Part shown: positions 1-64,000 of the stretch, in pieces | Layout: each line of letters begins with the position of its first letter | How positions within the stretch are numbered: the first letter of the stretch is position 1 | Made by a program: the position numbers and the translations under genes | The notes under the pieces: generated by a model | What the model was told of the DNA's origin: nothing | Databases searched by the model: none | What the model saw: the letters and a program-made list of their open reading frames with translations, nothing else | Assembly: GCF_039541115.1 (NCBI RefSeq) | Contig: NZ_BAABFP010000005.1 | Span: forward strand, 62,001 to 126,000 | Reading direction: 5' to 3' | Source of the DNA: Angustibacter luteus | GTDB taxonomy: Bacteria > Actinomycetota > Actinomycetes > Actinomycetales > Angustibacteraceae | DNA: 64,000 nt

Positions 1-826
1 GCAGGGCGTACCCGCCGGTGAAGTACTTGGGGCGCCACAGCTCGCCGAGCCGGCTGACCCGCAGGCCGTCGATCTGGCGCTGCACGCTGAACCGGCCCTC
101 GGGCGTCACGGCGACGTAGGTGTGGCCGTCCGAGGTGTAGTTCTGCCCGCTCCCGGTGGAGGTGTTCAGCACGTACTTGAGCTGGCCACCGCTGACCACC
201 AGGACGAGCTGACGGGCCTTGTCGACCTCGATGGCGGACCCGGACGTCGTCCGGGCGTGCGGGCGCACGCCACTGTCGAGCGCCTTCTTGGTCTTGGGCC
301 CTAGGACCCCGTCCCGGCCGAGTCCGGCGGCCTTCTGCAGGGCCATCACGGCCTGACTGGTGTTCGAGCCGTACTCGCCGTCGGCCGTGCCGAGCCAGTA
401 GCCGAGCGCGGCCAGCTTCTTCTGCGCCGCGAGCACGAACGGTCCGCTCATCCCCGGGCGCAGGGTCGTCTGCTCGGTGACGGCCGGCTTGGTCGCGGTG
501 GCGGTGGTGGACGGAGCGGCCGTCGAGGTCGGGTTCGCCGTCGACGTCCCCGTGGGTGCCGACGTGGCGCTCGTGGTGGGGCTCGACGTGGCGGTGGTGG
601 ACGGCGCCGAGGTCGCGCTCGGGGTCGCGCTGGGGGTCGACGAGGTACTCGAGGTGGTGCTCGAGGAGCTGGACGACGGCTGCGCGGCCGGGCTGGCGCT
701 GTCACCCTCGGCTGGTCCGCAGCCCGTCGCGAGGACGGCCACCGTGGCGGCGATCGCGGCCAGCGTGAGCGGACGTCGCGCCCGCGAGGTGATCGCGGTG
801 CGTGTGGTGTGCGGCCCCTGCGGCAT
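1..826 (-). CDS. Lipoprotein with peptidoglycan-binding domain and start of an L,D-transpeptidase domain (3' truncated by window)
   Basis: The frame opens at ATG 826 and stays open to base 1 (275 codons seen). Residues 1-36 are a lipoprotein signal ending in VLATGC, so Cys36 is the probable lipidated residue. Residues 37-116 are an almost pure Ser/Thr/Ala/Pro linker. Residues 120-183 match a PG_binding_1 repeat (LRPGMSGPFV, LGYWLG, YGSNTSQAV, GVLGPKTKKAL). From residue 198 the sequence looks like the start of a YkuD-type L,D-transpeptidase fold (IEVDKARQLVLVV, then TPEGRF). The catalytic His/Cys motif would lie beyond the window, so enzymatic activity is inferred. The protein probably sits on the outer membrane face and remodels peptidoglycan crosslinks. 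It is divergent from the ABC operon across about 230 bp. Confidence 0.8.
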   Translation of the reverse strand, partial: MPQGPHTTRTAITSRARRPLTLAAIAATVAVLATGCGPAEGDSASPAAQPSSSSSSTTSSTSSTPSATPSATSAPSTTATSSPTTSATSAPTGTSTANPTSTAAPSTTATATKPAVTEQTTLRPGMSGPFVLAAQKKLAALGYWLGTADGEYGSNTSQAVMALQKAAGLGRDGVLGPKTKKALDSGVRPHARTTSGSAIEVDKARQLVLVVSGGQLKYVLNTSTGSGQNYTSDGHTYVAVTPEGRFSVQRQIDGLRVSRLGELWRPKYFTGGYAL

Positions 827-1057
827 GAGCTCCCCGTTCGATCCTGGTCGTTGCGGTCAGGTGTACAGACGCCTGACCTCCGCGGCCGGTTGCATCGAGC
901 GTACGCAAGCCCCGCACCGGAACGGTGAGGGCGCGCGCGATCTGGCCAGACCGTTATCGAGGTGCGGGCTGTCGGTGGGCCTGGTTAGGGTCGCTCGGGT
1001 GAGCGAACTGGGGGACAGGTCGAGCATCTCGAGCAGGTCGAACGGGGAGGACGTCGC

Positions 1058-2035
1058 GTGACGCTTGAGCAGTCGGGTTCGTCGGGTCCGGTGGGGCGGG
1101 ACGAGCCGACCGCCGACCCGCTCATCGAGGCCACCGGGCTGCGCAAGCAGTTCGGCGAGTTCACCGCGGTGGACGGCATCGACGTGCAGGTGCAGCGCGG
1201 TGAGGCGTTCGGGTTCCTCGGACCGAACGGGGCCGGCAAGTCCTCCACGATGCGGATGATCGGTTGCGTGTCGCCGCCCAGTGGCGGTGAGCTGCGGATC
1301 CTCGGGATGGACCCGCGCTCGGACGGCGCCCGGATCCGTGCGCGGCTGGGGGTCGTCCCGCAGCAGGACTCGCTGGACGGTGAGCTGACCGTCCGCGACA
1401 ACCTGCTCATCTACGGCCGGTACTTCGGCCTCTCGCGCGCCGAGTGCCGGGTGCGAGCGGACGAGCTGCTCGAGTTCGCGAACCTCACCGAGCGAGCCGA
1501 CGCGATGGTCGAGCCCCTGTCCGGTGGGATGAAGCGCCGGCTGACCATTGCCCGGGCACTCATCAACCGTCCCGAGATCCTGCTGCTGGACGAGCCGACG
1601 ACGGGACTGGACCCACAGGCGCGACACGTCCTGTGGGACAGGCTGTTTCGGCTGAAGCGACAGGGCGTCACGCTCGTGCTGACCACGCACTACATGGACG
1701 AGGCCGAGCAGCTCTGCGACCGGCTGGTCGTGATGGACGGCGGCCGGATCGTCGCCGAGGGCACACCGAGGTCGTTGATCGAGACGTGGTCGACCCGCGA
1801 GGTGCTCGAACTGAGGTTCGACGACGAGGACCTCACACCGCACGCCGAGAAGCTAGACGGCGTCGCCGACCGCATCGAGGTCCTGCCGGACCGCCTGCTG
1901 CTGTACGTCGACGACGGTGAGGAGGCGACGGTCGCGGCCCACCAGCGTGGCGTGCAGCCCCTGTCCTCGTTGGCCCGACGCAGCACCTTGGAGGACGTGT
2001 TCCTCCGCCTCACCGGGCGGACGCTGGTGGACTGA
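1058..2035 (+). CDS. ABC exporter ATPase, DrrA/NodI (ABC-2) type
   Basis: This 325-residue protein starts at GTG 1058 behind a GGGGAGG ribosome site. It has Walker A (GPNGAGKSS near residue 52), an LSGGMKRRL signature, Walker B (ILLLDEPTTGLDPQ) and the H-loop (TTHYMDEAEQ). The C-terminal 90 residues form the DrrA-type extension. It is the first gene of a unit with two ABC-2 permeases; its stop overlaps the next ATG by one base (TGATG). Such three-gene sets export drugs, lipids or polysaccharides; the substrate here cannot be told from sequence. It resembles daunorubicin-resistance ATPases, but no antibiotic cluster is visible. Confidence 0.9.
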   Translation: MTLEQSGSSGPVGRDEPTADPLIEATGLRKQFGEFTAVDGIDVQVQRGEAFGFLGPNGAGKSSTMRMIGCVSPPSGGELRILGMDPRSDGARIRARLGVVPQQDSLDGELTVRDNLLIYGRYFGLSRAECRVRADELLEFANLTERADAMVEPLSGGMKRRLTIARALINRPEILLLDEPTTGLDPQARHVLWDRLFRLKRQGVTLVLTTHYMDEAEQLCDRLVVMDGGRIVAEGTPRSLIETWSTREVLELRFDDEDLTPHAEKLDGVADRIEVLPDRLLLYVDDGEEATVAAHQRGVQPLSSLARRSTLEDVFLRLTGRTLVD

Positions 2036-2865
2036 TGGACGCGACCGGCACGATCTCCCGACCAGGCCCGGCGCCACAGCCCGTGGACGGTGGGCCGCAC
2101 CCGTCGCTGCGCGTGCTGGAATACTTCGTGGTGCTCTCGCGCCGCACGTTCCGCGGCACGATCTTCGGCAGCTTCCTCTCGCCGCTGCTCTACCTGGTGG
2201 CCATGGGCTACGGCCTGGGCTCACTGGTGGACGGGGCCAGCAGCTCGGGGGTCGACGGCGTGCCCTACGTGCAGTTCATCGCGCCGGGCGTCCTGACCGC
2301 CACGGCCATGCAGACCGGGGTGTTCGACTCCTCGTACTTCGTGCTCGGTGCGATCAAGTGGAGCCGTCAGTTCCACGCGATGCTGGCCACCCCGGTCGGG
2401 GTCTGGGACGTCGTGACGGGCCACCTGTCCGGGACCACGCTGCGCGCCCTGTTCAGCGGGGCCGTGTTCCTGGCGGTCGCCGCGGTGCTGGGCGCCATCC
2501 CGTCCTGGACGGGCGTGTTCGCGCTCGTCGCGGTCGTGCTGGTCACCCTGGCCTACGCCGGGCCGATGTTCGCGATCGCCGCGCGCGCTGAGACCGACAC
2601 GTCGTTCACCCTGGTGTTCCGGCTGGGCCTCGTGCCGATGTTCCTGTTCTCCGGGACGTTCTTCCCGGTCGACCAGCTGCCCGGCTGGATGCAGCCCATC
2701 GCCTACGTGATCCCGTTGTGGCACGGGTCCTCCCTGGCCAGGGACGCCACGCTCGGCACGATGTCGCTCTGGCCCGACCTCGCCCACGTGGCGTACCTGC
2801 TGCTGTGGGTGGTCGTCGGCGCCTACCTCGCCCACCGCACGCTGCGCCGTCGGATGGTGGTCTGA
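2035..2865 (+). CDS. ABC-2 type transporter permease
   Basis: This 276-residue polytopic membrane protein starts in TGATG overlap with the ATPase stop. About six hydrophobic segments are visible, for example near residues 40-60 (GSFLSPLLYLVAMGYGLG), and the C-terminal part has the ABC-2 hallmark LVPMFLFSGTFFPVDQLP. It should form a heterodimeric channel with the next permease, which carries the same SGTFFPVD motif. It ends in TGATG with the downstream gene, so translation is coupled. Confidence 0.9.
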   Translation: MDATGTISRPGPAPQPVDGGPHPSLRVLEYFVVLSRRTFRGTIFGSFLSPLLYLVAMGYGLGSLVDGASSSGVDGVPYVQFIAPGVLTATAMQTGVFDSSYFVLGAIKWSRQFHAMLATPVGVWDVVTGHLSGTTLRALFSGAVFLAVAAVLGAIPSWTGVFALVAVVLVTLAYAGPMFAIAARAETDTSFTLVFRLGLVPMFLFSGTFFPVDQLPGWMQPIAYVIPLWHGSSLARDATLGTMSLWPDLAHVAYLLLWVVVGAYLAHRTLRRRMVV

Positions 2866-3635
2866 TGGCCGCCCTCGCCCTGGCCGGGGTCGTGGTGGAG
2901 CGGAACGTGCTCACCTACCGCCGCCAGTGGGTGGCGTTCCTCACCGGGTTCCTGGAGCCGGTCTTCTACCTGTTCTCGCTGGGTATCGGCCTGGGTGCAC
3001 TGATCGGCGACGTGACGTTGGCCAACGGCCAGACGGTCACCTACGCCCAGTTCATGGCGCCGGCGATGCTCGCCATGTCGGCGATGAACGGTGCCGTCTT
3101 CGACGCGACGTACAACATGTTCTTCAAGCTCAAGTACATGCACACGTTCGACGCGATGCTGGCCACGCCGGTCGGGCCGCGGGACATCGCGATCGGCGAG
3201 ATGCTCTGGTCGCTGATGCGCGCGGGCTGCTACGTCGTCGGCTTCCTGGTGATCTCGGTGGCGATGGGGCTGACCACCAGCTGGTGGGCGGTGCTGGCGC
3301 TACCGGCCGCGACGCTGATCGGGTTCGTGTTCTCGGCCGTCGGCATGGCGGCGACCACGTGGATCCGCAACTTCCAGGACTTCGACTACATCCAGATGGC
3401 GCTGGTGCCCCTGACTCTGCTGTCCGGCACGTTCTTCCCGGTCGACACGTACCCGGGCGCGCTGCGCTGGTTGGTCGAGCTGTCCCCGCTGTACCACGGC
3501 GTGGTGATCGAGCGGGCGCTCTGCCTGGGCGACGTGTCCTGGTCGCTGCTGGGCAACGTGGCGGTTCTGCTGGCGATGGGCGCCGTCGGCCTGGCCGTGA
3601 CGCGTCGCCGACTGGCCGCGCTGCTGCTGAAGTAG
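2865..3635 (+). CDS. ABC-2 type transporter permease, second subunit
   Basis: The protein has 256 residues starting at ATG 2865, which overlaps the previous stop. An in-frame start further upstream would run through the upstream permease gene and is not used. Motifs parallel the first permease: LTGFLEPVFYLFSLGIGLGAL near the N-terminus, FKLKYMHTFDAMLATPVGPRD as the coupling-helix region, and TLLSGTFFPVDTYPGAL near residue 180. It completes the exporter. The stop at 3633-3635 is one base from the stop of the convergent DUF2277 gene. Confidence 0.9.
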   Translation: MAALALAGVVVERNVLTYRRQWVAFLTGFLEPVFYLFSLGIGLGALIGDVTLANGQTVTYAQFMAPAMLAMSAMNGAVFDATYNMFFKLKYMHTFDAMLATPVGPRDIAIGEMLWSLMRAGCYVVGFLVISVAMGLTTSWWAVLALPAATLIGFVFSAVGMAATTWIRNFQDFDYIQMALVPLTLLSGTFFPVDTYPGALRWLVELSPLYHGVVIERALCLGDVSWSLLGNVAVLLAMGAVGLAVTRRRLAALLLK

Positions 3636-3636
3636 C

Positions 3637-3855
3637 TCAGCTCGCGGCCGAGCCCCGCACCTGCAGGCTGTCCAGCAGCCGCTCGGTGGCCTGTGCGACC
3701 TCCTGGACGGCGGCCTGGAACGCCTCCGCGTTGTGCGAGGCGGGCTGGCGGAAGCCGCTGATCTTGCGCACGTACTGCAGCGCGGCGGCCTGGACGTCGG
3801 ACGGGCCGACGTCGTGCGTGTAGGGCTCACGGAGGGTCTTGATGCTGCGGCACAT
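3637..3855 (-). CDS. DUF2277 family small protein
   Basis: This 72-residue protein begins [18 protein letters not shown] and contains [23 protein letters not shown], the conserved core of DUF2277, a family widespread in actinobacteria and of unknown function. It has no signal peptide or membrane segment. A TAGGCT -10 box at 3862-3867 (read on the minus strand) lies exactly six bases before the ATG, so the mRNA is probably leaderless. Family assignment is confident; function is unknown. Confidence 0.85.
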
Positions 3856-3902
3856 GGGACGAGCCTACGTCCCTTCGACACGCCGGGACAGGTTCCCCGG
3901 GA

Positions 3903-3918
3903 TCGAACACCTGTTCGG
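3903..3918. promoter_or_regulatory. LexA (SOS) box of recA
   Basis: TCGAACACCTGTTCGG matches the Gram-positive/actinobacterial SOS consensus TCGAAC-N4-GTTCGA with one mismatch at the last base. A TAGTGT -10 hexamer follows directly at 3919-3924, so LexA would sit between -35 and -10. The first 15 bases are identical to the box at 38568-38583 upstream of the translesion polymerase cassette. Confidence 0.9.
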
Positions 3919-4067
3919 TAGTGTCGTCCACAGGTGTCCGGGTCAGTCCCACGATCCACAGATCGCGACCGGCTCGGGCGCGTTGTCGGTGGGGTCGCCT
4001 AGCGTCCTCCTCGATGACAACACGACGTAGCGGTCGGCAGTCCCGACCCGAACCCCGAGGTGGAAAC

Positions 4068-5117
4068 ATGCCCGCTCCCGCAGACCGCGAGAAGGCGCTC
4101 GACACGGCGCTCGCGCAGATCGACCGACAGTTCGGCAAGGGCTCGGTCATGCGCCTCGGCGACGAGGTCCGCGCCCCGATCGAGGTGATCCCCACCGGGT
4201 CGGTGGCCCTCGACATCGCGCTCGGCATCGGTGGCCTGCCGCGCGGTCGCGTGGTCGAGATCTACGGCCCGGAGTCCTCCGGTAAGACGACCGTCGCGCT
4301 GCACGCCGTCGCGAACGCGCAGAAGGCCGGCGGGATCGCGGCCTTCATCGACGCCGAGCACGCGCTCGACCCGGAGTACGCGCAGAAGCTCGGGGTGGAC
4401 ACCGACGCGCTGCTGGTCTCCCAGCCCGACACCGGTGAGCAGGCGCTCGAGATCGCGGACATGCTGATCCGCTCCGGCGCACTCGACATCATCGTCATCG
4501 ACTCGGTGGCGGCGCTCGTGCCCCGCGCCGAGATCGAGGGCGAGATGGGTGACAGCCACGTGGGTCTGCAGGCGCGGCTCATGTCCCAGGCGCTGCGCAA
4601 GATCACCGGCGCCCTGAGCAACTCCAAGACGACGGCGATCTTCATCAACCAGCTGCGCGAGAAGATCGGCGTGATGTTCGGCTCGCCCGAGACGACGACG
4701 GGTGGCAAGGCGCTGAAGTTCTACGCGTCCGTCCGGCTCGACGTGCGTCGCATCGAGACGCTGAAGGACGGCACGGACCCGGTCGGCAACCGCACCCGGT
4801 GCAAGGTCGTCAAGAACAAGATGGCCCCGCCGTTCAAGCAGGCCGAGTTCGACATCCTCTACGGCCAGGGGATCTCCCGCGAGGGCGGCCTCATCGACAT
4901 GGGGGTCGAGCAGGGCTTCGTCCGCAAGTCCGGCGCCTGGTACACGTACGAGGGCGACCAGCTGGGTCAGGGCAAGGAGAACGCGCGCTCGTTCCTGCGC
5001 GACAACCCCGACCTGACCAACGAGCTGGAGAAGCGCATCAAGGAGAAGCTCGGCATCGGCCCGCGGGTCGACGCGCCTGCCGAGGTCGCCGTGCCCGAGG
5101 CCAAGGTCGACTTCTAG
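4068..5117 (+). CDS. recA: Recombinase RecA
   Basis: This 349-residue protein starts at ATG 4068 ([17 protein letters not shown]); upstream in-frame codons cross the promoter and SOS box and are rejected. Walker A is GPESSGKT at residues 67-74, the Walker B strand is [19 protein letters not shown], and the DNA-binding L2 loop follows [14 protein letters not shown]. It binds ssDNA, catalyses strand exchange and stimulates LexA self-cleavage. No intein is present. The SOS box at 3903-3918 predicts damage induction. recX follows after 10 bp, the usual actinobacterial arrangement. Confidence 0.98.
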
Positions 5118-5127
5118 CCCCGGCCCG

Positions 5128-5715
5128 ATGGCACCTTCACGCCAAGCCCGTGCCCGAGGTGGGCGGCCCGGTTCGCCGAGCCAGCCCACCCCGGGCGGTA
5201 CGGCGGACGAGACGCCGGACGCCGACCCCGAGTCGGTGGCCCGGTCGATCGTGCTCCGCCAGCTGACGATGGCGCCCCGTAGCCGGCAGCAGCTCGCCGA
5301 CAAGCTCGCCCAGCGCGGCGCGCCGGACGACGTGGCCGAGCGGGTGCTGGACCGCTTCGAGTCCGTCGGGCTGGTCGACGACGCCGCCTTCGCGGACATG
5401 CTGATCCGTTCCCAGGTCGCCTCTCGCGGCCTGGGTCGTCGCGGGCTCGCTCACGAGCTGCGCCGCAAGGGCGTGGACGACGAGACCGCTCGCGCCGCGC
5501 TCGAGCAGGTCGACGACGACGATGAGGCCGAGACCGCGCGGGCGCTCGTGGCCCGCAAGGTACGCGCCACCCGCGGGCTGGACCGCGACAAGCGCATGGC
5601 TCGGCTGGCGGGCATGCTGGCGCGCAAGGGCTATCCGTCCGGCCTGACCATGACCGTGGTGCGGGAGGCGCTGGACGCCGACGCCGCGGCGACCGGCCAC
5701 CCCGAGCGGGACTGA
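5128..5715 (+). CDS. recX: Regulatory protein RecX
   Basis: This 195-residue protein has about 40 disordered residues followed by three-helix RecX repeats ([72 protein letters not shown]). RecX caps RecA filaments and restrains recombinase activity. The start at ATG 5128 has no clear Shine-Dalgarno, so translation is probably coupled to recA. The last codons and stop lie inside a fourfold 10-bp tandem repeat (5704-5743). Confidence 0.92.
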   Translation: MAPSRQARARGGRPGSPSQPTPGGTADETPDADPESVARSIVLRQLTMAPRSRQQLADKLAQRGAPDDVAERVLDRFESVGLVDDAAFADMLIRSQVASRGLGRRGLAHELRRKGVDDETARAALEQVDDDDEAETARALVARKVRATRGLDRDKRMARLAGMLARKGYPSGLTMTVVREALDADAAATGHPERD

Positions 5716-5743
5716 GCGGGACGGAGCGGGACTGAGCGGGAGC
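5704..5743. repeat. Tandem repeat, 10-bp unit x4, over the recX stop codon
   Basis: Four copies of GAGCGGGACT or one-base variants (5704-5713, 5714-5723, 5724-5733, 5734-5743). The recX TGA is at 5713-5715, at the first junction, and the rest fills the gap to the convergent gluD. The unit is not a multiple of three, so copy-number change inside the coding part would alter the RecX C-terminus. Confidence 0.85.
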
Positions 5744-5750
5744 CGCCGGG

Positions 5751-6611
5751 TCAGGTCGTCGGTGCCGCGGCGTCCTCGAGCAGTGCCGTGGTCGTGGACC
5801 TGCGCGACCGGCGTGAGCGCTTCTCCAGCCAGCTCGCCAGCAGGCTCAGCACCACGCAGGTGGCGATGTAGACGGCCGCGACGATCAGGTAGGTGAGCAC
5901 GTAGGGGAAGTCGAAGGCCCCGCGCCCGCCGATCTGCTTGGCCACGTACAGCAGCTCGTTGTAGGTGAGGATGAAGCCCAGCGCCGTGTCCTTGAGGAGC
6001 ACCACGAGCTGGCTGATGATCGCCGGCAGCATGCTGCGCACGGCCTGGGGGAGCAGCACCTGCCGCATGACCTGGCCCTTGCGCAGACCGATGGCGTACG
6101 CCGCCTCGGACTGCCCGCGGGGCACCGCCACGATGCCGGCCCGGAAGATCTCCGCCAGCACCGAGCCGTTGTACAGCATCAGGCCCAGGATCACGGCCCA
6201 CATCGGGCTCAGCCCCAGCCCGTACTCCAGCGACCCGTAGTAGAAGAAGAACATCAGGATCAGCAGCGGTATCGCCCGGAACAGCTCCACCAGGGTCGAG
6301 GCCGGCAGCCGCAGGAACCGGTGGTCCGACAGCCGCCCCGCGGCGAGCACGGCGCCGAGCAGCAGTGCCAGCACCGAGGCGATCGCCGCCGCCTTGAGGG
6401 TGGCGACGTAGCCGCGCAGCAGCTCGCGCTGCACCTCGGCGTACTGGAACTGCGCCACCCGTGCCTGCGAGAACTGGTCCGTCGCCAGCAGCCGCCACAC
6501 GACGACCGCCACGAGCACGATGACCACCAGTGACGTGACCACCCCGAGCCCGAGGTGGCGGCGCTTCGCCCGCGGCCCCGGTGCGTCGTACAGCACCGTC
6601 GAGGTACTCAT
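5751..6611 (-). CDS. gluD: Glutamate-type amino-acid ABC transporter permease (GluD-like)
   Basis: The protein has 286 residues from ATG 6611 ([19 protein letters not shown]), four bases inside the gluC stop (ATGA overlap). A TM segment near residues 25-45 is followed by the HisMQ-type permease core with the EAA loop ([27 protein letters not shown]) that docks on the ATPase. The C-terminus ends in a basic patch. It pairs with gluC to import a polar amino acid, most likely glutamate by synteny with actinobacterial gluABCD. It is the last gene of the minus-strand operon. Confidence 0.88.
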
Positions 6612-7270
6612 CGGCCCACCGCTGCCTTGCGCTCGGCGACGCGTTGCCCGACCGCCAACGGCACCACGAGCGCCACGAAGATGATCGCGATCCAAGTGTT
6701 CACGTACAGCTGGTTGGCGCCACGCTCGGACAGGTAGTCCGGCAGGGACCCCGCCTGCAGGACGTTCACCGCCGTGGCGATCGTGGTGTTCTTGAGCAGC
6801 GCGATCAGGACGCTGACCAGGGGCGGGATGCTGGCCCGCAGCGCCTGCGGAAGGACGACGAGCGAGAGCACCTGGCTGAACCGCAGCCCGATCGCCCGGG
6901 CCGCCTCGGCCTGACCCGTCGGCACCGTGTTGATGCCGGACCGGACCGCCTCGCAGACGAAGGCGGCCGTGTACAGGGTCAGCCCGAGGCAGGCTGCCGG
7001 GAAGTAGTCGATCGGGATGTCGAGCTTCGGCGCCGCGAACCCCAGGAAGACCAGCACCAGGGTGAGCGGGGTGTTGCGCACCACGTTCACGTACCCGGCG
7101 CCGAACAGGCGCATCGAGCGCACCGGCGACACGCGCAGCGACGCGACGACCGTCCCGAGCACCAGCGCGCCCACGCCGGCGATCAGGAACAGCTTGATCG
7201 TCGTCCAGAAGAACCGGGCGAACAGCGACGCGTTGTCACCCAGCACGGCGAGGAAGTCCGACACCGGCAA
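6608..7270 (-). CDS. gluC: Glutamate-type amino-acid ABC transporter permease (GluC-like)
   Basis: This 220-residue HisMQ-family permease has an N-terminal TM pair ([23 protein letters not shown]), an EAA loop ([28 protein letters not shown]) and C-terminal TM segments. The start at ATG 7270 lies 6 bp after the gluB stop. It overlaps gluD by four bases. The heterodimeric pore with GluD and the neighbouring ATPase and binding lipoprotein make a complete importer. Confidence 0.88.
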
Positions 7271-7276
7271 CCCCTG

Positions 7277-8194
7277 CTACTGCTCGAGAGTCGGGGGCTT
7301 GGCGGCAGAGCCGGACTTGCCGAGCGTCCCGTCGTAGATCTTCTGCCAGGTGCCGTCCTGGAACGACTTGAGCAGCAGTGCGTTCACCGCGGTACGCATC
7401 GCCTTGTCGTCCAGGGGCAGCCCAATGCCGTACTTCTCCACCGAGAACGGCTTGCCGACCACCTTGAGCTTGCTCGGGTTCTGCGCCGCGAAGCCCTTGA
7501 GGATCGCGTCGTCGGTCGTCACCGCGTCGACCTTGCTGTCGAGCAGCTGGGACACGCACTCGGAGTAGGTCTTGAACTCCACGATGTTGGAGTCCTCGGT
7601 CAGCTTCTCGTCGCGCACCCGCTGGATCGGCGTCGACCCGGTGGCCGAGCAGACCTTCTTGCCCTGCAGGGTGTCCTTGCCGGTGATCGCGGTCTCGTCC
7701 TTGCGGACCAGCAGGTCCTGACCGGCCACGAAGTACGGCCCGGCGAACGAGACGATCTTCTTGCGGTCGTCGGTGATCGAGTACGTCCCGACGTAGTAGT
7801 CGATCTGGCCGCCCTTGATGGCCGACTCACGGTTGGCGGACGGGATCTCGGAGTACTGGATCTTCGAGGGGTCGACGCCGAGGCCAGCCGCGATCATCTG
7901 GGCGATCTCGATGTCGAAGCCGCAGCGCTTGCCGCTGGCGTCCTTGTAGCCGAGGTTGGGCTGGTCCGCCTTGACGCCGACCCGCACGGTCCCGGCGGAC
8001 TTGATCTTGTCGAAGGTGGGGCTGCCGCTGATGGTCGGCGTCGCCGGCGTGAACGTGGTGCCCGACGTCGTACAGGCGTCGCTGGCGCCACCGCCGCTGC
8101 CGGACGACGTCGGGGTGCCCTCCTTGCCGCACCCGGTGACGGCGAGGGCCAGGACGGCCCCAGCCACCACGATCGAGCTTCGTGTCGCATTCAT
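7277..8194 (-). CDS. gluB: Glutamate-type ABC transporter substrate-binding lipoprotein (GluB-like)
   Basis: The protein has 305 residues from ATG 8194, preceded by a GGGAG ribosome site. The signal peptide ends in LALAVTGC, with Cys22 as the lipid anchor, followed by a Gly/Ser linker. The body is a family-3 solute-binding protein ([16 protein letters not shown] near the N-terminus, [38 protein letters not shown]). It captures substrate outside the membrane for GluCD. Ligand identity (glutamate) is inferred from gene order. Confidence 0.9.
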
Positions 8195-8262
8195 CGTTTC
8201 TCCCTCGTTCGCTCGTTCTCGGTCGTTCAGGGACTCGCTCGCAGACTCGTTCAGACCCCCAC

Positions 8263-9042
<780 letters not shown>

Positions 9043-9054
9043 GCAGCAAGACCC

Positions 9055-9083
9055 TAGCCATGAGCGGACATACCTGGCTATGT
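9055..9083. promoter_or_regulatory. Overlapping dyads in the gluA/miaB divergent promoter region
   Basis: TAGCCA (9055-9060) and TGGCTA (9075-9080) form one inverted repeat; ACATA (9068-9072) and TATGT (9079-9083) form a second. The minus-strand -10 for gluA (TAGGGT, 9051-9056) abuts this, and a plus-strand TACGCT at 9133-9138 probably serves miaB. This looks like an operator at the glu promoter, but the regulator is unknown. Confidence 0.4.
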
Positions 9084-9148
9084 GCGTATCTGTCCTGGTT
9101 GTGGACCGTCACCGTCTCGTGACCCGCGCAAGTACGCTGGACGGTGCC

Positions 9149-10687
9149 ATGACCGACACGACGACAGACCCCACGACCCAGCCGGTCGACATCGCGCGCA
9201 CGTACGAGGTGCGCACCTACGGCTGCCAGATGAACGTGCACGACTCCGAGCGCCTGACCGGGCTGCTGGAGGACGCCGGGTACGCCCCCGCCGCCGAGGG
9301 CAGCACGCCTGACGTCGTCGTGTTCAACACCTGCGCGGTGCGGGAGAACGCGGACAACAAGCTGTACGGCAACCTGGGCCACCTCGCGCCGACCAAGAAG
9401 CAGCACCCGGGCATGCAGATCGCGGTCGGTGGCTGCCTCGCGCAGAAGGACCGCGGCGAGATCGTCAAGCGCGCACCCTGGGTGGACGTGGTGTTCGGCA
9501 CGCACAACATCGGGTCGCTGCCGGCGCTGCTCGACCGCGCCCGGCACAACGAGCAGGCCCAGGTCGAGATCCTGGAGTCGCTCGAGGTCTTCCCGTCGAC
9601 GCTGCCGACCAAGCGCGAGTCCGCCTACGCGGGCTGGGTGTCGATCAGCGTCGGCTGCAACAACACCTGCACGTTCTGCATCGTGCCGAGCCTGCGCGGC
9701 AAGGAGAAGGACCGCCGGCCGGGCGAGATCCTCGCCGAGATCGAGGCGCTGGTCGCCGAGGGTGCGCTCGAGGTGACCCTGCTGGGGCAGAACGTCAACA
9801 CGTACGGGGTGGAGTTCGGCGACCGCCTCGCCTTCGGCAAGCTGCTGCGGTCCTGCGGCGCCATCGACGGGCTGGAGCGGGTGCGCTTCACCAGCCCGCA
9901 CCCCGCCGCGTTCACCGACGACGTGCTGGACGCGATGGCCGAGACGCCCAACGTGATGCCGAGCCTGCACATGCCGTTGCAGAGCGGCTCGGACCGGGTG
10001 CTCAAGGGGATGCGGCGCTCGTACCGCTCGCGCCGGTTCCTGGACATCATCGACTCGGTGCGCGCCCGCATCCCGGACGCCGCGATCACCACCGACATCA
10101 TCGTGGGCTTCCCGGGGGAGACCGAGGAGGACTTCCAGGCCACCCTGGACGTCGTCCGCGAGGCGCGGTTCGCCAGCGCGTTCACGTTCCAGTACTCCCA
10201 GCGTCCGGGCACGCCGGCCGCCGACCTGCCCGACCAGCTGCCCAAGGCGGTCGTGCAGGAGCGGTACGTGCGGCTGGTCGCGCTGCAGGACGAGATCTCC
10301 TGGGCCGAGAACCGTGCCCAGGAGGGCCGGCGGCTCGACGTGCTGGTGGCTGAGGGCGAGGGGCGCAAGGACGACGCGACGCACCGGTTGTCCGGCCGGG
10401 CCGCCGACAACCGGTTGGTGCACTTCGCCGTCCCGGCGCACGCGCTGGCAACCGGTGACGTGCCGCGGCCCGGGGACGTCGCCACCGTCGAGGTCACCTA
10501 CGGCGCACCGCACCACCTGGTCGCCGACGCCGCGCTGACCGGCGGTTCGTACGCCGTGCGCCGGACCAGGGCCGGGGACGCCTGGCAGGCCCGGCAGGAG
10601 GCCCCGTCGACCCCGGCGGGCGTCGGCCTGGGCATGCCCCGGGTCGGGCCACCCGTCGTCACGCCGGTGGTCCAGGGCTGCCGGTGA
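9149..10687 (+). CDS. miaB: tRNA-2-methylthio-N6-dimethylallyladenosine synthase MiaB
   Basis: The protein has 512 residues from ATG 9149; the frame is open further upstream but crosses gluA. The UPF0004 domain carries Cys26, Cys62 and Cys96 ([21 protein letters not shown]), which bind the sulfur-donor cluster. The radical-SAM cluster ligands are Cys170, Cys174 and Cys177 (GCNNTCTFC). A TRAM-like domain follows near residues 385-450, then a tail of low complexity. It methylthiolates i6A37 of tRNAs after MiaA acts. The stop overlaps the miaA GTG by four bases. Confidence 0.95.
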
Positions 10688-11616
10688 GCGCAGGTCGCGT
10701 GGTCGTGGCGGTGGTCGGCGCCACCGCGACCGGCAAGTCGGACCTCGCGATCGCCCTCGCGCACGAGCTCGACGGCGAGGTGGTCAACGCCGACGCGATG
10801 CAGCTCTACCGGGGCATGGACATCGGCACCGCCAAGCTCACGGCGGCCGAGCGCCAGGGCGTCCCGCACCACCTGCTCGACGTGCTCGACGTGCGGCAGG
10901 AGGCCACCGTCGCGGCGTACCAGCGCGAGGTCGACGCGGTGCTGGCGGACGTGCTGGGCCGTGGGCGGGTGCCGGTCGTGGTCGGCGGCTCCGGTCTCTA
11001 CGTGCGGGCGGCGCTCGACGTCCTGGAGATCCCGCCCACCGACGCGGGCGTGCGCGCCCGCCTCGAGGACGAGTCCCGGACCGTCGGCGCCCTGGCCCTG
11101 CACGCCCGACTCGCCGAGCTGGACCCGCCGTCCGCCGCCCGCATCCTGCCGAGCAACGCCCGCCGCGTCGTGCGGGCCCTCGAGGTCATCGAGCTCACCG
11201 GTCGACCGTTCTCGGCGACCCTGCCCGAGCCGGTCTACCGACGACCGAGCGTGCAGCTGGGGCTGCGGGCGCCCCGCCCGGAGCTGGACCAGCGGATCGA
11301 GCGCCGGGTGCACCGCATGTGGGACGACGGGCTGCTCGCCGAGGTGCGGCGCCTGCTGCCGCAGGGCCTGCGCGAGGGGCGCACCGCCGGGCGGGCGGTC
11401 GGCTACGCCCAGGCAGTCGGCCAGCTCGACGGCAGCCTGGACGAGGCGGCAGCGCAGGCGCAGACCGCCCAGCTGACCCGCCGGCTCGTCCGCCGGCAGG
11501 AGTCCTGGTTCGGCCGCGACGAGCGGATCGCCTGGCTGCCGTACGACGGCCCGGACCTGGTCGAGCAGGCGCTCGCGGCGGTGCGGGCTGGGCGTTCGGC
11601 ACCGCGTGCCGGATGA
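10684..11616 (+). CDS. miaA: tRNA dimethylallyltransferase MiaA
   Basis: This 310-residue protein starts at GTG 10684 within the miaB stop. The P-loop is [12 protein letters not shown] near residue 10; [17 protein letters not shown] is the isoprenyl/tRNA-binding signature. It transfers dimethylallyl to A37, producing the MiaB substrate, so the overlapping order miaB-miaA encodes consecutive steps. dapF follows almost immediately. Confidence 0.95.
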
Positions 11617-11623
11617 TGGACCC

Positions 11624-12502
11624 GTGCAGCTGACCTTCACGAAGGGCCACGGGACGGAGAACGACTTCGTCCTGCTCCCCGACCTCGACGCGACGCTCGA
11701 CCTGACGGCCGAGCAGGTGCGCCGGATCACGGACCGGCACGCCGGGATCGGCGCGGACGGCGTGATCCGGGTCGTGCGCACCCGCGACGTCCCGGAGGTC
11801 GCGGACCAGGCCGGTGCCGCGGAGTGGTTCATGGACTACCGCAACGCGGACGGCTCGGCCGCCGAGATGTGCGGCAACGGCGTCCGGGTCTTCGTCGCCT
11901 ACCTCCTGCGCGAGAAGCTGCTCGACGGCGTGGACTGGACCGGCGGCGTGCTCGCCGTGGCCACCCGGGCCGGCACCAAGCACGTGCGGATCGAGGAGGC
12001 CGACCACCTGGCCGTGGACCTCGGTGCGTGGCAGGTCGTCGGCGGCCAGCAGGCGCTCGACGACGGCGGCGACTGCCAGGTCGCCCTGCCCGGGACCGAC
12101 GGGCTCGTCGCCGCGCTGTCCCTCGACCTGGGCAACCCGCACACCGTGGTCATGCTGCCGAACGAGCCGGACCTGGAGGCCCTCGACCTGAGCACGGCGC
12201 CCACGGTGATCCCGGAGCCGCCGAACGGCACGAACGTCGAGTTCGTCGTGCTCGTCTCGTCCGGGCACGTGCGCATGCGCGTGCACGAGCGCGGGGTGGG
12301 CGAGACGCGCTCGTGCGGCACGGGCGCGGCCGCCGCGGCGTTGGCCGCGCGCGCCTGGGTGAGCGTGGCCGGCGGCGGCGAGGTCGACCTGTGGCGGGTG
12401 GACGTGCCCGGCGGCACGCTGCTGGTCCGGCTCAGCGCCGAGGGCACCGTGGAGCTGGCCGGCCCGGCCGAGCTGGTCGCGGACGGCACCCTCACGCTCT
12501 GA
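11624..12502 (+). CDS. dapF: Diaminopimelate epimerase DapF
   Basis: The chosen start is GTG 11624 (MQLTFTKGHGTENDF, 292 residues), the usual family N-terminus; an in-frame GTG at 11606 inside miaA would add six residues. The two catalytic cysteines are in AEMCGNGVR and RSCGTGAAA. It converts LL- to meso-DAP, supplying lysine synthesis and peptidoglycan. This fits the meso-DAP-type MurE at 56.3 kb. It is probably cotranscribed with miaBA. Confidence 0.94.
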   Translation: MQLTFTKGHGTENDFVLLPDLDATLDLTAEQVRRITDRHAGIGADGVIRVVRTRDVPEVADQAGAAEWFMDYRNADGSAAEMCGNGVRVFVAYLLREKLLDGVDWTGGVLAVATRAGTKHVRIEEADHLAVDLGAWQVVGGQQALDDGGDCQVALPGTDGLVAALSLDLGNPHTVVMLPNEPDLEALDLSTAPTVIPEPPNGTNVEFVVLVSSGHVRMRVHERGVGETRSCGTGAAAAALAARAWVSVAGGGEVDLWRVDVPGGTLLVRLSAEGTVELAGPAELVADGTLTL

Positions 12503-12533
12503 CTGGCCGCTGTCGCAGGGTCCCCCTACGTTG

Positions 12534-12562
12534 GCAGAACATGCCCTTTCGGGAGGTTCTGC
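12534..12562 (+). promoter_or_regulatory. Hairpin enclosing the ggt ribosome-binding site
   Basis: Arms GCAGAAC (12534-12540) and GTTCTGC (12556-12562) form a perfect 7-bp stem ending one base before the ggt ATG. An inner CCC/GGG stem is possible. The GGGAGG ribosome site (12551-12556) lies inside, so folding would sequester it. A TACGTT -10-like box at 12527-12532 makes the mRNA start uncertain; if transcription begins near 12539 the hairpin is not fully transcribed. Confidence 0.45.
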
Positions 12563-12563
12563 G

Positions 12564-14411
12564 ATGAAGCGTCAGGTTTTGGTAGCAGGTGCGGCCCTGC
12601 TCGCGGCGACCGGTGGCCTGCTGGCCCCGTCGGCCGCGAACGCCGGGCAGCGCCCGACGTCCGGGTCCGGGCCGGCGACAACGGTCCCCACGACAGTGCA
12701 CCCGGCGACGAAGGTGCCCGTGATGACCGGCGGCGGGGGAGCGGTGTCGTCGGTGGACGAGACCGCCACCCAGGTCGGGATCGACGTGCTGCGGCGGGGC
12801 GGCAACGCCGCCGACGCGGCGGTCGCCGCGGCCGCGACGCTCGGCGTGACCGAACCGTTCTCGTCCGGCATCGGTGGCGGCGGGTTCCTGGTCTACTACG
12901 ACGCCAAGCACCGCCGCGTGCAGGCCGTCGACGGACGCGAGACCGCGCCGAGGTCGTTCACCAGCACGACGTTCACCGACGGCCAGGGCAAGGCGCTCGA
13001 CTTCAACACGGTGGTCAACTCCGGGCTGTCCGTCGGGGTGCCCGGCACGCCCGCGCTGTGGGACACGGTGGCCCGCCGGTGGGGCACCCGGTCGTTCGCC
13101 GACCTGATGAAGCCGGCCCAGCAGGTCGCCGAGCAGGGGTTCGTCGTGGATGCGACGTTCCACCAGCAGGTGGCCGACAACGCGACCCGGTTCGCGAAGT
13201 TCCCGGCCACCGCGGCGCTCTACCTCAAGGGCGGCCAGCCCCCGGCCACGGGCGCGACGTTCCGCAACCCCGACATGGCCAAGGCGTACGGCGAGCTGCG
13301 GGCGCACGGCGTGCGCTCGCTCTACCAGGGCACGCTCGGCGCCGCCCTGCTGGCCGCGTCCCAGCACCCTCGGACCAGTGACGGCAGCACCGTGTACCCG
13401 GGCCAGCTGACGGCCCGTGACCTCGCGTCGTACCGGGCGCTGCTGCGTACCCCGACCAGCACCAGCTACCGCGGGCTCGACGTGCGCGGCATGCCGGTCG
13501 CCTCGTCGGGCGGCATCGCCGTGGGCGAGTCGCTGAACCTGCTCGAGGCCTACGACCGGCAGACCCACCAGAGCATCTCGGACGTCGACGAGGCCCAGTA
13601 CCTGCACCGGTTCAGCGAGGCGACCGCGACCGCGTTCGCCGACCGCAACCGGTGGATCGGCAGCGTGCCCGGCGTCCCGACCCGCGAGCTCACCTCGCAG
13701 GGCTTCGCGAACGAGCGCGCCTGCGCGTTGTTCAGCCCGACCGCCGCGGCCACCCGCCCCCTGCCGTTCGGCAACCCCGACGGCTCGTACTCGTGCTCGC
13801 ATCCGGCCGCCAGCCAGCCGGCCGCCCGCGACGACCACGGCACCACCCACCTGACGGTCGCCGACAAGTGGGGCAACGTGGCCTCGTACACGCTCACGAT
13901 CGAGCAGACCGGCGGCTCGGCCATCACGGTCCCCGGCTGGGGCTTCCTGCTCAACAACGAGCTCACCGACTTCAACTTCGTGCCCCTCACGGCCGGCGTG
14001 CCCGACCCGAACCTGCCCGGCTCGAGCAAGCGGCCGCGCTCGTCGATGAGCCCGACCATCGTCACCCTGCACGGCCGGCCGGTGCTCGCACTGGGCTCGC
14101 CCGGCGGCGCCACGATCATCACGACCGTGGCCCAGGTACTCACCGAGTACGTCGACCGGGGGATGCCCCTGGTGGACGCGATCGCGGCCGCCCGCTTGTC
14201 GTCGCGCAACGGCGTCGAGCAGGCCGAGCCGGCCATCTACGACGGTCCGGACGGCGCTGCGCTGAGATCGCTCGGCCACGTGCTGTCCAGCACGCCCGAG
14301 ATCGGGGCCGCGACCGGCATCGTGATCCGGCCCGACGGCACCTTCCAGGCCGCCGCCGAGCCCGTGCGACGCGGTGGCGGGTCGGCGCAGGTCGTGCGCC
14401 CCGGCGGCTAG
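12564..14411 (+). CDS. ggt: Gamma-glutamyltranspeptidase (secreted)
   Basis: The protein has 615 residues from ATG 12564, seven bases after a GGGAGG site; upstream in-frame starts lack one. The signal peptide is residues 1-28 (cleavage near SAANA/GQ). The glutamate-binding region includes GRETAPRS and the autoprocessing nucleophile is Thr427 in DDHGTTHLTV, giving large and small subunits. Downstream motifs GWGFLLNNELTDF and PRSSMSPTIV match the family. It hydrolyses or transfers gamma-glutamyl groups outside the membrane. It is monocistronic between dapF and a convergent methyltransferase. Confidence 0.93.
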   Translation: MKRQVLVAGAALLAATGGLLAPSAANAGQRPTSGSGPATTVPTTVHPATKVPVMTGGGGAVSSVDETATQVGIDVLRRGGNAADAAVAAAATLGVTEPFSSGIGGGGFLVYYDAKHRRVQAVDGRETAPRSFTSTTFTDGQGKALDFNTVVNSGLSVGVPGTPALWDTVARRWGTRSFADLMKPAQQVAEQGFVVDATFHQQVADNATRFAKFPATAALYLKGGQPPATGATFRNPDMAKAYGELRAHGVRSLYQGTLGAALLAASQHPRTSDGSTVYPGQLTARDLASYRALLRTPTSTSYRGLDVRGMPVASSGGIAVGESLNLLEAYDRQTHQSISDVDEAQYLHRFSEATATAFADRNRWIGSVPGVPTRELTSQGFANERACALFSPTAAATRPLPFGNPDGSYSCSHPAASQPAARDDHGTTHLTVADKWGNVASYTLTIEQTGGSAITVPGWGFLLNNELTDFNFVPLTAGVPDPNLPGSSKRPRSSMSPTIVTLHGRPVLALGSPGGATIITTVAQVLTEYVDRGMPLVDAIAAARLSSRNGVEQAEPAIYDGPDGAALRSLGHVLSSTPEIGAATGIVIRPDGTFQAAAEPVRRGGGSAQVVRPGG

Positions 14412-14416
14412 CCCCC

Positions 14417-15064
14417 TCAGCTCAGCGGGGCGGTGACCTGCAGGACGCGGAAGCCCTTGGCGCTCGCGTGCCGGCTCGTCGTGTAGCCCCGCGGGCCGAG
14501 CTGCTCGTCGAGCCAGCGGTGCAGCGAGTCGGACCCGAGGTTGCGCTGCACCACGAGGTAGGCGCTGGCCCCGGCATCCAGCCGGGGCAGCCAGCGCAGC
14601 AGCAGCTCGTGCAGGGCCGTCTTGCCGACCCGGATCGGCGGGTTGCTCCAGATCGCGGCGAAGCGGACGTCGTCCGGGACGTCGTCCGGCCGACCGGCCC
14701 GCACGTTCGACGCGCCCGCACGGGCCGCGTTGCGCTCCAGCAGCCCGACCGAGCGTTCGTTGACGTCGACACCCCACACCGTCGCCTGCGGTGACAGCAT
14801 CGCCAGGGTCAGGCTGATCGGACCCCAGCCGCAGCCGACGTCCAGCAGGTGACCGTGCTCGGGGGGTGGCGGGGACTCGCGCAGCAGCACCTGGGTGCCG
14901 GTGTCCAACCGAGCCGGGCTGAACACGCCGGGGGCGGTGACCAGGTCCAGGTCGCGGTCCAGCAGGCGGACCCGCAGTGGCCGCAGGTCGGCCGGGCTGG
15001 CGGGCTGGGCCGTGAAGTAGTGGTCGCCGTCGCCCTCGGGGCCGGTCCGCTCGCCGCTCTGCAC
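14417..15064 (-). CDS. Class I SAM-dependent methyltransferase, RsmC-like
   Basis: The protein has 215 residues from GTG 15064 (MQSGERTGPEGDGDHYF); the frame is open far upstream but only because of antisense bias under hflX. It contains the SAM-binding motif LLDVGCGWGPISL, the acidic GVDVNERS strand and the base-methylation motif SNPPIRVGK. The SNPP motif and HYFTAQPAS N-terminus place it in the MTS family that includes 16S rRNA guanine-N2 methyltransferases; the exact target is inferred. A CACACT hexamer six bases before the start may be a weak leaderless promoter. Confidence 0.85.
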   Translation of the reverse strand: MQSGERTGPEGDGDHYFTAQPASPADLRPLRVRLLDRDLDLVTAPGVFSPARLDTGTQVLLRESPPPPEHGHLLDVGCGWGPISLTLAMLSPQATVWGVDVNERSVGLLERNAARAGASNVRAGRPDDVPDDVRFAAIWSNPPIRVGKTALHELLLRWLPRLDAGASAYLVVQRNLGSDSLHRWLDEQLGPRGYTTSRHASAKGFRVLQVTAPLS

Positions 15065-15172
15065 CGGGACAGTGTGCCAGCGCCCACGGCCACCCAGGGG
15101 GAATCCGGTGGCCCTCCCGGTCGTTGATATGTCACGTTGGGATACGACGAACCCCCCAGCACCAGGAGATCC

Positions 15173-16651
15173 GTGAACCGCCGCGCCAGTGCCCCCGAGT
15201 CCACCAGTCCCGCCGACCTCGACGACCTCGACGTGGCGCGGGTCGACGAGGCGTCGGACGACGGGTTCGAGGCGAGCGACGACGGCGGGTACGACGGCGA
15301 CCAGCTGGACCTCGAGGAGCGGCACGCGCTGCGCCGCGTGGTCGGCCTGTCCACCGAGCTCGCGGACGTCACCGAGGTGGAGTACCGCCAGCTGCGGCTC
15401 GAGCGGGTCGTGCTGGCCGGGGTCTTCAACGGTGACCTGCGGGACGGTGAGAACTCGCTGGCCGAGCTGGCCGCGCTCGCCGAGACCGCGGGCTCGCAGG
15501 TCCTGGACGCCATCATGCAGCGCCGCGACCAGCCGGACCCCGGCACCTTCCTGGGCTCTGGCAAGGCCAAGGAGCTGCGCGACATCGTGGTCGAGACCGG
15601 CGCCGACACCGTGATCTGCGACGGCGAGCTGTCGCCGTCCCAGCGCCGTGCCCTGGAGGACGTCGTCAAGGTCAAGGTCATCGACCGCACGGCACTGATC
15701 CTGGACATCTTCGCCCAGCACGCCCGCAGCCGGGAGGGCAAGGCGCAGGTCGAGCTCGCGCAGCTCGAGTACCTGCTGCCCCGCCTGCGTGGCTGGGGTG
15801 AGTCGATGTCCCGGCAGGCCGGTGGTCGGGTTGCCGGCGGTGAGGGCATCGGTTCGCGTGGCCCCGGTGAGACCAAGATCGAGCTCGACCGGCGCCGGAT
15901 CCGTACCCGCATCGCCAAGCTGCGCCGGCAGATCCGCGAGATGAAGACCGCCCGCGACGTCAGCCGGCACGACCGCAAGCGGCACGAGGTGCCCAGCGTC
16001 GCCATCGCGGGCTACACCAACGCCGGCAAGTCCAGCCTGCTCAACCGACTCACGAACGCCGGCGTCCTGGTGGAGAACGCCCTGTTCGCCACCCTCGACC
16101 CGACGGTCCGGCGGGCCGAGACCAGCGACGGTCGGACGTACACGTTGGCCGACACGGTCGGGTTCGTCCGCCACCTGCCGCACCAGCTCGTGGAGGCCTT
16201 CCGGTCCACGCTGGAGGAGGTCGCGGACAGCGACCTCGTCCTGCACGTGGTGGACGCCGCCCATCCCGACCCCGAGGGCCAGATCCAGGCGGTGCGGACC
16301 GTCCTGGCCGACGTCGAGGCGCACCAGGTCCCCGAGCTCATCGTGCTGAACAAGGCCGACGCGGCCGACCCCGAGGTCATCGCCCGGATCCGCTCGCGCG
16401 AGCGGGCCGTCGTGGTCGTCTCGGCGCGGACCGGCGAGGGCCTGGCCGAGCTGCAGTCCCGGATCGAGGAGCTGCTGCCCCGACCGGACATCGACGTCGA
16501 GGTCCTGCTGCCCTACGGCCGCGGCGACCTGGTGAGCAAGGTGCACGACGACGGCACCGTGCTGGTCGAGGAGCACCTGGCCGAAGGCACCCGGATCAGC
16601 GCGCGGGTGCACCCCGCCCTGGCGGGCGAGCTCACCGGCTACGCCGTCTGA
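15173..16651 (+). CDS. hflX: GTPase HflX
   Basis: This 492-residue protein starts at GTG 15173, with AGGAGA at 15163-15168; a TTG 36 bases earlier is less likely. After an acidic N-terminus come the HflX N-domain, a glycine-rich linker (QAGGRVAGGEGIGSRGPGETK), a coiled-coil (RRRIRTRIAKLRRQIREMK), and the G domain with G1 GYTNAGKSS, G3 DTVGF and G4 NKAD. HflX splits or rescues stalled 70S ribosomes. The 3' end overlaps the convergent sensor kinase by 13 bp. Confidence 0.94.
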   Translation: MNRRASAPESTSPADLDDLDVARVDEASDDGFEASDDGGYDGDQLDLEERHALRRVVGLSTELADVTEVEYRQLRLERVVLAGVFNGDLRDGENSLAELAALAETAGSQVLDAIMQRRDQPDPGTFLGSGKAKELRDIVVETGADTVICDGELSPSQRRALEDVVKVKVIDRTALILDIFAQHARSREGKAQVELAQLEYLLPRLRGWGESMSRQAGGRVAGGEGIGSRGPGETKIELDRRRIRTRIAKLRRQIREMKTARDVSRHDRKRHEVPSVAIAGYTNAGKSSLLNRLTNAGVLVENALFATLDPTVRRAETSDGRTYTLADTVGFVRHLPHQLVEAFRSTLEEVADSDLVLHVVDAAHPDPEGQIQAVRTVLADVEAHQVPELIVLNKADAADPEVIARIRSRERAVVVVSARTGEGLAELQSRIEELLPRPDIDVEVLLPYGRGDLVSKVHDDGTVLVEEHLAEGTRISARVHPALAGELTGYAV

Positions 16652-18039
16652 CCCGGCTCACCCGCTGAGACCGTCGGGAGCAGCAGGCGGAAGCAGGCGC
16701 CGCCCTCGGGGGCGTGCGCGGCCTGCGCCTGCCCGCCGAGGCGGCGCGCGATGGTGGCGACGATCGCCAGCCCGAGGCCGGTGCTGACCGGCCGCTGGCC
16801 GGCGTACCGGCGGTGCAGCTCGGAGCGCTCGAACGCGACCGTCAGGTCCTCGTCGGTGAGCCCCGGCCCGCCGTCGCGGACCTCCAGGACGGCGTGGTCG
16901 GTCTCGTGCCGGACGGCCAGGACGACGGGCCGTCCGGACGGCGTGACCCGCACCGCGTTCTCGGCCAGGCCGTCCAGTACCTGGCGGACCCGCACCGGGT
17001 CGGTGCGCACCAGCACGGGTGCCGAGGGCCGCTCCACCAGGAGCTGTTGACCGCCCTGCCCGCACCGGCTGCGCCACACCGGCTCCGCGTCCGCCAGCAG
17101 GGCCGCGAGGTCGACGTCCACGGCGTCGATCCGCAGGTCGACCGCGTCCAACCGGGCCAGGTCCAGCAGGTCGCCGACCAGGCGCTGCAGCCGGTCCGCC
17201 TCGGCGACCAGCGTGCGGCCGACCGCGGGCACCGACTCCGGTTCGGTGACGCCGTCCGCCAGCGCCTCGGCGTAGCCGCGCACGGCCGTGAGCGGCGTGC
17301 GCAGCTCGTGCGAGACGGTGAGCAGGAACTCGCGCTGGCGCTGCTCGCTGAAGCCCAGCTCGGCGCTGAGCGTGTTCACCGCGTCGGCGACTTCCGCGAC
17401 CTCCTGCGGGCCCGTCGGGTCGAGCACCACGTCGCGCTCCCCGGCGGCGAGGCGGTGCGCCGCAGAAGCCATGCGCTGCAACGGTTTCGCTAGCCAGCGA
17501 GCGAGCAGCACGCCGGCCACCACCGCGACAACAAGGCCGACCAGCAGGGCGAGGAGCTGGCGCCACAGCAGCCGTACCGCCGGGCCGATCGCGTCGGACT
17601 GCGCGCGCGCCAGCACGAGCCCACCGCCCTCGGACAGCGGGCGCCCCTCGGCGATCACCGTGCGGCCGCCCGCCTGGAAGCGCAGCGACACCGGCTGCCC
17701 GGCGAGGAGCTGGTCCTTGCCGCGCTCGGCCGCTGCCACCGCGAGGGCGTCCCCGCGCACCGTCCCGTTCGGCTGCACCCGGGCCACCGGCGTGCTGGTC
17801 GCGCGCAGCGCTCGCAGCGCCTGCCCGGTGCGGGCCGGGATGGCGGCGTCCACCAGACCGGTGACCACGTTCGCCTGCTGCGCCAGCGACCGGCGCGCCT
17901 CGGTGCGTGCCGCCTGCCGGACCAGCCCGATCGACAGCAGCGCCGCCACCAGCACTGCGAGCGCTACCGTCGCGGTAATCACCAGGGTGGTGCGCTGGGC
18001 CAGCGTCGGGCGGCGCCGGGGGCGGACGTCGCTGCTCAT
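16639..18039 (-). CDS. Two-component sensor histidine kinase
   Basis: This 466-residue protein has TM1 at about residues 17-40, an extracytoplasmic sensor of about 115 residues, TM2 near 158-181, then a HAMP linker. The H-box FLLTVSHELRTPL puts the phosphorylated His at 244. The ATPase domain has an N-box (GLAENAVRVTPSG), G1 (DGGPGLTDED) and G2 (GLGLAIVATIARRLGG). It overlaps the response-regulator stop by four bases. The sensed signal is unknown; a His-rich membrane protein is encoded divergently next door. Confidence 0.92.
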   Translation of the reverse strand: MSSDVRPRRRPTLAQRTTLVITATVALAVLVAALLSIGLVRQAARTEARRSLAQQANVVTGLVDAAIPARTGQALRALRATSTPVARVQPNGTVRGDALAVAAAERGKDQLLAGQPVSLRFQAGGRTVIAEGRPLSEGGGLVLARAQSDAIGPAVRLLWRQLLALLVGLVVAVVAGVLLARWLAKPLQRMASAAHRLAAGERDVVLDPTGPQEVAEVADAVNTLSAELGFSEQRQREFLLTVSHELRTPLTAVRGYAEALADGVTEPESVPAVGRTLVAEADRLQRLVGDLLDLARLDAVDLRIDAVDVDLAALLADAEPVWRSRCGQGGQQLLVERPSAPVLVRTDPVRVRQVLDGLAENAVRVTPSGRPVVLAVRHETDHAVLEVRDGGPGLTDEDLTVAFERSELHRRYAGQRPVSTGLGLAIVATIARRLGGQAQAAHAPEGGACFRLLLPTVSAGEPGQTA

Positions 18040-18740
18040 GCGCGCCGGTCGTCGGCGGCGTACCCGACCCCGCGCACCGTGCGGATCGGGCTGGCGTCGC
18101 CGAGCTTGGCGCGCACCTGGGCGACGTGCACGTCGACCGTGCGGGTCGCGTCGTCCGGCGGGTAGTCCCAGACCTGCGAGAGCAGCTCGCCGCGCCCGAA
18201 CACCCGCCCCGGTCGACGCATCAGGTGCGCGAGCAGGTCGAACTCGGTCGCGGTCAGGTCGACCGGCTGGTCGTCGGCGAACACCTCGCGGCGTCCGGCG
18301 TCCAAGCGCACCCGCCCGACCTGCAGGGGCGGCTCCTCGCTGACCACGACCGTTGCGGTCCCACCGGGTCCGCGACGGAGCACGGCCTTGACCCGGGCGA
18401 CCAGCTCGCGGGGGGAGTAGGGCTTGGTCACGTAGTCGTCGGCGCCGAGCTCGAGGCCGAGCACCCGGTCGACCTCGTCGTCGCGCGCGGTCACCAGGAT
18501 GACCGGCGTCCAGTCACCCGCCGCCCGCATCTCGCGGCACAGGTCTACGCCGTCCCGGCCGCCGGGGAGGCCGATGTCCAGCAGGACGACGTTCGGGGGG
18601 TTGCGCCGGGCGGCGAGCTGGGCGCCGGCCACGTCCCCGGCGACGTCCACGACGAAGCCGTCCCGCTCGAGGTACATCCGGGCCAGGTCGGCCAGGGCGG
18701 GCTCGTCCTCGACGACGAGCACGCGGCGCACTGGGTCCAT
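18036..18740 (-). CDS. OmpR/PhoB-family response regulator
   Basis: The protein has 234 residues from ATG 18740 (MDPVRRVLVVEDEPALAD), with GTGAGG just upstream. The receiver domain has acidic Glu11/Asp12, phospho-acceptor Asp55 (VVLLDIGLPGG), T-loop VTARDD and Lys in TKPYSPRE. The C-terminal winged helix ends VDVHVAQVRAKLGDASPIRTVRGVGY. It is cotranscribed with the downstream kinase. The 100-bp gap to the divergent gene at 18841 is the likely control region. Confidence 0.93.
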   Translation of the reverse strand: MDPVRRVLVVEDEPALADLARMYLERDGFVVDVAGDVAGAQLAARRNPPNVVLLDIGLPGGRDGVDLCREMRAAGDWTPVILVTARDDEVDRVLGLELGADDYVTKPYSPRELVARVKAVLRRGPGGTATVVVSEEPPLQVGRVRLDAGRREVFADDQPVDLTATEFDLLAHLMRRPGRVFGRGELLSQVWDYPPDDATRTVDVHVAQVRAKLGDASPIRTVRGVGYAADDRRA

Positions 18741-18840
18741 GTCCTCACCGTCGCGGTCGGTCTCGGGGTCTGGCAAGCCTCGTACAGGATGCTGACACAC
18801 GCCGATCGGGGCGCAGATCTTGACGCGCCAACGTGCCCCT

Positions 18841-19980
18841 ATGAGCAGCGACGAGACGACGATGGCAGCGGTCCGGATCGGCGCCCTGGCCACGGCCGCG
18901 GCCGGCGCGATCCACTTCGCGGTGGCCGGTGAGCACTTCCACGAGTGGTGGGTGTTCGGGGTGTTCTTCCTGGTCCTCGCGGTGGCCCAGGCGGTGCTCG
19001 CGGTGCGGTTCTGGGCCCTGCCGGAGGCCCGGGTGGCGGCGATGACCGCGGCCGTGAACCTGACCACGGTGCTGCTCTGGGTGGCCAGTCGCACGACCGG
19101 GCTGCCGATCGGGCCGGAGGCAGGCTCCCCGGAGGCGTGGGGGGTCACGGACGGCGTGTGCGCGGCCCTCGAGGTGGCGGCGGCCGTCGCCGCGGGTTGG
19201 GTCGTTCACCGGCTGCGCGAGGCGGGACCGGTGACGTGGCGGCCCACCCGCTCGCTGGCGGTGGTCACCGGCATCGCCGCCGTGGCCGTGGTGGCGGCCA
19301 GTGGTGTTGCGGTCGCCGCCCCCGGTGAGCCCGCCGGCCACGGGCACGACGACGACATGACGATGACCGCAGGTGCAGGACCGGGGCACGAGCACGGCGG
19401 GTCGGCCGGTACCGACCAGGGCAACGGCGAGCGCCACGTGATGGCGAACCTGCCGGACGTCTCCGGCGCGACGGCCGAGCAGACCGCGGCCGCCCGCGCG
19501 CTGGTCACCACCCTGGAGTCGGACACCCGCCGCTACCGCGACGTCGCGGTCGCCACCCGAGCCGGGTACGACGTGGACGCCGCGCTCAAGCACTGGCGGC
19601 AGAAGCACGACGGCAGGCAGCCCGGGCAGATCCCGGCCCTGCACGTGCCGCAGCAGCAGGCGCGCACCGACGGCCGGCTCGTCGACCCGGCGGCGCCCGA
19701 GACGTTGATCTACCACCGTGCCGCGGACGGCACGATGACGCTGATCGGGGTGATGTTCACCGCCGAGCACCAGCAGCCGCCCAGCTCGTACCAGCCGTTC
19801 CTGCGCTGGCACTTCCACCAGAAGCCCGCTGCCGCCGGCTCCGGCGCGACCAAGCCGACCGGCTACATGACGCACGTCTGGTTCGTCGATCCGGGCAGCA
19901 CGGCCGACAGCCTGCGGTACGCGTTCGCGATGAGCCCGCCGAAGGCGCAGCTGCTGGCCTCGCCCGGGGCGAACGCCTGA
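18841..19980 (+). CDS. Five-TM membrane protein with His-rich extracytoplasmic domain, unknown function
   Basis: The protein has 379 residues from ATG 18841; a TTG 21 bases upstream is possible. Five hydrophobic segments lie within residues 8-155 (GALATAAAGAIHFAVAGEHF, VFGVFFLVLAVAQAVLAV, AAVNLTTVLLWVA, ALEVAAAVAAGWVV, AVVTGIAAVAVVAASGVAV). Then comes a His/Asp/Met stretch (GHGHDDDMTMT, GPGHEHGG) and a soluble domain of about 170 residues with further His (HWRQKH, HRAADGTM, WHFHQKP). The histidine clusters suggest metal binding, which is inference. It is divergent from a two-component system that may regulate it. Confidence 0.75.
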   Translation: MSSDETTMAAVRIGALATAAAGAIHFAVAGEHFHEWWVFGVFFLVLAVAQAVLAVRFWALPEARVAAMTAAVNLTTVLLWVASRTTGLPIGPEAGSPEAWGVTDGVCAALEVAAAVAAGWVVHRLREAGPVTWRPTRSLAVVTGIAAVAVVAASGVAVAAPGEPAGHGHDDDMTMTAGAGPGHEHGGSAGTDQGNGERHVMANLPDVSGATAEQTAAARALVTTLESDTRRYRDVAVATRAGYDVDAALKHWRQKHDGRQPGQIPALHVPQQQARTDGRLVDPAAPETLIYHRAADGTMTLIGVMFTAEHQQPPSSYQPFLRWHFHQKPAAAGSGATKPTGYMTHVWFVDPGSTADSLRYAFAMSPPKAQLLASPGANA

Positions 19981-20021
19981 CCCGCGGCGGCCGCCTGCCC
20001 AGGACGCACCGCCCGGCCAAG

Positions 20022-20027
20022 TAGGGT
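20022..20027 (+). promoter_or_regulatory. -10 box for a leaderless helicase mRNA
   Basis: TAGGGT is followed by exactly six bases and then the GTG at 20034, so transcription should start at the first codon base. The same TANNNT-N6-start layout is seen at 3855 (minus), 25813, 37529 (minus) and 38450 (minus). Confidence 0.5.
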
Positions 20028-20033
20028 CGGCGG

Positions 20034-22313
20034 GTGCCCGCAGCCCACCCGCCCGCGTCCAAGGGTCCGACCCGCCCTGCCGATCTGACGGCACTGCTCG
20101 AGGCCGCCGTCGAGGGCGTCGGCGGGACGCAGCGCCCGGGGCAGGTGCAGATGGCCCAGGCCGTCGCGGACGCGGTTGAGGGCGACGGCCACCTGCTGGT
20201 CCAAGCCGGCACGGGCACCGGGAAGTCGTTGGCGTACCTGGTTCCTGCGCTGGCGCACGCGGTGGCAACCCGGCGTCCGGTCGTCGTCGCCACGGCGACG
20301 CTGGCGCTGCAGGCGCAGGTCGTGGACCGCGACCTGCCCCGCATCACGGCAGCCCTCGAGCCGCTGCTCGGTCGGCGGGCGACGTACGGGTTGGTGAAGG
20401 GTCGGCGCAACTACCTGTGCCAGCACAAGCTCGTCGGTGGCTTCCCGGAGGAGGACGACGACGCGTTGTTCGGACCGCCCGCCGCCGCGAGCCGGATGGG
20501 CGAAGAGGTGCTGCGGCTGCGCGAGTGGGCGAACGACACGGCGTCCGGGGACCGCGACGAGCTCGTGCCCGGCGTCACCGAGCGGGCGTGGCGGCAGGTG
20601 TCGGTGTCCGCGCACGAGTGCCTGGGCGGCAAGTGCCCGATGCTCGAGGAGTGCTTCGTCGAGCAGGCGCGCTCGTCCGCCAAGGTGTCCGACGTGGTGG
20701 TCACCAACCACTCGATGCTGGCCATCGACGCCTTCGAGGGTCGCCAGATCCTGCCCGAGCACGACCTGGTCGTCGTCGACGAGGGGCACGAGCTGGTCGA
20801 CCGGGTGACGTCGACCATCACCGACGAGCTGACCGCGCCCATGGTCGAGCGCGCCGCCCGGCGCGCCGCCCGGCTGGCTGACGTCGAGGCGCTCAGCACG
20901 TCGGCCGACGTGCTGCGCGAGGTGCTGACCGGGGCACCGGAGGGGCGGCTCACCTCGATTCCGGAGAGCCTCGGCGTCGCCCTGGCGGGCGTGCGGGACG
21001 CTGCCCGGTCCGTGCAGAGCGAGCTCAAGCCGGAGAAAGGCGCGGAGGTGGACGCCGGCCGCCAGGTCGCGCGCGCCGAGGTGGACGAGGTCTTCGAGGT
21101 CAGCGAGCGGCTGCTGTCCGACAACGACCACGACGTCGTCTGGCTGAGCGACGACCCGCGGCGTGGGCCGGTGCTGCACGTGGCACCCATCGGGGTGGCG
21201 GGCCTGCTGCGCGAACGGCTGTTCCCGGACCGCACGGTGGTGCTCACGTCGGCGACCCTCGAGCTGGGCGGCAGCTTCGAGTCCGTGGCGGCCTCGATGG
21301 GGCTGTCCGGGCCGGACGCGCCGGCCTGGCAGGGCCTGGACGTCGGCAGCCCCTTCGACTACCAGAAACAGGCGATCCTCTACTGCGCCAAGCACCTGCC
21401 GGCCCCCGGCCGGGACGGGACCTCGTCCGCGGCCATGGACGAGCTGGCGGAGCTGGTCACCGCCGCGGGGGGTCGCACGCTGGGCCTGTTCTCCTCCCGC
21501 CGTGCCGCGGAGGCCGCCGCCGAGGCGATGCGCGAGCGGCTCGACGTGCCGATCCTGTGCCAGGGCGAGGACCAGATGCCCACCCTGGTGCGGGCCTTCG
21601 CCCGGGACGCGCGGACCTGCCTGTTCGGCACGCTGTCCCTCTGGCAGGGAGTTGACGTGCCCGGGCCGGCCTGCCACCTGGTCGTGATCGACCGGATCCC
21701 CTTCCCGCGCCCGGACGACCCGCTGATGTCGGCGCGGTCCCAGGCTGTCGCCGACGCTGGCGGCAACGGCTTCATGGCGGTGGCCGCGACGCACGCGGCG
21801 CTGCGGCTCGCGCAGGGGGCCGGACGCCTGGTCCGCTCCTCGCAGGACCGCGGCGTGGTGGCCGTGCTGGACTCGCGGTTTGCCACCGCCCGGTACGGCT
21901 CCTTCCTGCGCGCGTCCATGCCGCCGTTCTGGCCGACCGCGGACCGCGAGAAGGTGCTGGCCGCGCTGCGCCGGCTGGACGAGGGCGCCGGTGAGCTGCT
22001 CCCGGTGCTGGAGCCGGGCCTGCGGGTGGACGCCGTCCGGGACACCAGCACCGTGCCGGCGCCGCCCGCGCACGCTGAGCCGAGCGTGCCGCTGGACGTG
22101 CCGGCCGCCGAGCCGGCGCCGGTCCCGGAGTCCAGCCGCACCGGGGTGGTGCAAGGACGCGCCTGGACGGCGCAGGACGACGTCACGATGCGCGAGGGCG
22201 TCGAGCTGGGCTGCAGCGTGGAGGACCTCGCCGACCAGTTCGACTGCGAGCCCGACGTCATCGAGGCTCGGTTGGACGCCCTCGGGCTGCACGCGCCGCA
22301 CGAGCTCTTCTGA
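20034..22313 (+). CDS. ATP-dependent DNA helicase, DinG/XPD family (Fe-S)
   Basis: This 759-residue superfamily-2 helicase has Walker A QAGTGTGKS near residue 60, and Walker B/DEAH-type box VVVDEGHELVD near 245. Four cysteines in NYLC, HECLGGKC and EEC between them fit the [4Fe-4S] cluster of XPD-like helicases. The C-terminal helicase half has TLFGTLSLWQGVDVPG and the arginine-finger region QGAGRLVRS. The last 90 residues, with a Pro/Ala linker, form a small extra domain. Such enzymes unwind 5'-3' and resolve D-loops or G4 DNA. Confidence 0.88.
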   Translation: MPAAHPPASKGPTRPADLTALLEAAVEGVGGTQRPGQVQMAQAVADAVEGDGHLLVQAGTGTGKSLAYLVPALAHAVATRRPVVVATATLALQAQVVDRDLPRITAALEPLLGRRATYGLVKGRRNYLCQHKLVGGFPEEDDDALFGPPAAASRMGEEVLRLREWANDTASGDRDELVPGVTERAWRQVSVSAHECLGGKCPMLEECFVEQARSSAKVSDVVVTNHSMLAIDAFEGRQILPEHDLVVVDEGHELVDRVTSTITDELTAPMVERAARRAARLADVEALSTSADVLREVLTGAPEGRLTSIPESLGVALAGVRDAARSVQSELKPEKGAEVDAGRQVARAEVDEVFEVSERLLSDNDHDVVWLSDDPRRGPVLHVAPIGVAGLLRERLFPDRTVVLTSATLELGGSFESVAASMGLSGPDAPAWQGLDVGSPFDYQKQAILYCAKHLPAPGRDGTSSAAMDELAELVTAAGGRTLGLFSSRRAAEAAAEAMRERLDVPILCQGEDQMPTLVRAFARDARTCLFGTLSLWQGVDVPGPACHLVVIDRIPFPRPDDPLMSARSQAVADAGGNGFMAVAATHAALRLAQGAGRLVRSSQDRGVVAVLDSRFATARYGSFLRASMPPFWPTADREKVLAALRRLDEGAGELLPVLEPGLRVDAVRDTSTVPAPPAHAEPSVPLDVPAAEPAPVPESSRTGVVQGRAWTAQDDVTMREGVELGCSVEDLADQFDCEPDVIEARLDALGLHAPHELF

Positions 22314-22392
22314 GCATCACTGCCAGGGGACGATCTCATCGAGTTCGGCCGTCTCCCAGGCGCCGCCCAGGTTCGTCGTCCAGCATGGGGTG

Positions 22393-22671
22393 ATGCAGGA
22401 GGACGAAGCCAACCGGATCGCCGCCACTCTGATGGAGCGCGGGGTCATCGCCCGGGTCGCCAGGCCCAGCTCGTACCGCTTCGGCGTGCGCATCCCGCTC
22501 GGGGACGGCCGCGAGGCCCTCTGGGACGTCGACGGCGCCGCCGGACTGGAGGCGCAGGTCATGCGGGACGGCGTGCTGGTCGGGTTCGTGCCACAGATCC
22601 CCGGATCCGAGCACTTCGACGAGGCCCAGACCGTCGAGGCCATCCTCGCCACGGACTACGGCTCCGCCTGA
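22393..22671 (+). CDS. Small conserved-looking protein of unknown function
   Basis: The protein has 92 residues from ATG 22393 (MQEDEANRIAATLMERGVIARV); a GTG directly before it could add one residue. It is soluble with mixed alpha/beta prediction, containing YRFGVRIPLGDGREALWDVDG and ending in HFDEAQTVEAILATDYG. There is no motif I recognise. A CAGCAT hexamer lies six bases upstream of the start, resembling a weak leaderless promoter. It lies 79 bp after the helicase gene in the same direction. Confidence 0.65.
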   Translation: MQEDEANRIAATLMERGVIARVARPSSYRFGVRIPLGDGREALWDVDGAAGLEAQVMRDGVLVGFVPQIPGSEHFDEAQTVEAILATDYGSA

Positions 22672-22730
22672 GCGCTGGCCCGCTTCGAGGTCGGTGGACG
22701 GCAGTCCGCACCACCTGCTCTGATGAGTGG

Positions 22731-24710
22731 GTGAGCGCTGCCAGCAGGGCAGACCAGGATCCGGTCGTGGGGTGCGTCGTCCGCGGGGACGACGCGGCGA
22801 CCGTGCTGCTGGACGCCGTCGGACGCAGGACCTCGCCGCTCGTCGGCTCGCTCTCCGGGCCGGCCGGTCGCCGTGCCGTCGTCGTCCCCGCGTTGTCCCA
22901 GCCGGCACCGGTGTGCGCCGACCTGGTCGCCACGCTGGTGGACCTGCTGCTGGACAACGGGTTCGCCGACGTCGTGGTCGGCACGGCGGCGCGGACCGGC
23001 GACCGCGACCGGGGACTCGGGTCGGTCGGCGACCTGGCCGCTGCGGCAGGTTGCACGGGGCGCACCGCGGCCGGGCGCGACTACCAGGTGGTGGACCTGC
23101 ACGAGCACATGGTCCCGGCTGCTGTCCCCTTGTCCAGCGTGCTCGCCGGGCACGCGGTCGCGGCCGCGTGGGCGGAGGCGGACGTGCGGATCCTGCTGTG
23201 CCGCAGCGTGACCGATGTGCTGGACGGGTTCGCCGGGTCGCTGGACGCCCTGTTGCTGGTCGCGCCGGGCGTGCCCGGCGCCGAGCCGGCGGACGTCGCT
23301 GCGGACCTGCTGCAGCACCACCCGCCGACGCTGGTCATCGCGGACGCCCTGGTGTCCAGCGACGGCCCGGACGGCCGACACGTGCTGCGCGAGCTGGGCA
23401 CCCAGGCGCTCGTCGTCTCGACCGACGCCCTCCGGCTGGACGTCACGCTGGCCGGCCTGCAGGGGGAGGACCCAGCGGCGTCCCGCCTGGTCCAGCGGGC
23501 CCTGACCCGGCAGCGCCCGGCGGTGGGCCGGGTGGTGGGCGACCTGACCCCGTTCCCGGGGTGGGTGCGGGCCCACCCCCTGGTGCGCGACGCGGCCCGC
23601 CGGGCCACGACGACCCCCGACCTCGCGCGGCTGCTGGCCGCTGCCACCGGTGGCCCAGATCGTGGCGCTGGCGGCGGCGACGGCAGCGACGCGGTGCTGG
23701 GTGCGTTCCGCGGGCTGCTCACCCCGTTGGTCGCGGCCGCCGACGACCCGATGGCGCGCGGGGTGCTCGTCGGCCTGCTCGGCGCCGTCTCCGCTGTGGC
23801 GCAACAGGTTGACGGCTGGACGACGACCAGCGCCAAGGGTCGGGTGCGCCGGGTCGAGGTCCCGCTGGGGTTCGACCCCTCGCACTGGGAGCCGGCCAGC
23901 TACGACGAGCTGCCCGAGCTGCTCGGCGAGCTCGACGCGCTGCTGGCCGGCGTCCCCGATGTGCCTGGCGCGATGCGGTGGTGCCTGCTCGACCGCTCCA
24001 TCGTGTTCGAGACCACCCGGGTCGTCGAGGCGCCGTTCGCCGACTTCGTCGCCCGGGTCGACGTCGCCCAGGGGATCAGCCTGATGGCCGACTACCTCGG
24101 GGGGCGGCGGGTGCCGGTCAGCGCCGACGACTCCGGCCGTCCGGTGCGGCAGGCCGAGCGCAACGTGTACCTGCCGCAGCCCAATTACCTGGCGCACTGG
24201 GGCGGGCTGCCGATCGACGTCTGCAAGATCGAGCTGGTGCAGCGTGAGCAGGGTCGGCACGCCCTGCACTGGCGCACCGTGGACAGCCTCAACGGGTCGG
24301 CAACCTACGACGACGGAACCCTGAGCTTCACGGACCTCGGGGCCGGCCGCACCCGCTTGGGCGTTCGGGGCCGCCAGCTCTTCACGCTGCCCGCCTTCTG
24401 GCAGGCCGCGGACCTCGACCGGCTGCCGGAGGTCAAGGACGACCTCGTCGAGGACGCCTACCGGCGGTTCTTCAGCACCACGTTCGACAACCTCGAGGCC
24501 TGCTACGAGGGACGGGAGTTCCGCATCGGTCGGGACGCCGATGACGAGGGTCCACTGGTGACCCAGACGCTGCAGCTGCTGCTGGAGCTGGCGTCCCAGT
24601 GGCTGAGCCAGCACCAGCCGGGCTGGACGACAGTCACCGCCACGCCTGCGCCCGTGGTCGACGTCCACGGGTTCCGGCACTTCCGCGGCGGGGCGGAGGC
24701 CGTCGGATGA
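22731..24710 (+). CDS. Large two-domain protein: DUF362-like N-terminus, SRPBCC-like C-terminus
   Basis: This 659-residue protein starts near GTG 22731. Residues 1-240 contain DLVATLVDLLLDNGFADVVVGT and VVDLHEHMVP followed by alternating hydrophobic strands, resembling DUF362 proteins. The cluster-binding cysteines of some DUF362 members are not evident. A middle helical part is followed by about 300 residues (from CLLDRSIVFETTRVVEAPFADF) that read like a START/SRPBCC ligand-binding fold (ISLMADYLGG, LPIDVCKIELVQ, LHWRTVDSLNGSATYDDG). It overlaps the SDR gene by four bases, so the two products probably act together on a hydrophobic or quinone-like substrate. Domain calls are tentative. Confidence 0.6.
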   Translation: MSAASRADQDPVVGCVVRGDDAATVLLDAVGRRTSPLVGSLSGPAGRRAVVVPALSQPAPVCADLVATLVDLLLDNGFADVVVGTAARTGDRDRGLGSVGDLAAAAGCTGRTAAGRDYQVVDLHEHMVPAAVPLSSVLAGHAVAAAWAEADVRILLCRSVTDVLDGFAGSLDALLLVAPGVPGAEPADVAADLLQHHPPTLVIADALVSSDGPDGRHVLRELGTQALVVSTDALRLDVTLAGLQGEDPAASRLVQRALTRQRPAVGRVVGDLTPFPGWVRAHPLVRDAARRATTTPDLARLLAAATGGPDRGAGGGDGSDAVLGAFRGLLTPLVAAADDPMARGVLVGLLGAVSAVAQQVDGWTTTSAKGRVRRVEVPLGFDPSHWEPASYDELPELLGELDALLAGVPDVPGAMRWCLLDRSIVFETTRVVEAPFADFVARVDVAQGISLMADYLGGRRVPVSADDSGRPVRQAERNVYLPQPNYLAHWGGLPIDVCKIELVQREQGRHALHWRTVDSLNGSATYDDGTLSFTDLGAGRTRLGVRGRQLFTLPAFWQAADLDRLPEVKDDLVEDAYRRFFSTTFDNLEACYEGREFRIGRDADDEGPLVTQTLQLLLELASQWLSQHQPGWTTVTATPAPVVDVHGFRHFRGGAEAVG

Positions 24711-25753
24711 GGGTCGCGGTCACAGGGGCGTCGGGGCTGGTGGGCGGGCAGGTGGCCGCCGCCGCAGCTGCGGCGGGTCACGAGGTTCGTGGGGTCGTAC
24801 GGCGGCGGGGATCGGTTGCGGCGCAGGGGATCGAGACCGTGCGGGCACCCCTGGAGGACCCGTCGGCCCTGCGGTCGGCCTTCGCCGGGTGCGATGCGGT
24901 CGTGCACTGCGCGGCGGTGTACGCGTTCGACGCCGACCGGGCCGCCGAGGTCGAGCGGGTCAACACCACCGGCACCGTCTCGGTCGTGCAGGCAGCTGCG
25001 GACGCCGGGGTCCAGCGGGTCGTCGTGACGTCGTCCTCCGTCACGCGCGGGTCGTCCCGGACGGCGGCACCGCGCACCGAGCTCGACGTCCTCGGCGACG
25101 AGCCGGCTCCCACCTACTACGCCAGCAAGGTCGAGCAGGAGCGGGTCGCGTTGCAGACCGGCCAGCGGTGCGGCGTGCCCGTGGTACTGGCACTGCCGAC
25201 GGTCGTGCTGGGCGGCCCGGCGCAGCGGCTGCTGCCCAGCAACGCGATCGTGCTGCGGTACCTGCTGGACGCCACCCGCAGCACCTACCCCGGCGGGTGC
25301 AACGTCGTGGACGCGCGAGACGTGGCGCTGGGGCACCTGCTGCTGCTCGAGCGCGGGGTGCCGGGGGAGCGGTACCTGCTCGGTGGGCAGAACGTCAGCT
25401 GGCGCACCCTGCACGCCACCGTCGCCGAGCTGGCCGGGTTGCCCGGCCCGTTCCTGGAGGTGCCACGCCCGGTCGCCCAGGCCGTGGCGAGGGTCGCCGG
25501 CGGCTGGAGCCGGCTGACGTCGTCCGCTCCGCTGGTCACGCTCGACGAGGCGGACACCGTGGGCCGCTGGTACTGGTACGACCACGGCCGGGCGGCTTTG
25601 CTGGGCTATGCCCCGCGGTCCGCCCGGGACGCGGTCGCAGCGTCCCTGGCGTGGCTGCTGGTCGGTGAGCACGTCCCCAGGTGGGTGCGCGAGGGGCTGT
25701 CGCTGTCGCCCGACGTCCGGGCCGCTCGCCCACTCGTGCCGCGCCCGCTGTAG
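24707..25753 (+). CDS. NAD(P)-dependent epimerase/reductase, extended SDR family
   Basis: The protein has 348 residues from ATG 24707 in the preceding stop (ATGA). The Rossmann motif VTGASGLVGGQVA (GxxGxxG) is at residues 5-17; the active-site pair is Tyr/Lys in PTYYASKVEQE, with Ser in VTSSSVTRG. The layout resembles 3-beta-hydroxysteroid dehydrogenase or dihydroflavonol-reductase-like SDRs, which act on bulky hydrophobic substrates. Coupling to the DUF362/SRPBCC-like protein suggests a two-step modification pathway. Substrate is unknown. Confidence 0.85.
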   Translation: MRVAVTGASGLVGGQVAAAAAAAGHEVRGVVRRRGSVAAQGIETVRAPLEDPSALRSAFAGCDAVVHCAAVYAFDADRAAEVERVNTTGTVSVVQAAADAGVQRVVVTSSSVTRGSSRTAAPRTELDVLGDEPAPTYYASKVEQERVALQTGQRCGVPVVLALPTVVLGGPAQRLLPSNAIVLRYLLDATRSTYPGGCNVVDARDVALGHLLLLERGVPGERYLLGGQNVSWRTLHATVAELAGLPGPFLEVPRPVAQAVARVAGGWSRLTSSAPLVTLDEADTVGRWYWYDHGRAALLGYAPRSARDAVAASLAWLLVGEHVPRWVREGLSLSPDVRAARPLVPRPL

Positions 25754-25812
25754 CCGCAAACCGACACGAAAGTGCTTTGTGCGGTGGGCGCCGTTGCGCC
25801 TAGCGTGGCGCG

Positions 25813-26547
25813 ATGACGGTCTCCCTGCATGCCTTGTGCTTCGACGCGATCGACCCAGTCCGGGTCGCGGCCTTCTGGGCGGGCGTCCTGGGCTGGGAGC
25901 TGGCCGACGATCCGCACGATGGCACCGTGCTCCTGCCGGACGACGAGACGGGGTTCCGGCTCCGCTTCCTGGCGACCGAGGAGCAGAAGAGCAGCCAGAA
26001 CCTGATGCACTTCGACCTGACGAGCACGTCCCTCGAGGACCAGCAGCAGAAGGTCGCCCTGGCACTCGCGCTCGGCGGGCGGCACGTCGACGTCGGTCAG
26101 CGCCCCGACGAGGGTCAGGTGGTGCTCGGCGATCCTGAGGGCAACGAGTTCTGCGTGATCGAGCCGGGCAACAACTTCCTGGCGGACTGCGGGTTCGTGG
26201 GAGCGGTCTCCGGCGACGGTTCGCAGGCGGTCGGGTACTTCTGGAGCAAGGCGCTCGGCTGGCCGCTGGTCTGGGACCAGGACGAGGAGACGGCGATCCG
26301 CTCACCGCACGGCGGGCCCAAGGTCACCTGGGGCGGTCCGCCGCTGATGCCCAAGCTCGGCCGGAGCCGGGTCCGCTTCGACCTCGTGTCGCCGGTCCAC
26401 GGTGATCTGCAGGCGGAGGTGACCCGTCTGGTCTCCCTCGGTGCGACGCGGGTCGACGGAGGTGGGGGTGAGGGTGAGGCGAGCGAGGTGAGGATGGCCG
26501 ACCCGGACGGCAACGAGTTCTCGCTCCGGGTCGCCGGTGCTGCCTGA
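25813..26547 (+). CDS. VOC-superfamily (glyoxalase-like) protein, two tandem domains
   Basis: This 244-residue protein has two VOC half-repeats, residues 1-118 (VAAFWAGVLGWELADDP to GDPEGNEFCVIEPG) and 128-244 (AVGYFWSKALGWPLVWDQ to ADPDGNEFSLRVAG). The repeated DPxGNEF strand is typical; candidate metal ligands include His77-region residues and the Glu of NEF. TAGCGT at 25801-25806 sits six bases before the ATG, predicting a leaderless message. It overlaps the kinase gene by 11 bp. Members include dioxygenases and drug-binding proteins; no specific activity can be assigned. Confidence 0.85.
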   Translation: MTVSLHALCFDAIDPVRVAAFWAGVLGWELADDPHDGTVLLPDDETGFRLRFLATEEQKSSQNLMHFDLTSTSLEDQQQKVALALALGGRHVDVGQRPDEGQVVLGDPEGNEFCVIEPGNNFLADCGFVGAVSGDGSQAVGYFWSKALGWPLVWDQDEETAIRSPHGGPKVTWGGPPLMPKLGRSRVRFDLVSPVHGDLQAEVTRLVSLGATRVDGGGGEGEASEVRMADPDGNEFSLRVAGAA

Positions 26548-27466
26548 CCCGATCGAGGAGGCCATCGAGGAGGCCCGCCGTCGGCAGGCCATCGCCGACC
26601 GGGACACCTCCGACTCGGTGAACCACTTCGCCAGCTCCGTACGGGCCGTGTGCCGGCGGTGGAACCTGACGGCCCAGCGGTGGCTGCCCGGCGGTGCCGG
26701 TGCGCCGACCCTCGCGGTGACGGGGGTGGACGGCACGGCGGGCGTCCTGAAGATCGCCGAACCGGGGAGCCTGGACGACGCGGTGCGGGTCATGCTCGCG
26801 GCCGACGGCCAGGGATACGCGCGGGTGCTGTGCTGGGATGCCGACCGGGGTGCGCTGCTCACCGAGCGGCTGGGCGGCGACCTCTGGACGCACGCGGCGA
26901 CGCTGGTCGAGCAGGCGCAGCTGGTCGTGCCGCTGCTGCAGCTCGCCTGGCGCGTGCCGCTCGACCGCGGCCGGCCGTTTCCGGGCAAGGCGTCCGGGCT
27001 GCTCGACATCCTCGCCGACCTGGGGCCGCGGTACGGCGCGCACCACGCTGACGTCCTCGCTCGGGCCTCGCGGTACGCGACCGAGCTGGCGGCGTCCGAG
27101 CGGCCGCAGGTGGTCTGCCACGGCGACCCGCACGCGGGGAACGTCCTGCGCCGAGGTTCGGGCTGGGCGCTCATCGACCCGGACGGGTTCGTGGGGGAGC
27201 GCGCCTACGACCTCGGGGTCGTGCTGCGCGACGGATGCCGGGAGATCGTGGCGGCGGAGGCGAGCCGGGCAGGCGCGGGCGCCTCGGTGCTGCGCCGGGC
27301 GTGCCAGGTCGCGGCCGGGCTCGCGGACGTCGACGCCGAGCAGGTGTGGCGGTGGTCGTTCGTGGAGCGGGTGACCACCGGGCTGTACCTGCGGTGGTTC
27401 GGCCACCACGACGAGTCGGCGAGCTTCCTGGGTGCGGCTGACCTGCTGAGCTCGCGCGAGAGGTAG
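26537..27466 (+). CDS. Aminoglycoside/streptomycin-kinase-like phosphotransferase
   Basis: This 309-residue protein starts at GTG 26537 inside the VOC gene. It has a kinase-like fold with the catalytic loop VVCHGDPHAGNVL near residue 193 (Asp base, Asn metal ligand) and ALIDPDGFVGERAYDLG as the DFG-equivalent metal motif. The VLKIAEPG strand near residue 70 holds the ATP-binding Lys. It looks most like the APH(6)/hydroxyurea phosphotransferase group. Family members can confer streptomycin resistance, but many chromosomal copies have unknown substrates, so resistance is not claimed. A GC hairpin follows at 27505. Confidence 0.8.
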   Translation: MLPDPIEEAIEEARRRQAIADRDTSDSVNHFASSVRAVCRRWNLTAQRWLPGGAGAPTLAVTGVDGTAGVLKIAEPGSLDDAVRVMLAADGQGYARVLCWDADRGALLTERLGGDLWTHAATLVEQAQLVVPLLQLAWRVPLDRGRPFPGKASGLLDILADLGPRYGAHHADVLARASRYATELAASERPQVVCHGDPHAGNVLRRGSGWALIDPDGFVGERAYDLGVVLRDGCREIVAAEASRAGAGASVLRRACQVAAGLADVDAEQVWRWSFVERVTTGLYLRWFGHHDESASFLGAADLLSSRER

Positions 27467-27504
27467 GAGCCCGCCCGGTTGGTCGCGGAGGTCTCCGAGC
27501 CGCC

Positions 27505-27530
27505 GCCCGCCGGTCGGGCCAGCGGCGGGC
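27505..27530. terminator. GC-rich hairpin after the phosphotransferase gene
   Basis: GCCCGCCG (27505-27512) pairs with CGGCGGGC (27523-27530) across a 10-base loop. There is no U-tract, as is common in high-GC actinomycetes. It lies 38 bp after the stop at 27466. Confidence 0.55.
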
Positions 27531-27576
27531 TTGCTCACAACGAGTGACTCAAGGACGCCAGGCAATAGGCCGAAGG

Positions 27577-27655
27577 AGTGCTGTCGCCGTCATCTCGGCG
27601 CTGTTCGCGTGAACCCTCTGTCACAAATGCCCGATCCCGAGCCGACGACAGCACT
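27577..27655. repeat. 10-bp inverted repeat upstream of the surface-protein operon
   Basis: AGTGCTGTCG (27577-27586) and CGACAGCACT (27646-27655) are perfect reverse complements 59 bp apart, ending 29 bp before the ATG at 27685. They could bind a regulator by looping or form a long leader stem. A chance match cannot be excluded. Confidence 0.35.
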
Positions 27656-27684
27656 GTGGCCCGGCCCCTGCTGAGGAGATCGCA

Positions 27685-28149
27685 ATGCGAGTTACAGGAA
27701 AGCGCCGGGTCGCCCTCGTGGCGGCCGCGACCGCCATCGTGCTGGTCGGCGCCGGCACCGCCTACGCGTACTGGACGACGACGGGCAGCGGGAGTGGAAG
27801 TGCCAGCACCGGCACCAGCGTTCCCGTGACGGTGGCGCAGGACAGCACCGTCGCCGGGCTCTACCCGGACGGTCCGGACGTGCCGCTCGACTTCACCATC
27901 ACCAACCCGAACCCCGGCTCGCAGTTCATCTCGTCCGTGACGATCGCCGTCACGGGGACGAGCTCCGCGAGCTGCACGGCTGCCAACTTCGCCGTGTCCC
28001 AGCCGACGATCACCGCGGGCAACATCGCGGCCGGCGCCACCTCCTACGCCAGCGCGACCACCGGCGCGGCGATCCACATGATCGACACCGGCGCCAACCA
28101 GGACGCCTGCAAGTCCGTCACGGTCAACCTGTCGTACTCGGTCAGCTGA
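27685..28149 (+). CDS. Small secreted beta-sandwich protein with W-x-x-T-G-S-G export motif
   Basis: This 154-residue protein starts with GAGGAG eight bases upstream. Basic MRVTGKRR is followed by a hydrophobic signal ending GTAYAYWTTTGSGSGSA, reminiscent of SipW-type signal peptides of surface or fibre proteins. The mature part has VPLDFTITNPNPGSQFISSV, a Cys pair (SCTAANF and NQDACKSV) and ends in VNLSYSVS. The NPN-Cys-NQDxCK pattern recurs in the next gene product, so the two share a domain. Function is unknown. I see no signal peptidase gene nearby. Confidence 0.75.
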   Translation: MRVTGKRRVALVAAATAIVLVGAGTAYAYWTTTGSGSGSASTGTSVPVTVAQDSTVAGLYPDGPDVPLDFTITNPNPGSQFISSVTIAVTGTSSASCTAANFAVSQPTITAGNIAAGATSYASATTGAAIHMIDTGANQDACKSVTVNLSYSVS

Positions 28150-28186
28150 CCCAGGTCCTGGCGGTTGACGAGCAGCGTGACGCGCG

Positions 28187-29002
28187 ATGACTGAGGGCGC
28201 TCAGCCGACCCCCACCCCGGAGCAGCCGGTGGCACCCCGCCGCCGAGCCGCTCTCGGGTGGTGGGTGCTGGGCGCCTTCGGCCTGCTCGCCGGCCTCGCG
28301 CTGGTCCTGGGCCAGCTGTTCCACGGGCCGGCGGCGGGCCAGGCGTCCGCCGGGTCACCGACGACGCCACCCACCACCTCGCACGCGGGCGGGCAGACTC
28401 CGTCGTTCAGCGGCACTGCCACCCCGACCGGTACCCCCACCGGTACCCCCACCGCATCCCCGACCACCACCGGCGCGGGCTCGAGCACGCGCTCGGCCGG
28501 GACGGGTCCGGTCGGATCAGGCTCCAGCGGGACCGGACCCCGCGCCACCGCGTCGGGCAGCACGACGTCCCGCCCGAGTGCCCCCTCGACCACGAGGACG
28601 TCGACCCCGCCCCCCGGTGGCGGCCCGACCATCACCCCGAGCGGCCCGGCGACGGGCTCACCGTTCACCATCACCGTGTCGGGAGTCGACGGTCCGCTGG
28701 TCCCGGGTGCGCCACGGACCTTGACCGTTCAGGTGCACAACCCGAACAGCTCCACGATCCGCCTGCTGTCCCTCACGGCGTCGGTCGGCGACCCCCAGCA
28801 CGCGGGCTGCTCCGCGGCCTGGGTGTCGGTCGGCAGCTACGCCGCCGCGCACGCCCCGTTGCTGCTCGTCGGGGCCGGCCAGTCGAGGCCGCTCTCGCTG
28901 CCGATCGTGCTCACCAACCTCGCGACGGTGAACCAGGACGGTTGCAAGGGCGTCAGCTTTCCCCTGACCTTCAACGGATCTGCCACGCAGGTGACCCCGT
29001 GA
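28187..29002 (+). CDS. Membrane-anchored protein with Pro/Thr/Ser stalk and paralogous C-terminal domain
   Basis: This 271-residue protein has a short cytoplasmic N-terminus, one TM helix (residues 25-45, WWVLGAFGLLAGLALVLGQL), a stalk of about 110 residues very rich in Thr/Ser/Pro/Gly with 12-bp DNA repeats (28428-28460, GTPT units), and a C-terminal domain (about 160-271). That domain shares HNPN, two cysteines and VNQDGCKGVSFPL with the previous protein. It is probably type II, displayed outside the membrane. The stop overlaps the next GTG, so it is translationally coupled to the large repeat protein. Confidence 0.75.
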   Translation: MTEGAQPTPTPEQPVAPRRRAALGWWVLGAFGLLAGLALVLGQLFHGPAAGQASAGSPTTPPTTSHAGGQTPSFSGTATPTGTPTGTPTASPTTTGAGSSTRSAGTGPVGSGSSGTGPRATASGSTTSRPSAPSTTRTSTPPPGGGPTITPSGPATGSPFTITVSGVDGPLVPGAPRTLTVQVHNPNSSTIRLLSLTASVGDPQHAGCSAAWVSVGSYAAAHAPLLLVGAGQSRPLSLPIVLTNLATVNQDGCKGVSFPLTFNGSATQVTP

Positions 29003-31650
29003 GCGCCCGCGGCCAGCACCGCCGTCGGGACGGCCGCCCGGTGGTCCGGCTGCTCGTCGGGTCCGTGATCGGCGTGGCCGCGCTGGTCGGGATCGGCTCG
29101 GGGTCGACCGCGATCGCCAGCTGGTCCGCGACCGGTAGCGGTGCCGGCGCCGCCGCCACGGCGACCCTGGCCCCCGCCAGCGCGCTGACCGCCGCGCAGG
29201 TCGGCAACGACGTCAAGCTCACCTGGTCTCCCGCGGTGCCGCCGAGCGGAGCGACCCTGACCGGCTACTACGTGACCCGGTACGCCGGGGCCACACCGTC
29301 CAAGGCCTGTGGCACCAACCCCGCGGCCCCCGGCACGCTCCTGCCCGCCTCCGCGCTCACCTGCACGGACACCTCCCTGGTGAACGGCACCTACTCCTAC
29401 ACCGTCACCGCGGTGCTGCGGACCTGGACGGCACCGAGCGCCGCCAGCAACGCGCTGGTCGTGATCGTCGACGGATCGGCGCCCGGACTCGCCCTGGGGA
29501 TGGCCTCCGGCGCCACCGGTGCCTCACTCTCCGGGAGCACGCTCTGGTACCGCAGCGGCGGCGCGGGCAGCGTCAGCCTGACGGCGGCCGTGACCGACGG
29601 GCAGTCGGGTCCGGCGTCCGCGTCGTTCCCGCTGGTCGCGGCCAGCGGCTGGACGCACGCCGCCGAGACCGTCACCACCGGCACCGGCTCGCCGCCCACG
29701 GTCACGTACCAGTCCAGCCCGTTCGCCTGGACGGCGTCACCGGGCACCCCTGCCTCGATGGCCGTCGTCGGCCGCGACGCCGTCGGCAACGCCTCCTCGA
29801 TCTCGGTCGCGTTCGCGGCCGACGCGAGCGCCCCGACAGGCGGCTCGCTCAGCGTGAACGGCGTGGCGGCCACGGCTGCTGGGAGCCAGAGCGTCAACAA
29901 GACCGGTGCGTTCACCCTCGGCCCGCGCATCGACTACACCGCGGACGTCGGGTCCGGGCTGGCGAGCAGCCTGCTGACGCTGCAGTCCGCGTCACTGGTC
30001 AACGGCGCCTGCGGGGCCTTCGGGGCCGCCACCACGGTGACCGGCGCGCCGGCACAGAGCGGCCTGGCCACGGGGTGCTACCGCTACAGCCTGACCGGCA
30101 CCGACCGGGTGGGCAACGCGTCGGCGCTCGTGTCGACGGTGAAGGTCGACGTCACGGCGCCCACCCAGAACCTGTCGCTGGTCTCCGGCACCGGCGCGTT
30201 CCTGACCCCGGGCCGCCTGTACTTCCGTGGCACCGCGGCGGGTTCCTTCCAGCTCGCCACCACCGTCACCGACGCCGCCACCGGCCCCGCGCAGACCGTC
30301 TTCCCGGCCATCGCGACGACGGGCTGGACCCACAACGCAGAGACCGTGACCACCGGGTCCGGCACTCCGCCCAGTACGACGTACTCCTCGACGAGCTACT
30401 CCTGGACTGCCGCACCCTCGGTCCCCGGCTCCAAGAACATCATCAGCGGCGACGGCGCGGGCAACACCGTGACCACCGCGCTGGCGTTCACCCGGGACAA
30501 CGCGGCGCCCACCGGCGCAGTGCTCAAGGTGAACGGCGGGACCGCCAGCGCGGCAGGCACGTTCACCAACAGCGCCAGCGGTACCTTCGCGATCGGGACC
30601 CGCACCGACTACGTCGAGACGACCTCCACCACCGCAGCGGGTCTGGCGTCCAGCGTGCTGACCCGCGAGGCAGGAACCCTCACGGGCACGTCCTGCAGCG
30701 CCTTCGGTGCGGCGACCACGGTGACCGGCGCGCCGGCCGAGACCGGTCTGACCACCGGTTGCTACCGCTACACCCTGACCGGCACCGACAACGTGGGGAA
30801 CGTCGTCGCGATCAGCACGACCGTGCGGGTGGACCAGTCGGCTCCGACCGGCGCCGCCCTGACCGTCAACGGCCAGGTCGCCTCGGCGGCCGGCACCACG
30901 ACGACCAACGGCACCGGCAGCTGGCCGATCGACGTCCGCACCGACTGGACCGACCCGCAGTGGGCCACCACCACCAGCACCCTGACCCGGCAGACCGCCC
31001 CGATGGCCAACGGGGTCTGCGGGACCTACGGGGGATCGTCGACGATCGCTGGGACGACGGCGCAGACCGGGACGGCACGCAACTGCTACCGGTACACGCT
31101 CACCGGTACGAACACTGCGGGGCTCGTCTCGACCGTCTCGGTCGTCGTCAGGGTCAACCCGTACGTGAGCGGCGTCCAGCTGGTCAACGGATCGGGCGCC
31201 GCCGGCCGGGTCAGTGCCGGCGACCGGATGGTCGTCACGTTCTCGGACACCATGGACCCCAGCACCTTCTGCACCGCCTGGGGCACCAGCGGCGACCAGT
31301 CCATCACCGGTGACAACCAGGCCAAGGTCTCGTTGAACGACGTCGCCGCCGGGGACACGGTGACCGTGACGTCCACGCTCTGCACGTTCCGGTTCGGCAC
31401 GATGGCCCTGGGCTCCACCGGCTACACGGGCGCGACCACCACGTTCGCAGGCGCCGGCGCCAACAAGTCCACGATCGTCTGGGACGCTGCCGCCCGCACG
31501 TTGACCGTGACGTTGGGAGCGGCGTCCAGCACCTCGCCGACCGTCGTGCCGTCGAGCGCCGTCACGTTCACCCCCAGCACGGTGATCCGCAACAGCGGAG
31601 GCCTGGCGATCGGTGGCACCTTCGTGACCGGCACGATGCAGCAGTTCTGA
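28999..31650 (+). CDS. Large secreted repeat protein (FN3/Ig-like), surface or fibre candidate
   Basis: The protein has 883 residues from GTG 28999 (GTGA overlap). The N-terminal signal ends STAIASWSATGSGAGAA, again with W-x-x-T-G-S-G. Residues 50-155 resemble a fibronectin-III domain (VKLTWSPAVPPSGATLTGYYVTR). Then come Ig-like modules; three carry near-identical Cys pairs spaced about 28 residues (around residues 336, 565 and 671), each ending in CYRYxLTGT. The first two are also similar at DNA level (near 30004-30115 and 30691-30802). The C-terminus has no LPXTG motif or membrane anchor, so attachment, if any, is by another route. Confidence 0.78.
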   Translation: MSARGQHRRRDGRPVVRLLVGSVIGVAALVGIGSGSTAIASWSATGSGAGAAATATLAPASALTAAQVGNDVKLTWSPAVPPSGATLTGYYVTRYAGATPSKACGTNPAAPGTLLPASALTCTDTSLVNGTYSYTVTAVLRTWTAPSAASNALVVIVDGSAPGLALGMASGATGASLSGSTLWYRSGGAGSVSLTAAVTDGQSGPASASFPLVAASGWTHAAETVTTGTGSPPTVTYQSSPFAWTASPGTPASMAVVGRDAVGNASSISVAFAADASAPTGGSLSVNGVAATAAGSQSVNKTGAFTLGPRIDYTADVGSGLASSLLTLQSASLVNGACGAFGAATTVTGAPAQSGLATGCYRYSLTGTDRVGNASALVSTVKVDVTAPTQNLSLVSGTGAFLTPGRLYFRGTAAGSFQLATTVTDAATGPAQTVFPAIATTGWTHNAETVTTGSGTPPSTTYSSTSYSWTAAPSVPGSKNIISGDGAGNTVTTALAFTRDNAAPTGAVLKVNGGTASAAGTFTNSASGTFAIGTRTDYVETTSTTAAGLASSVLTREAGTLTGTSCSAFGAATTVTGAPAETGLTTGCYRYTLTGTDNVGNVVAISTTVRVDQSAPTGAALTVNGQVASAAGTTTTNGTGSWPIDVRTDWTDPQWATTTSTLTRQTAPMANGVCGTYGGSSTIAGTTAQTGTARNCYRYTLTGTNTAGLVSTVSVVVRVNPYVSGVQLVNGSGAAGRVSAGDRMVVTFSDTMDPSTFCTAWGTSGDQSITGDNQAKVSLNDVAAGDTVTVTSTLCTFRFGTMALGSTGYTGATTTFAGAGANKSTIVWDAAARTLTVTLGAASSTSPTVVPSSAVTFTPSTVIRNSGGLAIGGTFVTGTMQQF

Positions 31651-31715
31651 GCCGCCCTGGGCCGGTGCCGTCCTCCTGCGCGGGAGTAGCATCCTGCGTG
31701 GAGGGGAGCGAGGTG

Positions 31716-31907
31716 ATGAAGCGGCTCCTGTGCACGGTCATCAGCCACCGGTACGCCCGGGTGCGCTACCCGTCGTCCCCCGACGGGTACTACCTGAGGT
31801 GCCTGCGCTGCGGGCACCGCGGCGAGGAGCCGTACCTCTCCTTCCAGGTGGCGTCCGCGGTCCGGGCCGACTCCGCAGCGCACGTGGACCTGCGCTCCCG
31901 CCGGTAG
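31716..31907 (+). CDS. Tiny zinc-ribbon-like protein
   Basis: The protein has 63 residues from ATG 31716 (MKRLLCTVISHRYARVRYP) with GGAGGGGAGCGAGG upstream. A TAGCAT -10 at 31687-31692 lies five bases before an in-frame GTG at 31698, so a leaderless 69-residue form is possible. CLRCGHRGEEPY plus Cys6 and His11 suggest a small metal-binding knuckle. It is too short for the usual gene-length filters but has good start signals. Function is unknown. Confidence 0.6.
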   Translation: MKRLLCTVISHRYARVRYPSSPDGYYLRCLRCGHRGEEPYLSFQVASAVRADSAAHVDLRSRR

Positions 31908-31928
31908 GTCGGCTGCTGCCGGCCACTG

Positions 31929-32456
31929 CTAGCGGACGGTTGCCGCGAACGCGGCGAGCGACTCCGACGACTGCCCGGACCGCACCCTGTCGGCGACGGC
32001 GTCCCTCGTCCGCAGCGCGCGTCGCCATCCCACGACGGGCAGGCCGACGACGTCCGCGTCGACGTCTTCGTCGACGTCCGCTGGGGTGCGGCGACGAACC
32101 TCAACGGTCCACGGACGCCGTAGCGCGACGCGGGTGAGCGCCCCGAGCACCACCAGCAGCAGCACGACGAGCCCGTCGAGGAGGAGCAGGACGAGGGGCA
32201 GCAGCAGCCACCAGAAGACCAGCCCGAAGATGATCAGGCCCACCACCACGGCGATCCCGACGAGCAGGTCGTCGATGCTGTCGACCCAGGGGACGTCCAG
32301 GGTGTCCAGCCACGACCCGCGGTCCTTGCTGCGCCTGCGGTTCTCGCGCCTGCGCCAGCCACCAAGACGCCGTGCCAGCGGTCGCCACCTCGGCACCGCC
32401 CGCACGGTCACCGCGAACGTGTCGCCCGCGGGCGTGCGAGCAGTCGTGGTCAGCAT
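31929..32456 (-). CDS. Two-TM membrane protein, last gene of a six-gene unknown operon
   Basis: This 175-residue protein has an N-terminal strand-like region (TPAGDTFAVTVRAVPRWRPL), a very basic stretch (WRRRENRRRSKDRG), then a long hydrophobic stretch of about 45 residues (residues 68-110) that can form a tight two-helix hairpin. It closes with a charged cytoplasmic tail. It lies 24 bp after the preceding gene. It is the only membrane protein of the operon and could anchor the soluble products. No family is recognised. Confidence 0.7.
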   Translation of the reverse strand: MLTTTARTPAGDTFAVTVRAVPRWRPLARRLGGWRRRENRRRSKDRGSWLDTLDVPWVDSIDDLLVGIAVVVGLIIFGLVFWWLLLPLVLLLLDGLVVLLLVVLGALTRVALRRPWTVEVRRRTPADVDEDVDADVVGLPVVGWRRALRTRDAVADRVRSGQSSESLAAFAATVR

Positions 32457-32480
32457 CGACTGGATTCTGCCGCAACGGGT

Positions 32481-33164
32481 TCAGTCGACGGCCACGACAC
32501 ACACGACAGTGGCCTCCTCACCGCCGCTGACGGTGATCGTCGAACGGTAGGTCCGGCCCGCGGTGACGGTGCCGGGAGTGAGGTCGCAGGAGATCGAGAC
32601 GACCTCCTCCTTGCCGGCCGGCACGGTGGTCCTCGTCGGGTCGAGGGTGAGGGTCGCCGCCACGACGACTCCGAGCTCGTCGACGAGCGGCGAGGCCGCC
32701 AGCTCGATGCGTCGTGCTCGCGGGTGCCGGTTCGCGACGGTCAGCGAGCCGACCGCACGGTCCCCGACCACGCCGTGCAGGGTCAGCCCGGCCAGGCCCG
32801 CCGGTGCGGGCGGGGGCGGTGCCGCATGGTGCGCCGCGGGTTCGGCCGACGGGGCGTGCGCAGAGCGGCCGGTTCGCGTCCGGGCCACGTCGTCCACGAC
32901 GTTCGTGGCGACCTGGCTGCCGAGCTGGGCGACGTCGCGCGCGTACTCCGCGCCGAGCCGGCTCGCGCTGCGCCAGTAGCGCGTCCCCTCCCGCCGCGCG
33001 GCCTCGGCGTAGGCCCGGCTCGCGCTGGCCGTGTCCAGCTCGCCGCCGATCGCCGAGCGCAGCAGGTCCACGGATGCCCTGGCCCACGCCGCCTGCGCCT
33101 GCCACGCCTCGCGGGTCACGTCGAGCCATCGAGTCAGCTCCGGATCGCGTTCGTTGTCGGGCAT
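32481..33164 (-). CDS. Soluble protein: phasin-like helical N-terminus and Ig-like C-terminus
   Basis: The protein has 227 residues. Residues 1-95 are amphipathic helices rich in Trp and Ala (RWLDVTREAWQAQAAWARASV, then YWRSASRLGAEYARDVAQLG), similar in style to granule-coating phasins. A Pro/Ala/His linker (residues 100-120) leads to a beta-sandwich (LTLHGVVGDRAVGSLTVANRHPRARRIEL to STITVSGGEEATVVCVVAVD) resembling cytoplasmic MSP/NEW3-type domains. There is no signal peptide. It is 10 bp from the Cys-rich gene. Function is unknown; the phasin comparison is by eye. Confidence 0.65.
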   Translation of the reverse strand: MPDNERDPELTRWLDVTREAWQAQAAWARASVDLLRSAIGGELDTASASRAYAEAARREGTRYWRSASRLGAEYARDVAQLGSQVATNVVDDVARTRTGRSAHAPSAEPAAHHAAPPPPAPAGLAGLTLHGVVGDRAVGSLTVANRHPRARRIELAASPLVDELGVVVAATLTLDPTRTTVPAGKEEVVSISCDLTPGTVTAGRTYRSTITVSGGEEATVVCVVAVD

Positions 33165-33174
33165 CGCGCCTCCC

Positions 33175-33777
33175 TCAGCAGCAACCGCAGTCGCACGTCA
33201 CGTCCACCGCGTCGCACGAGGCCGGGTGGACGACGACCGCCACACGTTGCGGGCGTGCGCACCCCTCGAACCTGATGTCAGCGTAGGCGCTCGCGCAGCT
33301 CTGCACATCGCCCAGCGGTTCACGCTGCTCGCCGTCCTTGCCTGCGCTCACAGCGACCAGGAGCCGCACGACCTTGCGCTCGCAGCCCTGCAACGTCAGT
33401 GGCGAGTCGACGTCGAACCGGGCCTGCACCTGCACGGGCTCGTCGCTGCACAGGTGCCACGGGCCCACCTCGAGGCTGACCTCGCGCTCGCGGTGCCGGG
33501 GGTTGCGCAGCGAGAAGGCCAGCACCCGGCGTTCACCGGCGCGTGCGTGCAGCACGATGTCCGCCTGCGGGATGCAGCACGAGCACGGGTCGCCGCAGCC
33601 GCAGTCGTCGTGCGACTCCGTGCAGCCGCAGTCCTTCTGGCGGCCCTGCGGCTCGACCGTCCAGCTGCGCTGCAGCGAGCGCACGGCGCTGGAGGAGTCG
33701 TCCCACCAGCGCTGCATCGCATCGGCCCAGCCGGTGGCGAGGTCGGACAGGACGTCGGTCGGTGCGCTGCTGCTCAT
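33175..33777 (-). CDS. Cys-rich soluble protein with amphipathic N-terminus
   Basis: The protein has 200 residues from ATG 33777, overlapping the previous stop by four bases. The N-terminal 40 residues form an amphipathic helix (ATGWADAMQRWWDDSSSAVR). Seven cysteines cluster at residues 50-68 (CGC, CGCGDPCSCC) and the C-terminus ends CDCGCC; additional single Cys lie between. The middle is a beta-rich domain (ADIVLHARAGERRVLAFSLRN, DSPLTLQGCERKVVRLLV). It has no export signal, so the cysteines are probably metal ligands or modification sites. An E1-like protein is encoded divergently. Function is unknown. Confidence 0.7.
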   Translation of the reverse strand: MSSSAPTDVLSDLATGWADAMQRWWDDSSSAVRSLQRSWTVEPQGRQKDCGCTESHDDCGCGDPCSCCIPQADIVLHARAGERRVLAFSLRNPRHREREVSLEVGPWHLCSDEPVQVQARFDVDSPLTLQGCERKVVRLLVAVSAGKDGEQREPLGDVQSCASAYADIRFEGCARPQRVAVVVHPASCDAVDVTCDCGCC

Positions 33778-34439
33778 CGGCTCTTCCTTGCTGTGGTGGG
33801 CTTCTCGTCGGACGGCAGCACCACGACGACCAGCGTCGCGGTGCCGACCGGGATGCGGGCCTGGTGACGTCGGGTCGGGTCGAGGTCGTCGGGGACGCTC
33901 ACGTGCCCGGTGGCGTCGACCGTGACCCCCGGCTCGACGGTGACGGGGGAGTCCAGGCCGACCTCGACGTCGAGGTCGCCCACCACGCCGTTCGTCCAGA
34001 GCCGGGCCCGCAGCACCGACGCGATGGGCACGGACACGTTGCCCGCGTTGGTGATCCGCACGCTCAGCGGTTGCTGGCCGCGCTGCGCGAGCAGGCGGGA
34101 CGGGCTGATCCGCAGGTCGAGATCGGCCTCGACCTGCAGCACGGCGTCGCGCGCGACACCGGCCACCTCGAGCTCGACCGGGTAGCTGCCCGGCGCAGTC
34201 GATGCCGGCAGGCTCACGCTGACCGGCACGGTGCCCGTGGACCCAGCGGCCAGACGGGCACCGACCCGCGCGGTCGTCGTCCGGACGTCGGGCCCGCGGA
34301 CGGTCGCCGACCTGACCGTCACTGCGCGGTCGCCCTCGTTCGTCACGCTCACGGTGGCGTCGAGGTGGCGCGGCGTCCCGCGCAGCAGGATGGGCGGCGG
34401 GGCGTCCGCGGCCTTGGTCGTGCGACGTTTCGTTGCCAC
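33774..34439 (-). CDS. Soluble protein with two tandem Ig/NEW3-like domains
   Basis: This 221-residue protein has a basic start (MATKRRTTKAADAPPP) and two beta-sandwich units: about residues 24-105 (ATVSVTNEGDRAVTVRSATV to GSYPVELEVAGVARDAVLQV) and 106-205 (LRISPSRLLAQRGQQPLSVRIT to RIPVGTATLVVVVLP). The NEGDRAV and NAGNVSV turns are typical of NEW3/CARDB-type folds, usually extracellular, yet there is no signal peptide. It overlaps the Cys-rich gene by four bases. I infer a scaffold role; function is unknown. Confidence 0.68.
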   Translation of the reverse strand: MATKRRTTKAADAPPPILLRGTPRHLDATVSVTNEGDRAVTVRSATVRGPDVRTTTARVGARLAAGSTGTVPVSVSLPASTAPGSYPVELEVAGVARDAVLQVEADLDLRISPSRLLAQRGQQPLSVRITNAGNVSVPIASVLRARLWTNGVVGDLDVEVGLDSPVTVEPGVTVDATGHVSVPDDLDPTRRHQARIPVGTATLVVVVLPSDEKPTTARKSR

Positions 34440-34448
34440 GTCGCCCGC

Positions 34449-34877
34449 CTACCGGTCCACGACGATCGGCCGCGCCCGGTCGGGTCGCACGTGGGTGGAC
34501 GTCTGGCCGCAGACACTGAGCGAGAACAGCTCCAGCCCGAGCACCGACCACCCCCAGCGCTGTTCGTAGGGCGTGCACACCTCCGTCGGTGGCGGTGGGG
34601 CGAGCTCCAGCCGGACGCACGAGTCGACGGCCACCGGCTTCAGGTCGATGCTGGACGTCGTCTCCAGTGGCGCGAGAGTGATCCGTGCGTCGGAGCTGAC
34701 CGTGCTGTCCGTGTGCACCTTCGAGTCCGACGTCACCGCGGACGTGGTGTTCAGGCTCGTCCCGCCAGCCAGCGTGGTCGTCGTCCCGCCGTCCACCGTG
34801 AGGTTCATGTCCTCCAACCCGGCCAGGTCGGTGGTCAGGCCACCAGAGACGTTGGTGTCGATCGAGTAGTCCGCCAT
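34449..34877 (-). CDS. D/S/T-rich protein with conserved-looking Cys C-terminus, unknown
   Basis: The protein has 142 residues from ATG 34877. Residues 1-95 are low-complexity alternating polar/hydrophobic (SIDTNVSGGLTTDLAGLEDM, then Thr/Ser/Asp runs), which could form a beta-solenoid or stay flexible. The last 45 residues are ordered: SCVRLEL, EVCTPYEQRWGWSVLGLELF, SLSVCGQTS, HVRPDRARPIVV. From memory, uncharacterised proteins with a similar LGxExxxLxxCG ending exist; I cannot confirm this. The start overlaps the beta-propeller stop (TGATG) and the next gene is 9 bp away. Confidence 0.65.
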   Translation of the reverse strand: MADYSIDTNVSGGLTTDLAGLEDMNLTVDGGTTTTLAGGTSLNTTSAVTSDSKVHTDSTVSSDARITLAPLETTSSIDLKPVAVDSCVRLELAPPPPTEVCTPYEQRWGWSVLGLELFSLSVCGQTSTHVRPDRARPIVVDR

Positions 34878-36151
34878 CAGGGCGTCCCTTCCGTTGGGCT
34901 GACTGGGCTGACTGGGCTGACTGGGTTCACCAGGTAGGAGTGGTGGAAGCCGAGCCGGGGGTCGCCCCAGCTCGGTACCCGGGGGTCGAACTCCTGCAGC
35001 TCGGGCATGGGTATCCGCGTGCGCAGCTCCAGCGACGGGTAGTCGTACACGGTGATGTGGTTCTGGCCGCGGTTCGCCGTGAACAACAGGGTCTGGTCGG
35101 CGGACAGCTGGCACGCGTAGATGCCGTCCAGCAGGGCACCCCGGCTCACCTTCATCGCGCCGACGTACAGGTGCGCGTTGGCGAACACACTGCCGCGGGA
35201 CAGCGCCTCGGTGACGGTGGACGCCGCCTGGCGGGCGTGCGTCCACTGGTCCAGCGCGCCGGGGTGCTCGTCGATGATCCGGTGCTGGGACAACGTCGCC
35301 AGGTCGACCAGCACGACCGTGTGGCTGCCACCGGTGCAGAAGATGAGCTCGCGGTCGGAGATGGTCACGTCCGAGTTGATGTGCGCCGGCAGGTCCCGGT
35401 CGGCTGACCAGTGCCGCAGCACCTGCCCGGACTCCGCGTCGACCTCGTACGCGTACTCGCGAAGGTACGACATTCCCCAGTGCTGCCAGTCGGTTCCGTC
35501 GGCCGGCGCCACCCGGAACGACAGGGCGTAGAACACGTCGAGCACCGGGTGGCACACCAGGTGCCAGCACGTGGTGGGGAGCTCGACCCGTTGCACCGTG
35601 CCGGTCCGCGTGTCCAGGATGCCGACCTCACGTGCCTCGCCCCGGCTGGGGTGGTCCATTCCGCCGTACACGACGTAACGGCCGGAGGCGCTGCGCTTCA
35701 TGGCGTGCGGCACCTTCAGGCCGTGCGGGGCGATCTGCTCGGCCTTGGTCAGCCGGTTGACGTCGAAGCGCCACAGGTGCTCACCGATCGCCGTGATGAA
35801 CTCGGTCTCGTCCAGCCAGACCAGGTGCGTGCTGCCCTTGATCGTGGTGTCCGGCACCGCAAAGCGCAGGGTCGAGACGCGGTCCGCCTCGTCCAGGGTC
35901 TGCGGGTCGTAGAAGAGCAGGTGCTGGCCGGTGTTGCCGAGGAACCCCAGCCGACGCGACGGATCCACCGAGGGGGCGTGGCCGCCCGCGACCCCGCCGA
36001 AGTAGGTGATCTTGTAGGCGTGGTCGCCGGTGACGGGGTCGTACCGGAAGAGGCACACGCCGGCGCGGCCCTCAAGACCGTTGAGCCCGTTGCCGTCCAG
36101 GGCGATGTGGAAGGCGTAGGGGTACTCCCGCATCGACCCGACGCCGCTCAC
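34877..36151 (-). CDS. Cytoplasmic beta-propeller protein with blade-positioned histidines
   Basis: The protein has 424 residues from GTG 36151 (an ATG at 36133 is an alternative). Repeated strands fit a seven- or eight-bladed YVTN/WD40-like propeller (LFRYDPVTGDHAYKI, LLFYDPQTLDEADRV, LWRFDVNRLTK, VGILDTRTGTV, VVLVDLATLSQH, ITVYDYPSLEL). His recurs at similar loop positions: GGHAPS, STHLVW, VPHAMK, CWHLVCHP, PAHINSD, QWTHAR, NAHLYV, FHHSYL. That suggests a central metal site as in some propeller metalloenzymes (inference). There is no signal peptide. The C-terminus is PVS tandem repeats. It is the first gene of the operon. Confidence 0.72.
   Translation of the reverse strand: MSGVGSMREYPYAFHIALDGNGLNGLEGRAGVCLFRYDPVTGDHAYKITYFGGVAGGHAPSVDPSRRLGFLGNTGQHLLFYDPQTLDEADRVSTLRFAVPDTTIKGSTHLVWLDETEFITAIGEHLWRFDVNRLTKAEQIAPHGLKVPHAMKRSASGRYVVYGGMDHPSRGEAREVGILDTRTGTVQRVELPTTCWHLVCHPVLDVFYALSFRVAPADGTDWQHWGMSYLREYAYEVDAESGQVLRHWSADRDLPAHINSDVTISDRELIFCTGGSHTVVLVDLATLSQHRIIDEHPGALDQWTHARQAASTVTEALSRGSVFANAHLYVGAMKVSRGALLDGIYACQLSADQTLLFTANRGQNHITVYDYPSLELRTRIPMPELQEFDPRVPSWGDPRLGFHHSYLVNPVSPVSPVSPTEGTP
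34895..34930. repeat. 9-bp tandem repeat x4 at the propeller gene 3' end
   Basis: Three exact copies of TGGGCTGAC (34895-34921) and one variant (34922-34930) encode a Pro-Val-Ser tail on the minus strand. The repeat is in frame, so copy number can vary without disrupting the gene. Confidence 0.8.
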
Positions 36152-36202
36152 CAGTGATCACCACCCCGCCTGGTGCTGGTTCCGTGCGGCTCCAAGCCGC
36201 CC

Positions 36203-36339
36203 GAAATCGACCATACGCGGTGCCGTGAAAAGCGTCACGGTGACGAACCGGACAACCTGCTCGGCGGGCGCGTCGGTGAAAACGGTAGAAAACCGACGTG
36301 TCGAACTTCTTGCTATGTGATCTTGCTCGCCCCTAGCAT
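36203..36339. promoter_or_regulatory. Divergent promoters with two dyads between the unknown operon and the E1-like gene
   Basis: Minus strand: -35 TGACGC (36237-36232), 16-bp spacer, -10 TATGGT (36215-36210). Plus strand: -35 TTGCTA (36310-36315), 18-bp spacer, -10 TAGCAT (36334-36339). CGTCACGGTGACG (36233-36245) is a 13-nt palindrome over the minus -35. CGTCGGT (36271-36277) and ACCGACG (36292-36298) form a second dyad upstream of the plus promoter. The block is visibly more AT-rich than its flanks. Joint regulation of both units is likely. Confidence 0.55.
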
Positions 36340-36409
36340 TCGGCGCGGCGGGGTGGCAGCGCGCACCTCGCCTTCGACTGCGCCCCGGTGGACGACGGTG
36401 AGGTGGACC

Positions 36410-37009
36410 ATGCACGACTTCGGCAACGCGAAGGTGTCGCGTGGTCGCCGGATTCTGGTGCTGAGCAGTGACGAGTTCGGCGCGGACGTCGCCGGTCGAC
36501 TCACCGGGTTGGGGTCCGTCGTGGTGCACGACGTCAGCGCCGACACGCACCCGAGCTCGTGGCCGTCGGCCGACCTGATCGTGTTGGCCGGGCGGGACCG
36601 GCCGTGCGTGGCCGATGCGGTCGACGAGACCTCGTTCCAGCGTGGCCTTCCCTGGTTCCCGGTCAGCGTGCACGGCAGCGAGATCCAGGTGGGTCCCGTG
36701 GTCCGCCCGGGGCACAGTGCCTGCCACGGGTGCCTGACCCGTGGTCCCGAACCGCGCAGGGCGGCACTGCCGGCGGACGAGTACGCCCAGGACCACGTCG
36801 GGATCGCGGTGGGCATGGCCTACACGGCCGCCCGCGAGGCCTTCGGCGAGCTGGGTGCGACCGACGTCGGCGGCACGGTGCGAGTGTTCAGCCGGGCCGG
36901 TGGCGCGCACCGTCGGGCCGGCGCGGTCACGGCCGCGTCCGCGGACGACGACTGCCGCCGGTGTGGTGGGACGGCCGCCCCGCAGCCGGTGGGGACCGCC
37001 GTCAGCTGA
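36410..37009 (+). CDS. E1-like / TOMM cyclodehydratase-type protein with two CxxC pairs
   Basis: The protein has 199 residues from ATG 36410 with GGTGAGG upstream. Residues 14-62 are Rossmann-like (RRILVLSSDEFGADVAGRL to ADLIVLAG). FPVSVHGSEIQVGPVVRPGH is followed by Cys105/Cys108 (SACHGCLTRG), and Cys182/Cys185 (DCRRCGG) complete a probable zinc site. This pattern resembles the E1-like leader-binding proteins of thiazole/oxazole peptide clusters. No YcaO partner or obvious precursor peptide lies nearby, so it may instead present a protein such as the Cys-rich one. It overlaps the ybaK 3' end by 8 bp. Confidence 0.65.
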   Translation: MHDFGNAKVSRGRRILVLSSDEFGADVAGRLTGLGSVVVHDVSADTHPSSWPSADLIVLAGRDRPCVADAVDETSFQRGLPWFPVSVHGSEIQVGPVVRPGHSACHGCLTRGPEPRRAALPADEYAQDHVGIAVGMAYTAAREAFGELGATDVGGTVRVFSRAGGAHRRAGAVTAASADDDCRRCGGTAAPQPVGTAVS

Positions 37010-37529
37010 CCTCGATGGGCTGCCCGCCGGTGATCCGGACCAGCTCCTCGTAGGACGTCGGGAACACGGTGTGCGGGTGACCCGCGGCGGCCCACACGAC
37101 GTCGTAGCGGGACAGCGCGATGTCCACGAAGGTGCGGACCGACGTGGGGTGCCCGACGGGTGCGACGCCGCCGATGGCGAAACCCGTTGCCGCACGGACG
37201 ATCTCGGGGGTCGCCCGCTGCAGGTCCGCCAGCCCGAGCAGGTCGGCGACCTTGTGCGTGTCGACCCGGTGCGCACCCGAGGTCATGATGAGCAGCGGCT
37301 CGCCGGGGTCGCCGAGCTGGTGACGTCCCTGGTCGGGGTCGGCCACCGCGGGGACGCTCACGAAGACGAGAGAGTTCGCGATCTGCCCGACCTCGATCCC
37401 GAGCGCGTCAGCCGCGGCCTGCGCCGTGCGAGCGGCGTCGTCCAGCACCCGGATCTCGCCCTGGACGCCGAGCCCGACCAGCGTCTGCGCGACGCGTTGC
37501 ACGGCCGCGTGCTGGCTGACGTCCGTCAT
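37002..37529 (-). CDS. YbaK/EbsC-family aminoacyl-tRNA deacylase
   Basis: This 175-residue YbaK/ProX fold has LGIEVGQIANSLVFV, LLIMTSGAHRVD and ATGFAIGGVAPVGH, the conserved active-site GGVxPxGH motif, followed by VDIALSRYDVVWAAAGHPHTVF. Family members hydrolyse mischarged tRNAs such as Cys-tRNA(Pro). A TACCCT -10 (37541-37536 on the minus strand) lies exactly six bases before the ATG, so the mRNA is probably leaderless. The precise aminoacyl specificity is not predictable. Confidence 0.9.
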   Translation of the reverse strand: MTDVSQHAAVQRVAQTLVGLGVQGEIRVLDDAARTAQAAADALGIEVGQIANSLVFVSVPAVADPDQGRHQLGDPGEPLLIMTSGAHRVDTHKVADLLGLADLQRATPEIVRAATGFAIGGVAPVGHPTSVRTFVDIALSRYDVVWAAAGHPHTVFPTSYEELVRITGGQPIEVS

Positions 37530-37589
37530 GCAGGCAGGGTAGTGCTGTCGTGATCACCGGTGCCGCAGGTCGGGCTCAGGTGGCGCGTT

Positions 37590-38450
37590 TCACCAGAAGC
37601 GGGGCTGCCCGGGGATCGTCTCGAGGTCGGCCAGCACGAGCGCTCGGTCCTCGGGGTCCGTGACGTCCTCGGCGCAGGCCAGCGCCTGCTCGGTGGCCGC
37701 CCGGGCAGCCTCCTCGTCACCGCAGACGGCGTGCGCCCGGGCCAGCGCCTCGTAGGCGAAGGCCAGGTCCCAGTCGCCGATCTCGTTCTCCTGGCACAGG
37801 TCCAGGACGCGCTGGGCGTGGTGCAGGCTCGGCTCGCCACGTCGCTGCAGGGCGTAGACCCGCGAGCACAGCCACTCGCCGCGGGCCAGGTTGACCGCGT
37901 TGCCGGCGAGCTCCCAGTGGTAGCGGGAGGCGTGTGCCATGTGCAGCATGCGGTCGTCGTCCGCGCGGGTGCGGGCGTCATCCTCCATGAGCCGCCAGGT
38001 GCCGTTGAACAGGTCGACGGCGAGCCGGCGGTGCAGCTCGCCGTCCGGGGCGGGTCCGCTGGTCGGGGAGGCCGGTCCGGCCGGGACCGCGGGTGTGCTC
38101 ACGGGTGTCTCCTTCAGGTGGTGGTCGATGGTGTGCAGGTCGCCGCGCAGGCGGATCGAGCGCGCCTCGACCCGTCGGCGGTGCCGGGCCAAGGCCGTGG
38201 CCACGGCGTCGGGGTCGGTGCTCGCCAGGCACTCGCGCACCTCGCCCAGCGGGACGTCGACCGAGCGCAGCAGGTGCACCAGCTGGGCGTCGGCGAGCTG
38301 CGCCCGGGTGTAGTAGCGGTAGCCGGTCTGCGGGTCGACGAACGCCGGTGCCAGCAGGTCGACGCGGTGGTAGTGCCGCAGCGCCTTGGTGGTCAGCCCG
38401 GTCCGCCGGGCCAGCTCACCGATCGGCAGTAGGCCGTCGTGCTGGGTCAT
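37590..38450 (-). CDS. MerR-family regulator with helical (TPR-like) effector domain
   Basis: This 286-residue protein has an N-terminal winged helix (LLPIGELARRTGLTTKALRHYHRVDLLAP, then GYRYYTRAQLADAQLVHLLRSV) and a dimerisation helix (residues 75-110). A Pro/Ala linker leads to a C-terminal half of paired helices (AHASRYHWELAGNAVNLARGEW, AFAYEALARAHAVCGDEEAARA) resembling TPR repeats rather than a GyrI-like pocket. Its own promoter has a 19-bp spacer with a perfect palindrome (38468-38481), so autoregulation is expected. The inducer is unknown. Confidence 0.9.
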   Translation of the reverse strand: MTQHDGLLPIGELARRTGLTTKALRHYHRVDLLAPAFVDPQTGYRYYTRAQLADAQLVHLLRSVDVPLGEVRECLASTDPDAVATALARHRRRVEARSIRLRGDLHTIDHHLKETPVSTPAVPAGPASPTSGPAPDGELHRRLAVDLFNGTWRLMEDDARTRADDDRMLHMAHASRYHWELAGNAVNLARGEWLCSRVYALQRRGEPSLHHAQRVLDLCQENEIGDWDLAFAYEALARAHAVCGDEEAARAATEQALACAEDVTDPEDRALVLADLETIPGQPRFW

Positions 38451-38456
38451 GTCGGC

Positions 38457-38487
38457 AGGCTAGAGGTCTGCCCCGGGGCAGTCTCAA
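38457..38487 (-). promoter_or_regulatory. MerR-type operator/promoter of the regulator gene
   Basis: On the minus strand, -35 TTGAGA (38487-38482), a 19-bp spacer and -10 TAGCCT (38462-38457) enclose the perfect 14-bp palindrome CTGCCCCGGGGCAG (38468-38481). A 19-20 bp spacer carrying a dyad is the hallmark of MerR-activated promoters. The -10 is six bases before the ATG at 38450, so the message should be leaderless. Confidence 0.75.
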
Positions 38488-38567
38488 GATCGCACCTGGC
38501 AGTCCTGCGCCCGTTCGGGCGAAGGTGTTGACGGGCTGTCCGAGGCCGGGTGTAGTGTCGTTCTTGT

Positions 38568-38583
38568 TCGAACACCTGTTCGA
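38568..38583. promoter_or_regulatory. LexA (SOS) box of the translesion polymerase cassette
   Basis: TCGAACACCTGTTCGA is a full match to the actinobacterial LexA consensus, and the flanking T/A (38567, 38584) extend the dyad to 18 bases. Upstream TTGACG (38528-38533) and TAGTGT (38553-38558, 19-bp spacer) form a promoter whose start would fall inside the box. The rest of the 38585-38799 leader shows no credible gene. Confidence 0.92.
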
Positions 38584-38799
38584 ATCCTCCCCAGGGCCAG
38601 CTCCCCGTCGGCTCGGGAGGAGGGTCCGTCTTCCGGCCGCTTCGACCCCGGCCTTCCGACGGACCCGGACCTGCCTGACCCGGGTGGCGGTGGGGAAGCC
38701 GCCGCCCGGGTCCGGGCCAGTCCTGCCCTGCCCCGTCTTCCCCCTACGGCAGCGCGACCCGGATCAGGGACGTCCAGACGTGGTGTGGAGGTGGGTGCG

Positions 38800-39237
38800 G
38801 TGCGGCGGTACGACGAGCAGATCGAGGTGCGGACGGCGAGCCCGGCCGAGGGTGGGCCTGGCATCGGCCCCGGCCGGCCGGCACCGCCGGTGGCATTCGT
38901 GTGGCGGGACCGGCTGTACGTCGTGCGAGGGGTCCTCGCGCACTGGTACGAGCGTCGGGTGTGGTGGCGCGAGGCTGCGGCCTCGGCGTTGCTGGGCCTG
39001 CGCTCGGAGGCAGCCGGGGGAGCGCGAGGTGAGGGGGTCTTCGGCGGCGGCATCGCGCAGGGGGCGGTGGCGACCGTGCCCACAGACCCCGACGAGCGCC
39101 TCGAACCCACCGAGCGGCAGGTCTGGCGGGTCGAGGCGGCGGCCGGCCGGTCGAGCCCGGTCGGCGTCTACGACCTCGTGCACGACCCGTCGTCCGAGCC
39201 GAGCACCGGCTGGCGACTGGCCGGCATCGACGACTGA
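38800..39237 (+). CDS. DUF6504-like protein, first gene of the SOS cassette
   Basis: The protein has 145 residues from GTG 38800, directly behind GGAGGTGG; GTG codons at 38785 and 38791 are in frame but overlap that ribosome site. Key stretches are RRYDEQIEVRT, VAFVWRDRLYVVRGVLAHWYERRVWW, QVWRVEAAAGR and GVYDLVHDP, matching a small actinobacterial family next to dnaE2-type genes. The basic, Trp/Arg-rich core could bind nucleic acid or the polymerase. Position behind the LexA box makes it damage-inducible. Biochemical function is unknown. Confidence 0.8.
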   Translation: MRRYDEQIEVRTASPAEGGPGIGPGRPAPPVAFVWRDRLYVVRGVLAHWYERRVWWREAAASALLGLRSEAAGGARGEGVFGGGIAQGAVATVPTDPDERLEPTERQVWRVEAAAGRSSPVGVYDLVHDPSSEPSTGWRLAGIDD

Positions 39238-39240
39238 GCG

Positions 39241-39295
39241 ATCCAGCTGACCAGCCGACCATCCAGCCGACCATCCAGCCGACCATCCACCGACC
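39241..39295. repeat. 12-bp tandem repeat in the DUF6504 / HEPN gap
   Basis: Copies of ATCCAGCCGACC or close variants lie at 39241-39252, 39261-39272, 39273-39284 and 39285-39295, with a partial unit at 39253-39260. The array fills most of the intergenic spacer just upstream of the GAGGAGG ribosome site for the next gene. Confidence 0.85.
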
Positions 39296-39312
39296 CCGAC
39301 GAGGAGGTTCTC

Positions 39313-39774
39313 GTGACGACATCAGGCCCCCCACGGGTGCCAGCCAGCAGCCTCGACCTGGTCGAACGGGCCCGCGACAGCCTGGTCGCCGCGCTCACCG
39401 CGACCTCGGCCGGCGAGCGGTACGTCGCGGCGCACCTGGGTGCGCTGCGGGCGGCGGCGGCCGTGCTGTCGGTGCGGGGTCGCCCGCACCGCTACGGCCG
39501 CCCGCGCAGCGTGTGGGAGGTGCTGCCCACGGTGGCGCCCGAGCTGGGGGAGTGGGCCGCCTTCTTCGAGGCCGGGGCGACCCGCCGCGCGGCGGTCGAG
39601 GCGGGCCGCGAGGACGCCGTGAGCGGTCGGGAGGCCGACGACCTGGTGCGCGACGGTGAGGCGTTCCTTGCCGTGGTGGAGGACGCGCTCGGCCTGCCCC
39701 GGCACGCGGTCCTGCCATCCGGTGCCGTGTCGATCCGCAGCGGCTCCGCCCTGCCGCTGTCGCTGCCGGGATGA
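39313..39774 (+). CDS. SAV_6107-like HEPN-domain protein
   Basis: This 153-residue protein starts at GTG 39313 eight bases after GAGGAGG. It is mostly helical: SLDLVERARDSLVAALTATSAGERYVAAHLGALRAAAAVLSVRG, then SVWEVLPTVAPELGEWAAFFEAGATRRAAVE. It corresponds to the HEPN-like family usually found just before dnaE2-like genes in actinobacteria. The RNase motif of toxic HEPN proteins (RxxxxH) is not clearly present, so I do not predict toxin activity. The stop overlaps the polymerase ATG by four bases, suggesting strict co-production and possibly a polymerase-accessory role. Confidence 0.8.
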   Translation: MTTSGPPRVPASSLDLVERARDSLVAALTATSAGERYVAAHLGALRAAAAVLSVRGRPHRYGRPRSVWEVLPTVAPELGEWAAFFEAGATRRAAVEAGREDAVSGREADDLVRDGEAFLAVVEDALGLPRHAVLPSGAVSIRSGSALPLSLPG

Positions 39775-42700
39775 GCAGCGACTTCGTCCACCTGCACGTG
39801 GCGTCGGGGTACTCGCTGCGGCACGGGGCCTGCTCGCCGCAGGCGCTGGTGGACCATGCGGTCGAGCTGGGGATGGGTGGGCTCGCCCTGACCGACCGCG
39901 ACGGCCTGTACGGCGCGGTCAAGTTCGTCCAGGCCTGCGAGCGCGCCGGGATCGCACCCTCGCTGGGGGTGGACCTCGCGACGGCACCCACCGGCTTGGT
40001 CGACGAGCTGCCCGGGTGGGCCGACCCGTCGACGACCGTGCGGGCCGCCGGTGCCGGGCGCACCCCCGTCCGCGGCGGTGCGCTGGTGGACGTCTACCGG
40101 CCCCGGGTCACCGTCCTCGCCCTGGGCGCCGACGACCGGCAGGCCCGACCGGCCGGGCAGGGCTGGGCGGCGCTGTGCCGGCTCACGTCGTCCGCCCACC
40201 TGGCCAGCGCCTCGCTGGGCGGTGAACGCGGGACGCCGGTCAGCGACCTGGCGATGATCGCCCGGCACATCACCGGTTCCACCAGCGCCGACGACGGTCC
40301 CGCGGCGCTCGCGGTGCTGCTCGGTCCGGCCAGCGAGGTCGGCCGCGCGGTGCTGGCCCGGCGACCGGACCTGGCCCGTGCCGTCCTGTCCCGGTGGCGC
40401 GCGGCGCTGCCCGAGGGCGCGCTCGCGATCGAGGTGGTCTGCCACCACGGGCCGCCGGGTGGTCCGCTCAGCGTCCAGCACGCCGCCCGGATGCTGGCCC
40501 TGGCCCGCGAGGTCGGCCTGCCCGCCGTCCTGACCAACGCCGTGCGCTACGCCACGCCGGACGGTGCCGCCACCGCCGACGTCCTGGACGCCACCCGGCG
40601 GTTGGTCACGCTCGACGTCCGGCACCTGGACCGCGTGACGGCCCAGGGGTACCTGGCGGACGGTGCCACCATGGCGCGCACCGCCGAGCAGGTCGCCGCG
40701 GCGCTCGGCGGCGGCAGCCACCAGGCCGGTGAGCAGGCGCACCGGCTGCTGGCGGACACGGCCGCCCTGGCCCGCCGCACCCGGCTGGACCCGCGGGCCG
40801 ACCTCGGCATCGGCTCGGTGCACCTGCCCGAGCCGGCGGTGCTCGGGCTGACCGCCGACCAGCGGCCAGCGACGGTGCTGCGTGAGCGGGTGCGGGCCGC
40901 GATCGGCGGCCGGTACGCGGGGGTCTCGGGTCACCAGCTGGCGCAGGTCGAGCAGCGGCTCGACGACGAGCTCTCGGTCATCGACCAGCTCGGCTACCAG
41001 AGCTACTTCCTCACCGTGGCCGCGGTGTGCGACCTGATCCGCGACATGAACGTGCGGGTGGCCGCTCGCGGCTCGGGGGCGGGCAGCCTGGTGAACTACC
41101 TGCTCGGCATCAGCGGCGTCGACCCGATCGAGCACGGCCTGCTGATGGAGCGCTTCTGCTCGCCGCTGCGCGCCCAGCTGCCGGACATCGACATCGACGT
41201 CGAGTCGGACCGGCGCACCCAGGTGTACGAGCAGATCCTGGCGCGGTTCGGCGGTGAGCGGGTCACCTGCGTGTCGATGATGGACACCTACCGGGTGCGG
41301 CACGCCGTCCGCGACGTCGGTGCCGCGCTCGGCCTGCCGCCAGCCGAGGTCGACGCCATCGCCAAGTCCTTCCCGCACATCCGGGCGCGCAACGCCCGCA
41401 CCGCGATCGCCGAGCTGCCCGAGCTGCGGGCCAGCGGTCTGGGGCACCAGCGGCTCGACCTGCTCTTCGAGCACGTGGAGCGGCTCGACGCGCTGCCCCG
41501 GCACATCGCGCTGCACCCGTGCGGGGTCGTGCTGTCCGACGGCACCCTGCTGGACCGCACGCCGGTCGAGGCGAGCTGGCTGGGCTTCCCGATGAGCCAG
41601 TTCGACAAGGACGACGTCGAGGCGATGGGCCTGCTGAAGCTCGACGTGCTGGGCATCCGGATGCAGTCGGCGATGGCGCACGCGGTCGACGAGGTCGCCC
41701 GGGTGGACGGCGAGCAGGTCGACCTCGACGACCGTACGCACGTGCCGCTGGACGACGAGGCGACCTTCCGACTGATCCGCTCGACGCACACCCTCGGCTG
41801 CTTCCAGATCGAGTCGCCCGGCCAGCGCGAGCTCGTCGGCAAGTTCGGCCCAGAGACGTTCGGCGACCTCGTCATCGACATCTCGTTGTTCCGGCCCGGC
41901 CCGGTGAAGTCCGACATGGTGACGCCGTTCCTGCAGGCCCGGCAGGGCTGGCGGGACGCCCAGTACCTGCACCCGTCCCTGCGTCCGGCGCTGGAGGACA
42001 CCTGCGGCGTCGTCGTCTTCCACGAGCAGGTGCTGCAGATCGTGGCGGTCACCACCGGGGTCAGCCTCGCCGAGGCGGACGAGGTGCGCCGCGCGATGGG
42101 CTCCCCGGCCGGCCAGCTGGAGGTCGAGGCGTGGTGGCGTCCGGCGGCCCGTGCCCGCGGGTACGCCACTACCGACGTCGAGCGGATCTGGTTGGTGCTC
42201 AAGGCGTTCGCGTCCTTCGGCTTCTGCAAGGCGCACGCCGCCGCCTTCGCGCTGCCCACCTACCAGTCCGCCTGGCTCAAGGCGCACCACCCGGCCGCGT
42301 TCCTGGCCGGGGTGCTCACCCACGACCCCGGCATGTACCCCAAGCGGCTGATCCTGGACGACGCGCGCAGCCTCGGCATCGCCGTCCTCAGCCTGGACGT
42401 CAACGCCAGCGACGGCACCTACCGGGTGGAGCGGCTCGCGCCCTGGGACGAACCGCCGCCGGCCATCCTGGACCAGCTGGACGCCGGCCCGGACCGCCCG
42501 GACGACGGGCCGCGCCCTCGCCCGCACCCCGACCTGCCGGACGGGCGGGACTACGGCATCCGGCTCTCGTTGGCAGACGTCAAGGGGATCAACGCCGCGG
42601 AGGTCGAACGGATCGTCGCCGGGCGCCCGTACGCCTCGCTCGCCGACTTCTGGCACCGGGCCCGGGTCAGCCGTCCGGTGGTGGAGCGGCTCGTCGTCGC

Positions 42701-43808
42701 AGGTGCCTTCGACAGCCTGTACGGGTTGGGTGGGCTGGCCGCACGGCTGCCGGTGCGCCGCCGCGGGCAGGTGACCCGCCGCGACCTGATGCTCCAGGTG
42801 GTCGAGCTCGACCGCTGGACGCGCGCCACCACCCGCGGCACCGGCCAGGGGCGACAACGAGCCGCCGCCAGGGTCGCCCAGGGCGCCCGCGGCCCGCAGA
42901 GCCCGGACGACGTGCGTGCCCTCGCCAAGGCCCAGTCGCAGGCCGCGGCCGTGGCCGTCCCCGCCGCCGAGCAGCCCGTGCAGCTCGCGCTCGACCTGGG
43001 CGACGCCCCGGACACCACCCGGCTCACCGGCCTGCCCGAGATGACCATGACCGAGCGCGTGCACGCCGAGCTCGAGGTGCTCGGCCTGGACGCCAGCGCG
43101 CACGTCGTCGAGGCCTACGCGCCGATGCTCGACGCGCTCGGCGTCACCCGCAGCAAGGACCTGCTGGGCCAGCGCAGCCGGGCCGAGCTGCTGGTCGCCG
43201 GCGTGAAGGTGGCCACCCAGACACCACCGATCCGCTCCGGGCGGCGCGTCGTCTTCCTCACCCTGGACGACTCGACCGGCCCGGTCGACGCCACGTTCTT
43301 CGAGGACGTCCAGGGTCCTTACGCCGCAACGGTCTTCCACTCCTGGCTGCTGGTCGTGCGCGGCGTGCTGCGCCGCACGGGGCCGCGGGGGGTCTCGCTG
43401 CGGGCGACCGGTGCCTGGCAGCTCCCACCGCTCTGGGAGGCGTGGACCGCCGGCGGCCTGCCCGCGGTGCACGCCGCGCTGGACGCCGCCGACGTCCTCG
43501 CGCACGCCCAGGTGGCGCCGGACGACGAGGCGCTGGCGGCCGGGGAGCTCGTCCTGGAGTACACGGCCGAGGCGACCGCCGGCGCGGCGGCCAGCCGTTC
43601 CACCCGCCCGGTCGTCGCGCCGCCCCAGCCGGAGGAGACGGCGGCCCGGGCCGGCGGCATGGGCGGCGGTTCGCGGACCCGCCGGGTGCTGGTGCACGCC
43701 AGCGGCTTCAAGCAGTCGCCGTACGCGGACGTCAAGCCGCCGGGCGAGGACGTCAAGTCCGCCCCGCGCAAGCTGTGGCACTCCAGTCCGGGCAGCTCCG
43801 GCCGGTGA
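39771..43808 (+). CDS. dnaE2: Error-prone DNA polymerase III alpha subunit (DnaE2-like)
   Basis: This 1,345-residue protein has an N-terminal PHP domain (FVHLHVASGYSLRHGA, LALTDRDGLYGAVKF). The polymerase core follows with palm motif ARGSGAGSLVNYLLGI and catalytic aspartates in LPDIDIDVESDRR, FGFCKAHAAAFALPTYQSAWLKAHHPAAFLAGVL, then HhH and an OB fold (near residues 1150-1200). It is longer than typical DnaE2 (about 1,050-1,150), mostly from an extended PHP/linker region and a low-complexity tail. The LexA box, DUF6504 and HEPN neighbours and dinB downstream support a translesion rather than replicative role. No beta-clamp motif is obvious. Confidence 0.88.
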   Translation: MSSDFVHLHVASGYSLRHGACSPQALVDHAVELGMGGLALTDRDGLYGAVKFVQACERAGIAPSLGVDLATAPTGLVDELPGWADPSTTVRAAGAGRTPVRGGALVDVYRPRVTVLALGADDRQARPAGQGWAALCRLTSSAHLASASLGGERGTPVSDLAMIARHITGSTSADDGPAALAVLLGPASEVGRAVLARRPDLARAVLSRWRAALPEGALAIEVVCHHGPPGGPLSVQHAARMLALAREVGLPAVLTNAVRYATPDGAATADVLDATRRLVTLDVRHLDRVTAQGYLADGATMARTAEQVAAALGGGSHQAGEQAHRLLADTAALARRTRLDPRADLGIGSVHLPEPAVLGLTADQRPATVLRERVRAAIGGRYAGVSGHQLAQVEQRLDDELSVIDQLGYQSYFLTVAAVCDLIRDMNVRVAARGSGAGSLVNYLLGISGVDPIEHGLLMERFCSPLRAQLPDIDIDVESDRRTQVYEQILARFGGERVTCVSMMDTYRVRHAVRDVGAALGLPPAEVDAIAKSFPHIRARNARTAIAELPELRASGLGHQRLDLLFEHVERLDALPRHIALHPCGVVLSDGTLLDRTPVEASWLGFPMSQFDKDDVEAMGLLKLDVLGIRMQSAMAHAVDEVARVDGEQVDLDDRTHVPLDDEATFRLIRSTHTLGCFQIESPGQRELVGKFGPETFGDLVIDISLFRPGPVKSDMVTPFLQARQGWRDAQYLHPSLRPALEDTCGVVVFHEQVLQIVAVTTGVSLAEADEVRRAMGSPAGQLEVEAWWRPAARARGYATTDVERIWLVLKAFASFGFCKAHAAAFALPTYQSAWLKAHHPAAFLAGVLTHDPGMYPKRLILDDARSLGIAVLSLDVNASDGTYRVERLAPWDEPPPAILDQLDAGPDRPDDGPRPRPHPDLPDGRDYGIRLSLADVKGINAAEVERIVAGRPYASLADFWHRARVSRPVVERLVVAGAFDSLYGLGGLAARLPVRRRGQVTRRDLMLQVVELDRWTRATTRGTGQGRQRAAARVAQGARGPQSPDDVRALAKAQSQAAAVAVPAAEQPVQLALDLGDAPDTTRLTGLPEMTMTERVHAELEVLGLDASAHVVEAYAPMLDALGVTRSKDLLGQRSRAELLVAGVKVATQTPPIRSGRRVVFLTLDDSTGPVDATFFEDVQGPYAATVFHSWLLVVRGVLRRTGPRGVSLRATGAWQLPPLWEAWTAGGLPAVHAALDAADVLAHAQVAPDDEALAAGELVLEYTAEATAGAAASRSTRPVVAPPQPEETAARAGGMGGGSRTRRVLVHASGFKQSPYADVKPPGEDVKSAPRKLWHSSPGSSGR

Positions 43809-43911
43809 CCGTCGCGCCGTCAGCGGCCCTCACTAGGCTGGGCGGTGGCCGCGAGCACCGTGGCCCCCGCGAGCCCAGCGCCCGGGTACGACGACCTCGA
43901 GGAGCCCACCG

Positions 43912-44724
43912 GTGGCCGCACCGTCCGACGCGCCCCGCCGTGCCCGCCGGGGCGACGTGGCCAGCGCCCCTCGCACCGCCGCGGTCTGGGAGGTGGTGTC
44001 TCGCACCGCAGCTGCCCTGCAGCGCGCGCAGCCGGATGCCGACGCCCCGCTCACCGTGCTCGACGTCGGTGGCGGCACCGGCGGCCTCGCCGTCCCGCTC
44101 GCCTCGCTCGGCCACCACGTCACCGTCGTCGACCCGAGCCCGGACGCGCTCGCTGCGCTGGCCCGCCGCGCCGAGGAGGCCGGTGTCGTCGGCCGGATCA
44201 CCGCCGTCCAGGCGGACGCCGCGCAGCTCGCCCAGGTGGTCGGGCCAGGCAGCGTCGACCTGGTCTGCTGCCACGGCGTGCTGGAGTACGTCGACGAGCC
44301 CGCCGAGGCCGTCGGGGCCGTCGCCGACGTGCTGCGTGACGGTGGCGCAGCCAGCCTCCTGGTCGCCCAGCGCCTTGCCGTCGTCCTCGCCCGTGCCCTG
44401 GCCGGCCGGTTCGCCGAGGCCGTGCACGCGCTGGACGACCCGGCCGGGCGGTGGGGGATGGCCGACCCCTTGCCGCGTCGCTTCGACGCGACCGACGTCA
44501 TCGCCCTCGCCGAGGCGGCCGGCCTGTCCACCAGCAGCGACCTGGCGGTCGTGCACGGGGTGCGCCTGTTCAGCGACCTCGTGCCCGAGGCACTCGTCGA
44601 CAGCGAGGACGCCCGCACGGCCCTGCTCGACCTGGAGCGCCAGGCCGGCGACCACCCGGACCACCCAGAGCTCGCCTCGCTGGCTGCCCAGCTGCACGTC
44701 GTGGCGGTTCGCGAGCCACGGTGA
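43912..44724 (+). CDS. Class I SAM-dependent methyltransferase between dnaE2 and dinB
   Basis: The protein has 270 residues from GTG 43912 with GAGGAG upstream. Motif I is VLDVGGGTGGLAVPLA, the acidic motif II is TVVDPSPDAL, and motif IV is VDLVCCHGVLEYVDEP, as in Methyltransf_11/25 small-molecule or tRNA methylases. It lies between polymerase and dinB with the same direction, but a TAGGCT -10 at 43834-43839 suggests its own promoter. Substrate is unknown; a link to DNA repair is only positional. Confidence 0.82.
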   Translation: MAAPSDAPRRARRGDVASAPRTAAVWEVVSRTAAALQRAQPDADAPLTVLDVGGGTGGLAVPLASLGHHVTVVDPSPDALAALARRAEEAGVVGRITAVQADAAQLAQVVGPGSVDLVCCHGVLEYVDEPAEAVGAVADVLRDGGAASLLVAQRLAVVLARALAGRFAEAVHALDDPAGRWGMADPLPRRFDATDVIALAEAAGLSTSSDLAVVHGVRLFSDLVPEALVDSEDARTALLDLERQAGDHPDHPELASLAAQLHVVAVREPR

Positions 44725-44780
44725 TCGAGACCGTGATCGAGACGGTGACGACACCGGTGACGACACCGGTGATGACAGGG
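44721..44780. repeat. 12-bp tandem repeat x5 in the methyltransferase / dinB gap
   Basis: Five consecutive 12-mers starting GTGA: GTGATCGAGACC, GTGATCGAGACG, GTGACGACACCG (twice) and GTGATGACAGGG. They begin in the methyltransferase stop codon and end 7 bp before the dinB ATG, so the entire spacer is repeat. Confidence 0.88.
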
Positions 44781-44787
44781 TGACGGC

Positions 44788-46062
44788 ATGAGCCGGCGCC
44801 AGATCACCGCGGCCCACCGCCCGCAGGACGCGGACGACACGGGCTGCACGATCTTGCACGCCGACATGGACGCCTTCTACGCGTCGGTGTCCCTGCTGGA
44901 GCGGCCCGAGCTCGTCGGCACCCCGGTGATCATCGGCGGTTCCGGCAGCCGGGGTGTCGTGCTGTCCGCGACGTACGAGGCCCGCACGTTCGGCGTGCAC
45001 GCCGCGATGCCGATGTCCCGGGCCCGCCGGCTGTGCCCGCGCGCGGTCGTGATCGAGCCCGACCACAGCCGGTACGCCACGGTGTCGCGCGGGGTGATGG
45101 CGGTGTTCGCCGACGTCACCCCGTACGTCGAGCCGCTGTCCCTGGACGAGGCGTTCCTGGACGTCGCCGGCTCGGTCAGGAGGCTCGGCCGCCCGCGCGA
45201 GATCGCCCAGCACATCCGCGACCGGGTGCACGACGAGCAGGGCGTCGCGGTGTCGGTCGGGGTGGCGTCCACGAAGTTCGTCGCCAAGCTGGCCTCCGGG
45301 CTGGCCAAGCCGGACGGGCTGTTCGTCGTCCCGGCCGAGCAAACCCTGCAGGTGCTGCACCCGCTGCCGGTGGGCGCGCTGTGGGGCGTGGGGGAGAAGA
45401 CCGAGGAGACGCTGCACCGGTACGGACTGCGCACCGTCGGCGACCTCGCGCACACGCCGGTGGACACCCTGCGCCGAGCGCTGGGCCAAGCCGTCGGCAC
45501 CCAGCTGTTCGAGCTGTCCTGGGGGCGGGACCCGCGCAGCGTCGTCCCGGTGCAGAGCGAACGCAGCATCGGCAACGAGGAGACCTTCGCGCACGACGTC
45601 GACGACCCCCAGGTGATCCGCCGCGAGCTGCTCCGGCTGTCCGAGCGCACCGCGGCCCGCCTCCGGTCAGCCGGTCAGGTCGGCAAGACCGTGTCCATCA
45701 AGGTCCGGTTCGCGGACTTCACGACCATCACCCGGGCCCGCACCCTGCCGCAGGCGACCGACGTCGCCCGCGAGGTGTACGCCACGGCGAGCACCTTGTA
45801 CGACGCCCTGGGGCTGCAGCGCAGCCGCATCCGACTCGTCGGCGTCCGGGTCGAGGGACTGCAGCCCGCCGAGCAGCAGCAGCGCCAGCTCGCCCTGGAC
45901 GACAAGCCCTTCGGGTGGCGTGACGCCGAGCGCGCGGTCGACCGGGCCAGCGCCCGGTTCGGCGCGGGCAGCGTCCGGCCGGCCAGCCTGGTGGACCCGG
46001 AACGAGCCGCTTCAGGGCCCGGTGAGGGGGACCAGCCAGGCGCTGGTCGGGGGTCCCGGTGA
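44788..46062 (+). CDS. dinB: DNA polymerase IV (Y family)
   Basis: This 424-residue protein has catalytic acidic residues in LHADMDAFYAS (Asp26, Asp28) and LSLDEAFLDV (near residues 118-120), so it is an active polymerase rather than an ImuB-type pseudo-enzyme. The thumb HhH (VGALWGVGEKTEETLHRYGLRTVGDLA) and little-finger domain (RSIGNEETFAHDVDD) follow. QRQLALDD near residue 370 may be a weak clamp-binding motif. It performs error-prone bypass at stalled forks. The cassette lacks imuA/imuB within the window. Confidence 0.93.
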   Translation: MSRRQITAAHRPQDADDTGCTILHADMDAFYASVSLLERPELVGTPVIIGGSGSRGVVLSATYEARTFGVHAAMPMSRARRLCPRAVVIEPDHSRYATVSRGVMAVFADVTPYVEPLSLDEAFLDVAGSVRRLGRPREIAQHIRDRVHDEQGVAVSVGVASTKFVAKLASGLAKPDGLFVVPAEQTLQVLHPLPVGALWGVGEKTEETLHRYGLRTVGDLAHTPVDTLRRALGQAVGTQLFELSWGRDPRSVVPVQSERSIGNEETFAHDVDDPQVIRRELLRLSERTAARLRSAGQVGKTVSIKVRFADFTTITRARTLPQATDVAREVYATASTLYDALGLQRSRIRLVGVRVEGLQPAEQQQRQLALDDKPFGWRDAERAVDRASARFGAGSVRPASLVDPERAASGPGEGDQPGAGRGSR

Positions 46063-46210
46063 GGTCCGGTTGGTCCAGCTCAGCGAACCGATTCCCCGGT
46101 CCGCTTTCGCGCGGCCCCTGGGCGACCTATCCTGGGGATGCCAAGGATTGACGACGACCGCTCCACCAGCCGTCGTCCTCCATCGACTCAGTGCCACTGG
46201 GGAGGTCACC

Positions 46211-46642
46211 GTGCCGCTTTCCGAGCACGAGCAGCGGGTGCTCGAGCAGATGGAGCACGCGATGGAGGCCGAGGACCCGAAGTTCGCCACGGCCATGCGC
46301 GGGCGTACCCCGAAGGCGCGTCAGCGTCGCCGCATCATGGTGGGCAGCATCGGTGTCGTCGTCGGCCTCGTACTCGTCGTTCTCGGTGTCGCACAGGGGG
46401 TTGTCGCACTCGCCGTCGCTGGATTCGTCCTGATGCTCGGCGCCGGTGCGCTCGCCCTGACGCCCCCGCGCAAGCAGACGGCCAAGGGTGCAGCCACCCA
46501 CGCGCCGGGCCCGCTCGGGGCGGTGGCGCCGGACGGCAGCACCAAGCCGCGCAAGCAGCGGGCCGCGAAGGCGAACGGCTCGTTCATGCACCGCCTCGAG
46601 CAGCGCTGGGACCACCGCAAGGACCAGGGCCAGGGCTGGTAG
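46211..46642 (+). CDS. DUF3040 family membrane protein
   Basis: The protein has 143 residues from GTG 46211 with GGAGGT nearby. It begins MPLSEHEQRVLEQMEHAMEAEDPKFA, the DUF3040 signature, followed by two TM helices (IMVGSIGVVVGLVLVVLGVA and VVALAVAGFVLMLGAGALAL) and a basic cytoplasmic tail. TATCCT at 46128-46133 may be its -10. The family is near-universal just upstream of the dcw region in actinobacteria; function is unknown. Confidence 0.9.
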   Translation: MPLSEHEQRVLEQMEHAMEAEDPKFATAMRGRTPKARQRRRIMVGSIGVVVGLVLVVLGVAQGVVALAVAGFVLMLGAGALALTPPRKQTAKGAATHAPGPLGAVAPDGSTKPRKQRAAKANGSFMHRLEQRWDHRKDQGQGW

Positions 46643-46662
46643 AGCCAGCCCCACCGCGTCGT

Positions 46663-46692
46663 CGGCGCCCGGAGGCTTCCTTCCGGGCGCCG
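46663..46692. terminator. Bidirectional terminator between DUF3040 and the transglutaminase gene
   Basis: CGGCGCCCGGA (46663-46673) pairs perfectly with TCCGGGCGCCG (46682-46692) over an 8-base loop. This very stable stem sits between two convergent stops (46642 and 46747). Confidence 0.85.
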
Positions 46693-46746
46693 CTTCATGT
46701 CCGATCTCGGCACGTCGGGTGCCGATCCCGCGCCGCCTCGAGGTGG

Positions 46747-49149
46747 CTAGCGCTCCTTCTTGTGCAGCCGCGGCTTGCGCAGCCGGTGCGTCGCGCGGGC
46801 GATGCGCTCGTCCCAGCCGCCGACGACACGGCCCAGCCGACGGCCGGCCATGCTGATCCGCGACGTCCCCGAGTGCGGGTAGAGCACGGCCCGCAGACGC
46901 TGCGAGCGCGGTCGCGTCCCGGAGACGGCTCGCACGACGGTGCGGACGTCCCCGCGCAGATCCCCGGCCTGGCTGCCGGGGCGGGCGTACCGCGCGCGTT
47001 CGACCGTCGTGGTGATCCGGGACAGAGCCGCCTGGGAGTCATCGGACAGGTCGGCGGCCGAGCGCAGCCGGTGGTCGACCTGTCGAGGGGTGAGCGCCAT
47101 CGACAGCGGGATGCCCAGGTCGGCGACCTGCTCGTGCAGGTCGGCCCACGAGGCCTCGGCATCCACGCCGTCCTGCGCGGCGCGGCGACGGCGGCGACGA
47201 CGTCCGAGCCACGCCGTCACCGGTGTGACCAGCAGGGCCGCGAGCAGCAGCAGGGCGATGCCGAGGACCTTGACTCCCAGCCCGAGGGACTGATCCTGCG
47301 CCTGCGTGCTGGCCGTGACGGCATCTACTTCGCCGGTGCGCTCGCGCGCCTCGGCGTCCTGCAGAGCGCCCACCCGGGGGTCGAGCGAGGCGGTGGACGT
47401 CGCGCCCGCCCCGGCGGTCGCGCCGCTCGTCGGGCCGCTGGTCGCGGAACCGGTGGCGCCGACCTGCGCCCAGATCGGGGCGGAGCCGGTGCGCGCGGCC
47501 GGGGTCGGCTCGAACCGAACCCACCCCACGTTCTGGAAGTACAGCTCGGGCCACGCGTGCGCGTCGGTGAGCTTGACCGTCCACCAGTTGTCCTCGGCGA
47601 CGGTGCCGGGCAGGAACCCGACCCCGATGCGGGCGGGGATGCCCAGCGAGCGAGCCATCACGGCCATCGCGGACGAGAACTGGATGCAGAAGCCCTTGCG
47701 CTCGCGCAGGAAGTCGGCCACGGCGTCGCCCCCGGAGTCCGAGGGTGCGTCCGTCGAGTAGGTGAACTTGCCACCGGTGCGGAACCACTCCTGCAGCGCC
47801 ATCGCCTGGTCGTACTGGTTGGTCAGGCCCTTGGTCACCGTGCGAGCGGTGTTCGCCACGACGTCCGGCAGGCTGCGGGGCAGGCGCGTGTAGGCCTGCA
47901 TCGACTGGTCCGGCAGGACCGGTGCGTTGCGCAGCTGGTCCACGGTCGGCCGCACGGCGAGGTACGTGACGCTGTAGTCCTTGCCCCGCACGGTCTCGCC
48001 GTCACCGATCACGTTCAGGGTGGACGCGTCGTACAGCCAGGCGCCCTTGATGTCGACTCGCTTGGTCGGGTACGGCAGCGGCAGGAAGTCCTGGTCGAGA
48101 CTCGAGCTCACCTCGACCTTCATCGTGTACTGGCTCTGCGATACCTCGGGGGACAGGCCGGGCGCGTTCGGCAGGCCCTGGCTGGCCCGGTTGCGCCGCG
48201 AGACGTCGCGGGTGCCGGGCTTCCAGGTGTTGCCGTCGAACGTGTCGGCGGTGACGATGCGCAGCGGCTGCACGTCGGCCTGCGTCGTGTTGTAGCGCAG
48301 GATCTCGATGTTGCGCCGCGGCGTCAGGTTGTCTCGCAGCGTCAGCACGGGGTTGATCACGGTCACCCCGTTCAGTCCCGTCGTCGTACCGCCGGAGCCA
48401 CCACGGGTGAGCAGGCCGTCGGAGACACCGGGCAGCGCTGCGGGAACGACCACCGCGAGGGCGATGGCAGCGAGCCCGACCCGTCGGCCGGTCGCGGCCA
48501 TCGCCGCGGTGTCGTTGCCGAACGTCTGGCGGCTGGCGCCGATACCCGAACCCCAGCGGGGAAGCAGTCGGCCCCAGCGCAGCACCCGGCTGCTCGCGTC
48601 GTGCGCGAGCAGCAGCAGCCAGCCCGTGGCGGCAGCGACGAAGTAGCGCCACTGCAACCCGTCGGGCACGACGGCTGCTGGAACCGCGTACAGCGCGAGC
48701 AACGGGATCCCCGCGGCGGCGGGCGCGCGCAGGCCGACGACGAGCAGGTCGACGAGCACGGCGATGGAGAGCACGCCGATGGCCAGGATCAGCGAGATGC
48801 CGTGCGACGTCGGGACCGGTGCGGCGTAGCGGTTGATGGTGTCCCCGCCGTCGGCCACCACGTCTCCCAGCCGGGCGATGGCGGCCGGGCCGGGCAGCAG
48901 CCCGGCGATCGCCGTCTCGCCGGCGAACACCGTGGTGAGCACGATGCCGCCGGCCGCCAGCTGGAGCGGGGCGACGAGCACCTTCGGGAAGCGCGCGGCC
49001 CGGGCGCCCATGCCGACGACCATCACCACGAGGATGAGGACGATGCACGGCCCCTGCCAGTCCTTGCCGTCGACGACCGGTGCGAGCGACCACGTGGTCA
49101 GCAGGGTGGCTAGCGCAGCCAGCACGGGAGCGAGTCGGTCCCTGGTCAT
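46747..49149 (-). CDS. TgpA-type membrane transglutaminase-like protein (DUF3488)
   Basis: The protein has 800 residues from ATG 49149, overlapping the DUF58 stop by four bases. Five or six TM helices lie in the first 220 residues, then a large extracytoplasmic part with the papain-like core: Cys in RKGFCIQFSSAMAVMARSLGIPAR, His in TDAHAWPELYF, and the acidic residue after VGWVRFEPTP. A final TM helix (VLGIALLLLAALLVTPVTAWL) is followed by a basic cytoplasmic tail. With MoxR and DUF58 it forms a conserved operon implicated in envelope maintenance; the crosslinked substrate is unknown. Confidence 0.9.
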   Translation of the reverse strand: MTRDRLAPVLAALATLLTTWSLAPVVDGKDWQGPCIVLILVVMVVGMGARAARFPKVLVAPLQLAAGGIVLTTVFAGETAIAGLLPGPAAIARLGDVVADGGDTINRYAAPVPTSHGISLILAIGVLSIAVLVDLLVVGLRAPAAAGIPLLALYAVPAAVVPDGLQWRYFVAAATGWLLLLAHDASSRVLRWGRLLPRWGSGIGASRQTFGNDTAAMAATGRRVGLAAIALAVVVPAALPGVSDGLLTRGGSGGTTTGLNGVTVINPVLTLRDNLTPRRNIEILRYNTTQADVQPLRIVTADTFDGNTWKPGTRDVSRRNRASQGLPNAPGLSPEVSQSQYTMKVEVSSSLDQDFLPLPYPTKRVDIKGAWLYDASTLNVIGDGETVRGKDYSVTYLAVRPTVDQLRNAPVLPDQSMQAYTRLPRSLPDVVANTARTVTKGLTNQYDQAMALQEWFRTGGKFTYSTDAPSDSGGDAVADFLRERKGFCIQFSSAMAVMARSLGIPARIGVGFLPGTVAEDNWWTVKLTDAHAWPELYFQNVGWVRFEPTPAARTGSAPIWAQVGATGSATSGPTSGATAGAGATSTASLDPRVGALQDAEARERTGEVDAVTASTQAQDQSLGLGVKVLGIALLLLAALLVTPVTAWLGRRRRRRRAAQDGVDAEASWADLHEQVADLGIPLSMALTPRQVDHRLRSAADLSDDSQAALSRITTTVERARYARPGSQAGDLRGDVRTVVRAVSGTRPRSQRLRAVLYPHSGTSRISMAGRRLGRVVGGWDERIARATHRLRKPRLHKKER

Positions 49150-50471
49150 CGCCGGGCCCCCCCGACCGTGCGACCGGCGCCGATCCGTCGCCAGGTGTGA
49201 TCCAGCGGCTCCTGGCTGCGCACCGGCACGACGTCCCAGCCGGCGGCCCTCAGCTGCTCGACCTGCGCCATCGTGCGGGCCGACACCTCCGCGCGCAGCG
49301 TGGCGTCGTTGATGGCCGACGTGGTGTCGGCGACCAGGGCGATGCAGTTGGTGCCCGCCTGGTGCAGGCTCGCGAGCAGCGAGGTGTCCTGCGCGTCGAT
49401 CTCGCCGAGCGCGGCGACGACGAGGCCGCCCGTGGCGGCCCGAGCCGCGGCGTGCACGGCTCGTCGCAGCTCGATCTCGCCGCCGGCGCTCACGGCGGAC
49501 AACGTGTCCAGGACGGCCGACGAGGTGGACTCGCCGCCGCTCGAGATGTGCGCCCAGGGGTTCGCCGACTCCTGACCCTCGGTGCCGTCCACCATGCGCA
49601 CCGCGTAGCCGCGGGCGGCCAGGTGCACCGCGACGGAGCCGATGGCCGAGACCGCCCACTCGAAGCTGGAGGCGCTGCCGTCGCCGCGGTGGGCCGCCCG
49701 GCGGCGGTCCAGCAGCAGGGTGGCCCGGCTCTGCCAGGGCTGCTCCTCGCGGCGGACCATGAGCTCGCCGCGACGGGCGGTGGATCGCCAGTGCACCCGC
49801 CGCAGGTCGTCGCCCTGGTGGTACTCGCGGGTCGTGACGTCGTCCTCCCCGGAGGCCGAGACGGCCCGCGGCCGGCTGTCGCCCGACCCGCTCCAGTCGC
49901 CCGGGAGCTGCACCGGGGGGAGTGCCACCACCCGCGGGATGACGATCAGCTGGTCTCGTGCGGTGAACGAGCGGCGGTGCTCACCCATGCCGAACGGGTC
50001 CGTGAGGGTCAGGCTGAGCGGGCCGATCAGGAAGCGGCCACGGACGTCCGAGCGCACCGGGTAGCTGACGGCTCGGCGCTCGCCGGGCTCCAGCCCGGGC
50101 AGGACGAATCGCGGGCGGGTGCCGAGCGTGTAGGGCACCTGCTCCTCGGCCAGGACCATGCCGCAACGCGTGCTGGACACGTTGGCCACCTCGAGCACCA
50201 CCTGGGACGCCTTGCCCACCTCGACCCGGACCGGGGAGACCGACCGGGAGCAGGCGAGCCGGTAGCGCGACCGGCCCAGCACCACGACGGTCAGCACGGG
50301 AACGAGGGCGAGCAGCACCCCGACCCGCAGCAGGTCCTGCTGGCCGAGCACGACTGCGCACAACGCGCACGTGAGGCCGGCCGCGAGCACTGCGCGACCC
50401 CGCGTGGTGAGCCGCGACAGCGGCCCGAGCAGGGTGCGGCCGAGCTTGCGGCGAGAGGCGCGCAGGGTCAC
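49146..50471 (-). CDS. DUF58 (vWA-like) protein
   Basis: This 441-residue protein has two adjacent TM helices (residues 22-60) followed by a beta-rich segment ([25 protein letters not shown]). The DUF58 core is [31 protein letters not shown], with a von Willebrand A-like domain behind it ([12 protein letters not shown]). It lies 10 bp downstream of moxR. MoxR-type ATPases are thought to act on vWA proteins such as this, in the membrane with the TgpA-like protein. Confidence 0.9.
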
Positions 50472-50481
50472 CGTGGGGCCG

Positions 50482-51471
<990 letters not shown>

Positions 51472-52022
51472 GGGGCCTCCTGCATCGGGCTTCTGACCAT
51501 CTGCTGCTGACCATCGGCTACTGACCATCGGCTACTGACTCGCGCACTGCTGACTCGCTCACGGCGAAGACGCACGTCGATCCATTGTCGGCGCGAACAC
51601 CCCACCTGGCGAGAGTGAAGTCTGGCACCGACCAGGGACATCGGGCAGTCACGACGTACCGTCCCGTGTCCTGTCCGTTCCCTTTTCGTGTCCTGACGTC
51701 CGGTTCGTCTGGCCAGGTCACCCGGATGGAGCAGCAACCCGCCGTCACAACGTGTACGGGTGCCAAGCGGTTCCGGTTCGAACGCGGCGTGATTCTCTCG
51801 CGCCGGGGCGGGCCTCCACTTCGCTCCACGGTCGGCCCCGGCCGCGCGGCTCGGCGCCCACCTGAAGCCGACGACGTGCTCAGCAGTTCGGCTCCCACCG
51901 TGAGCGGGGTGGCTGATCCGCGCCGTCGGCGCCGATCGCCCTCCACCCGCGAGATGTCCGTTTCATCCCTGCTGACCTGCGGTTTTGTCGTGCCGTGACC
52001 TTCCCCAAATGGCCGAACCTGC
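51472..52022. other. Intergenic region between moxR and mraZ without a credible gene
   Basis: About 550 bp with a lower GC centre. It holds the moxR leader repeats at the left. I find no open frame with both family-like sequence and start signals; the frames open on either strand are short and Arg/Ser-rich, as expected for antisense or random GC-rich DNA. No -10/-35 pair for moxR is convincing. Confidence 0.6.
51488..51543. repeat. 14-bp tandem repeat upstream of moxR
   Basis: Units ending CTGACCATC at 51488-51501, 51502-51515 and 51516-51529, then a degenerate unit at 51530-51543. They fall in the 5' leader of the moxR operon on the minus strand. Confidence 0.85.
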
Positions 52023-52054
52023 TTGACCGGGGAGTGAAGTGGAGTAATGTGGAG
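52023..52054 (+). promoter_or_regulatory. mraZ (dcw) promoter with MraZ-type direct repeats
   Basis: -35 TTGACC (52023-52028), 16-bp spacer, -10 TAATGT (52045-52050). Direct repeats AAGTGGAGT (52037-52045) and AATGTGGAG (52046-52054) overlap the -10 and fit the GTGG-centred repeats bound by MraZ, so autorepression of the cluster is expected. Confidence 0.75.
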
Positions 52055-52143
52055 GACGTCGGAGGGATGGGGGGATCTCGCCGGCAGGTCGGTGCAGGGT
52101 CGGCAGGCGGTTCAGGTCCGCGGTTCGGGGAGGGAGGTGCGTG

Positions 52144-52575
52144 ATGTTCCTTGGCACGCACTCGCCCAAGCTGGACGACAAGGGCCGGCTGATCCTGCCC
52201 GCGAAGTTCCGCGACAAGCTCGCCGGTGGCCTGGTGGTCACCCGCGGTCAGGAGCGGTGCCTGTACGTCTTCGCGATGGACGAGTTCGGCCGGGTCGCGG
52301 AGCAGCTGAGGTCCGCACCCGTCACCAGTCGTGCGGTGCGCGACTACCTGCGCGTGTTCCTGTCCGGCGCGAGCGACGAGGTGCCGGACAAGCAGGGCCG
52401 GGTCACCATCCCGACCGTGCTGCGCGAGTACGCCGGTCTGGGGCGCGACCTCGCGGTCATCGGGACCGGCGCCCGCATCGAGATCTGGGACGCGACCGCC
52501 TGGAACGACTACCTCGCCGCCAGCGAGCAGGCCTTCTCCGAGCAGGCGGAAGAGGTGGTCCCGGGACTGCTCTGA
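52144..52575 (+). CDS. mraZ: Transcriptional regulator MraZ
   Basis: The protein has 143 residues from ATG 52144 with GGGAGGGAGG upstream; a GTG directly before it is also in frame. Two SpoVT-AbrB-like halves ([23 protein letters not shown] and [20 protein letters not shown]) give the DxKGR/DKQGR pattern of MraZ. It binds repeats in its own promoter and heads the division and cell-wall cluster; rsmH follows after 183 bp. Confidence 0.96.
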
Positions 52576-52758
52576 CCCGCACCGACCCGCTGCCCACCCG
52601 TCTGCCCCATCCGTCAGTCCTGGTCTCCACCCGCTCCCGCTGTCCTGGCGCACCTTCCCCGGTGCCAGGCCGAACCCTCGGAGCGGTTGGGGACCAGGCC
52701 GGACGGCCGCAGGACCCAGCCGACAGCTCGACCCGACCCCCTGACGAGAGGAACGACC

Positions 52759-53736
52759 ATGACGCGGACCGGCGACGCCGCCTCGCGGCACGCGCCGGTC
52801 ATGCTGTCGCGCATCGTGTCGCTGCTCGCGCCCGCACTCGGCGAGCCGGGCGCGGTCGTCGTCGACGGAACGCTGGGGATGGGTGGGCACGCCGAGGCGT
52901 TGCTGACGGCCTGCCCGGACGCCGTCCTGGTCGGGATCGACCGCGACCGGGAGGCGCTGGCACTGGCGGGGGAGCGGCTCACCCCGTTCGGGGACCGGGT
53001 CCGCCTGGTGCACGCGGTGTACGACGAGATCGGTGAGGTCCTCGACCGGCTCGGTCTCGGACCGGTGGCCGGGGTCCTGCTCGACCTCGGTGTCTCGTCG
53101 CTGCAGCTCGACGAGGACGACCGCGGCTTCGCCTACCGGGTGGATGCACCGCTGGACATGCGGATGGACGCGGGCGAGGACCTGACCGCCGCCGAGGTGC
53201 TCAACACCTACGACGCCGGGGACCTCACCCGCATCCTGCGCGAGTACGGCGAGGAGCGGTTCGCCCGGCGGATCGCCGCGGCAGTGGTCCGCGAACGCGC
53301 CGTCGAGCCCTTCACGACGTCCGCCCGGCTGGTCGAGCTCGTCCGGGCCAACGTGCCGGCGGCGACGCGGCACAAGGGCGGCAACCCGGCCAAGCGCACC
53401 TTCCAGGCTCTGCGCATCGAGGTCAACGGTGAGCTGGACGCCCTGGCAGCGGCCCTCCCGGCCGCTGTGGACGCGCTGGCCGTCGGTGGCCGGATCGCCG
53501 TCCTGGCGTACCACTCGCTCGAGGACCGCATGGTCAAGCGCGAGCTGGCCGCGGGGGCGCACAGCAGTGCACCGCCGGACCTGCCGGTGGAGCTGCCCCA
53601 GCACGCGCCGTACCTGCGCCTGCTGACCCGCGGCGCCGAGGTGCCGGACGCAGACGAGCTGGAGACGAACTCCCGGGCCGCCTCCGCGCGGTTGCGGGCC
53701 GCGGAACGGACCCGCCCCGGAAGGAGCGCAGCATGA
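52759..53736 (+). CDS. rsmH: 16S rRNA (cytosine-1402-N4)-methyltransferase RsmH
   Basis: The protein has 325 residues from ATG 52759 behind GAGAGGAAC; the frame extends upstream without signals. It begins [15 protein letters not shown]; the SAM site is [16 protein letters not shown] and [33 protein letters not shown] is the family signature. [18 protein letters not shown] completes the core. It methylates C1402 in the ribosomal P site. It overlaps the ftsL-like gene by four bases. Confidence 0.95.
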
Positions 53737-54308
53737 GCCAGACCCTCGCCGCCACGGCGCACCGGCGCTCCGCGTCCGCCACCGGTACCCCGACCCCGAC
53801 CGCCCGCCCCACCCCCCGCGCCCCGCGAGCGAGCCTGCGGGTCGTGCACGCGCCGGCGGTCGACCGCGGCCGGACGGCCTTCGTGATCGGCTGCATGCTG
53901 CTCCTGGTCGGCGGCCTGCTGGGGCTGCTGATGATCAACACTGCGCTCGCCCAGGGCTCGTTCACCCTGCACGACCTGCAGGAGCGCTCCGACGAGCTCG
54001 GCGACCAGCAGCAGTCGCTGCGCCAGTCCATCGACAGCCAGGCCGCCCCGGAGCGACTGGCCAGCCGGGCCAGGGCCCTGGGCATGGTGCCGTCGCAGGG
54101 GGCGGCCTTCGTGCTCCTGCCCGACGGGCGGCTGGTCGGCGTGGCGACCCGGGCGACAGCCCCTCCGGCGCCTACCGTGAAGGCGACGGGCGCGGCTGCC
54201 CCGACGGCCACCGCGGGCGTGACGACCAAGCCCAAGAACGCGGCGAAGCCGACGAAGACGACCGGACAGCACGCCACGGCCACCGCCGGGGCCACGAGAA
54301 CGAGGTGA
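53733..54308 (+). CDS. ftsL: FtsL-like cell-division protein
   Basis: This 191-residue protein has a disordered N-terminus, one TM helix ([20 protein letters not shown], residues 50-70) and a short coiled coil ([22 protein letters not shown]). [22 protein letters not shown] is the FtsL/DivIC-type tail motif, and the long C-terminal extension is Ala/Thr/Lys-rich. Position between rsmH and ftsI is diagnostic. It recruits and activates FtsWI at the septum. Confidence 0.85.
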
Positions 54309-56305
54309 GGGTGGACGCCAAGGGGGCACGCGGCTCCGCCCGTTCCGGCACCCCCAACCGGGTGCCCGCCCAGCGCAAGCCCGCCGCCCGTTCGGCGAGC
54401 CGGACCACCACCCGTCCGACCCCTCGCTCGACCACCCGCCCGGCCGCGCAGCGCTCGGCCCGGGCGGCCGGGCGGCCGGCGTCCCAGCAGCGCGGCGGAC
54501 GTCGTCCGCCGCCTCCGCCTGCTCGCCGCCCCAAATTGGGGCATCCGCAGCGCCGGGCGCGCGCCATGTTCATCGGGGTCTGCTTCGTCCTGAGCCTGTT
54601 CGCGGTGCAGCTGCTGCGGTTGCAGGCGCTGGACGCGTCCGCGATGGCCGAGCAGGCTCTCGGCAGCCGGCTGACCACCGTGCCGGTGTCGGCCGCCCGC
54701 GGCGAGATCGTGGACCGCAGCGGCGTCGTGCTGGCCACCAGCCTGGAGCGCTACAACGTCACCGTCGACCAGACGACCGTGCAGCTCTACAAGAAGTACG
54801 AGCGGGATCCGGTCACCGGCAAGAAGCATGAGGTCACGTTGGGGATCGCCGGTGCCGCTGCCGCGCTGGCACCGGTGCTCGGGATGGACGTCGCGACCGT
54901 CGAGGCCAAGCTCACCGGCACCCGGCGCTTCGCCTACATCACCAAGGGGGTCACCCCCGAGGTGTGGCGCAAGGTGGACGCCCTCGGCGTGACCGGGATC
55001 TACCCCGAGCGCACCACCCAGCGGTCCTACCCGGCGGACGGCGTCGGCGCCTCCGTCGTCGGGTTCGTCGGGAAGGACAACACGCCGCTCGCCGGCCTCG
55101 AGCTCAAGCTGAACAAGCTGCTCACCGGGACGCCCGGCAGCCAGACGTACGAGCGCGACCCGCAGGGTCGGCACATCCCGACCGGCGACATCGCGCAGAA
55201 GGCCGCGGTGCCGGGCAGCACCGTGCAGCTGACCCTCGACCGCGACCTGCAGTGGAAGGCCGAGCAGGCGCTCGCCGCCAAGGTCAAGGAGACCGGCGCC
55301 CTGTCCGGGACGGTCGTCGTGATGTCGGTGGACGGCAGGATCCTGGCGCTGGCGAACGCCCCGACGTTCGACCCGAACGTGCCGGCGCAGAGCAAGCCGG
55401 CGAACCTGTCCAACCGCGCACTGTCCGAGGTCTACGAGCCCGGCTCGACCAGCAAGGTGATGACCGCCGCCGCCGCACTCGAGGAAGGCGTCGTCACCCC
55501 GTCGACGCCCTTCGAGGTGCCCGGCGAGATCCACCGGGCCGGCAAGGTCTTCCACGACTCCCACGCGCACGCCGTCGAGGCCCTGACGTTCGCCGGGGTG
55601 CTGGCGAAGTCCAGCAACGTCGGCACGATCATGGCCGGCGAGAAGCTCGCGCCGACGACCATGTACTCCTACCTGAACAAGTTCGGCATCGGGCAGCCCT
55701 CCGGTCTGGCCTTCCCCGGCGAGAGCCGGGGCATCCTGGCCCAGCCGCAGGACTGGAGCGGGTCGCAGCGGTACACGGTGCTCTTCGGCCAGGGCCTGTC
55801 GGTGAACGCGGTGCAGGCGGCCGGGGTCTACCAGACCATCGCCAACGACGGCGTGCGGGTGCAGCCCGAGCTGGTGGCCGGCACCGTCGACGCCAACGGC
55901 ACCCTGAAGCCGGCCGCGGCCCCGAAGCAGACGCGGGTGGTCAGCGCCAAGACGGCGGCCACCCTGCGCCGGATGCTCGAGGGCGTGGTCAGCAAGGACG
56001 GCACCGCGCCCGAGGCCAAAATCGCCGGGTACCGGGTGGCCGGCAAGACGGGTACGGCGCAGCGCTTCGACCCGACGTGCGGCTGCTACCGCGGCTACAC
56101 CGGCTCCTTCATCGGCATGGCCCCCGCGGACGACCCCCAGCTGGTCGTCGCGGTCACCCTGCAGCGTCCGGTCCGTGGGTACTTCGGCGGCACGGTCGCC
56201 GCGCCGGTGTTCAAGGACGTGATGACCTACGCGCTGCAGAAGATGCAGATCCCGCCGACCGGGTCGAAGTCGCCCACGATCCGGCTCACCCCGAAGGACC
56301 GGTAG
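54305..56305 (+). CDS. ftsI: Septal penicillin-binding protein FtsI (PBP3)
   Basis: This 666-residue protein starts at GTG 54305 (a GTG at 54311 is an alternative). A basic Pro/Arg-rich cytoplasmic N-terminus of about 80 residues precedes one TM helix (AMFIGVCFVLSLFAVQLL). The PBP dimerisation domain (VPVSAARGEIVDRSGVVLATS) follows. Transpeptidase motifs are S381-TSK (PGSTSKVM), S436-S-N438 and K581-TGT. It crosslinks septal peptidoglycan with FtsW. The tail lacks PASTA domains. Confidence 0.95.
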   Translation: MRVDAKGARGSARSGTPNRVPAQRKPAARSASRTTTRPTPRSTTRPAAQRSARAAGRPASQQRGGRRPPPPPARRPKLGHPQRRARAMFIGVCFVLSLFAVQLLRLQALDASAMAEQALGSRLTTVPVSAARGEIVDRSGVVLATSLERYNVTVDQTTVQLYKKYERDPVTGKKHEVTLGIAGAAAALAPVLGMDVATVEAKLTGTRRFAYITKGVTPEVWRKVDALGVTGIYPERTTQRSYPADGVGASVVGFVGKDNTPLAGLELKLNKLLTGTPGSQTYERDPQGRHIPTGDIAQKAAVPGSTVQLTLDRDLQWKAEQALAAKVKETGALSGTVVVMSVDGRILALANAPTFDPNVPAQSKPANLSNRALSEVYEPGSTSKVMTAAAALEEGVVTPSTPFEVPGEIHRAGKVFHDSHAHAVEALTFAGVLAKSSNVGTIMAGEKLAPTTMYSYLNKFGIGQPSGLAFPGESRGILAQPQDWSGSQRYTVLFGQGLSVNAVQAAGVYQTIANDGVRVQPELVAGTVDANGTLKPAAAPKQTRVVSAKTAATLRRMLEGVVSKDGTAPEAKIAGYRVAGKTGTAQRFDPTCGCYRGYTGSFIGMAPADDPQLVVAVTLQRPVRGYFGGTVAAPVFKDVMTYALQKMQIPPTGSKSPTIRLTPKDR

Positions 56306-56315
56306 CCTCGCCACC

Positions 56316-57872
56316 GTGTCTGCAGCCGCTGTGACGTCGCCCGGGCTGCGCCCATCGATCTCGACGGGGTGCACGCTGCGCGAGGTCGTCGACACCTCCC
56401 CGGAGCCGATCCGGTGCCCCGCTGAGGCACTCGCGTCCCGGGTGCTCGGGGTGACCCTGGACTCCCGGTCCGTGCGTCCCGGTGACCTCTACGCAGCCCT
56501 GCCGGGATCGCGGGTGCACGGCGCCGAGTTCGCCGCCGCGACCGCCGCGTCCGGAGCTCGGGCCGTGCTCACCGACGAGCACGGAGCGACCCTGGTGGCC
56601 GCGGCAGGGGTCGACCTTCCCGTGCTGGTCACCGCCGACCCCCGGGCGGTGCTGGGCTGGGTCGCCTCGACGGTCTACGGCAACCCGGCGGGGGACGTGA
56701 CCCTGCTGGGCGTGACGGGGACGAACGGCAAGACCACCACGACGTACCTGATGGACGCCGTGCTGCGGGCTGCGGGCCGCAGCACCGGACTGGTCGGCAC
56801 GGTCGAGACCCGGGTCGCCGACGTCCGCGTCCCCAGTGTGCGCACCACGCCCGAGGCCCCCGACCTGCACGCGCTGCTCGCCACGATGCGCGAGCGCGGG
56901 GTCCAGGTCTGCTCGATGGAGGTGTCCAGCCAGGCACTGGCCCAGCACCGGGTGGACGGCGCCGTCATGGACGTCGCCGGCTTCACCAACTTCAGCCAGG
57001 ACCACCTCGAGCTGCACGGGGACATGGACACGTACCTGGCGGCCAAGGAGCTGCTGCTCACCCCCGCGCACAGCCGCCGGGCCGTCGTCGTCGTGGACGA
57101 CGAGGGCTCGCGGCACGCCGCAGCCGGCGCCACCGTCCCGGTGACCACGCTGTCCGGCCGACCGGACGCCGACACGCACTGGCGGGTCGTGCGCCGTTCG
57201 CCGCGGGCCGGGGGGATCGACTTCGTGCTCGCCGACCAGGCGGGGCAGGAGCTGGCCCTGCGCTGCCCGCTCCCAGGCGACTTCAACGTGCTCAACGCCG
57301 CCCTGGCCGCCGTGATGCTGCTGACCGCCGGGCTGAGCGCCGAGCAGGTGCGCAGCGGGTTGGCCGCCGCCGACGGCGTCCCCGGGCGCATGGAGCGGGT
57401 CAGCGAGCCCGGCCGCGACCCGCTCGCGGTGGTCGACTACGCGCACACCCCCGACGCGGTCGGCGCGGCCCTGCAGGCGCTGCGGCCGGCGGCGTCCGGT
57501 CGCCTGGTCGTCGTCCTCGGTGCGGGTGGGGACCGCGACCCCGGCAAGCGTCCTGGCATGGGTGGTGCCGCGGCCCGCTACGCCGACGTCGTGGTGGTCA
57601 CCGACGACAACCCGCGCACCGAGGACCCGGCCGCGATCCGCACCGCCGTCCTGGCTGGTGCCAGGTCCGCCGCGGTGGACGGAGTCGAGGTGATCGAGGT
57701 CGGCGACCGCCGGGCCGCCATCGAGGAGGGCGTCCGGCAGGCCGCCGGCCCCGGTGACGTCCTGCTCGTCGCCGGCAAGGGCCACGAACCCGGCCAGGAG
57801 GTCGCTGGCGTCGTCCATCCGTTCGACGACCGGGCCGAGCTCGCTCGGGCCCTGCGTGAGGCCCGCTCGTGA
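56316..57872 (+). CDS. murE: UDP-MurNAc-tripeptide synthetase MurE (meso-DAP type)
   Basis: This 518-residue protein starts at GTG 56316. The P-loop is [11 protein letters not shown] (residues 132-142), followed by Mur-ligase motifs SMEVSSQALAQHRVDG and FTNFSQDHLELHGDMDTY. DDNPRTEDP near residue 430 is the DNPR signature of ligases that add meso-diaminopimelate, consistent with dapF in this window. It overlaps murF by four bases. Confidence 0.95.
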   Translation: MSAAAVTSPGLRPSISTGCTLREVVDTSPEPIRCPAEALASRVLGVTLDSRSVRPGDLYAALPGSRVHGAEFAAATAASGARAVLTDEHGATLVAAAGVDLPVLVTADPRAVLGWVASTVYGNPAGDVTLLGVTGTNGKTTTTYLMDAVLRAAGRSTGLVGTVETRVADVRVPSVRTTPEAPDLHALLATMRERGVQVCSMEVSSQALAQHRVDGAVMDVAGFTNFSQDHLELHGDMDTYLAAKELLLTPAHSRRAVVVVDDEGSRHAAAGATVPVTTLSGRPDADTHWRVVRRSPRAGGIDFVLADQAGQELALRCPLPGDFNVLNAALAAVMLLTAGLSAEQVRSGLAAADGVPGRMERVSEPGRDPLAVVDYAHTPDAVGAALQALRPAASGRLVVVLGAGGDRDPGKRPGMGGAAARYADVVVVTDDNPRTEDPAAIRTAVLAGARSAAVDGVEVIEVGDRRAAIEEGVRQAAGPGDVLLVAGKGHEPGQEVAGVVHPFDDRAELARALREARS

Positions 57873-59251
57873 TCCCGCTGACCCTGGCCGAGCTGGCCGC
57901 CGCGACCGGCGCCCGGCTGCACGGCGACCCCACGACGCTGGTGGACGGCGAGGTCGTCACGGATGCCCGTCTCTGCGGCCCCGGCAGCCTCTACGTCGCG
58001 CGCCGGGGTGAGCACGCGGACGGGATGGACTACGTGCCGCAGGCCGTCGGGCGTGGCGCCGTGGCGGTGCTGGCCGAGCGGCCGGCGGACGAGCTGGGCA
58101 CCCTGGTCGTCGACGACGTCCAGCTCGCGTTCGGGGCGATCGCGCACGAGGTGGCGCAGCGGGTGCCGGGGCTGCGGGTGGTCGCGATCACCGGGTCCTC
58201 GGGCAAGACGAGCACCAAGGACCTGCTGGCCCAGGTGCTGGCCGAGCACGGGCCGACCGTCGCCACCGTGGAGTCCTACAACGGCGAGGTCGGCGTCCCG
58301 CTGACCGTCTGCCGGGTCGAGCCCGGCACCGCCCACGTCGTCGTCGAGATGGGCGCGCGCGGCCTGGGCCACATCCGCTACCTGACCGAGATCGTGCGCC
58401 CGGACGTCGCGGTCGTCCTGAACGTCGGCGCCGCGCACGTGGGGGAGTTCGGCTCCGTCGAGGTCATCGCCCGCGCCAAGGCCGAGCTCGTGCAGGCGCT
58501 CACCCCCGACGGGGTCGCCGTGCTGAACGCCGACGACCCGCGGGTCCGAGCCATGGCCGGCGCCACGGCCGGCCGGGTCGTCCTGGTCGGGCGCTCCGAG
58601 GACGCCGAGGTGCGCGCCGCCGACGTCCTGCTCGACGACCAGGCCCGGGCGTCGTTCTCGTTGCAGCGCGGCGCCGAGGCGGCCCCGGTCCGGCTCGCGC
58701 TGCACGGCGAGCACCAGGTCGGCAACGCGCTCGCGGTCGCCGCCGTGGCCCTCGAGCTCGGGATGTCGCTGCCGGACGTCGCGCAGGCGCTGGGCCGGGC
58801 CCGCCCGGCGAGCCGCTGGCGGATGGAGGTCACGGAGCGCCCGGACGGAGTGCGCATCGTGAACGACGCCTACAACGCCAACCCGGACTCGATGCGAGCC
58901 GCACTGAAGGCGCTGGCCAGCATGGGCGAGGGGCGCCGCACCTGGGCCGTCCTCGGCGAGATGCTCGAGCTGGGGGACAGCACGATCGACGAGCACGACC
59001 GCATCGGCCGGCTCGCGGTGCGGCTCAACGTGTCGCGGCTCGTCGCCGTCGGCCCGGGGGCCCGCGCGATCCACACCGGTGCCACCCAGGAGGGATCCTG
59101 GGGGGAGGAGTCCATGCACGTGCCGGACGTCGAGGCGGCCTACGCGCTGCTCGCCGAGCAGCTGAAACCAGGGGACGTCGTGCTGTTGAAGTCGAGCCGG
59201 GACGCCGGCCTGCGCCATCTCGGGGACCGACTCGCGGGGGTGGGCGCATGA
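57869..59251 (+). CDS. murF: UDP-MurNAc-tripeptide D-Ala-D-Ala ligase MurF
   Basis: This 460-residue protein starts at GTG 57869 in the murE stop. The P-loop [18 protein letters not shown] lies near residue 108. [38 protein letters not shown] and [19 protein letters not shown] are the MurF-specific motifs. It adds D-Ala-D-Ala to the UDP-tripeptide, giving the MraY substrate. It ends in ATGA with mraY. Confidence 0.95.
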
Positions 59252-60348
59252 GGGCCGTCCTGATCGCGGCTGCCGTCTCGCTGATGGTCTCGCTGCTGGG
59301 CACGCCGGTGTACATCCGCTGGCTCACCAAGCAGGGGTACGGCCAGTTCATCCGGGACGACGGCCCGACGTCGCACCACACCAAGCGCGGCACGCCGACC
59401 ATGGGCGGCACGGTCATCATCCTGGCGGCGCTGCTGGCCTACGGCGCGGCCCACCTCATCACCACGAACCCGCCGACGATGAGCGCGATCCTGGTGCTGT
59501 TCCTGATGACCGGCCTCGGCGTCGTCGGCTTCCTGGACGACTTCATCAAGATCAGCAAGCAGCGCAGCCTCGGGCTGCGCACCGTGCCCAAGCTCATCGG
59601 GCAGTCGGTGGTGGCCCTGCTGTTCGCCGTGCTGGTGCTGCAGTTCCCCAACCACAAGTTCCGCACCCCGGCCTCGACCCAGATCTCGTTCATCCGGGAC
59701 ACCCGGTTCGACTTCGCGTTCGCGGGGGCCACGCTCGGCGTCATCCTGTTCTGCATCTGGGCGTACGTGATGATCGCGGCGACCAGCAACGGCGTGAACC
59801 TCACCGACGGCCTGGACGGCCTGGCCACCGGGGCCAGCACGCTGGTGTTCGCGGCGTACGTGCTGATCGGCACCTGGCAGTCCAACCAGAGCTGCCAGCT
59901 GCTCGGCGACGGCGAGACCGGGGCGACCGCCCTGAAGTGCTACGAGGTCCGCGATCCTCGTGACCTGGCGGTGGTCGCCGCCTGCCTGATGGGCGCGTGC
60001 ATCGGGTTCCTGTGGTGGAACGCCTCGCCCGCGAAGATCTTCATGGGCGACACGGGGTCGCTCGCCCTCGGCGGCGCGCTGGCCGGCCTGGCGATCACGA
60101 CCCGCACCGAGCTGCTGCTGCTCGTCGTCGGCGGCCTCTTCGTGCTCATCACGCTCTCCGTCATCATCCAGGTCGGCTCGTTCAAGCTGACCGGCAGACG
60201 GGTCTTCCGGATGGCACCGCTGCAGCACCACTTCGAGCTGCTCGGCTGGCACGAGGTCACCATCGTCATCCGGTTCTGGATCATCGCCGGACTGTTCGTG
60301 GCCCTCGGCCTGGGCATCTTCTACGCGGAGTGGGTGGTCGGTTCGTGA
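59248..60348 (+). CDS. mraY: Phospho-N-acetylmuramoyl-pentapeptide transferase MraY
   Basis: This 366-residue, about ten-TM protein has conserved cytoplasmic motifs: [36 protein letters not shown] with the catalytic DD pair, [12 protein letters not shown] and [24 protein letters not shown] is near the C-terminus. It makes lipid I at the membrane. The loop holding two Cys ([15 protein letters not shown]) between TM segments is an extracytoplasmic insert. The stop overlaps murD. Confidence 0.96.
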
Positions 60349-61841
60349 GCGAGGCGGCTGGCCGGCTCGACGCCCTGACCGACTGCGACGCGGACTGGGC
60401 CGGCCTCGACGTCGTCGTGGCCGGGTTGGCGGTCAGCGGGTTCGCCGCCGCCGACGCGCTGCTGCAACGCGGGGCCCGTCTGGTCGTGCTGGACGGTCGA
60501 GAGGGCGCCGCCGAGCAGGAGCGGGCCGAGATCCTGCGCATCATGGGAGCCGACGTCCGGCTGGGTGACGATGCGACGACGTCGCTGCCCGGGCGCCCCG
60601 ACCTGGTGGTGACCTCGCCGGGCTGGCGGCCTGAGCAGCCCGTGCTCGCCGCAGCAGCCGCGGCTGGGATCCCGGTCTGGGGCGAGGTCGAGCTGGCCTG
60701 GCGGATGCGTCCGGCGCACGGCGGTCCGCCCTGGCTGACCCTGACCGGGACGAACGGCAAGACCACGACCGTCCGGATGCTCGCGTCGATGCTCGAGGCG
60801 GCGGGGCTCAAGGCCGCGGCCGTGGGCAACGTGGGGACGCCGATCCTGCACGCCGTGCTCTCCGAGCAGCCGCTGGACGTGCTGGCCGTCGAGCTGTCCA
60901 GCTTCCAGCTGCACTGGTTGGGACCGGACCGGGCCCGCTCCGTGGCGCCGCTGGCCAGCGCCGTCCTCAACGTCGCGCCCGACCACCTCGACTGGCACGG
61001 CAGCCTCGAGGCCTACACCCGGGACAAGGGCGAGGTGTACGAGCGCACCGAGGTGGCCTGCGTCTACAACGTGCAGGACCCGCGGACCGAGCAGCTGGTG
61101 CGCGACGCCGACGTCACCGACGGCTGCCGCGCGATCGGCTTCACCCTCGGCACCCCGTCGGTCGGGATGGTCGGGGTGGTGGACGACGTGCTGGCCGACC
61201 GGGCGTTCGTCGAGGAGCGCCGCACGTCGGCCGCCGAGCTCGGCACGCTGGACGACGTCCAGGGCGACTCCCCGGTGCTGGCCCCCCACCAGGTGTCGAA
61301 CGCGCTGGCCGCGGCCGCGCTGGCCCGGGCGGCCGGGGTGCCACCCGCCGCGGTGCGCAACGGCCTGCGCGGGTTCCGGCCCGACCCGCACCGCATCGCG
61401 CACGTCGCCACGGTGGACGGCGTGACCTGGGTCGACGACTCCAAGGCGACCAACCCGCCGGCTGCTGCCGCGTCGCTGGCCGCGTTCGAGCACGTGGTCT
61501 GGGTGGCCGGCGGGCTGCTCAAGGGCGCGGACGTCGACGACCTGGTCCGGGTGCACGCGCCGCGCCTGCGCGCCGCCGTGCTGATCGGTCGGGACCGGGA
61601 CCAGATCGCCCGGGCGATCGCGCGACACGCGCCGGATGTCCCGGTCGTGGAGGTCGACCCGTCGGAGACTGGCCTCATGGACGACGTCGTGCGCCGCGCC
61701 GCAGGTCTGGCGCACCCCGGCGACACCGTGCTGCTCGCCCCGGCGGCGGCGTCGATGGACCAGTTCCGCGACTACGCCCAGCGCGGGGAGGAGTTCGCCG
61801 CCGCCGTCCACCGGTTCACTCGGTCACGGCAGGGGGAGTAG
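60345..61841 (+). CDS. murD: UDP-MurNAc-L-alanine D-glutamate ligase MurD
   Basis: The protein has 498 residues from GTG 60345 in the mraY stop; the frame is open upstream inside mraY but unused. N-terminal nucleotide-binding-like domain ([21 protein letters not shown]), P-loop [16 protein letters not shown] near residue 135, [19 protein letters not shown] and [19 protein letters not shown] are typical. It adds D-Glu to UDP-MurNAc-Ala. Three bases separate it from ftsW. Confidence 0.95.
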
Positions 61842-61844
61842 CAC

Positions 61845-63104
61845 GTGAGCAGCCAGGTCGACCGGCGCGAGGCGTTCGCCGTGCCGCAGTCGCGACTGCG
61901 TCGGCACGTACCGGCCGCGGAGCGGCTGGACTCGCCCGTGACCACCTACTACGTGCTGCTCGGCTCGACGCTGCTGCTGCTGGTCATCGGGCTGGTCATG
62001 GTGCTGTCGGCCTCCTCGGTCACGTCGCTGTCCAAGAGCGGGTCCTCGTTCACCGTGTTCCTGAGCCAGCTCCGATTCGCCGTGATCGGGCTCCCGCTCA
62101 TGCTGGTCGCCTCCCGCGTGCCGGTCCGCTGGTGGAAGCGCTTCGGCTGGGTCGTGCTGATCGGTGCGCTCGCCGCCCAGCTCCTGGTCTTCACCGGGCT
62201 CGGGGTCAGCGTCAACGGCAACCGCAACTGGATCGAGCTCGGCGGCCAACGGCTGCAGCCCTCCGAGGGGCTCAAGCTCGCGCTCGTGCTGTGGGGCGCC
62301 GCCGTGCTGGCCCGCAAGCGGCTGCTGCTGGACCGCTGGGTGCACGTGCTGGTCCCGGTGCTCGCGCCGGTCGGCGTGCTGGCCATTGCGCTCGTGCTGG
62401 CCGGTCACGACCTCGGGACGGCGTTGGTCCTGCTGATGATCCTGGGGGCACTGCTGTTCGCCGCAGGGGTACCCGCCCGGATGTTCCTGTTCGCCGGCGC
62501 GGCCATGAGCGGCCTGGTGGCCGTGATGGTCAGCACCAGCCCCAACCGCATGCAGCGCATCGAGTCGTGGCTGGGTGGGGGCTCGTGCACTGAGGTCCTC
62601 ACCACCTGCTACCAGTCGATCCACGGCAAGTACGCGTTGGCCGACGGGGGCTGGTGGGGGGTCGGGCTGGGCGCGAGCCGCGAGAAGTGGTCCTGGCTTC
62701 CCGAGGCGCACAACGACTTCATCTTCGCCATCATCGGTGAGGAGCTGGGGCTGCCCGGCGTCCTCGTCGTCCTCGCGCTCTTCCTGCTGATCGGCTGGGC
62801 CTGCCTGCGGCTGGTCACCCGCAGCGACGACCTGTTCGTCCGCATCGCGTCGGCCGCGACGATGGCCTGGCTGCTCGGCCAGACCCTGATCAACGTCGGC
62901 GCCGTCATCGGGATGCTCCCGGTCATCGGGCTGCCGCTGCCGCTGGTCTCCAGCGGCGGCTCCGCGCTGATCACCTCGATGCTGGTGCTGGGCATGCTGA
63001 TGGCCTTCGCCCGCGCCGAGCCTGGTGCGGCGCAGGCCTTGGGGGCGCGCGCGGGACTGCTGCGGCGCTCGCTCGCGGTCCTGCCGGGGCGGCGCGGGTC
63101 GTGA
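61845..63104 (+). CDS. ftsW: Lipid II polymerase / SEDS protein FtsW
   Basis: This 419-residue SEDS-family membrane protein has about ten TM helices: [40 protein letters not shown], and [24 protein letters not shown] with the catalytic-loop motif. [20 protein letters not shown] and [15 protein letters not shown] are conserved. It polymerises septal glycan with FtsI. The start is GTG 61845. It overlaps murG by four bases. Confidence 0.95.
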
Positions 63105-64000
63105 CGACGTCCGTGCTGCTCGCCGGCGGGGGGACCGCCGGTCACGTCTCACCGCTGCTGGCGCTGGCGGACTGCCTGCGCCGGCGCGACCCGGCGACCC
63201 GGATCACCGTGCTGGGCACCACCGAGGGGCTCGAGGCGCGGCTGGTGCCGGCGCACGGGTACGAGCTGCTGACCATTCCCAAGGTGCCGATGCCGCGCCG
63301 TCCAGGTCCGGCCCTGGTTCGGCTGCCCGGACGCCTGTCGTCGGCCGTGCGGGCCGCGTCCGACGCGGTGCGCACCAGCGAGGCGGACGTCGTCGTGGGC
63401 TTCGGCGGGTACGTGGCCGCGCCCGCCTACCTGGCCGCGCGCCGGCGTGGCGTGCCGATCGCCGTGCACGAGCAGAACCCGCTTCCCGGGGTCGCCAACC
63501 GGCTCGGGGCCCGGCTGACCCGCTTCGTGGCCACCACGTTCGCGGACACCCAGCTGCCGCACGCCGTGCACACCGGGATGCCGCTGCGCCAGCAGATCAG
63601 CAGCCTGGCCGGCCTCAGCGGGGCCGAGCGCGCCGAGCGCCGGGCCGCGGCCCGGGCCGAGCTCGGGCTGGACCCGGATCGCCAGACCTTGCTGGTCACC
63701 GGCGGGTCGTCGGGCGCGCAGCGGCTGAACGAGACGTTCGGCGCCGCCGCGCCGGAGCTGCGGGCGGCGGGCGTCCAGGTCCTGCACGTGAGCGGGCTGG
63801 GCAAGCACGTGCACGTCGAGAGCGCGCCGGACGACGGTCGCGACGTCGGCGCCCCCTACGTCGTGCTGCCGTACCTGGACCGGATGGACGAGGCCTACCT
63901 GGCCGCGGACCTGGTGGTCTGCCGGTCGGGGGCCAACACGGTCTGCGAGCTGGCGACGGCCGGCCTCCCGGCGGCGTACGTGCCGCTGCCGATCGGCAAC
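63101..64000 (+). CDS. murG: UDP-GlcNAc transferase MurG (3' truncated by window)
   Basis: The first 300 codons are seen, starting at GTG 63101 in the ftsW stop. [20 protein letters not shown] is the MurG G-loop, [21 protein letters not shown] and [18 protein letters not shown] follow, and the C-terminal GT-B domain begins with [16 protein letters not shown] and [19 protein letters not shown] (UDP-GlcNAc site). It converts lipid I to lipid II on the inner face. The frame is open at the window end. Confidence 0.95.

Follow-up and report, generated by a model that had tools for sequence, protein, structure and literature searches.

A 64,000-nucleotide stretch of Angustibacter luteus DNA, referred to here as the window, raises the question of what is made by a compact run of six minus-strand genes (31929-36133) that an earlier note could assign to no known pathway. 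The run lies opposite a gene for an E1-like protein, and all seven reading frames are open at the positions first claimed for them. The spacing of -1 to 24 bp agrees with the gaps of at most 24 bp or overlaps described before. The stop codon of the propeller gene and the start codon of gene C share one base (-1), followed by 9 bp between C and D, -4 bp between D and E, 10 bp between E and F and 24 bp between F and G. The one-base overlap of the propeller gene and C is found in all six relatives measured. Scans for promoters and terminators gave none.

The genes that travel together coincide only in part with this run. The module consists of seven chromosomal genes: those for the propeller and for proteins C, D, E and F, together with two partners that the earlier note had missed, an HpnA-like SDR/NAD-dependent epimerase (24707-25753, plus strand) and a fusion of a DUF362 domain with a possible SRPBCC/START-like domain (22731-24710, plus strand; its true start is perhaps later than 22731). 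The two partners face F from the opposite strand here and in most relatives. In a tblastn comparison of 13 relatives' loci of 4.9-18 kb each, the order propeller, C, D, E, F is kept in Dermatophilaceae/Intrasporangiaceae loci. As this five-gene order recurs in other genomes, the grouping is more than chance. In all 11 loci of sufficient length, matches to the SDR and the fusion fall within the module locus. A second order and a second class of Actinomycetota have the module too, in a diverged form whose gene order is partly changed. The grouping of six genes is thus upheld for five, since gene G (31929-32456, minus strand), which follows F, went unmatched by tblastn (1e-3) in all 13 loci and stands outside the conserved module. 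Individual loci vary: L017 is without C, D and E; D in L027 was matched at 6.2e-9 in one tblastn comparison and unreported in another; and F in L028, with no tblastn match, was assigned by position and reading alone. A match of the C profile in G791 (2.1e-4), on a contig without any other module gene, was rejected as chance.

The module is rare and spread over distant actinobacteria. The propeller is present in 5 of 396 genomes of the window's order and in 2 of 66 genomes in another search. The profile of the DUF362 fusion (A7) also finds 5 of the 396, the same five as the propeller among the matches listed; two of these, G019 and G245, are themselves among the rows of the profile, and four belong to one genus, giving a genus-level count of 2/109. 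Outside the order, L027, L028 and L029 have both the propeller and the fusion; L027 and L028 again contributed rows to the profile, and in L029 the match to the fusion is limited to its C-terminal half. The viral contigs and plasmids searched yielded no propeller relatives. Identity to the window's propeller is 77-81% in Dermatophilaceae-type loci and 56-67% in three distant lineages, whereas C, D, E and F are only 33-52% identical to the window's in the Dermatophilaceae-type loci. The greater conservation of the propeller is expected if it is a catalytic core and the others a looser scaffold.

Family searches placed none of the five genes in a characterised pathway among the libraries searched, in keeping with the earlier judgement. 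No characterised system was matched there for the seven-gene set, and the module is not described in the open-licence papers searched. The propeller, C and E match no family above its curated cut-off. PHROGs gave no match at 0.01 for six proteins, and PADLOC no clear match in nine, with two borderline touches (E, 0.0032; propeller, 0.0084). PDB sequence relatives of the propeller, C and D were absent at the limits used, and E and the DUF362 fusion gave chance-level touches only.

Most of what had been read from the individual proteins is borne out. C (34449-34877, minus strand; alignment A2, nine sequences) has a Ser/Thr/Asp-rich N-terminal part and a conserved C-terminal domain, with 37 Ser/Thr in 142 amino acids, and has no Pfam or NCBIfam match. 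D (33774-34439, minus strand; A5, nine sequences) carries an Ig/NEW3-like domain above cut-off (PF10633, 2.3e-8). E (33175-33777, minus strand; A4, seven sequences) is composed of an amphipathic N-terminal helix, a Cys-rich tract, an Ig-like stretch and a C-terminal CDCGCC, with conserved Cys motifs at both ends. Credited before with at least 12 Cys, it has 16 in 200 amino acids, together with 5 His. Its relatives have 13-26 Cys and 2-29 His (11 reading frames, four read from stop to stop); the tract is Cys/His-rich in many of them and several have few His. E has no Pfam match at 0.1 in seven members. F (32481-33164, minus strand; A3, nine sequences) has a helical N-terminal part and an Ig/fn3-like C-terminal part. 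At a threshold of 0.1, fn3_5 is matched in six of nine F members (best 1.4e-5) and FixG_C in five of nine; the window's own F reaches no family at this level, fn3_5 coming closest at 0.12, and its PDB touches, at about 0.01, are to two designed Ig proteins. By hhalign profile comparison, E and F have a common Ig-like stretch (probability 67.7, E-value 4.9e-5), F and D are weakly similar (39.7, 3e-4), and D and E share no stretch. The two amphipathic N-terminal helices were recovered as 18-mers in F (61-78, moment 0.74) and E (20-37, moment 0.65). By reading, G has the two hydrophobic stretches of the two-TM protein proposed before, and the N-termini of the five conserved proteins of the run suggest a cytoplasmic location, as had been supposed for the Ig-like ones.

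Of the two partners, the fusion has its DUF362 domain above cut-off (PF04015, 5e-6). The C-terminal half of a relative's fusion touches Polyketide_cyc2 at 0.0081, below cut-off, which weakly suggests an SRPBCC/START-like domain. In the portion of PMC11770544 available, DUF362 and DUF2088 (LarA) are placed in one clan, Pfam CL0471. The module protein resembles this clan in its DUF362 domain and differs in being fused to a possible lipid-binding domain; no evidence was found of a nickel-pincer cofactor for it. The SDR matches PF01370 (2.7e-26) and, over nearly its full length, TIGR03466 (HpnA, 4.1e-61), yet it scores 206.7 bits against a curated cut-off of 367.65. It also matches SdmB and OleD.

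The propeller gene (34877-36133, minus strand) was given its start at the ATG at 36133 by comparison with relatives, with a GTG at 36151 also possible. The protein contains 22 His in 404 amino acids, so that it was rightly called His-studded. The AlphaFold model built from 14 sequences is seven-bladed (pLDDT 77.3, pTM 0.80); an earlier run with five close sequences (pLDDT 41.6) was discarded. Across the 14 sequences, 11 His are invariant. From the secondary structure of the model and the invariant columns, seven of these (H52, H103, H143, H191, H251, H397 and H398 in the numbering of the window's protein) stand at the starts of the innermost strands of six blades, two of them being consecutive. 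These seven fall within 28 "strand-A start" positions of 418, a clustering with a hypergeometric probability of 7.7e-7, or 7.6e-5 among invariant columns, for windows chosen after the pattern had been seen. The HH pair occupies the innermost strand at the C-terminus, and the last blade contributes no hub His.

The nearest known arrangement is the CuZ of nitrous oxide reductase, for which the part of PMC11573801 available describes seven His ligands drawn from six out of seven blades, one of which gives two in succession. The N-terminal CuZ propeller of that enzyme likewise has seven blades, with a C-terminal innermost strand closing the ring. The modelled hub would match that account in its number of His, its six blades and its single consecutive pair. 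In VIA comparisons, nitrous oxide reductases align over almost the whole model (Z about 27-28, rmsd 3.0-3.1, 297-306 residues). However, identity in the structural alignments is 8-10%, and the positions differ: the enzyme, as described in that part of the source, has its pair on blade II and its empty blade at IV. The module propeller also ends with the propeller at 418 amino acids, with no C-terminal cupredoxin CuA domain, and by reading has no export signal. Lactonase, YVTN, mLST8 and cobalamin-binding propellers are level with nitrous oxide reductase in VIA (Z 26-30), and because of these ties the fold alone fails to single out the enzyme. The best Foldseek match is NirN at 12% identity, amid many WD40 proteins. 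Selenium-binding protein and carotenoid oxygenase are absent among the 50 VIA matches listed, an absence that counts against neither.

It is tentatively proposed, as a reading that may well be wrong, that the module products cooperate in a metal-dependent enzyme assembly located in the cytoplasm. The propeller would be a metalloprotein holding its metal on the ring of seven hub His. The Cys/His-rich tract of E would bind a transition metal and deliver it, and C, D, E and F, being Ig-like, amphipathic-helical and Ser/Thr-rich, would form a scaffold or coat. For the SDR and the DUF362/START-like protein the proposed role is to bind a substrate of hydrophobic or hydroxy-acyl type and to change it chemically. 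All parts may form one complex. With a Cys/His-rich E and His at the propeller hub, the metal theme of the earlier note is possible.

Against this proposal, hub His also appear, by reading, in propellers not known as metalloenzymes. The ties in VIA, the other blades used for the pair and the gap in CuZ, the weak SRPBCC match, the half fusion in L029, the lack of C, D and E in L017 and the few His in the E of the window and of several relatives count against it as well. Under a rival reading, the propeller is an enzyme that holds no metal, of lactonase-like or ligand-binding kind, and the Ig-domain proteins are accessories to a soluble metabolic pathway encoded by the module; this is unlikely, but deserves serious weight. 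Lactonases and 6-phosphogluconolactonases (YVTN-type) have the same fold, carry His at several strand-A starts and stand near the top of the structural ranking (1ri6, Z 28.4; 6nau, Z 28.1; 1jof, Z 28.0). In E. coli Pgl, the one example read, the sequence has His at the comparable motif in four of seven blades, fewer than the six blades and consecutive pair seen here. The window's propeller gives a weak Lactonase match below cut-off (PF10282, 0.2, 11.2 of 21.7 bits), but none of the 14 propeller members matches this Pfam family at 0.1, and a Cys/His-rich E would be left unexplained. That protein is central to a storage or buffering role, in which a metallothionein-like E with C, D and F would make up a metal-loaded particle and the propeller and enzymes would aid its loading. 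The Cys content of the E frames, His numbers of up to 29, the conserved terminal Cys motifs and the invariant hub His are all in its favour. Such a body is nonetheless improbable: the window's E has few His, the N-terminal segment of L019's matched frame has none, no recurring metal transporter or regulator was seen by reading among the reading frames listed for the loci, and the SDR and DUF362 fusion would have no explanation. Hardly more probable is a coat for polyhydroxyalkanoate or neutral-lipid granules with F as a phasin analogue. The helices of E and F, the families matched by the SDR and the Polyketide_cyc2 touch suit it, as does a Phasin_2 touch (PF09361, 0.069), found in one of nine F members. 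PhaC_N, the one synthase domain searched for, occurs in only two of eight module-bearing genomes (G000 and G738; the window's own included) and in none of 14 others searched, and eight of the nine F members show no Phasin_2 touch, so that a PHA granule is disfavoured.

The divergent gene (36410-37009, plus strand) had been seen as a putative modification enzyme, and a further rival reading is a TOMM-type system, akin to YcaO RiPP clusters, in which it acts on a protein of the operon, for instance C. The two CxxC pairs reported for it are present by reading (CHGC and CRRC), and its similarity to E1-like proteins (TIGR03882, 7.4e-6, 26.3 of 36.9 bits, below cut-off, as is ThiF) and its proximity would support such a system. 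However, the gene has no match in the 13 relative module loci, and in seven other module-bearing genomes the search gave no match at 0.01 in five and weak ones (about 2e-4) in two. Its nearest relative, at 51% identity, comes from a sister species without the propeller, in which it belongs to a YcaO/SagB (TOMM) locus with the same flanks on either side, and the YcaO and SagB-type proteins of that species have no match at 1e-3 within the window. The gene is judged to be an orphan outside the module. The TOMM reading is largely refuted and has very little probability left.

The metal-dependent assembly may also be put in a more specific form: a cytoplasmic metalloenzyme with its own seven-His hub cluster, of separate origin from CuZ, supplied by a Cys/His-rich Ig-domain protein and acting in a coated assembly on a lipid-like substrate. 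In this full form the proposal is a doubtful one. If true, it would add a new kind of particle to bacterial metabolism. If C, D, E and F form a coat, this would be a new type of bacterial assembly, with Ig-like domains inside the cytoplasm. Should the hub His bind metal, poly-His propeller metal sites would have a second design, one that would bear on the origins of CuZ-type clusters.

The host is an actinomycete with a genome of 4.16 Mb in 11 contigs and a G+C content of approximately 73%. On the minus strand, six closely packed genes occupy 36133-31929 in the order propeller, C, D, E, F and G, with successive gaps of -1, 9, -4, 10 and 24 bp, and an E1-like gene starts at 36410 on the opposite (plus) strand. 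The arrangement described in the earlier note, six genes divergent from the E1-like gene, is thus borne out. D alone among the seven proteins passes a curated cut-off (Pfam NEW3). None of the seven does so in NCBIfam, the six operon proteins are unmatched in PHROGs, and the PADLOC search gave two borderline touches only. The families and literature searched describe no system matching the gene set, in agreement with the original view that it fits no known pathway.

Within the order, the propeller query matches 5 of 396 genomes. Nine loci came from a pattern-based scan that covered 84,980 species genomes and can detect only close relatives: two each in Phycicoccus and Terrabacter, one each in Pedococcus, Knoellia and an Intrasporangium MAG, and two in less well placed actinobacterial MAGs. 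A profile search of the phylum gave four matches in 396 genomes, two of them belonging to another class. The C profile matched four of 296 class genomes, including the module-bearing G803 from another order; another of the four, G791, was taken as chance. The E profile gave three matches in 296 genomes.

Thirteen relative loci were compared. The order propeller-C-D-E-F is kept in seven of these (L009, L012-L016 and L019) and in L029, and the one-base overlap of propeller and C recurs in all six relatives measured. The propeller and C-F lie on opposite strands in L027 and L028, and the contigs of L011 and L018 stop within the module. In L017, the Intrasporangium MAG, the propeller overlaps F directly (2564-4616) and C, D and E are absent, which may be a real deletion or an assembly artefact. 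Neither G nor the E1-like gene has a match in any of the 13 loci. The grouping of all seven genes therefore stands for the propeller and C-F and fails for these two genes. In the Dermatophilaceae-type loci, identity to the window proteins is 77-81% for the propeller, 33-52% for C, D, E and F, 61-69% for the SDR and 47-54% for the DUF362 fusion. By reading, both Terrabacter loci (L015, 5346-7878; L016, 5353-7878) carry isoprenylcysteine methyltransferase- and UbiA-like genes on the opposite strand, upstream of the propeller; in L015 a type III PKS-like gene separates the two.

The module extends beyond the genes first considered: an SDR gene and a DUF362-domain fusion are part of it in each of the 11 loci of sufficient length. 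This pair directly follows F on the opposite strand in nine (L009, L012-L017, L019 and L029), follows it on the same strand in L028 and is sited beyond the propeller in L027. In the window it occupies 22731-25753 and faces F. The approximately 6 kb between the pair and F include genes for a glyoxalase-like protein and an APH-like kinase, along with others that are small or look exported. Three plus-strand genes lie between the module halves (27685-31650), at least two of which have exported-looking N-termini and no Pfam match at 0.01. At 1e-8 the DUF362-fusion profile, built partly from rows of two of the genomes concerned, hits 5 of 396 genomes, which are those with the propeller, and none besides among the matches listed; as four of these belong to a single genus, the genus-level count is 2 of 109. 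The SDR resembles HpnA (206.7 bits, below the cut-off of 367.65), and also SdmB and OleD. The C-terminal half of the fusion may be SRPBCC/START-like, a weakly supported assignment; it gives a Polyketide_cyc2 touch in one relative (0.0081), and DUF2505 (8e-6) and Polyketide_cyc2 (1.9e-4) are touched, both below cut-off, by a free-standing neighbour in L027. L029 matches this C-terminal half only. Between the F-position ORF and the fusion, L028 has a small, helical, phasin-like ORF of 115 aa (3869-4216) with no convincing Pfam match.

The E1-like search gave some match at 0.01 in 14 of 42 genomes, the best non-self match being in the sister species G001 (8.7e-39, 51%). Searches of the order genomes found neither the propeller nor the DUF362 fusion in G001. 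In the seven other module-bearing genomes, the E1-like protein is unmatched in five and weakly matched (approximately 2e-4) in two. The outer flanks of G001 are those of the window (matching 20034-22652 and 37002-46062), and between them lies a different stretch of approximately 14.5 kb (L054/L055; contig C18, about 73-88 kb). It encodes the E1-like relative, a YcaO protein (1e-41), a SagB-type member of the nitroreductase family (2e-7), an ABC transporter and a second protein that touches ThiF weakly. G001 has this TOMM-type locus where the window has the propeller module and keeps the E1-like gene only; neither its YcaO protein nor its SagB-type protein is matched within the 64 kb window. 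As the best match lies in a TOMM-type locus between the same flanks, the E1-like gene of the window is most simply an orphan of such a locus. TOMM modification is accordingly a highly improbable account of the module. The role of partner modification enzyme once suggested for the E1-like protein is not upheld, the gene being unmatched in the 13 module loci compared and its relative belonging to the YcaO/SagB-type locus of a module-free species.

No export signal was found at the N-termini of the core proteins, by reading only. The alignment divides C into a Ser/Thr/Asp-rich part and a conserved C-terminal domain. E has 16 Cys in the window, and the range over 11 reading frames is 13-26. His residues number up to 29 in members of the Dermatophilaceae type and are few elsewhere. 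The ends of four of these frames, which were taken from stop to stop, are uncertain. That the module is a metal-storage body is judged quite unlikely. Profile comparison reveals an Ig-like stretch common to E and F. The phasin-like helices of the earlier note survive as a helical part in F, with a phasin likeness that is nominal only. A coat of a lipid or PHA granule is unlikely, with PhaC_N in just two of eight module genomes. The F homologue of L027 (4995-5897) and the F-position ORF of L028 (2577-3461) have a CxxC-containing, zinc-ribbon-like C-terminal tail, not seen in the aligned Dermatophilaceae-type F proteins.

The AlphaFold model of the propeller, made with 14 input sequences and assigned to blades by reading the listed strands, has seven blades, the C-terminal strand (396-402) closing the ring beside the N-terminal strands. 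The innermost strands start at 51, 104, 141, 189, 252, 338 and 396. Invariant His 52, 103, 143, 191, 251, 397 and 398 lie at these starts on six of the seven blades; the 28 positions at strand starts, windows set after the pattern was seen, contain seven of the 11 invariant His. Nitrous oxide reductase can be superposed on almost all of the model (Z about 27-28, rmsd 3.0-3.1), level with many other propellers. Its copper site, CuZ, is described as having seven His ligands contributed by six of the seven blades, two being consecutive on one blade (PMC11573801). The module propeller has the same His and blade count and a consecutive pair, but its His sit on different blades. As a counter-control, the sequence of E. 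coli Pgl, by reading, has His at a comparable motif in four of seven blades. Pgl is not known as a metalloenzyme. Since the count agrees but the blades differ, and Pgl also has hub His, a metal at the propeller hub is a testable suggestion and not a result.

A metal-free, lactonase-like pathway is possible if doubtful. Most weight is given, tentatively, to an assembly in the cytoplasm that depends on metal and acts on a hydrophobic substrate. In such an assembly, C-F would form the scaffold, E would bind metal and the propeller would be a metalloprotein, with the SDR and the DUF362/START-like protein as the putative enzymes acting on the substrate. The component folds of the module (propeller, Ig, SDR and DUF362) are already known; the gene system that they make up is rated as new, and its function is putative.
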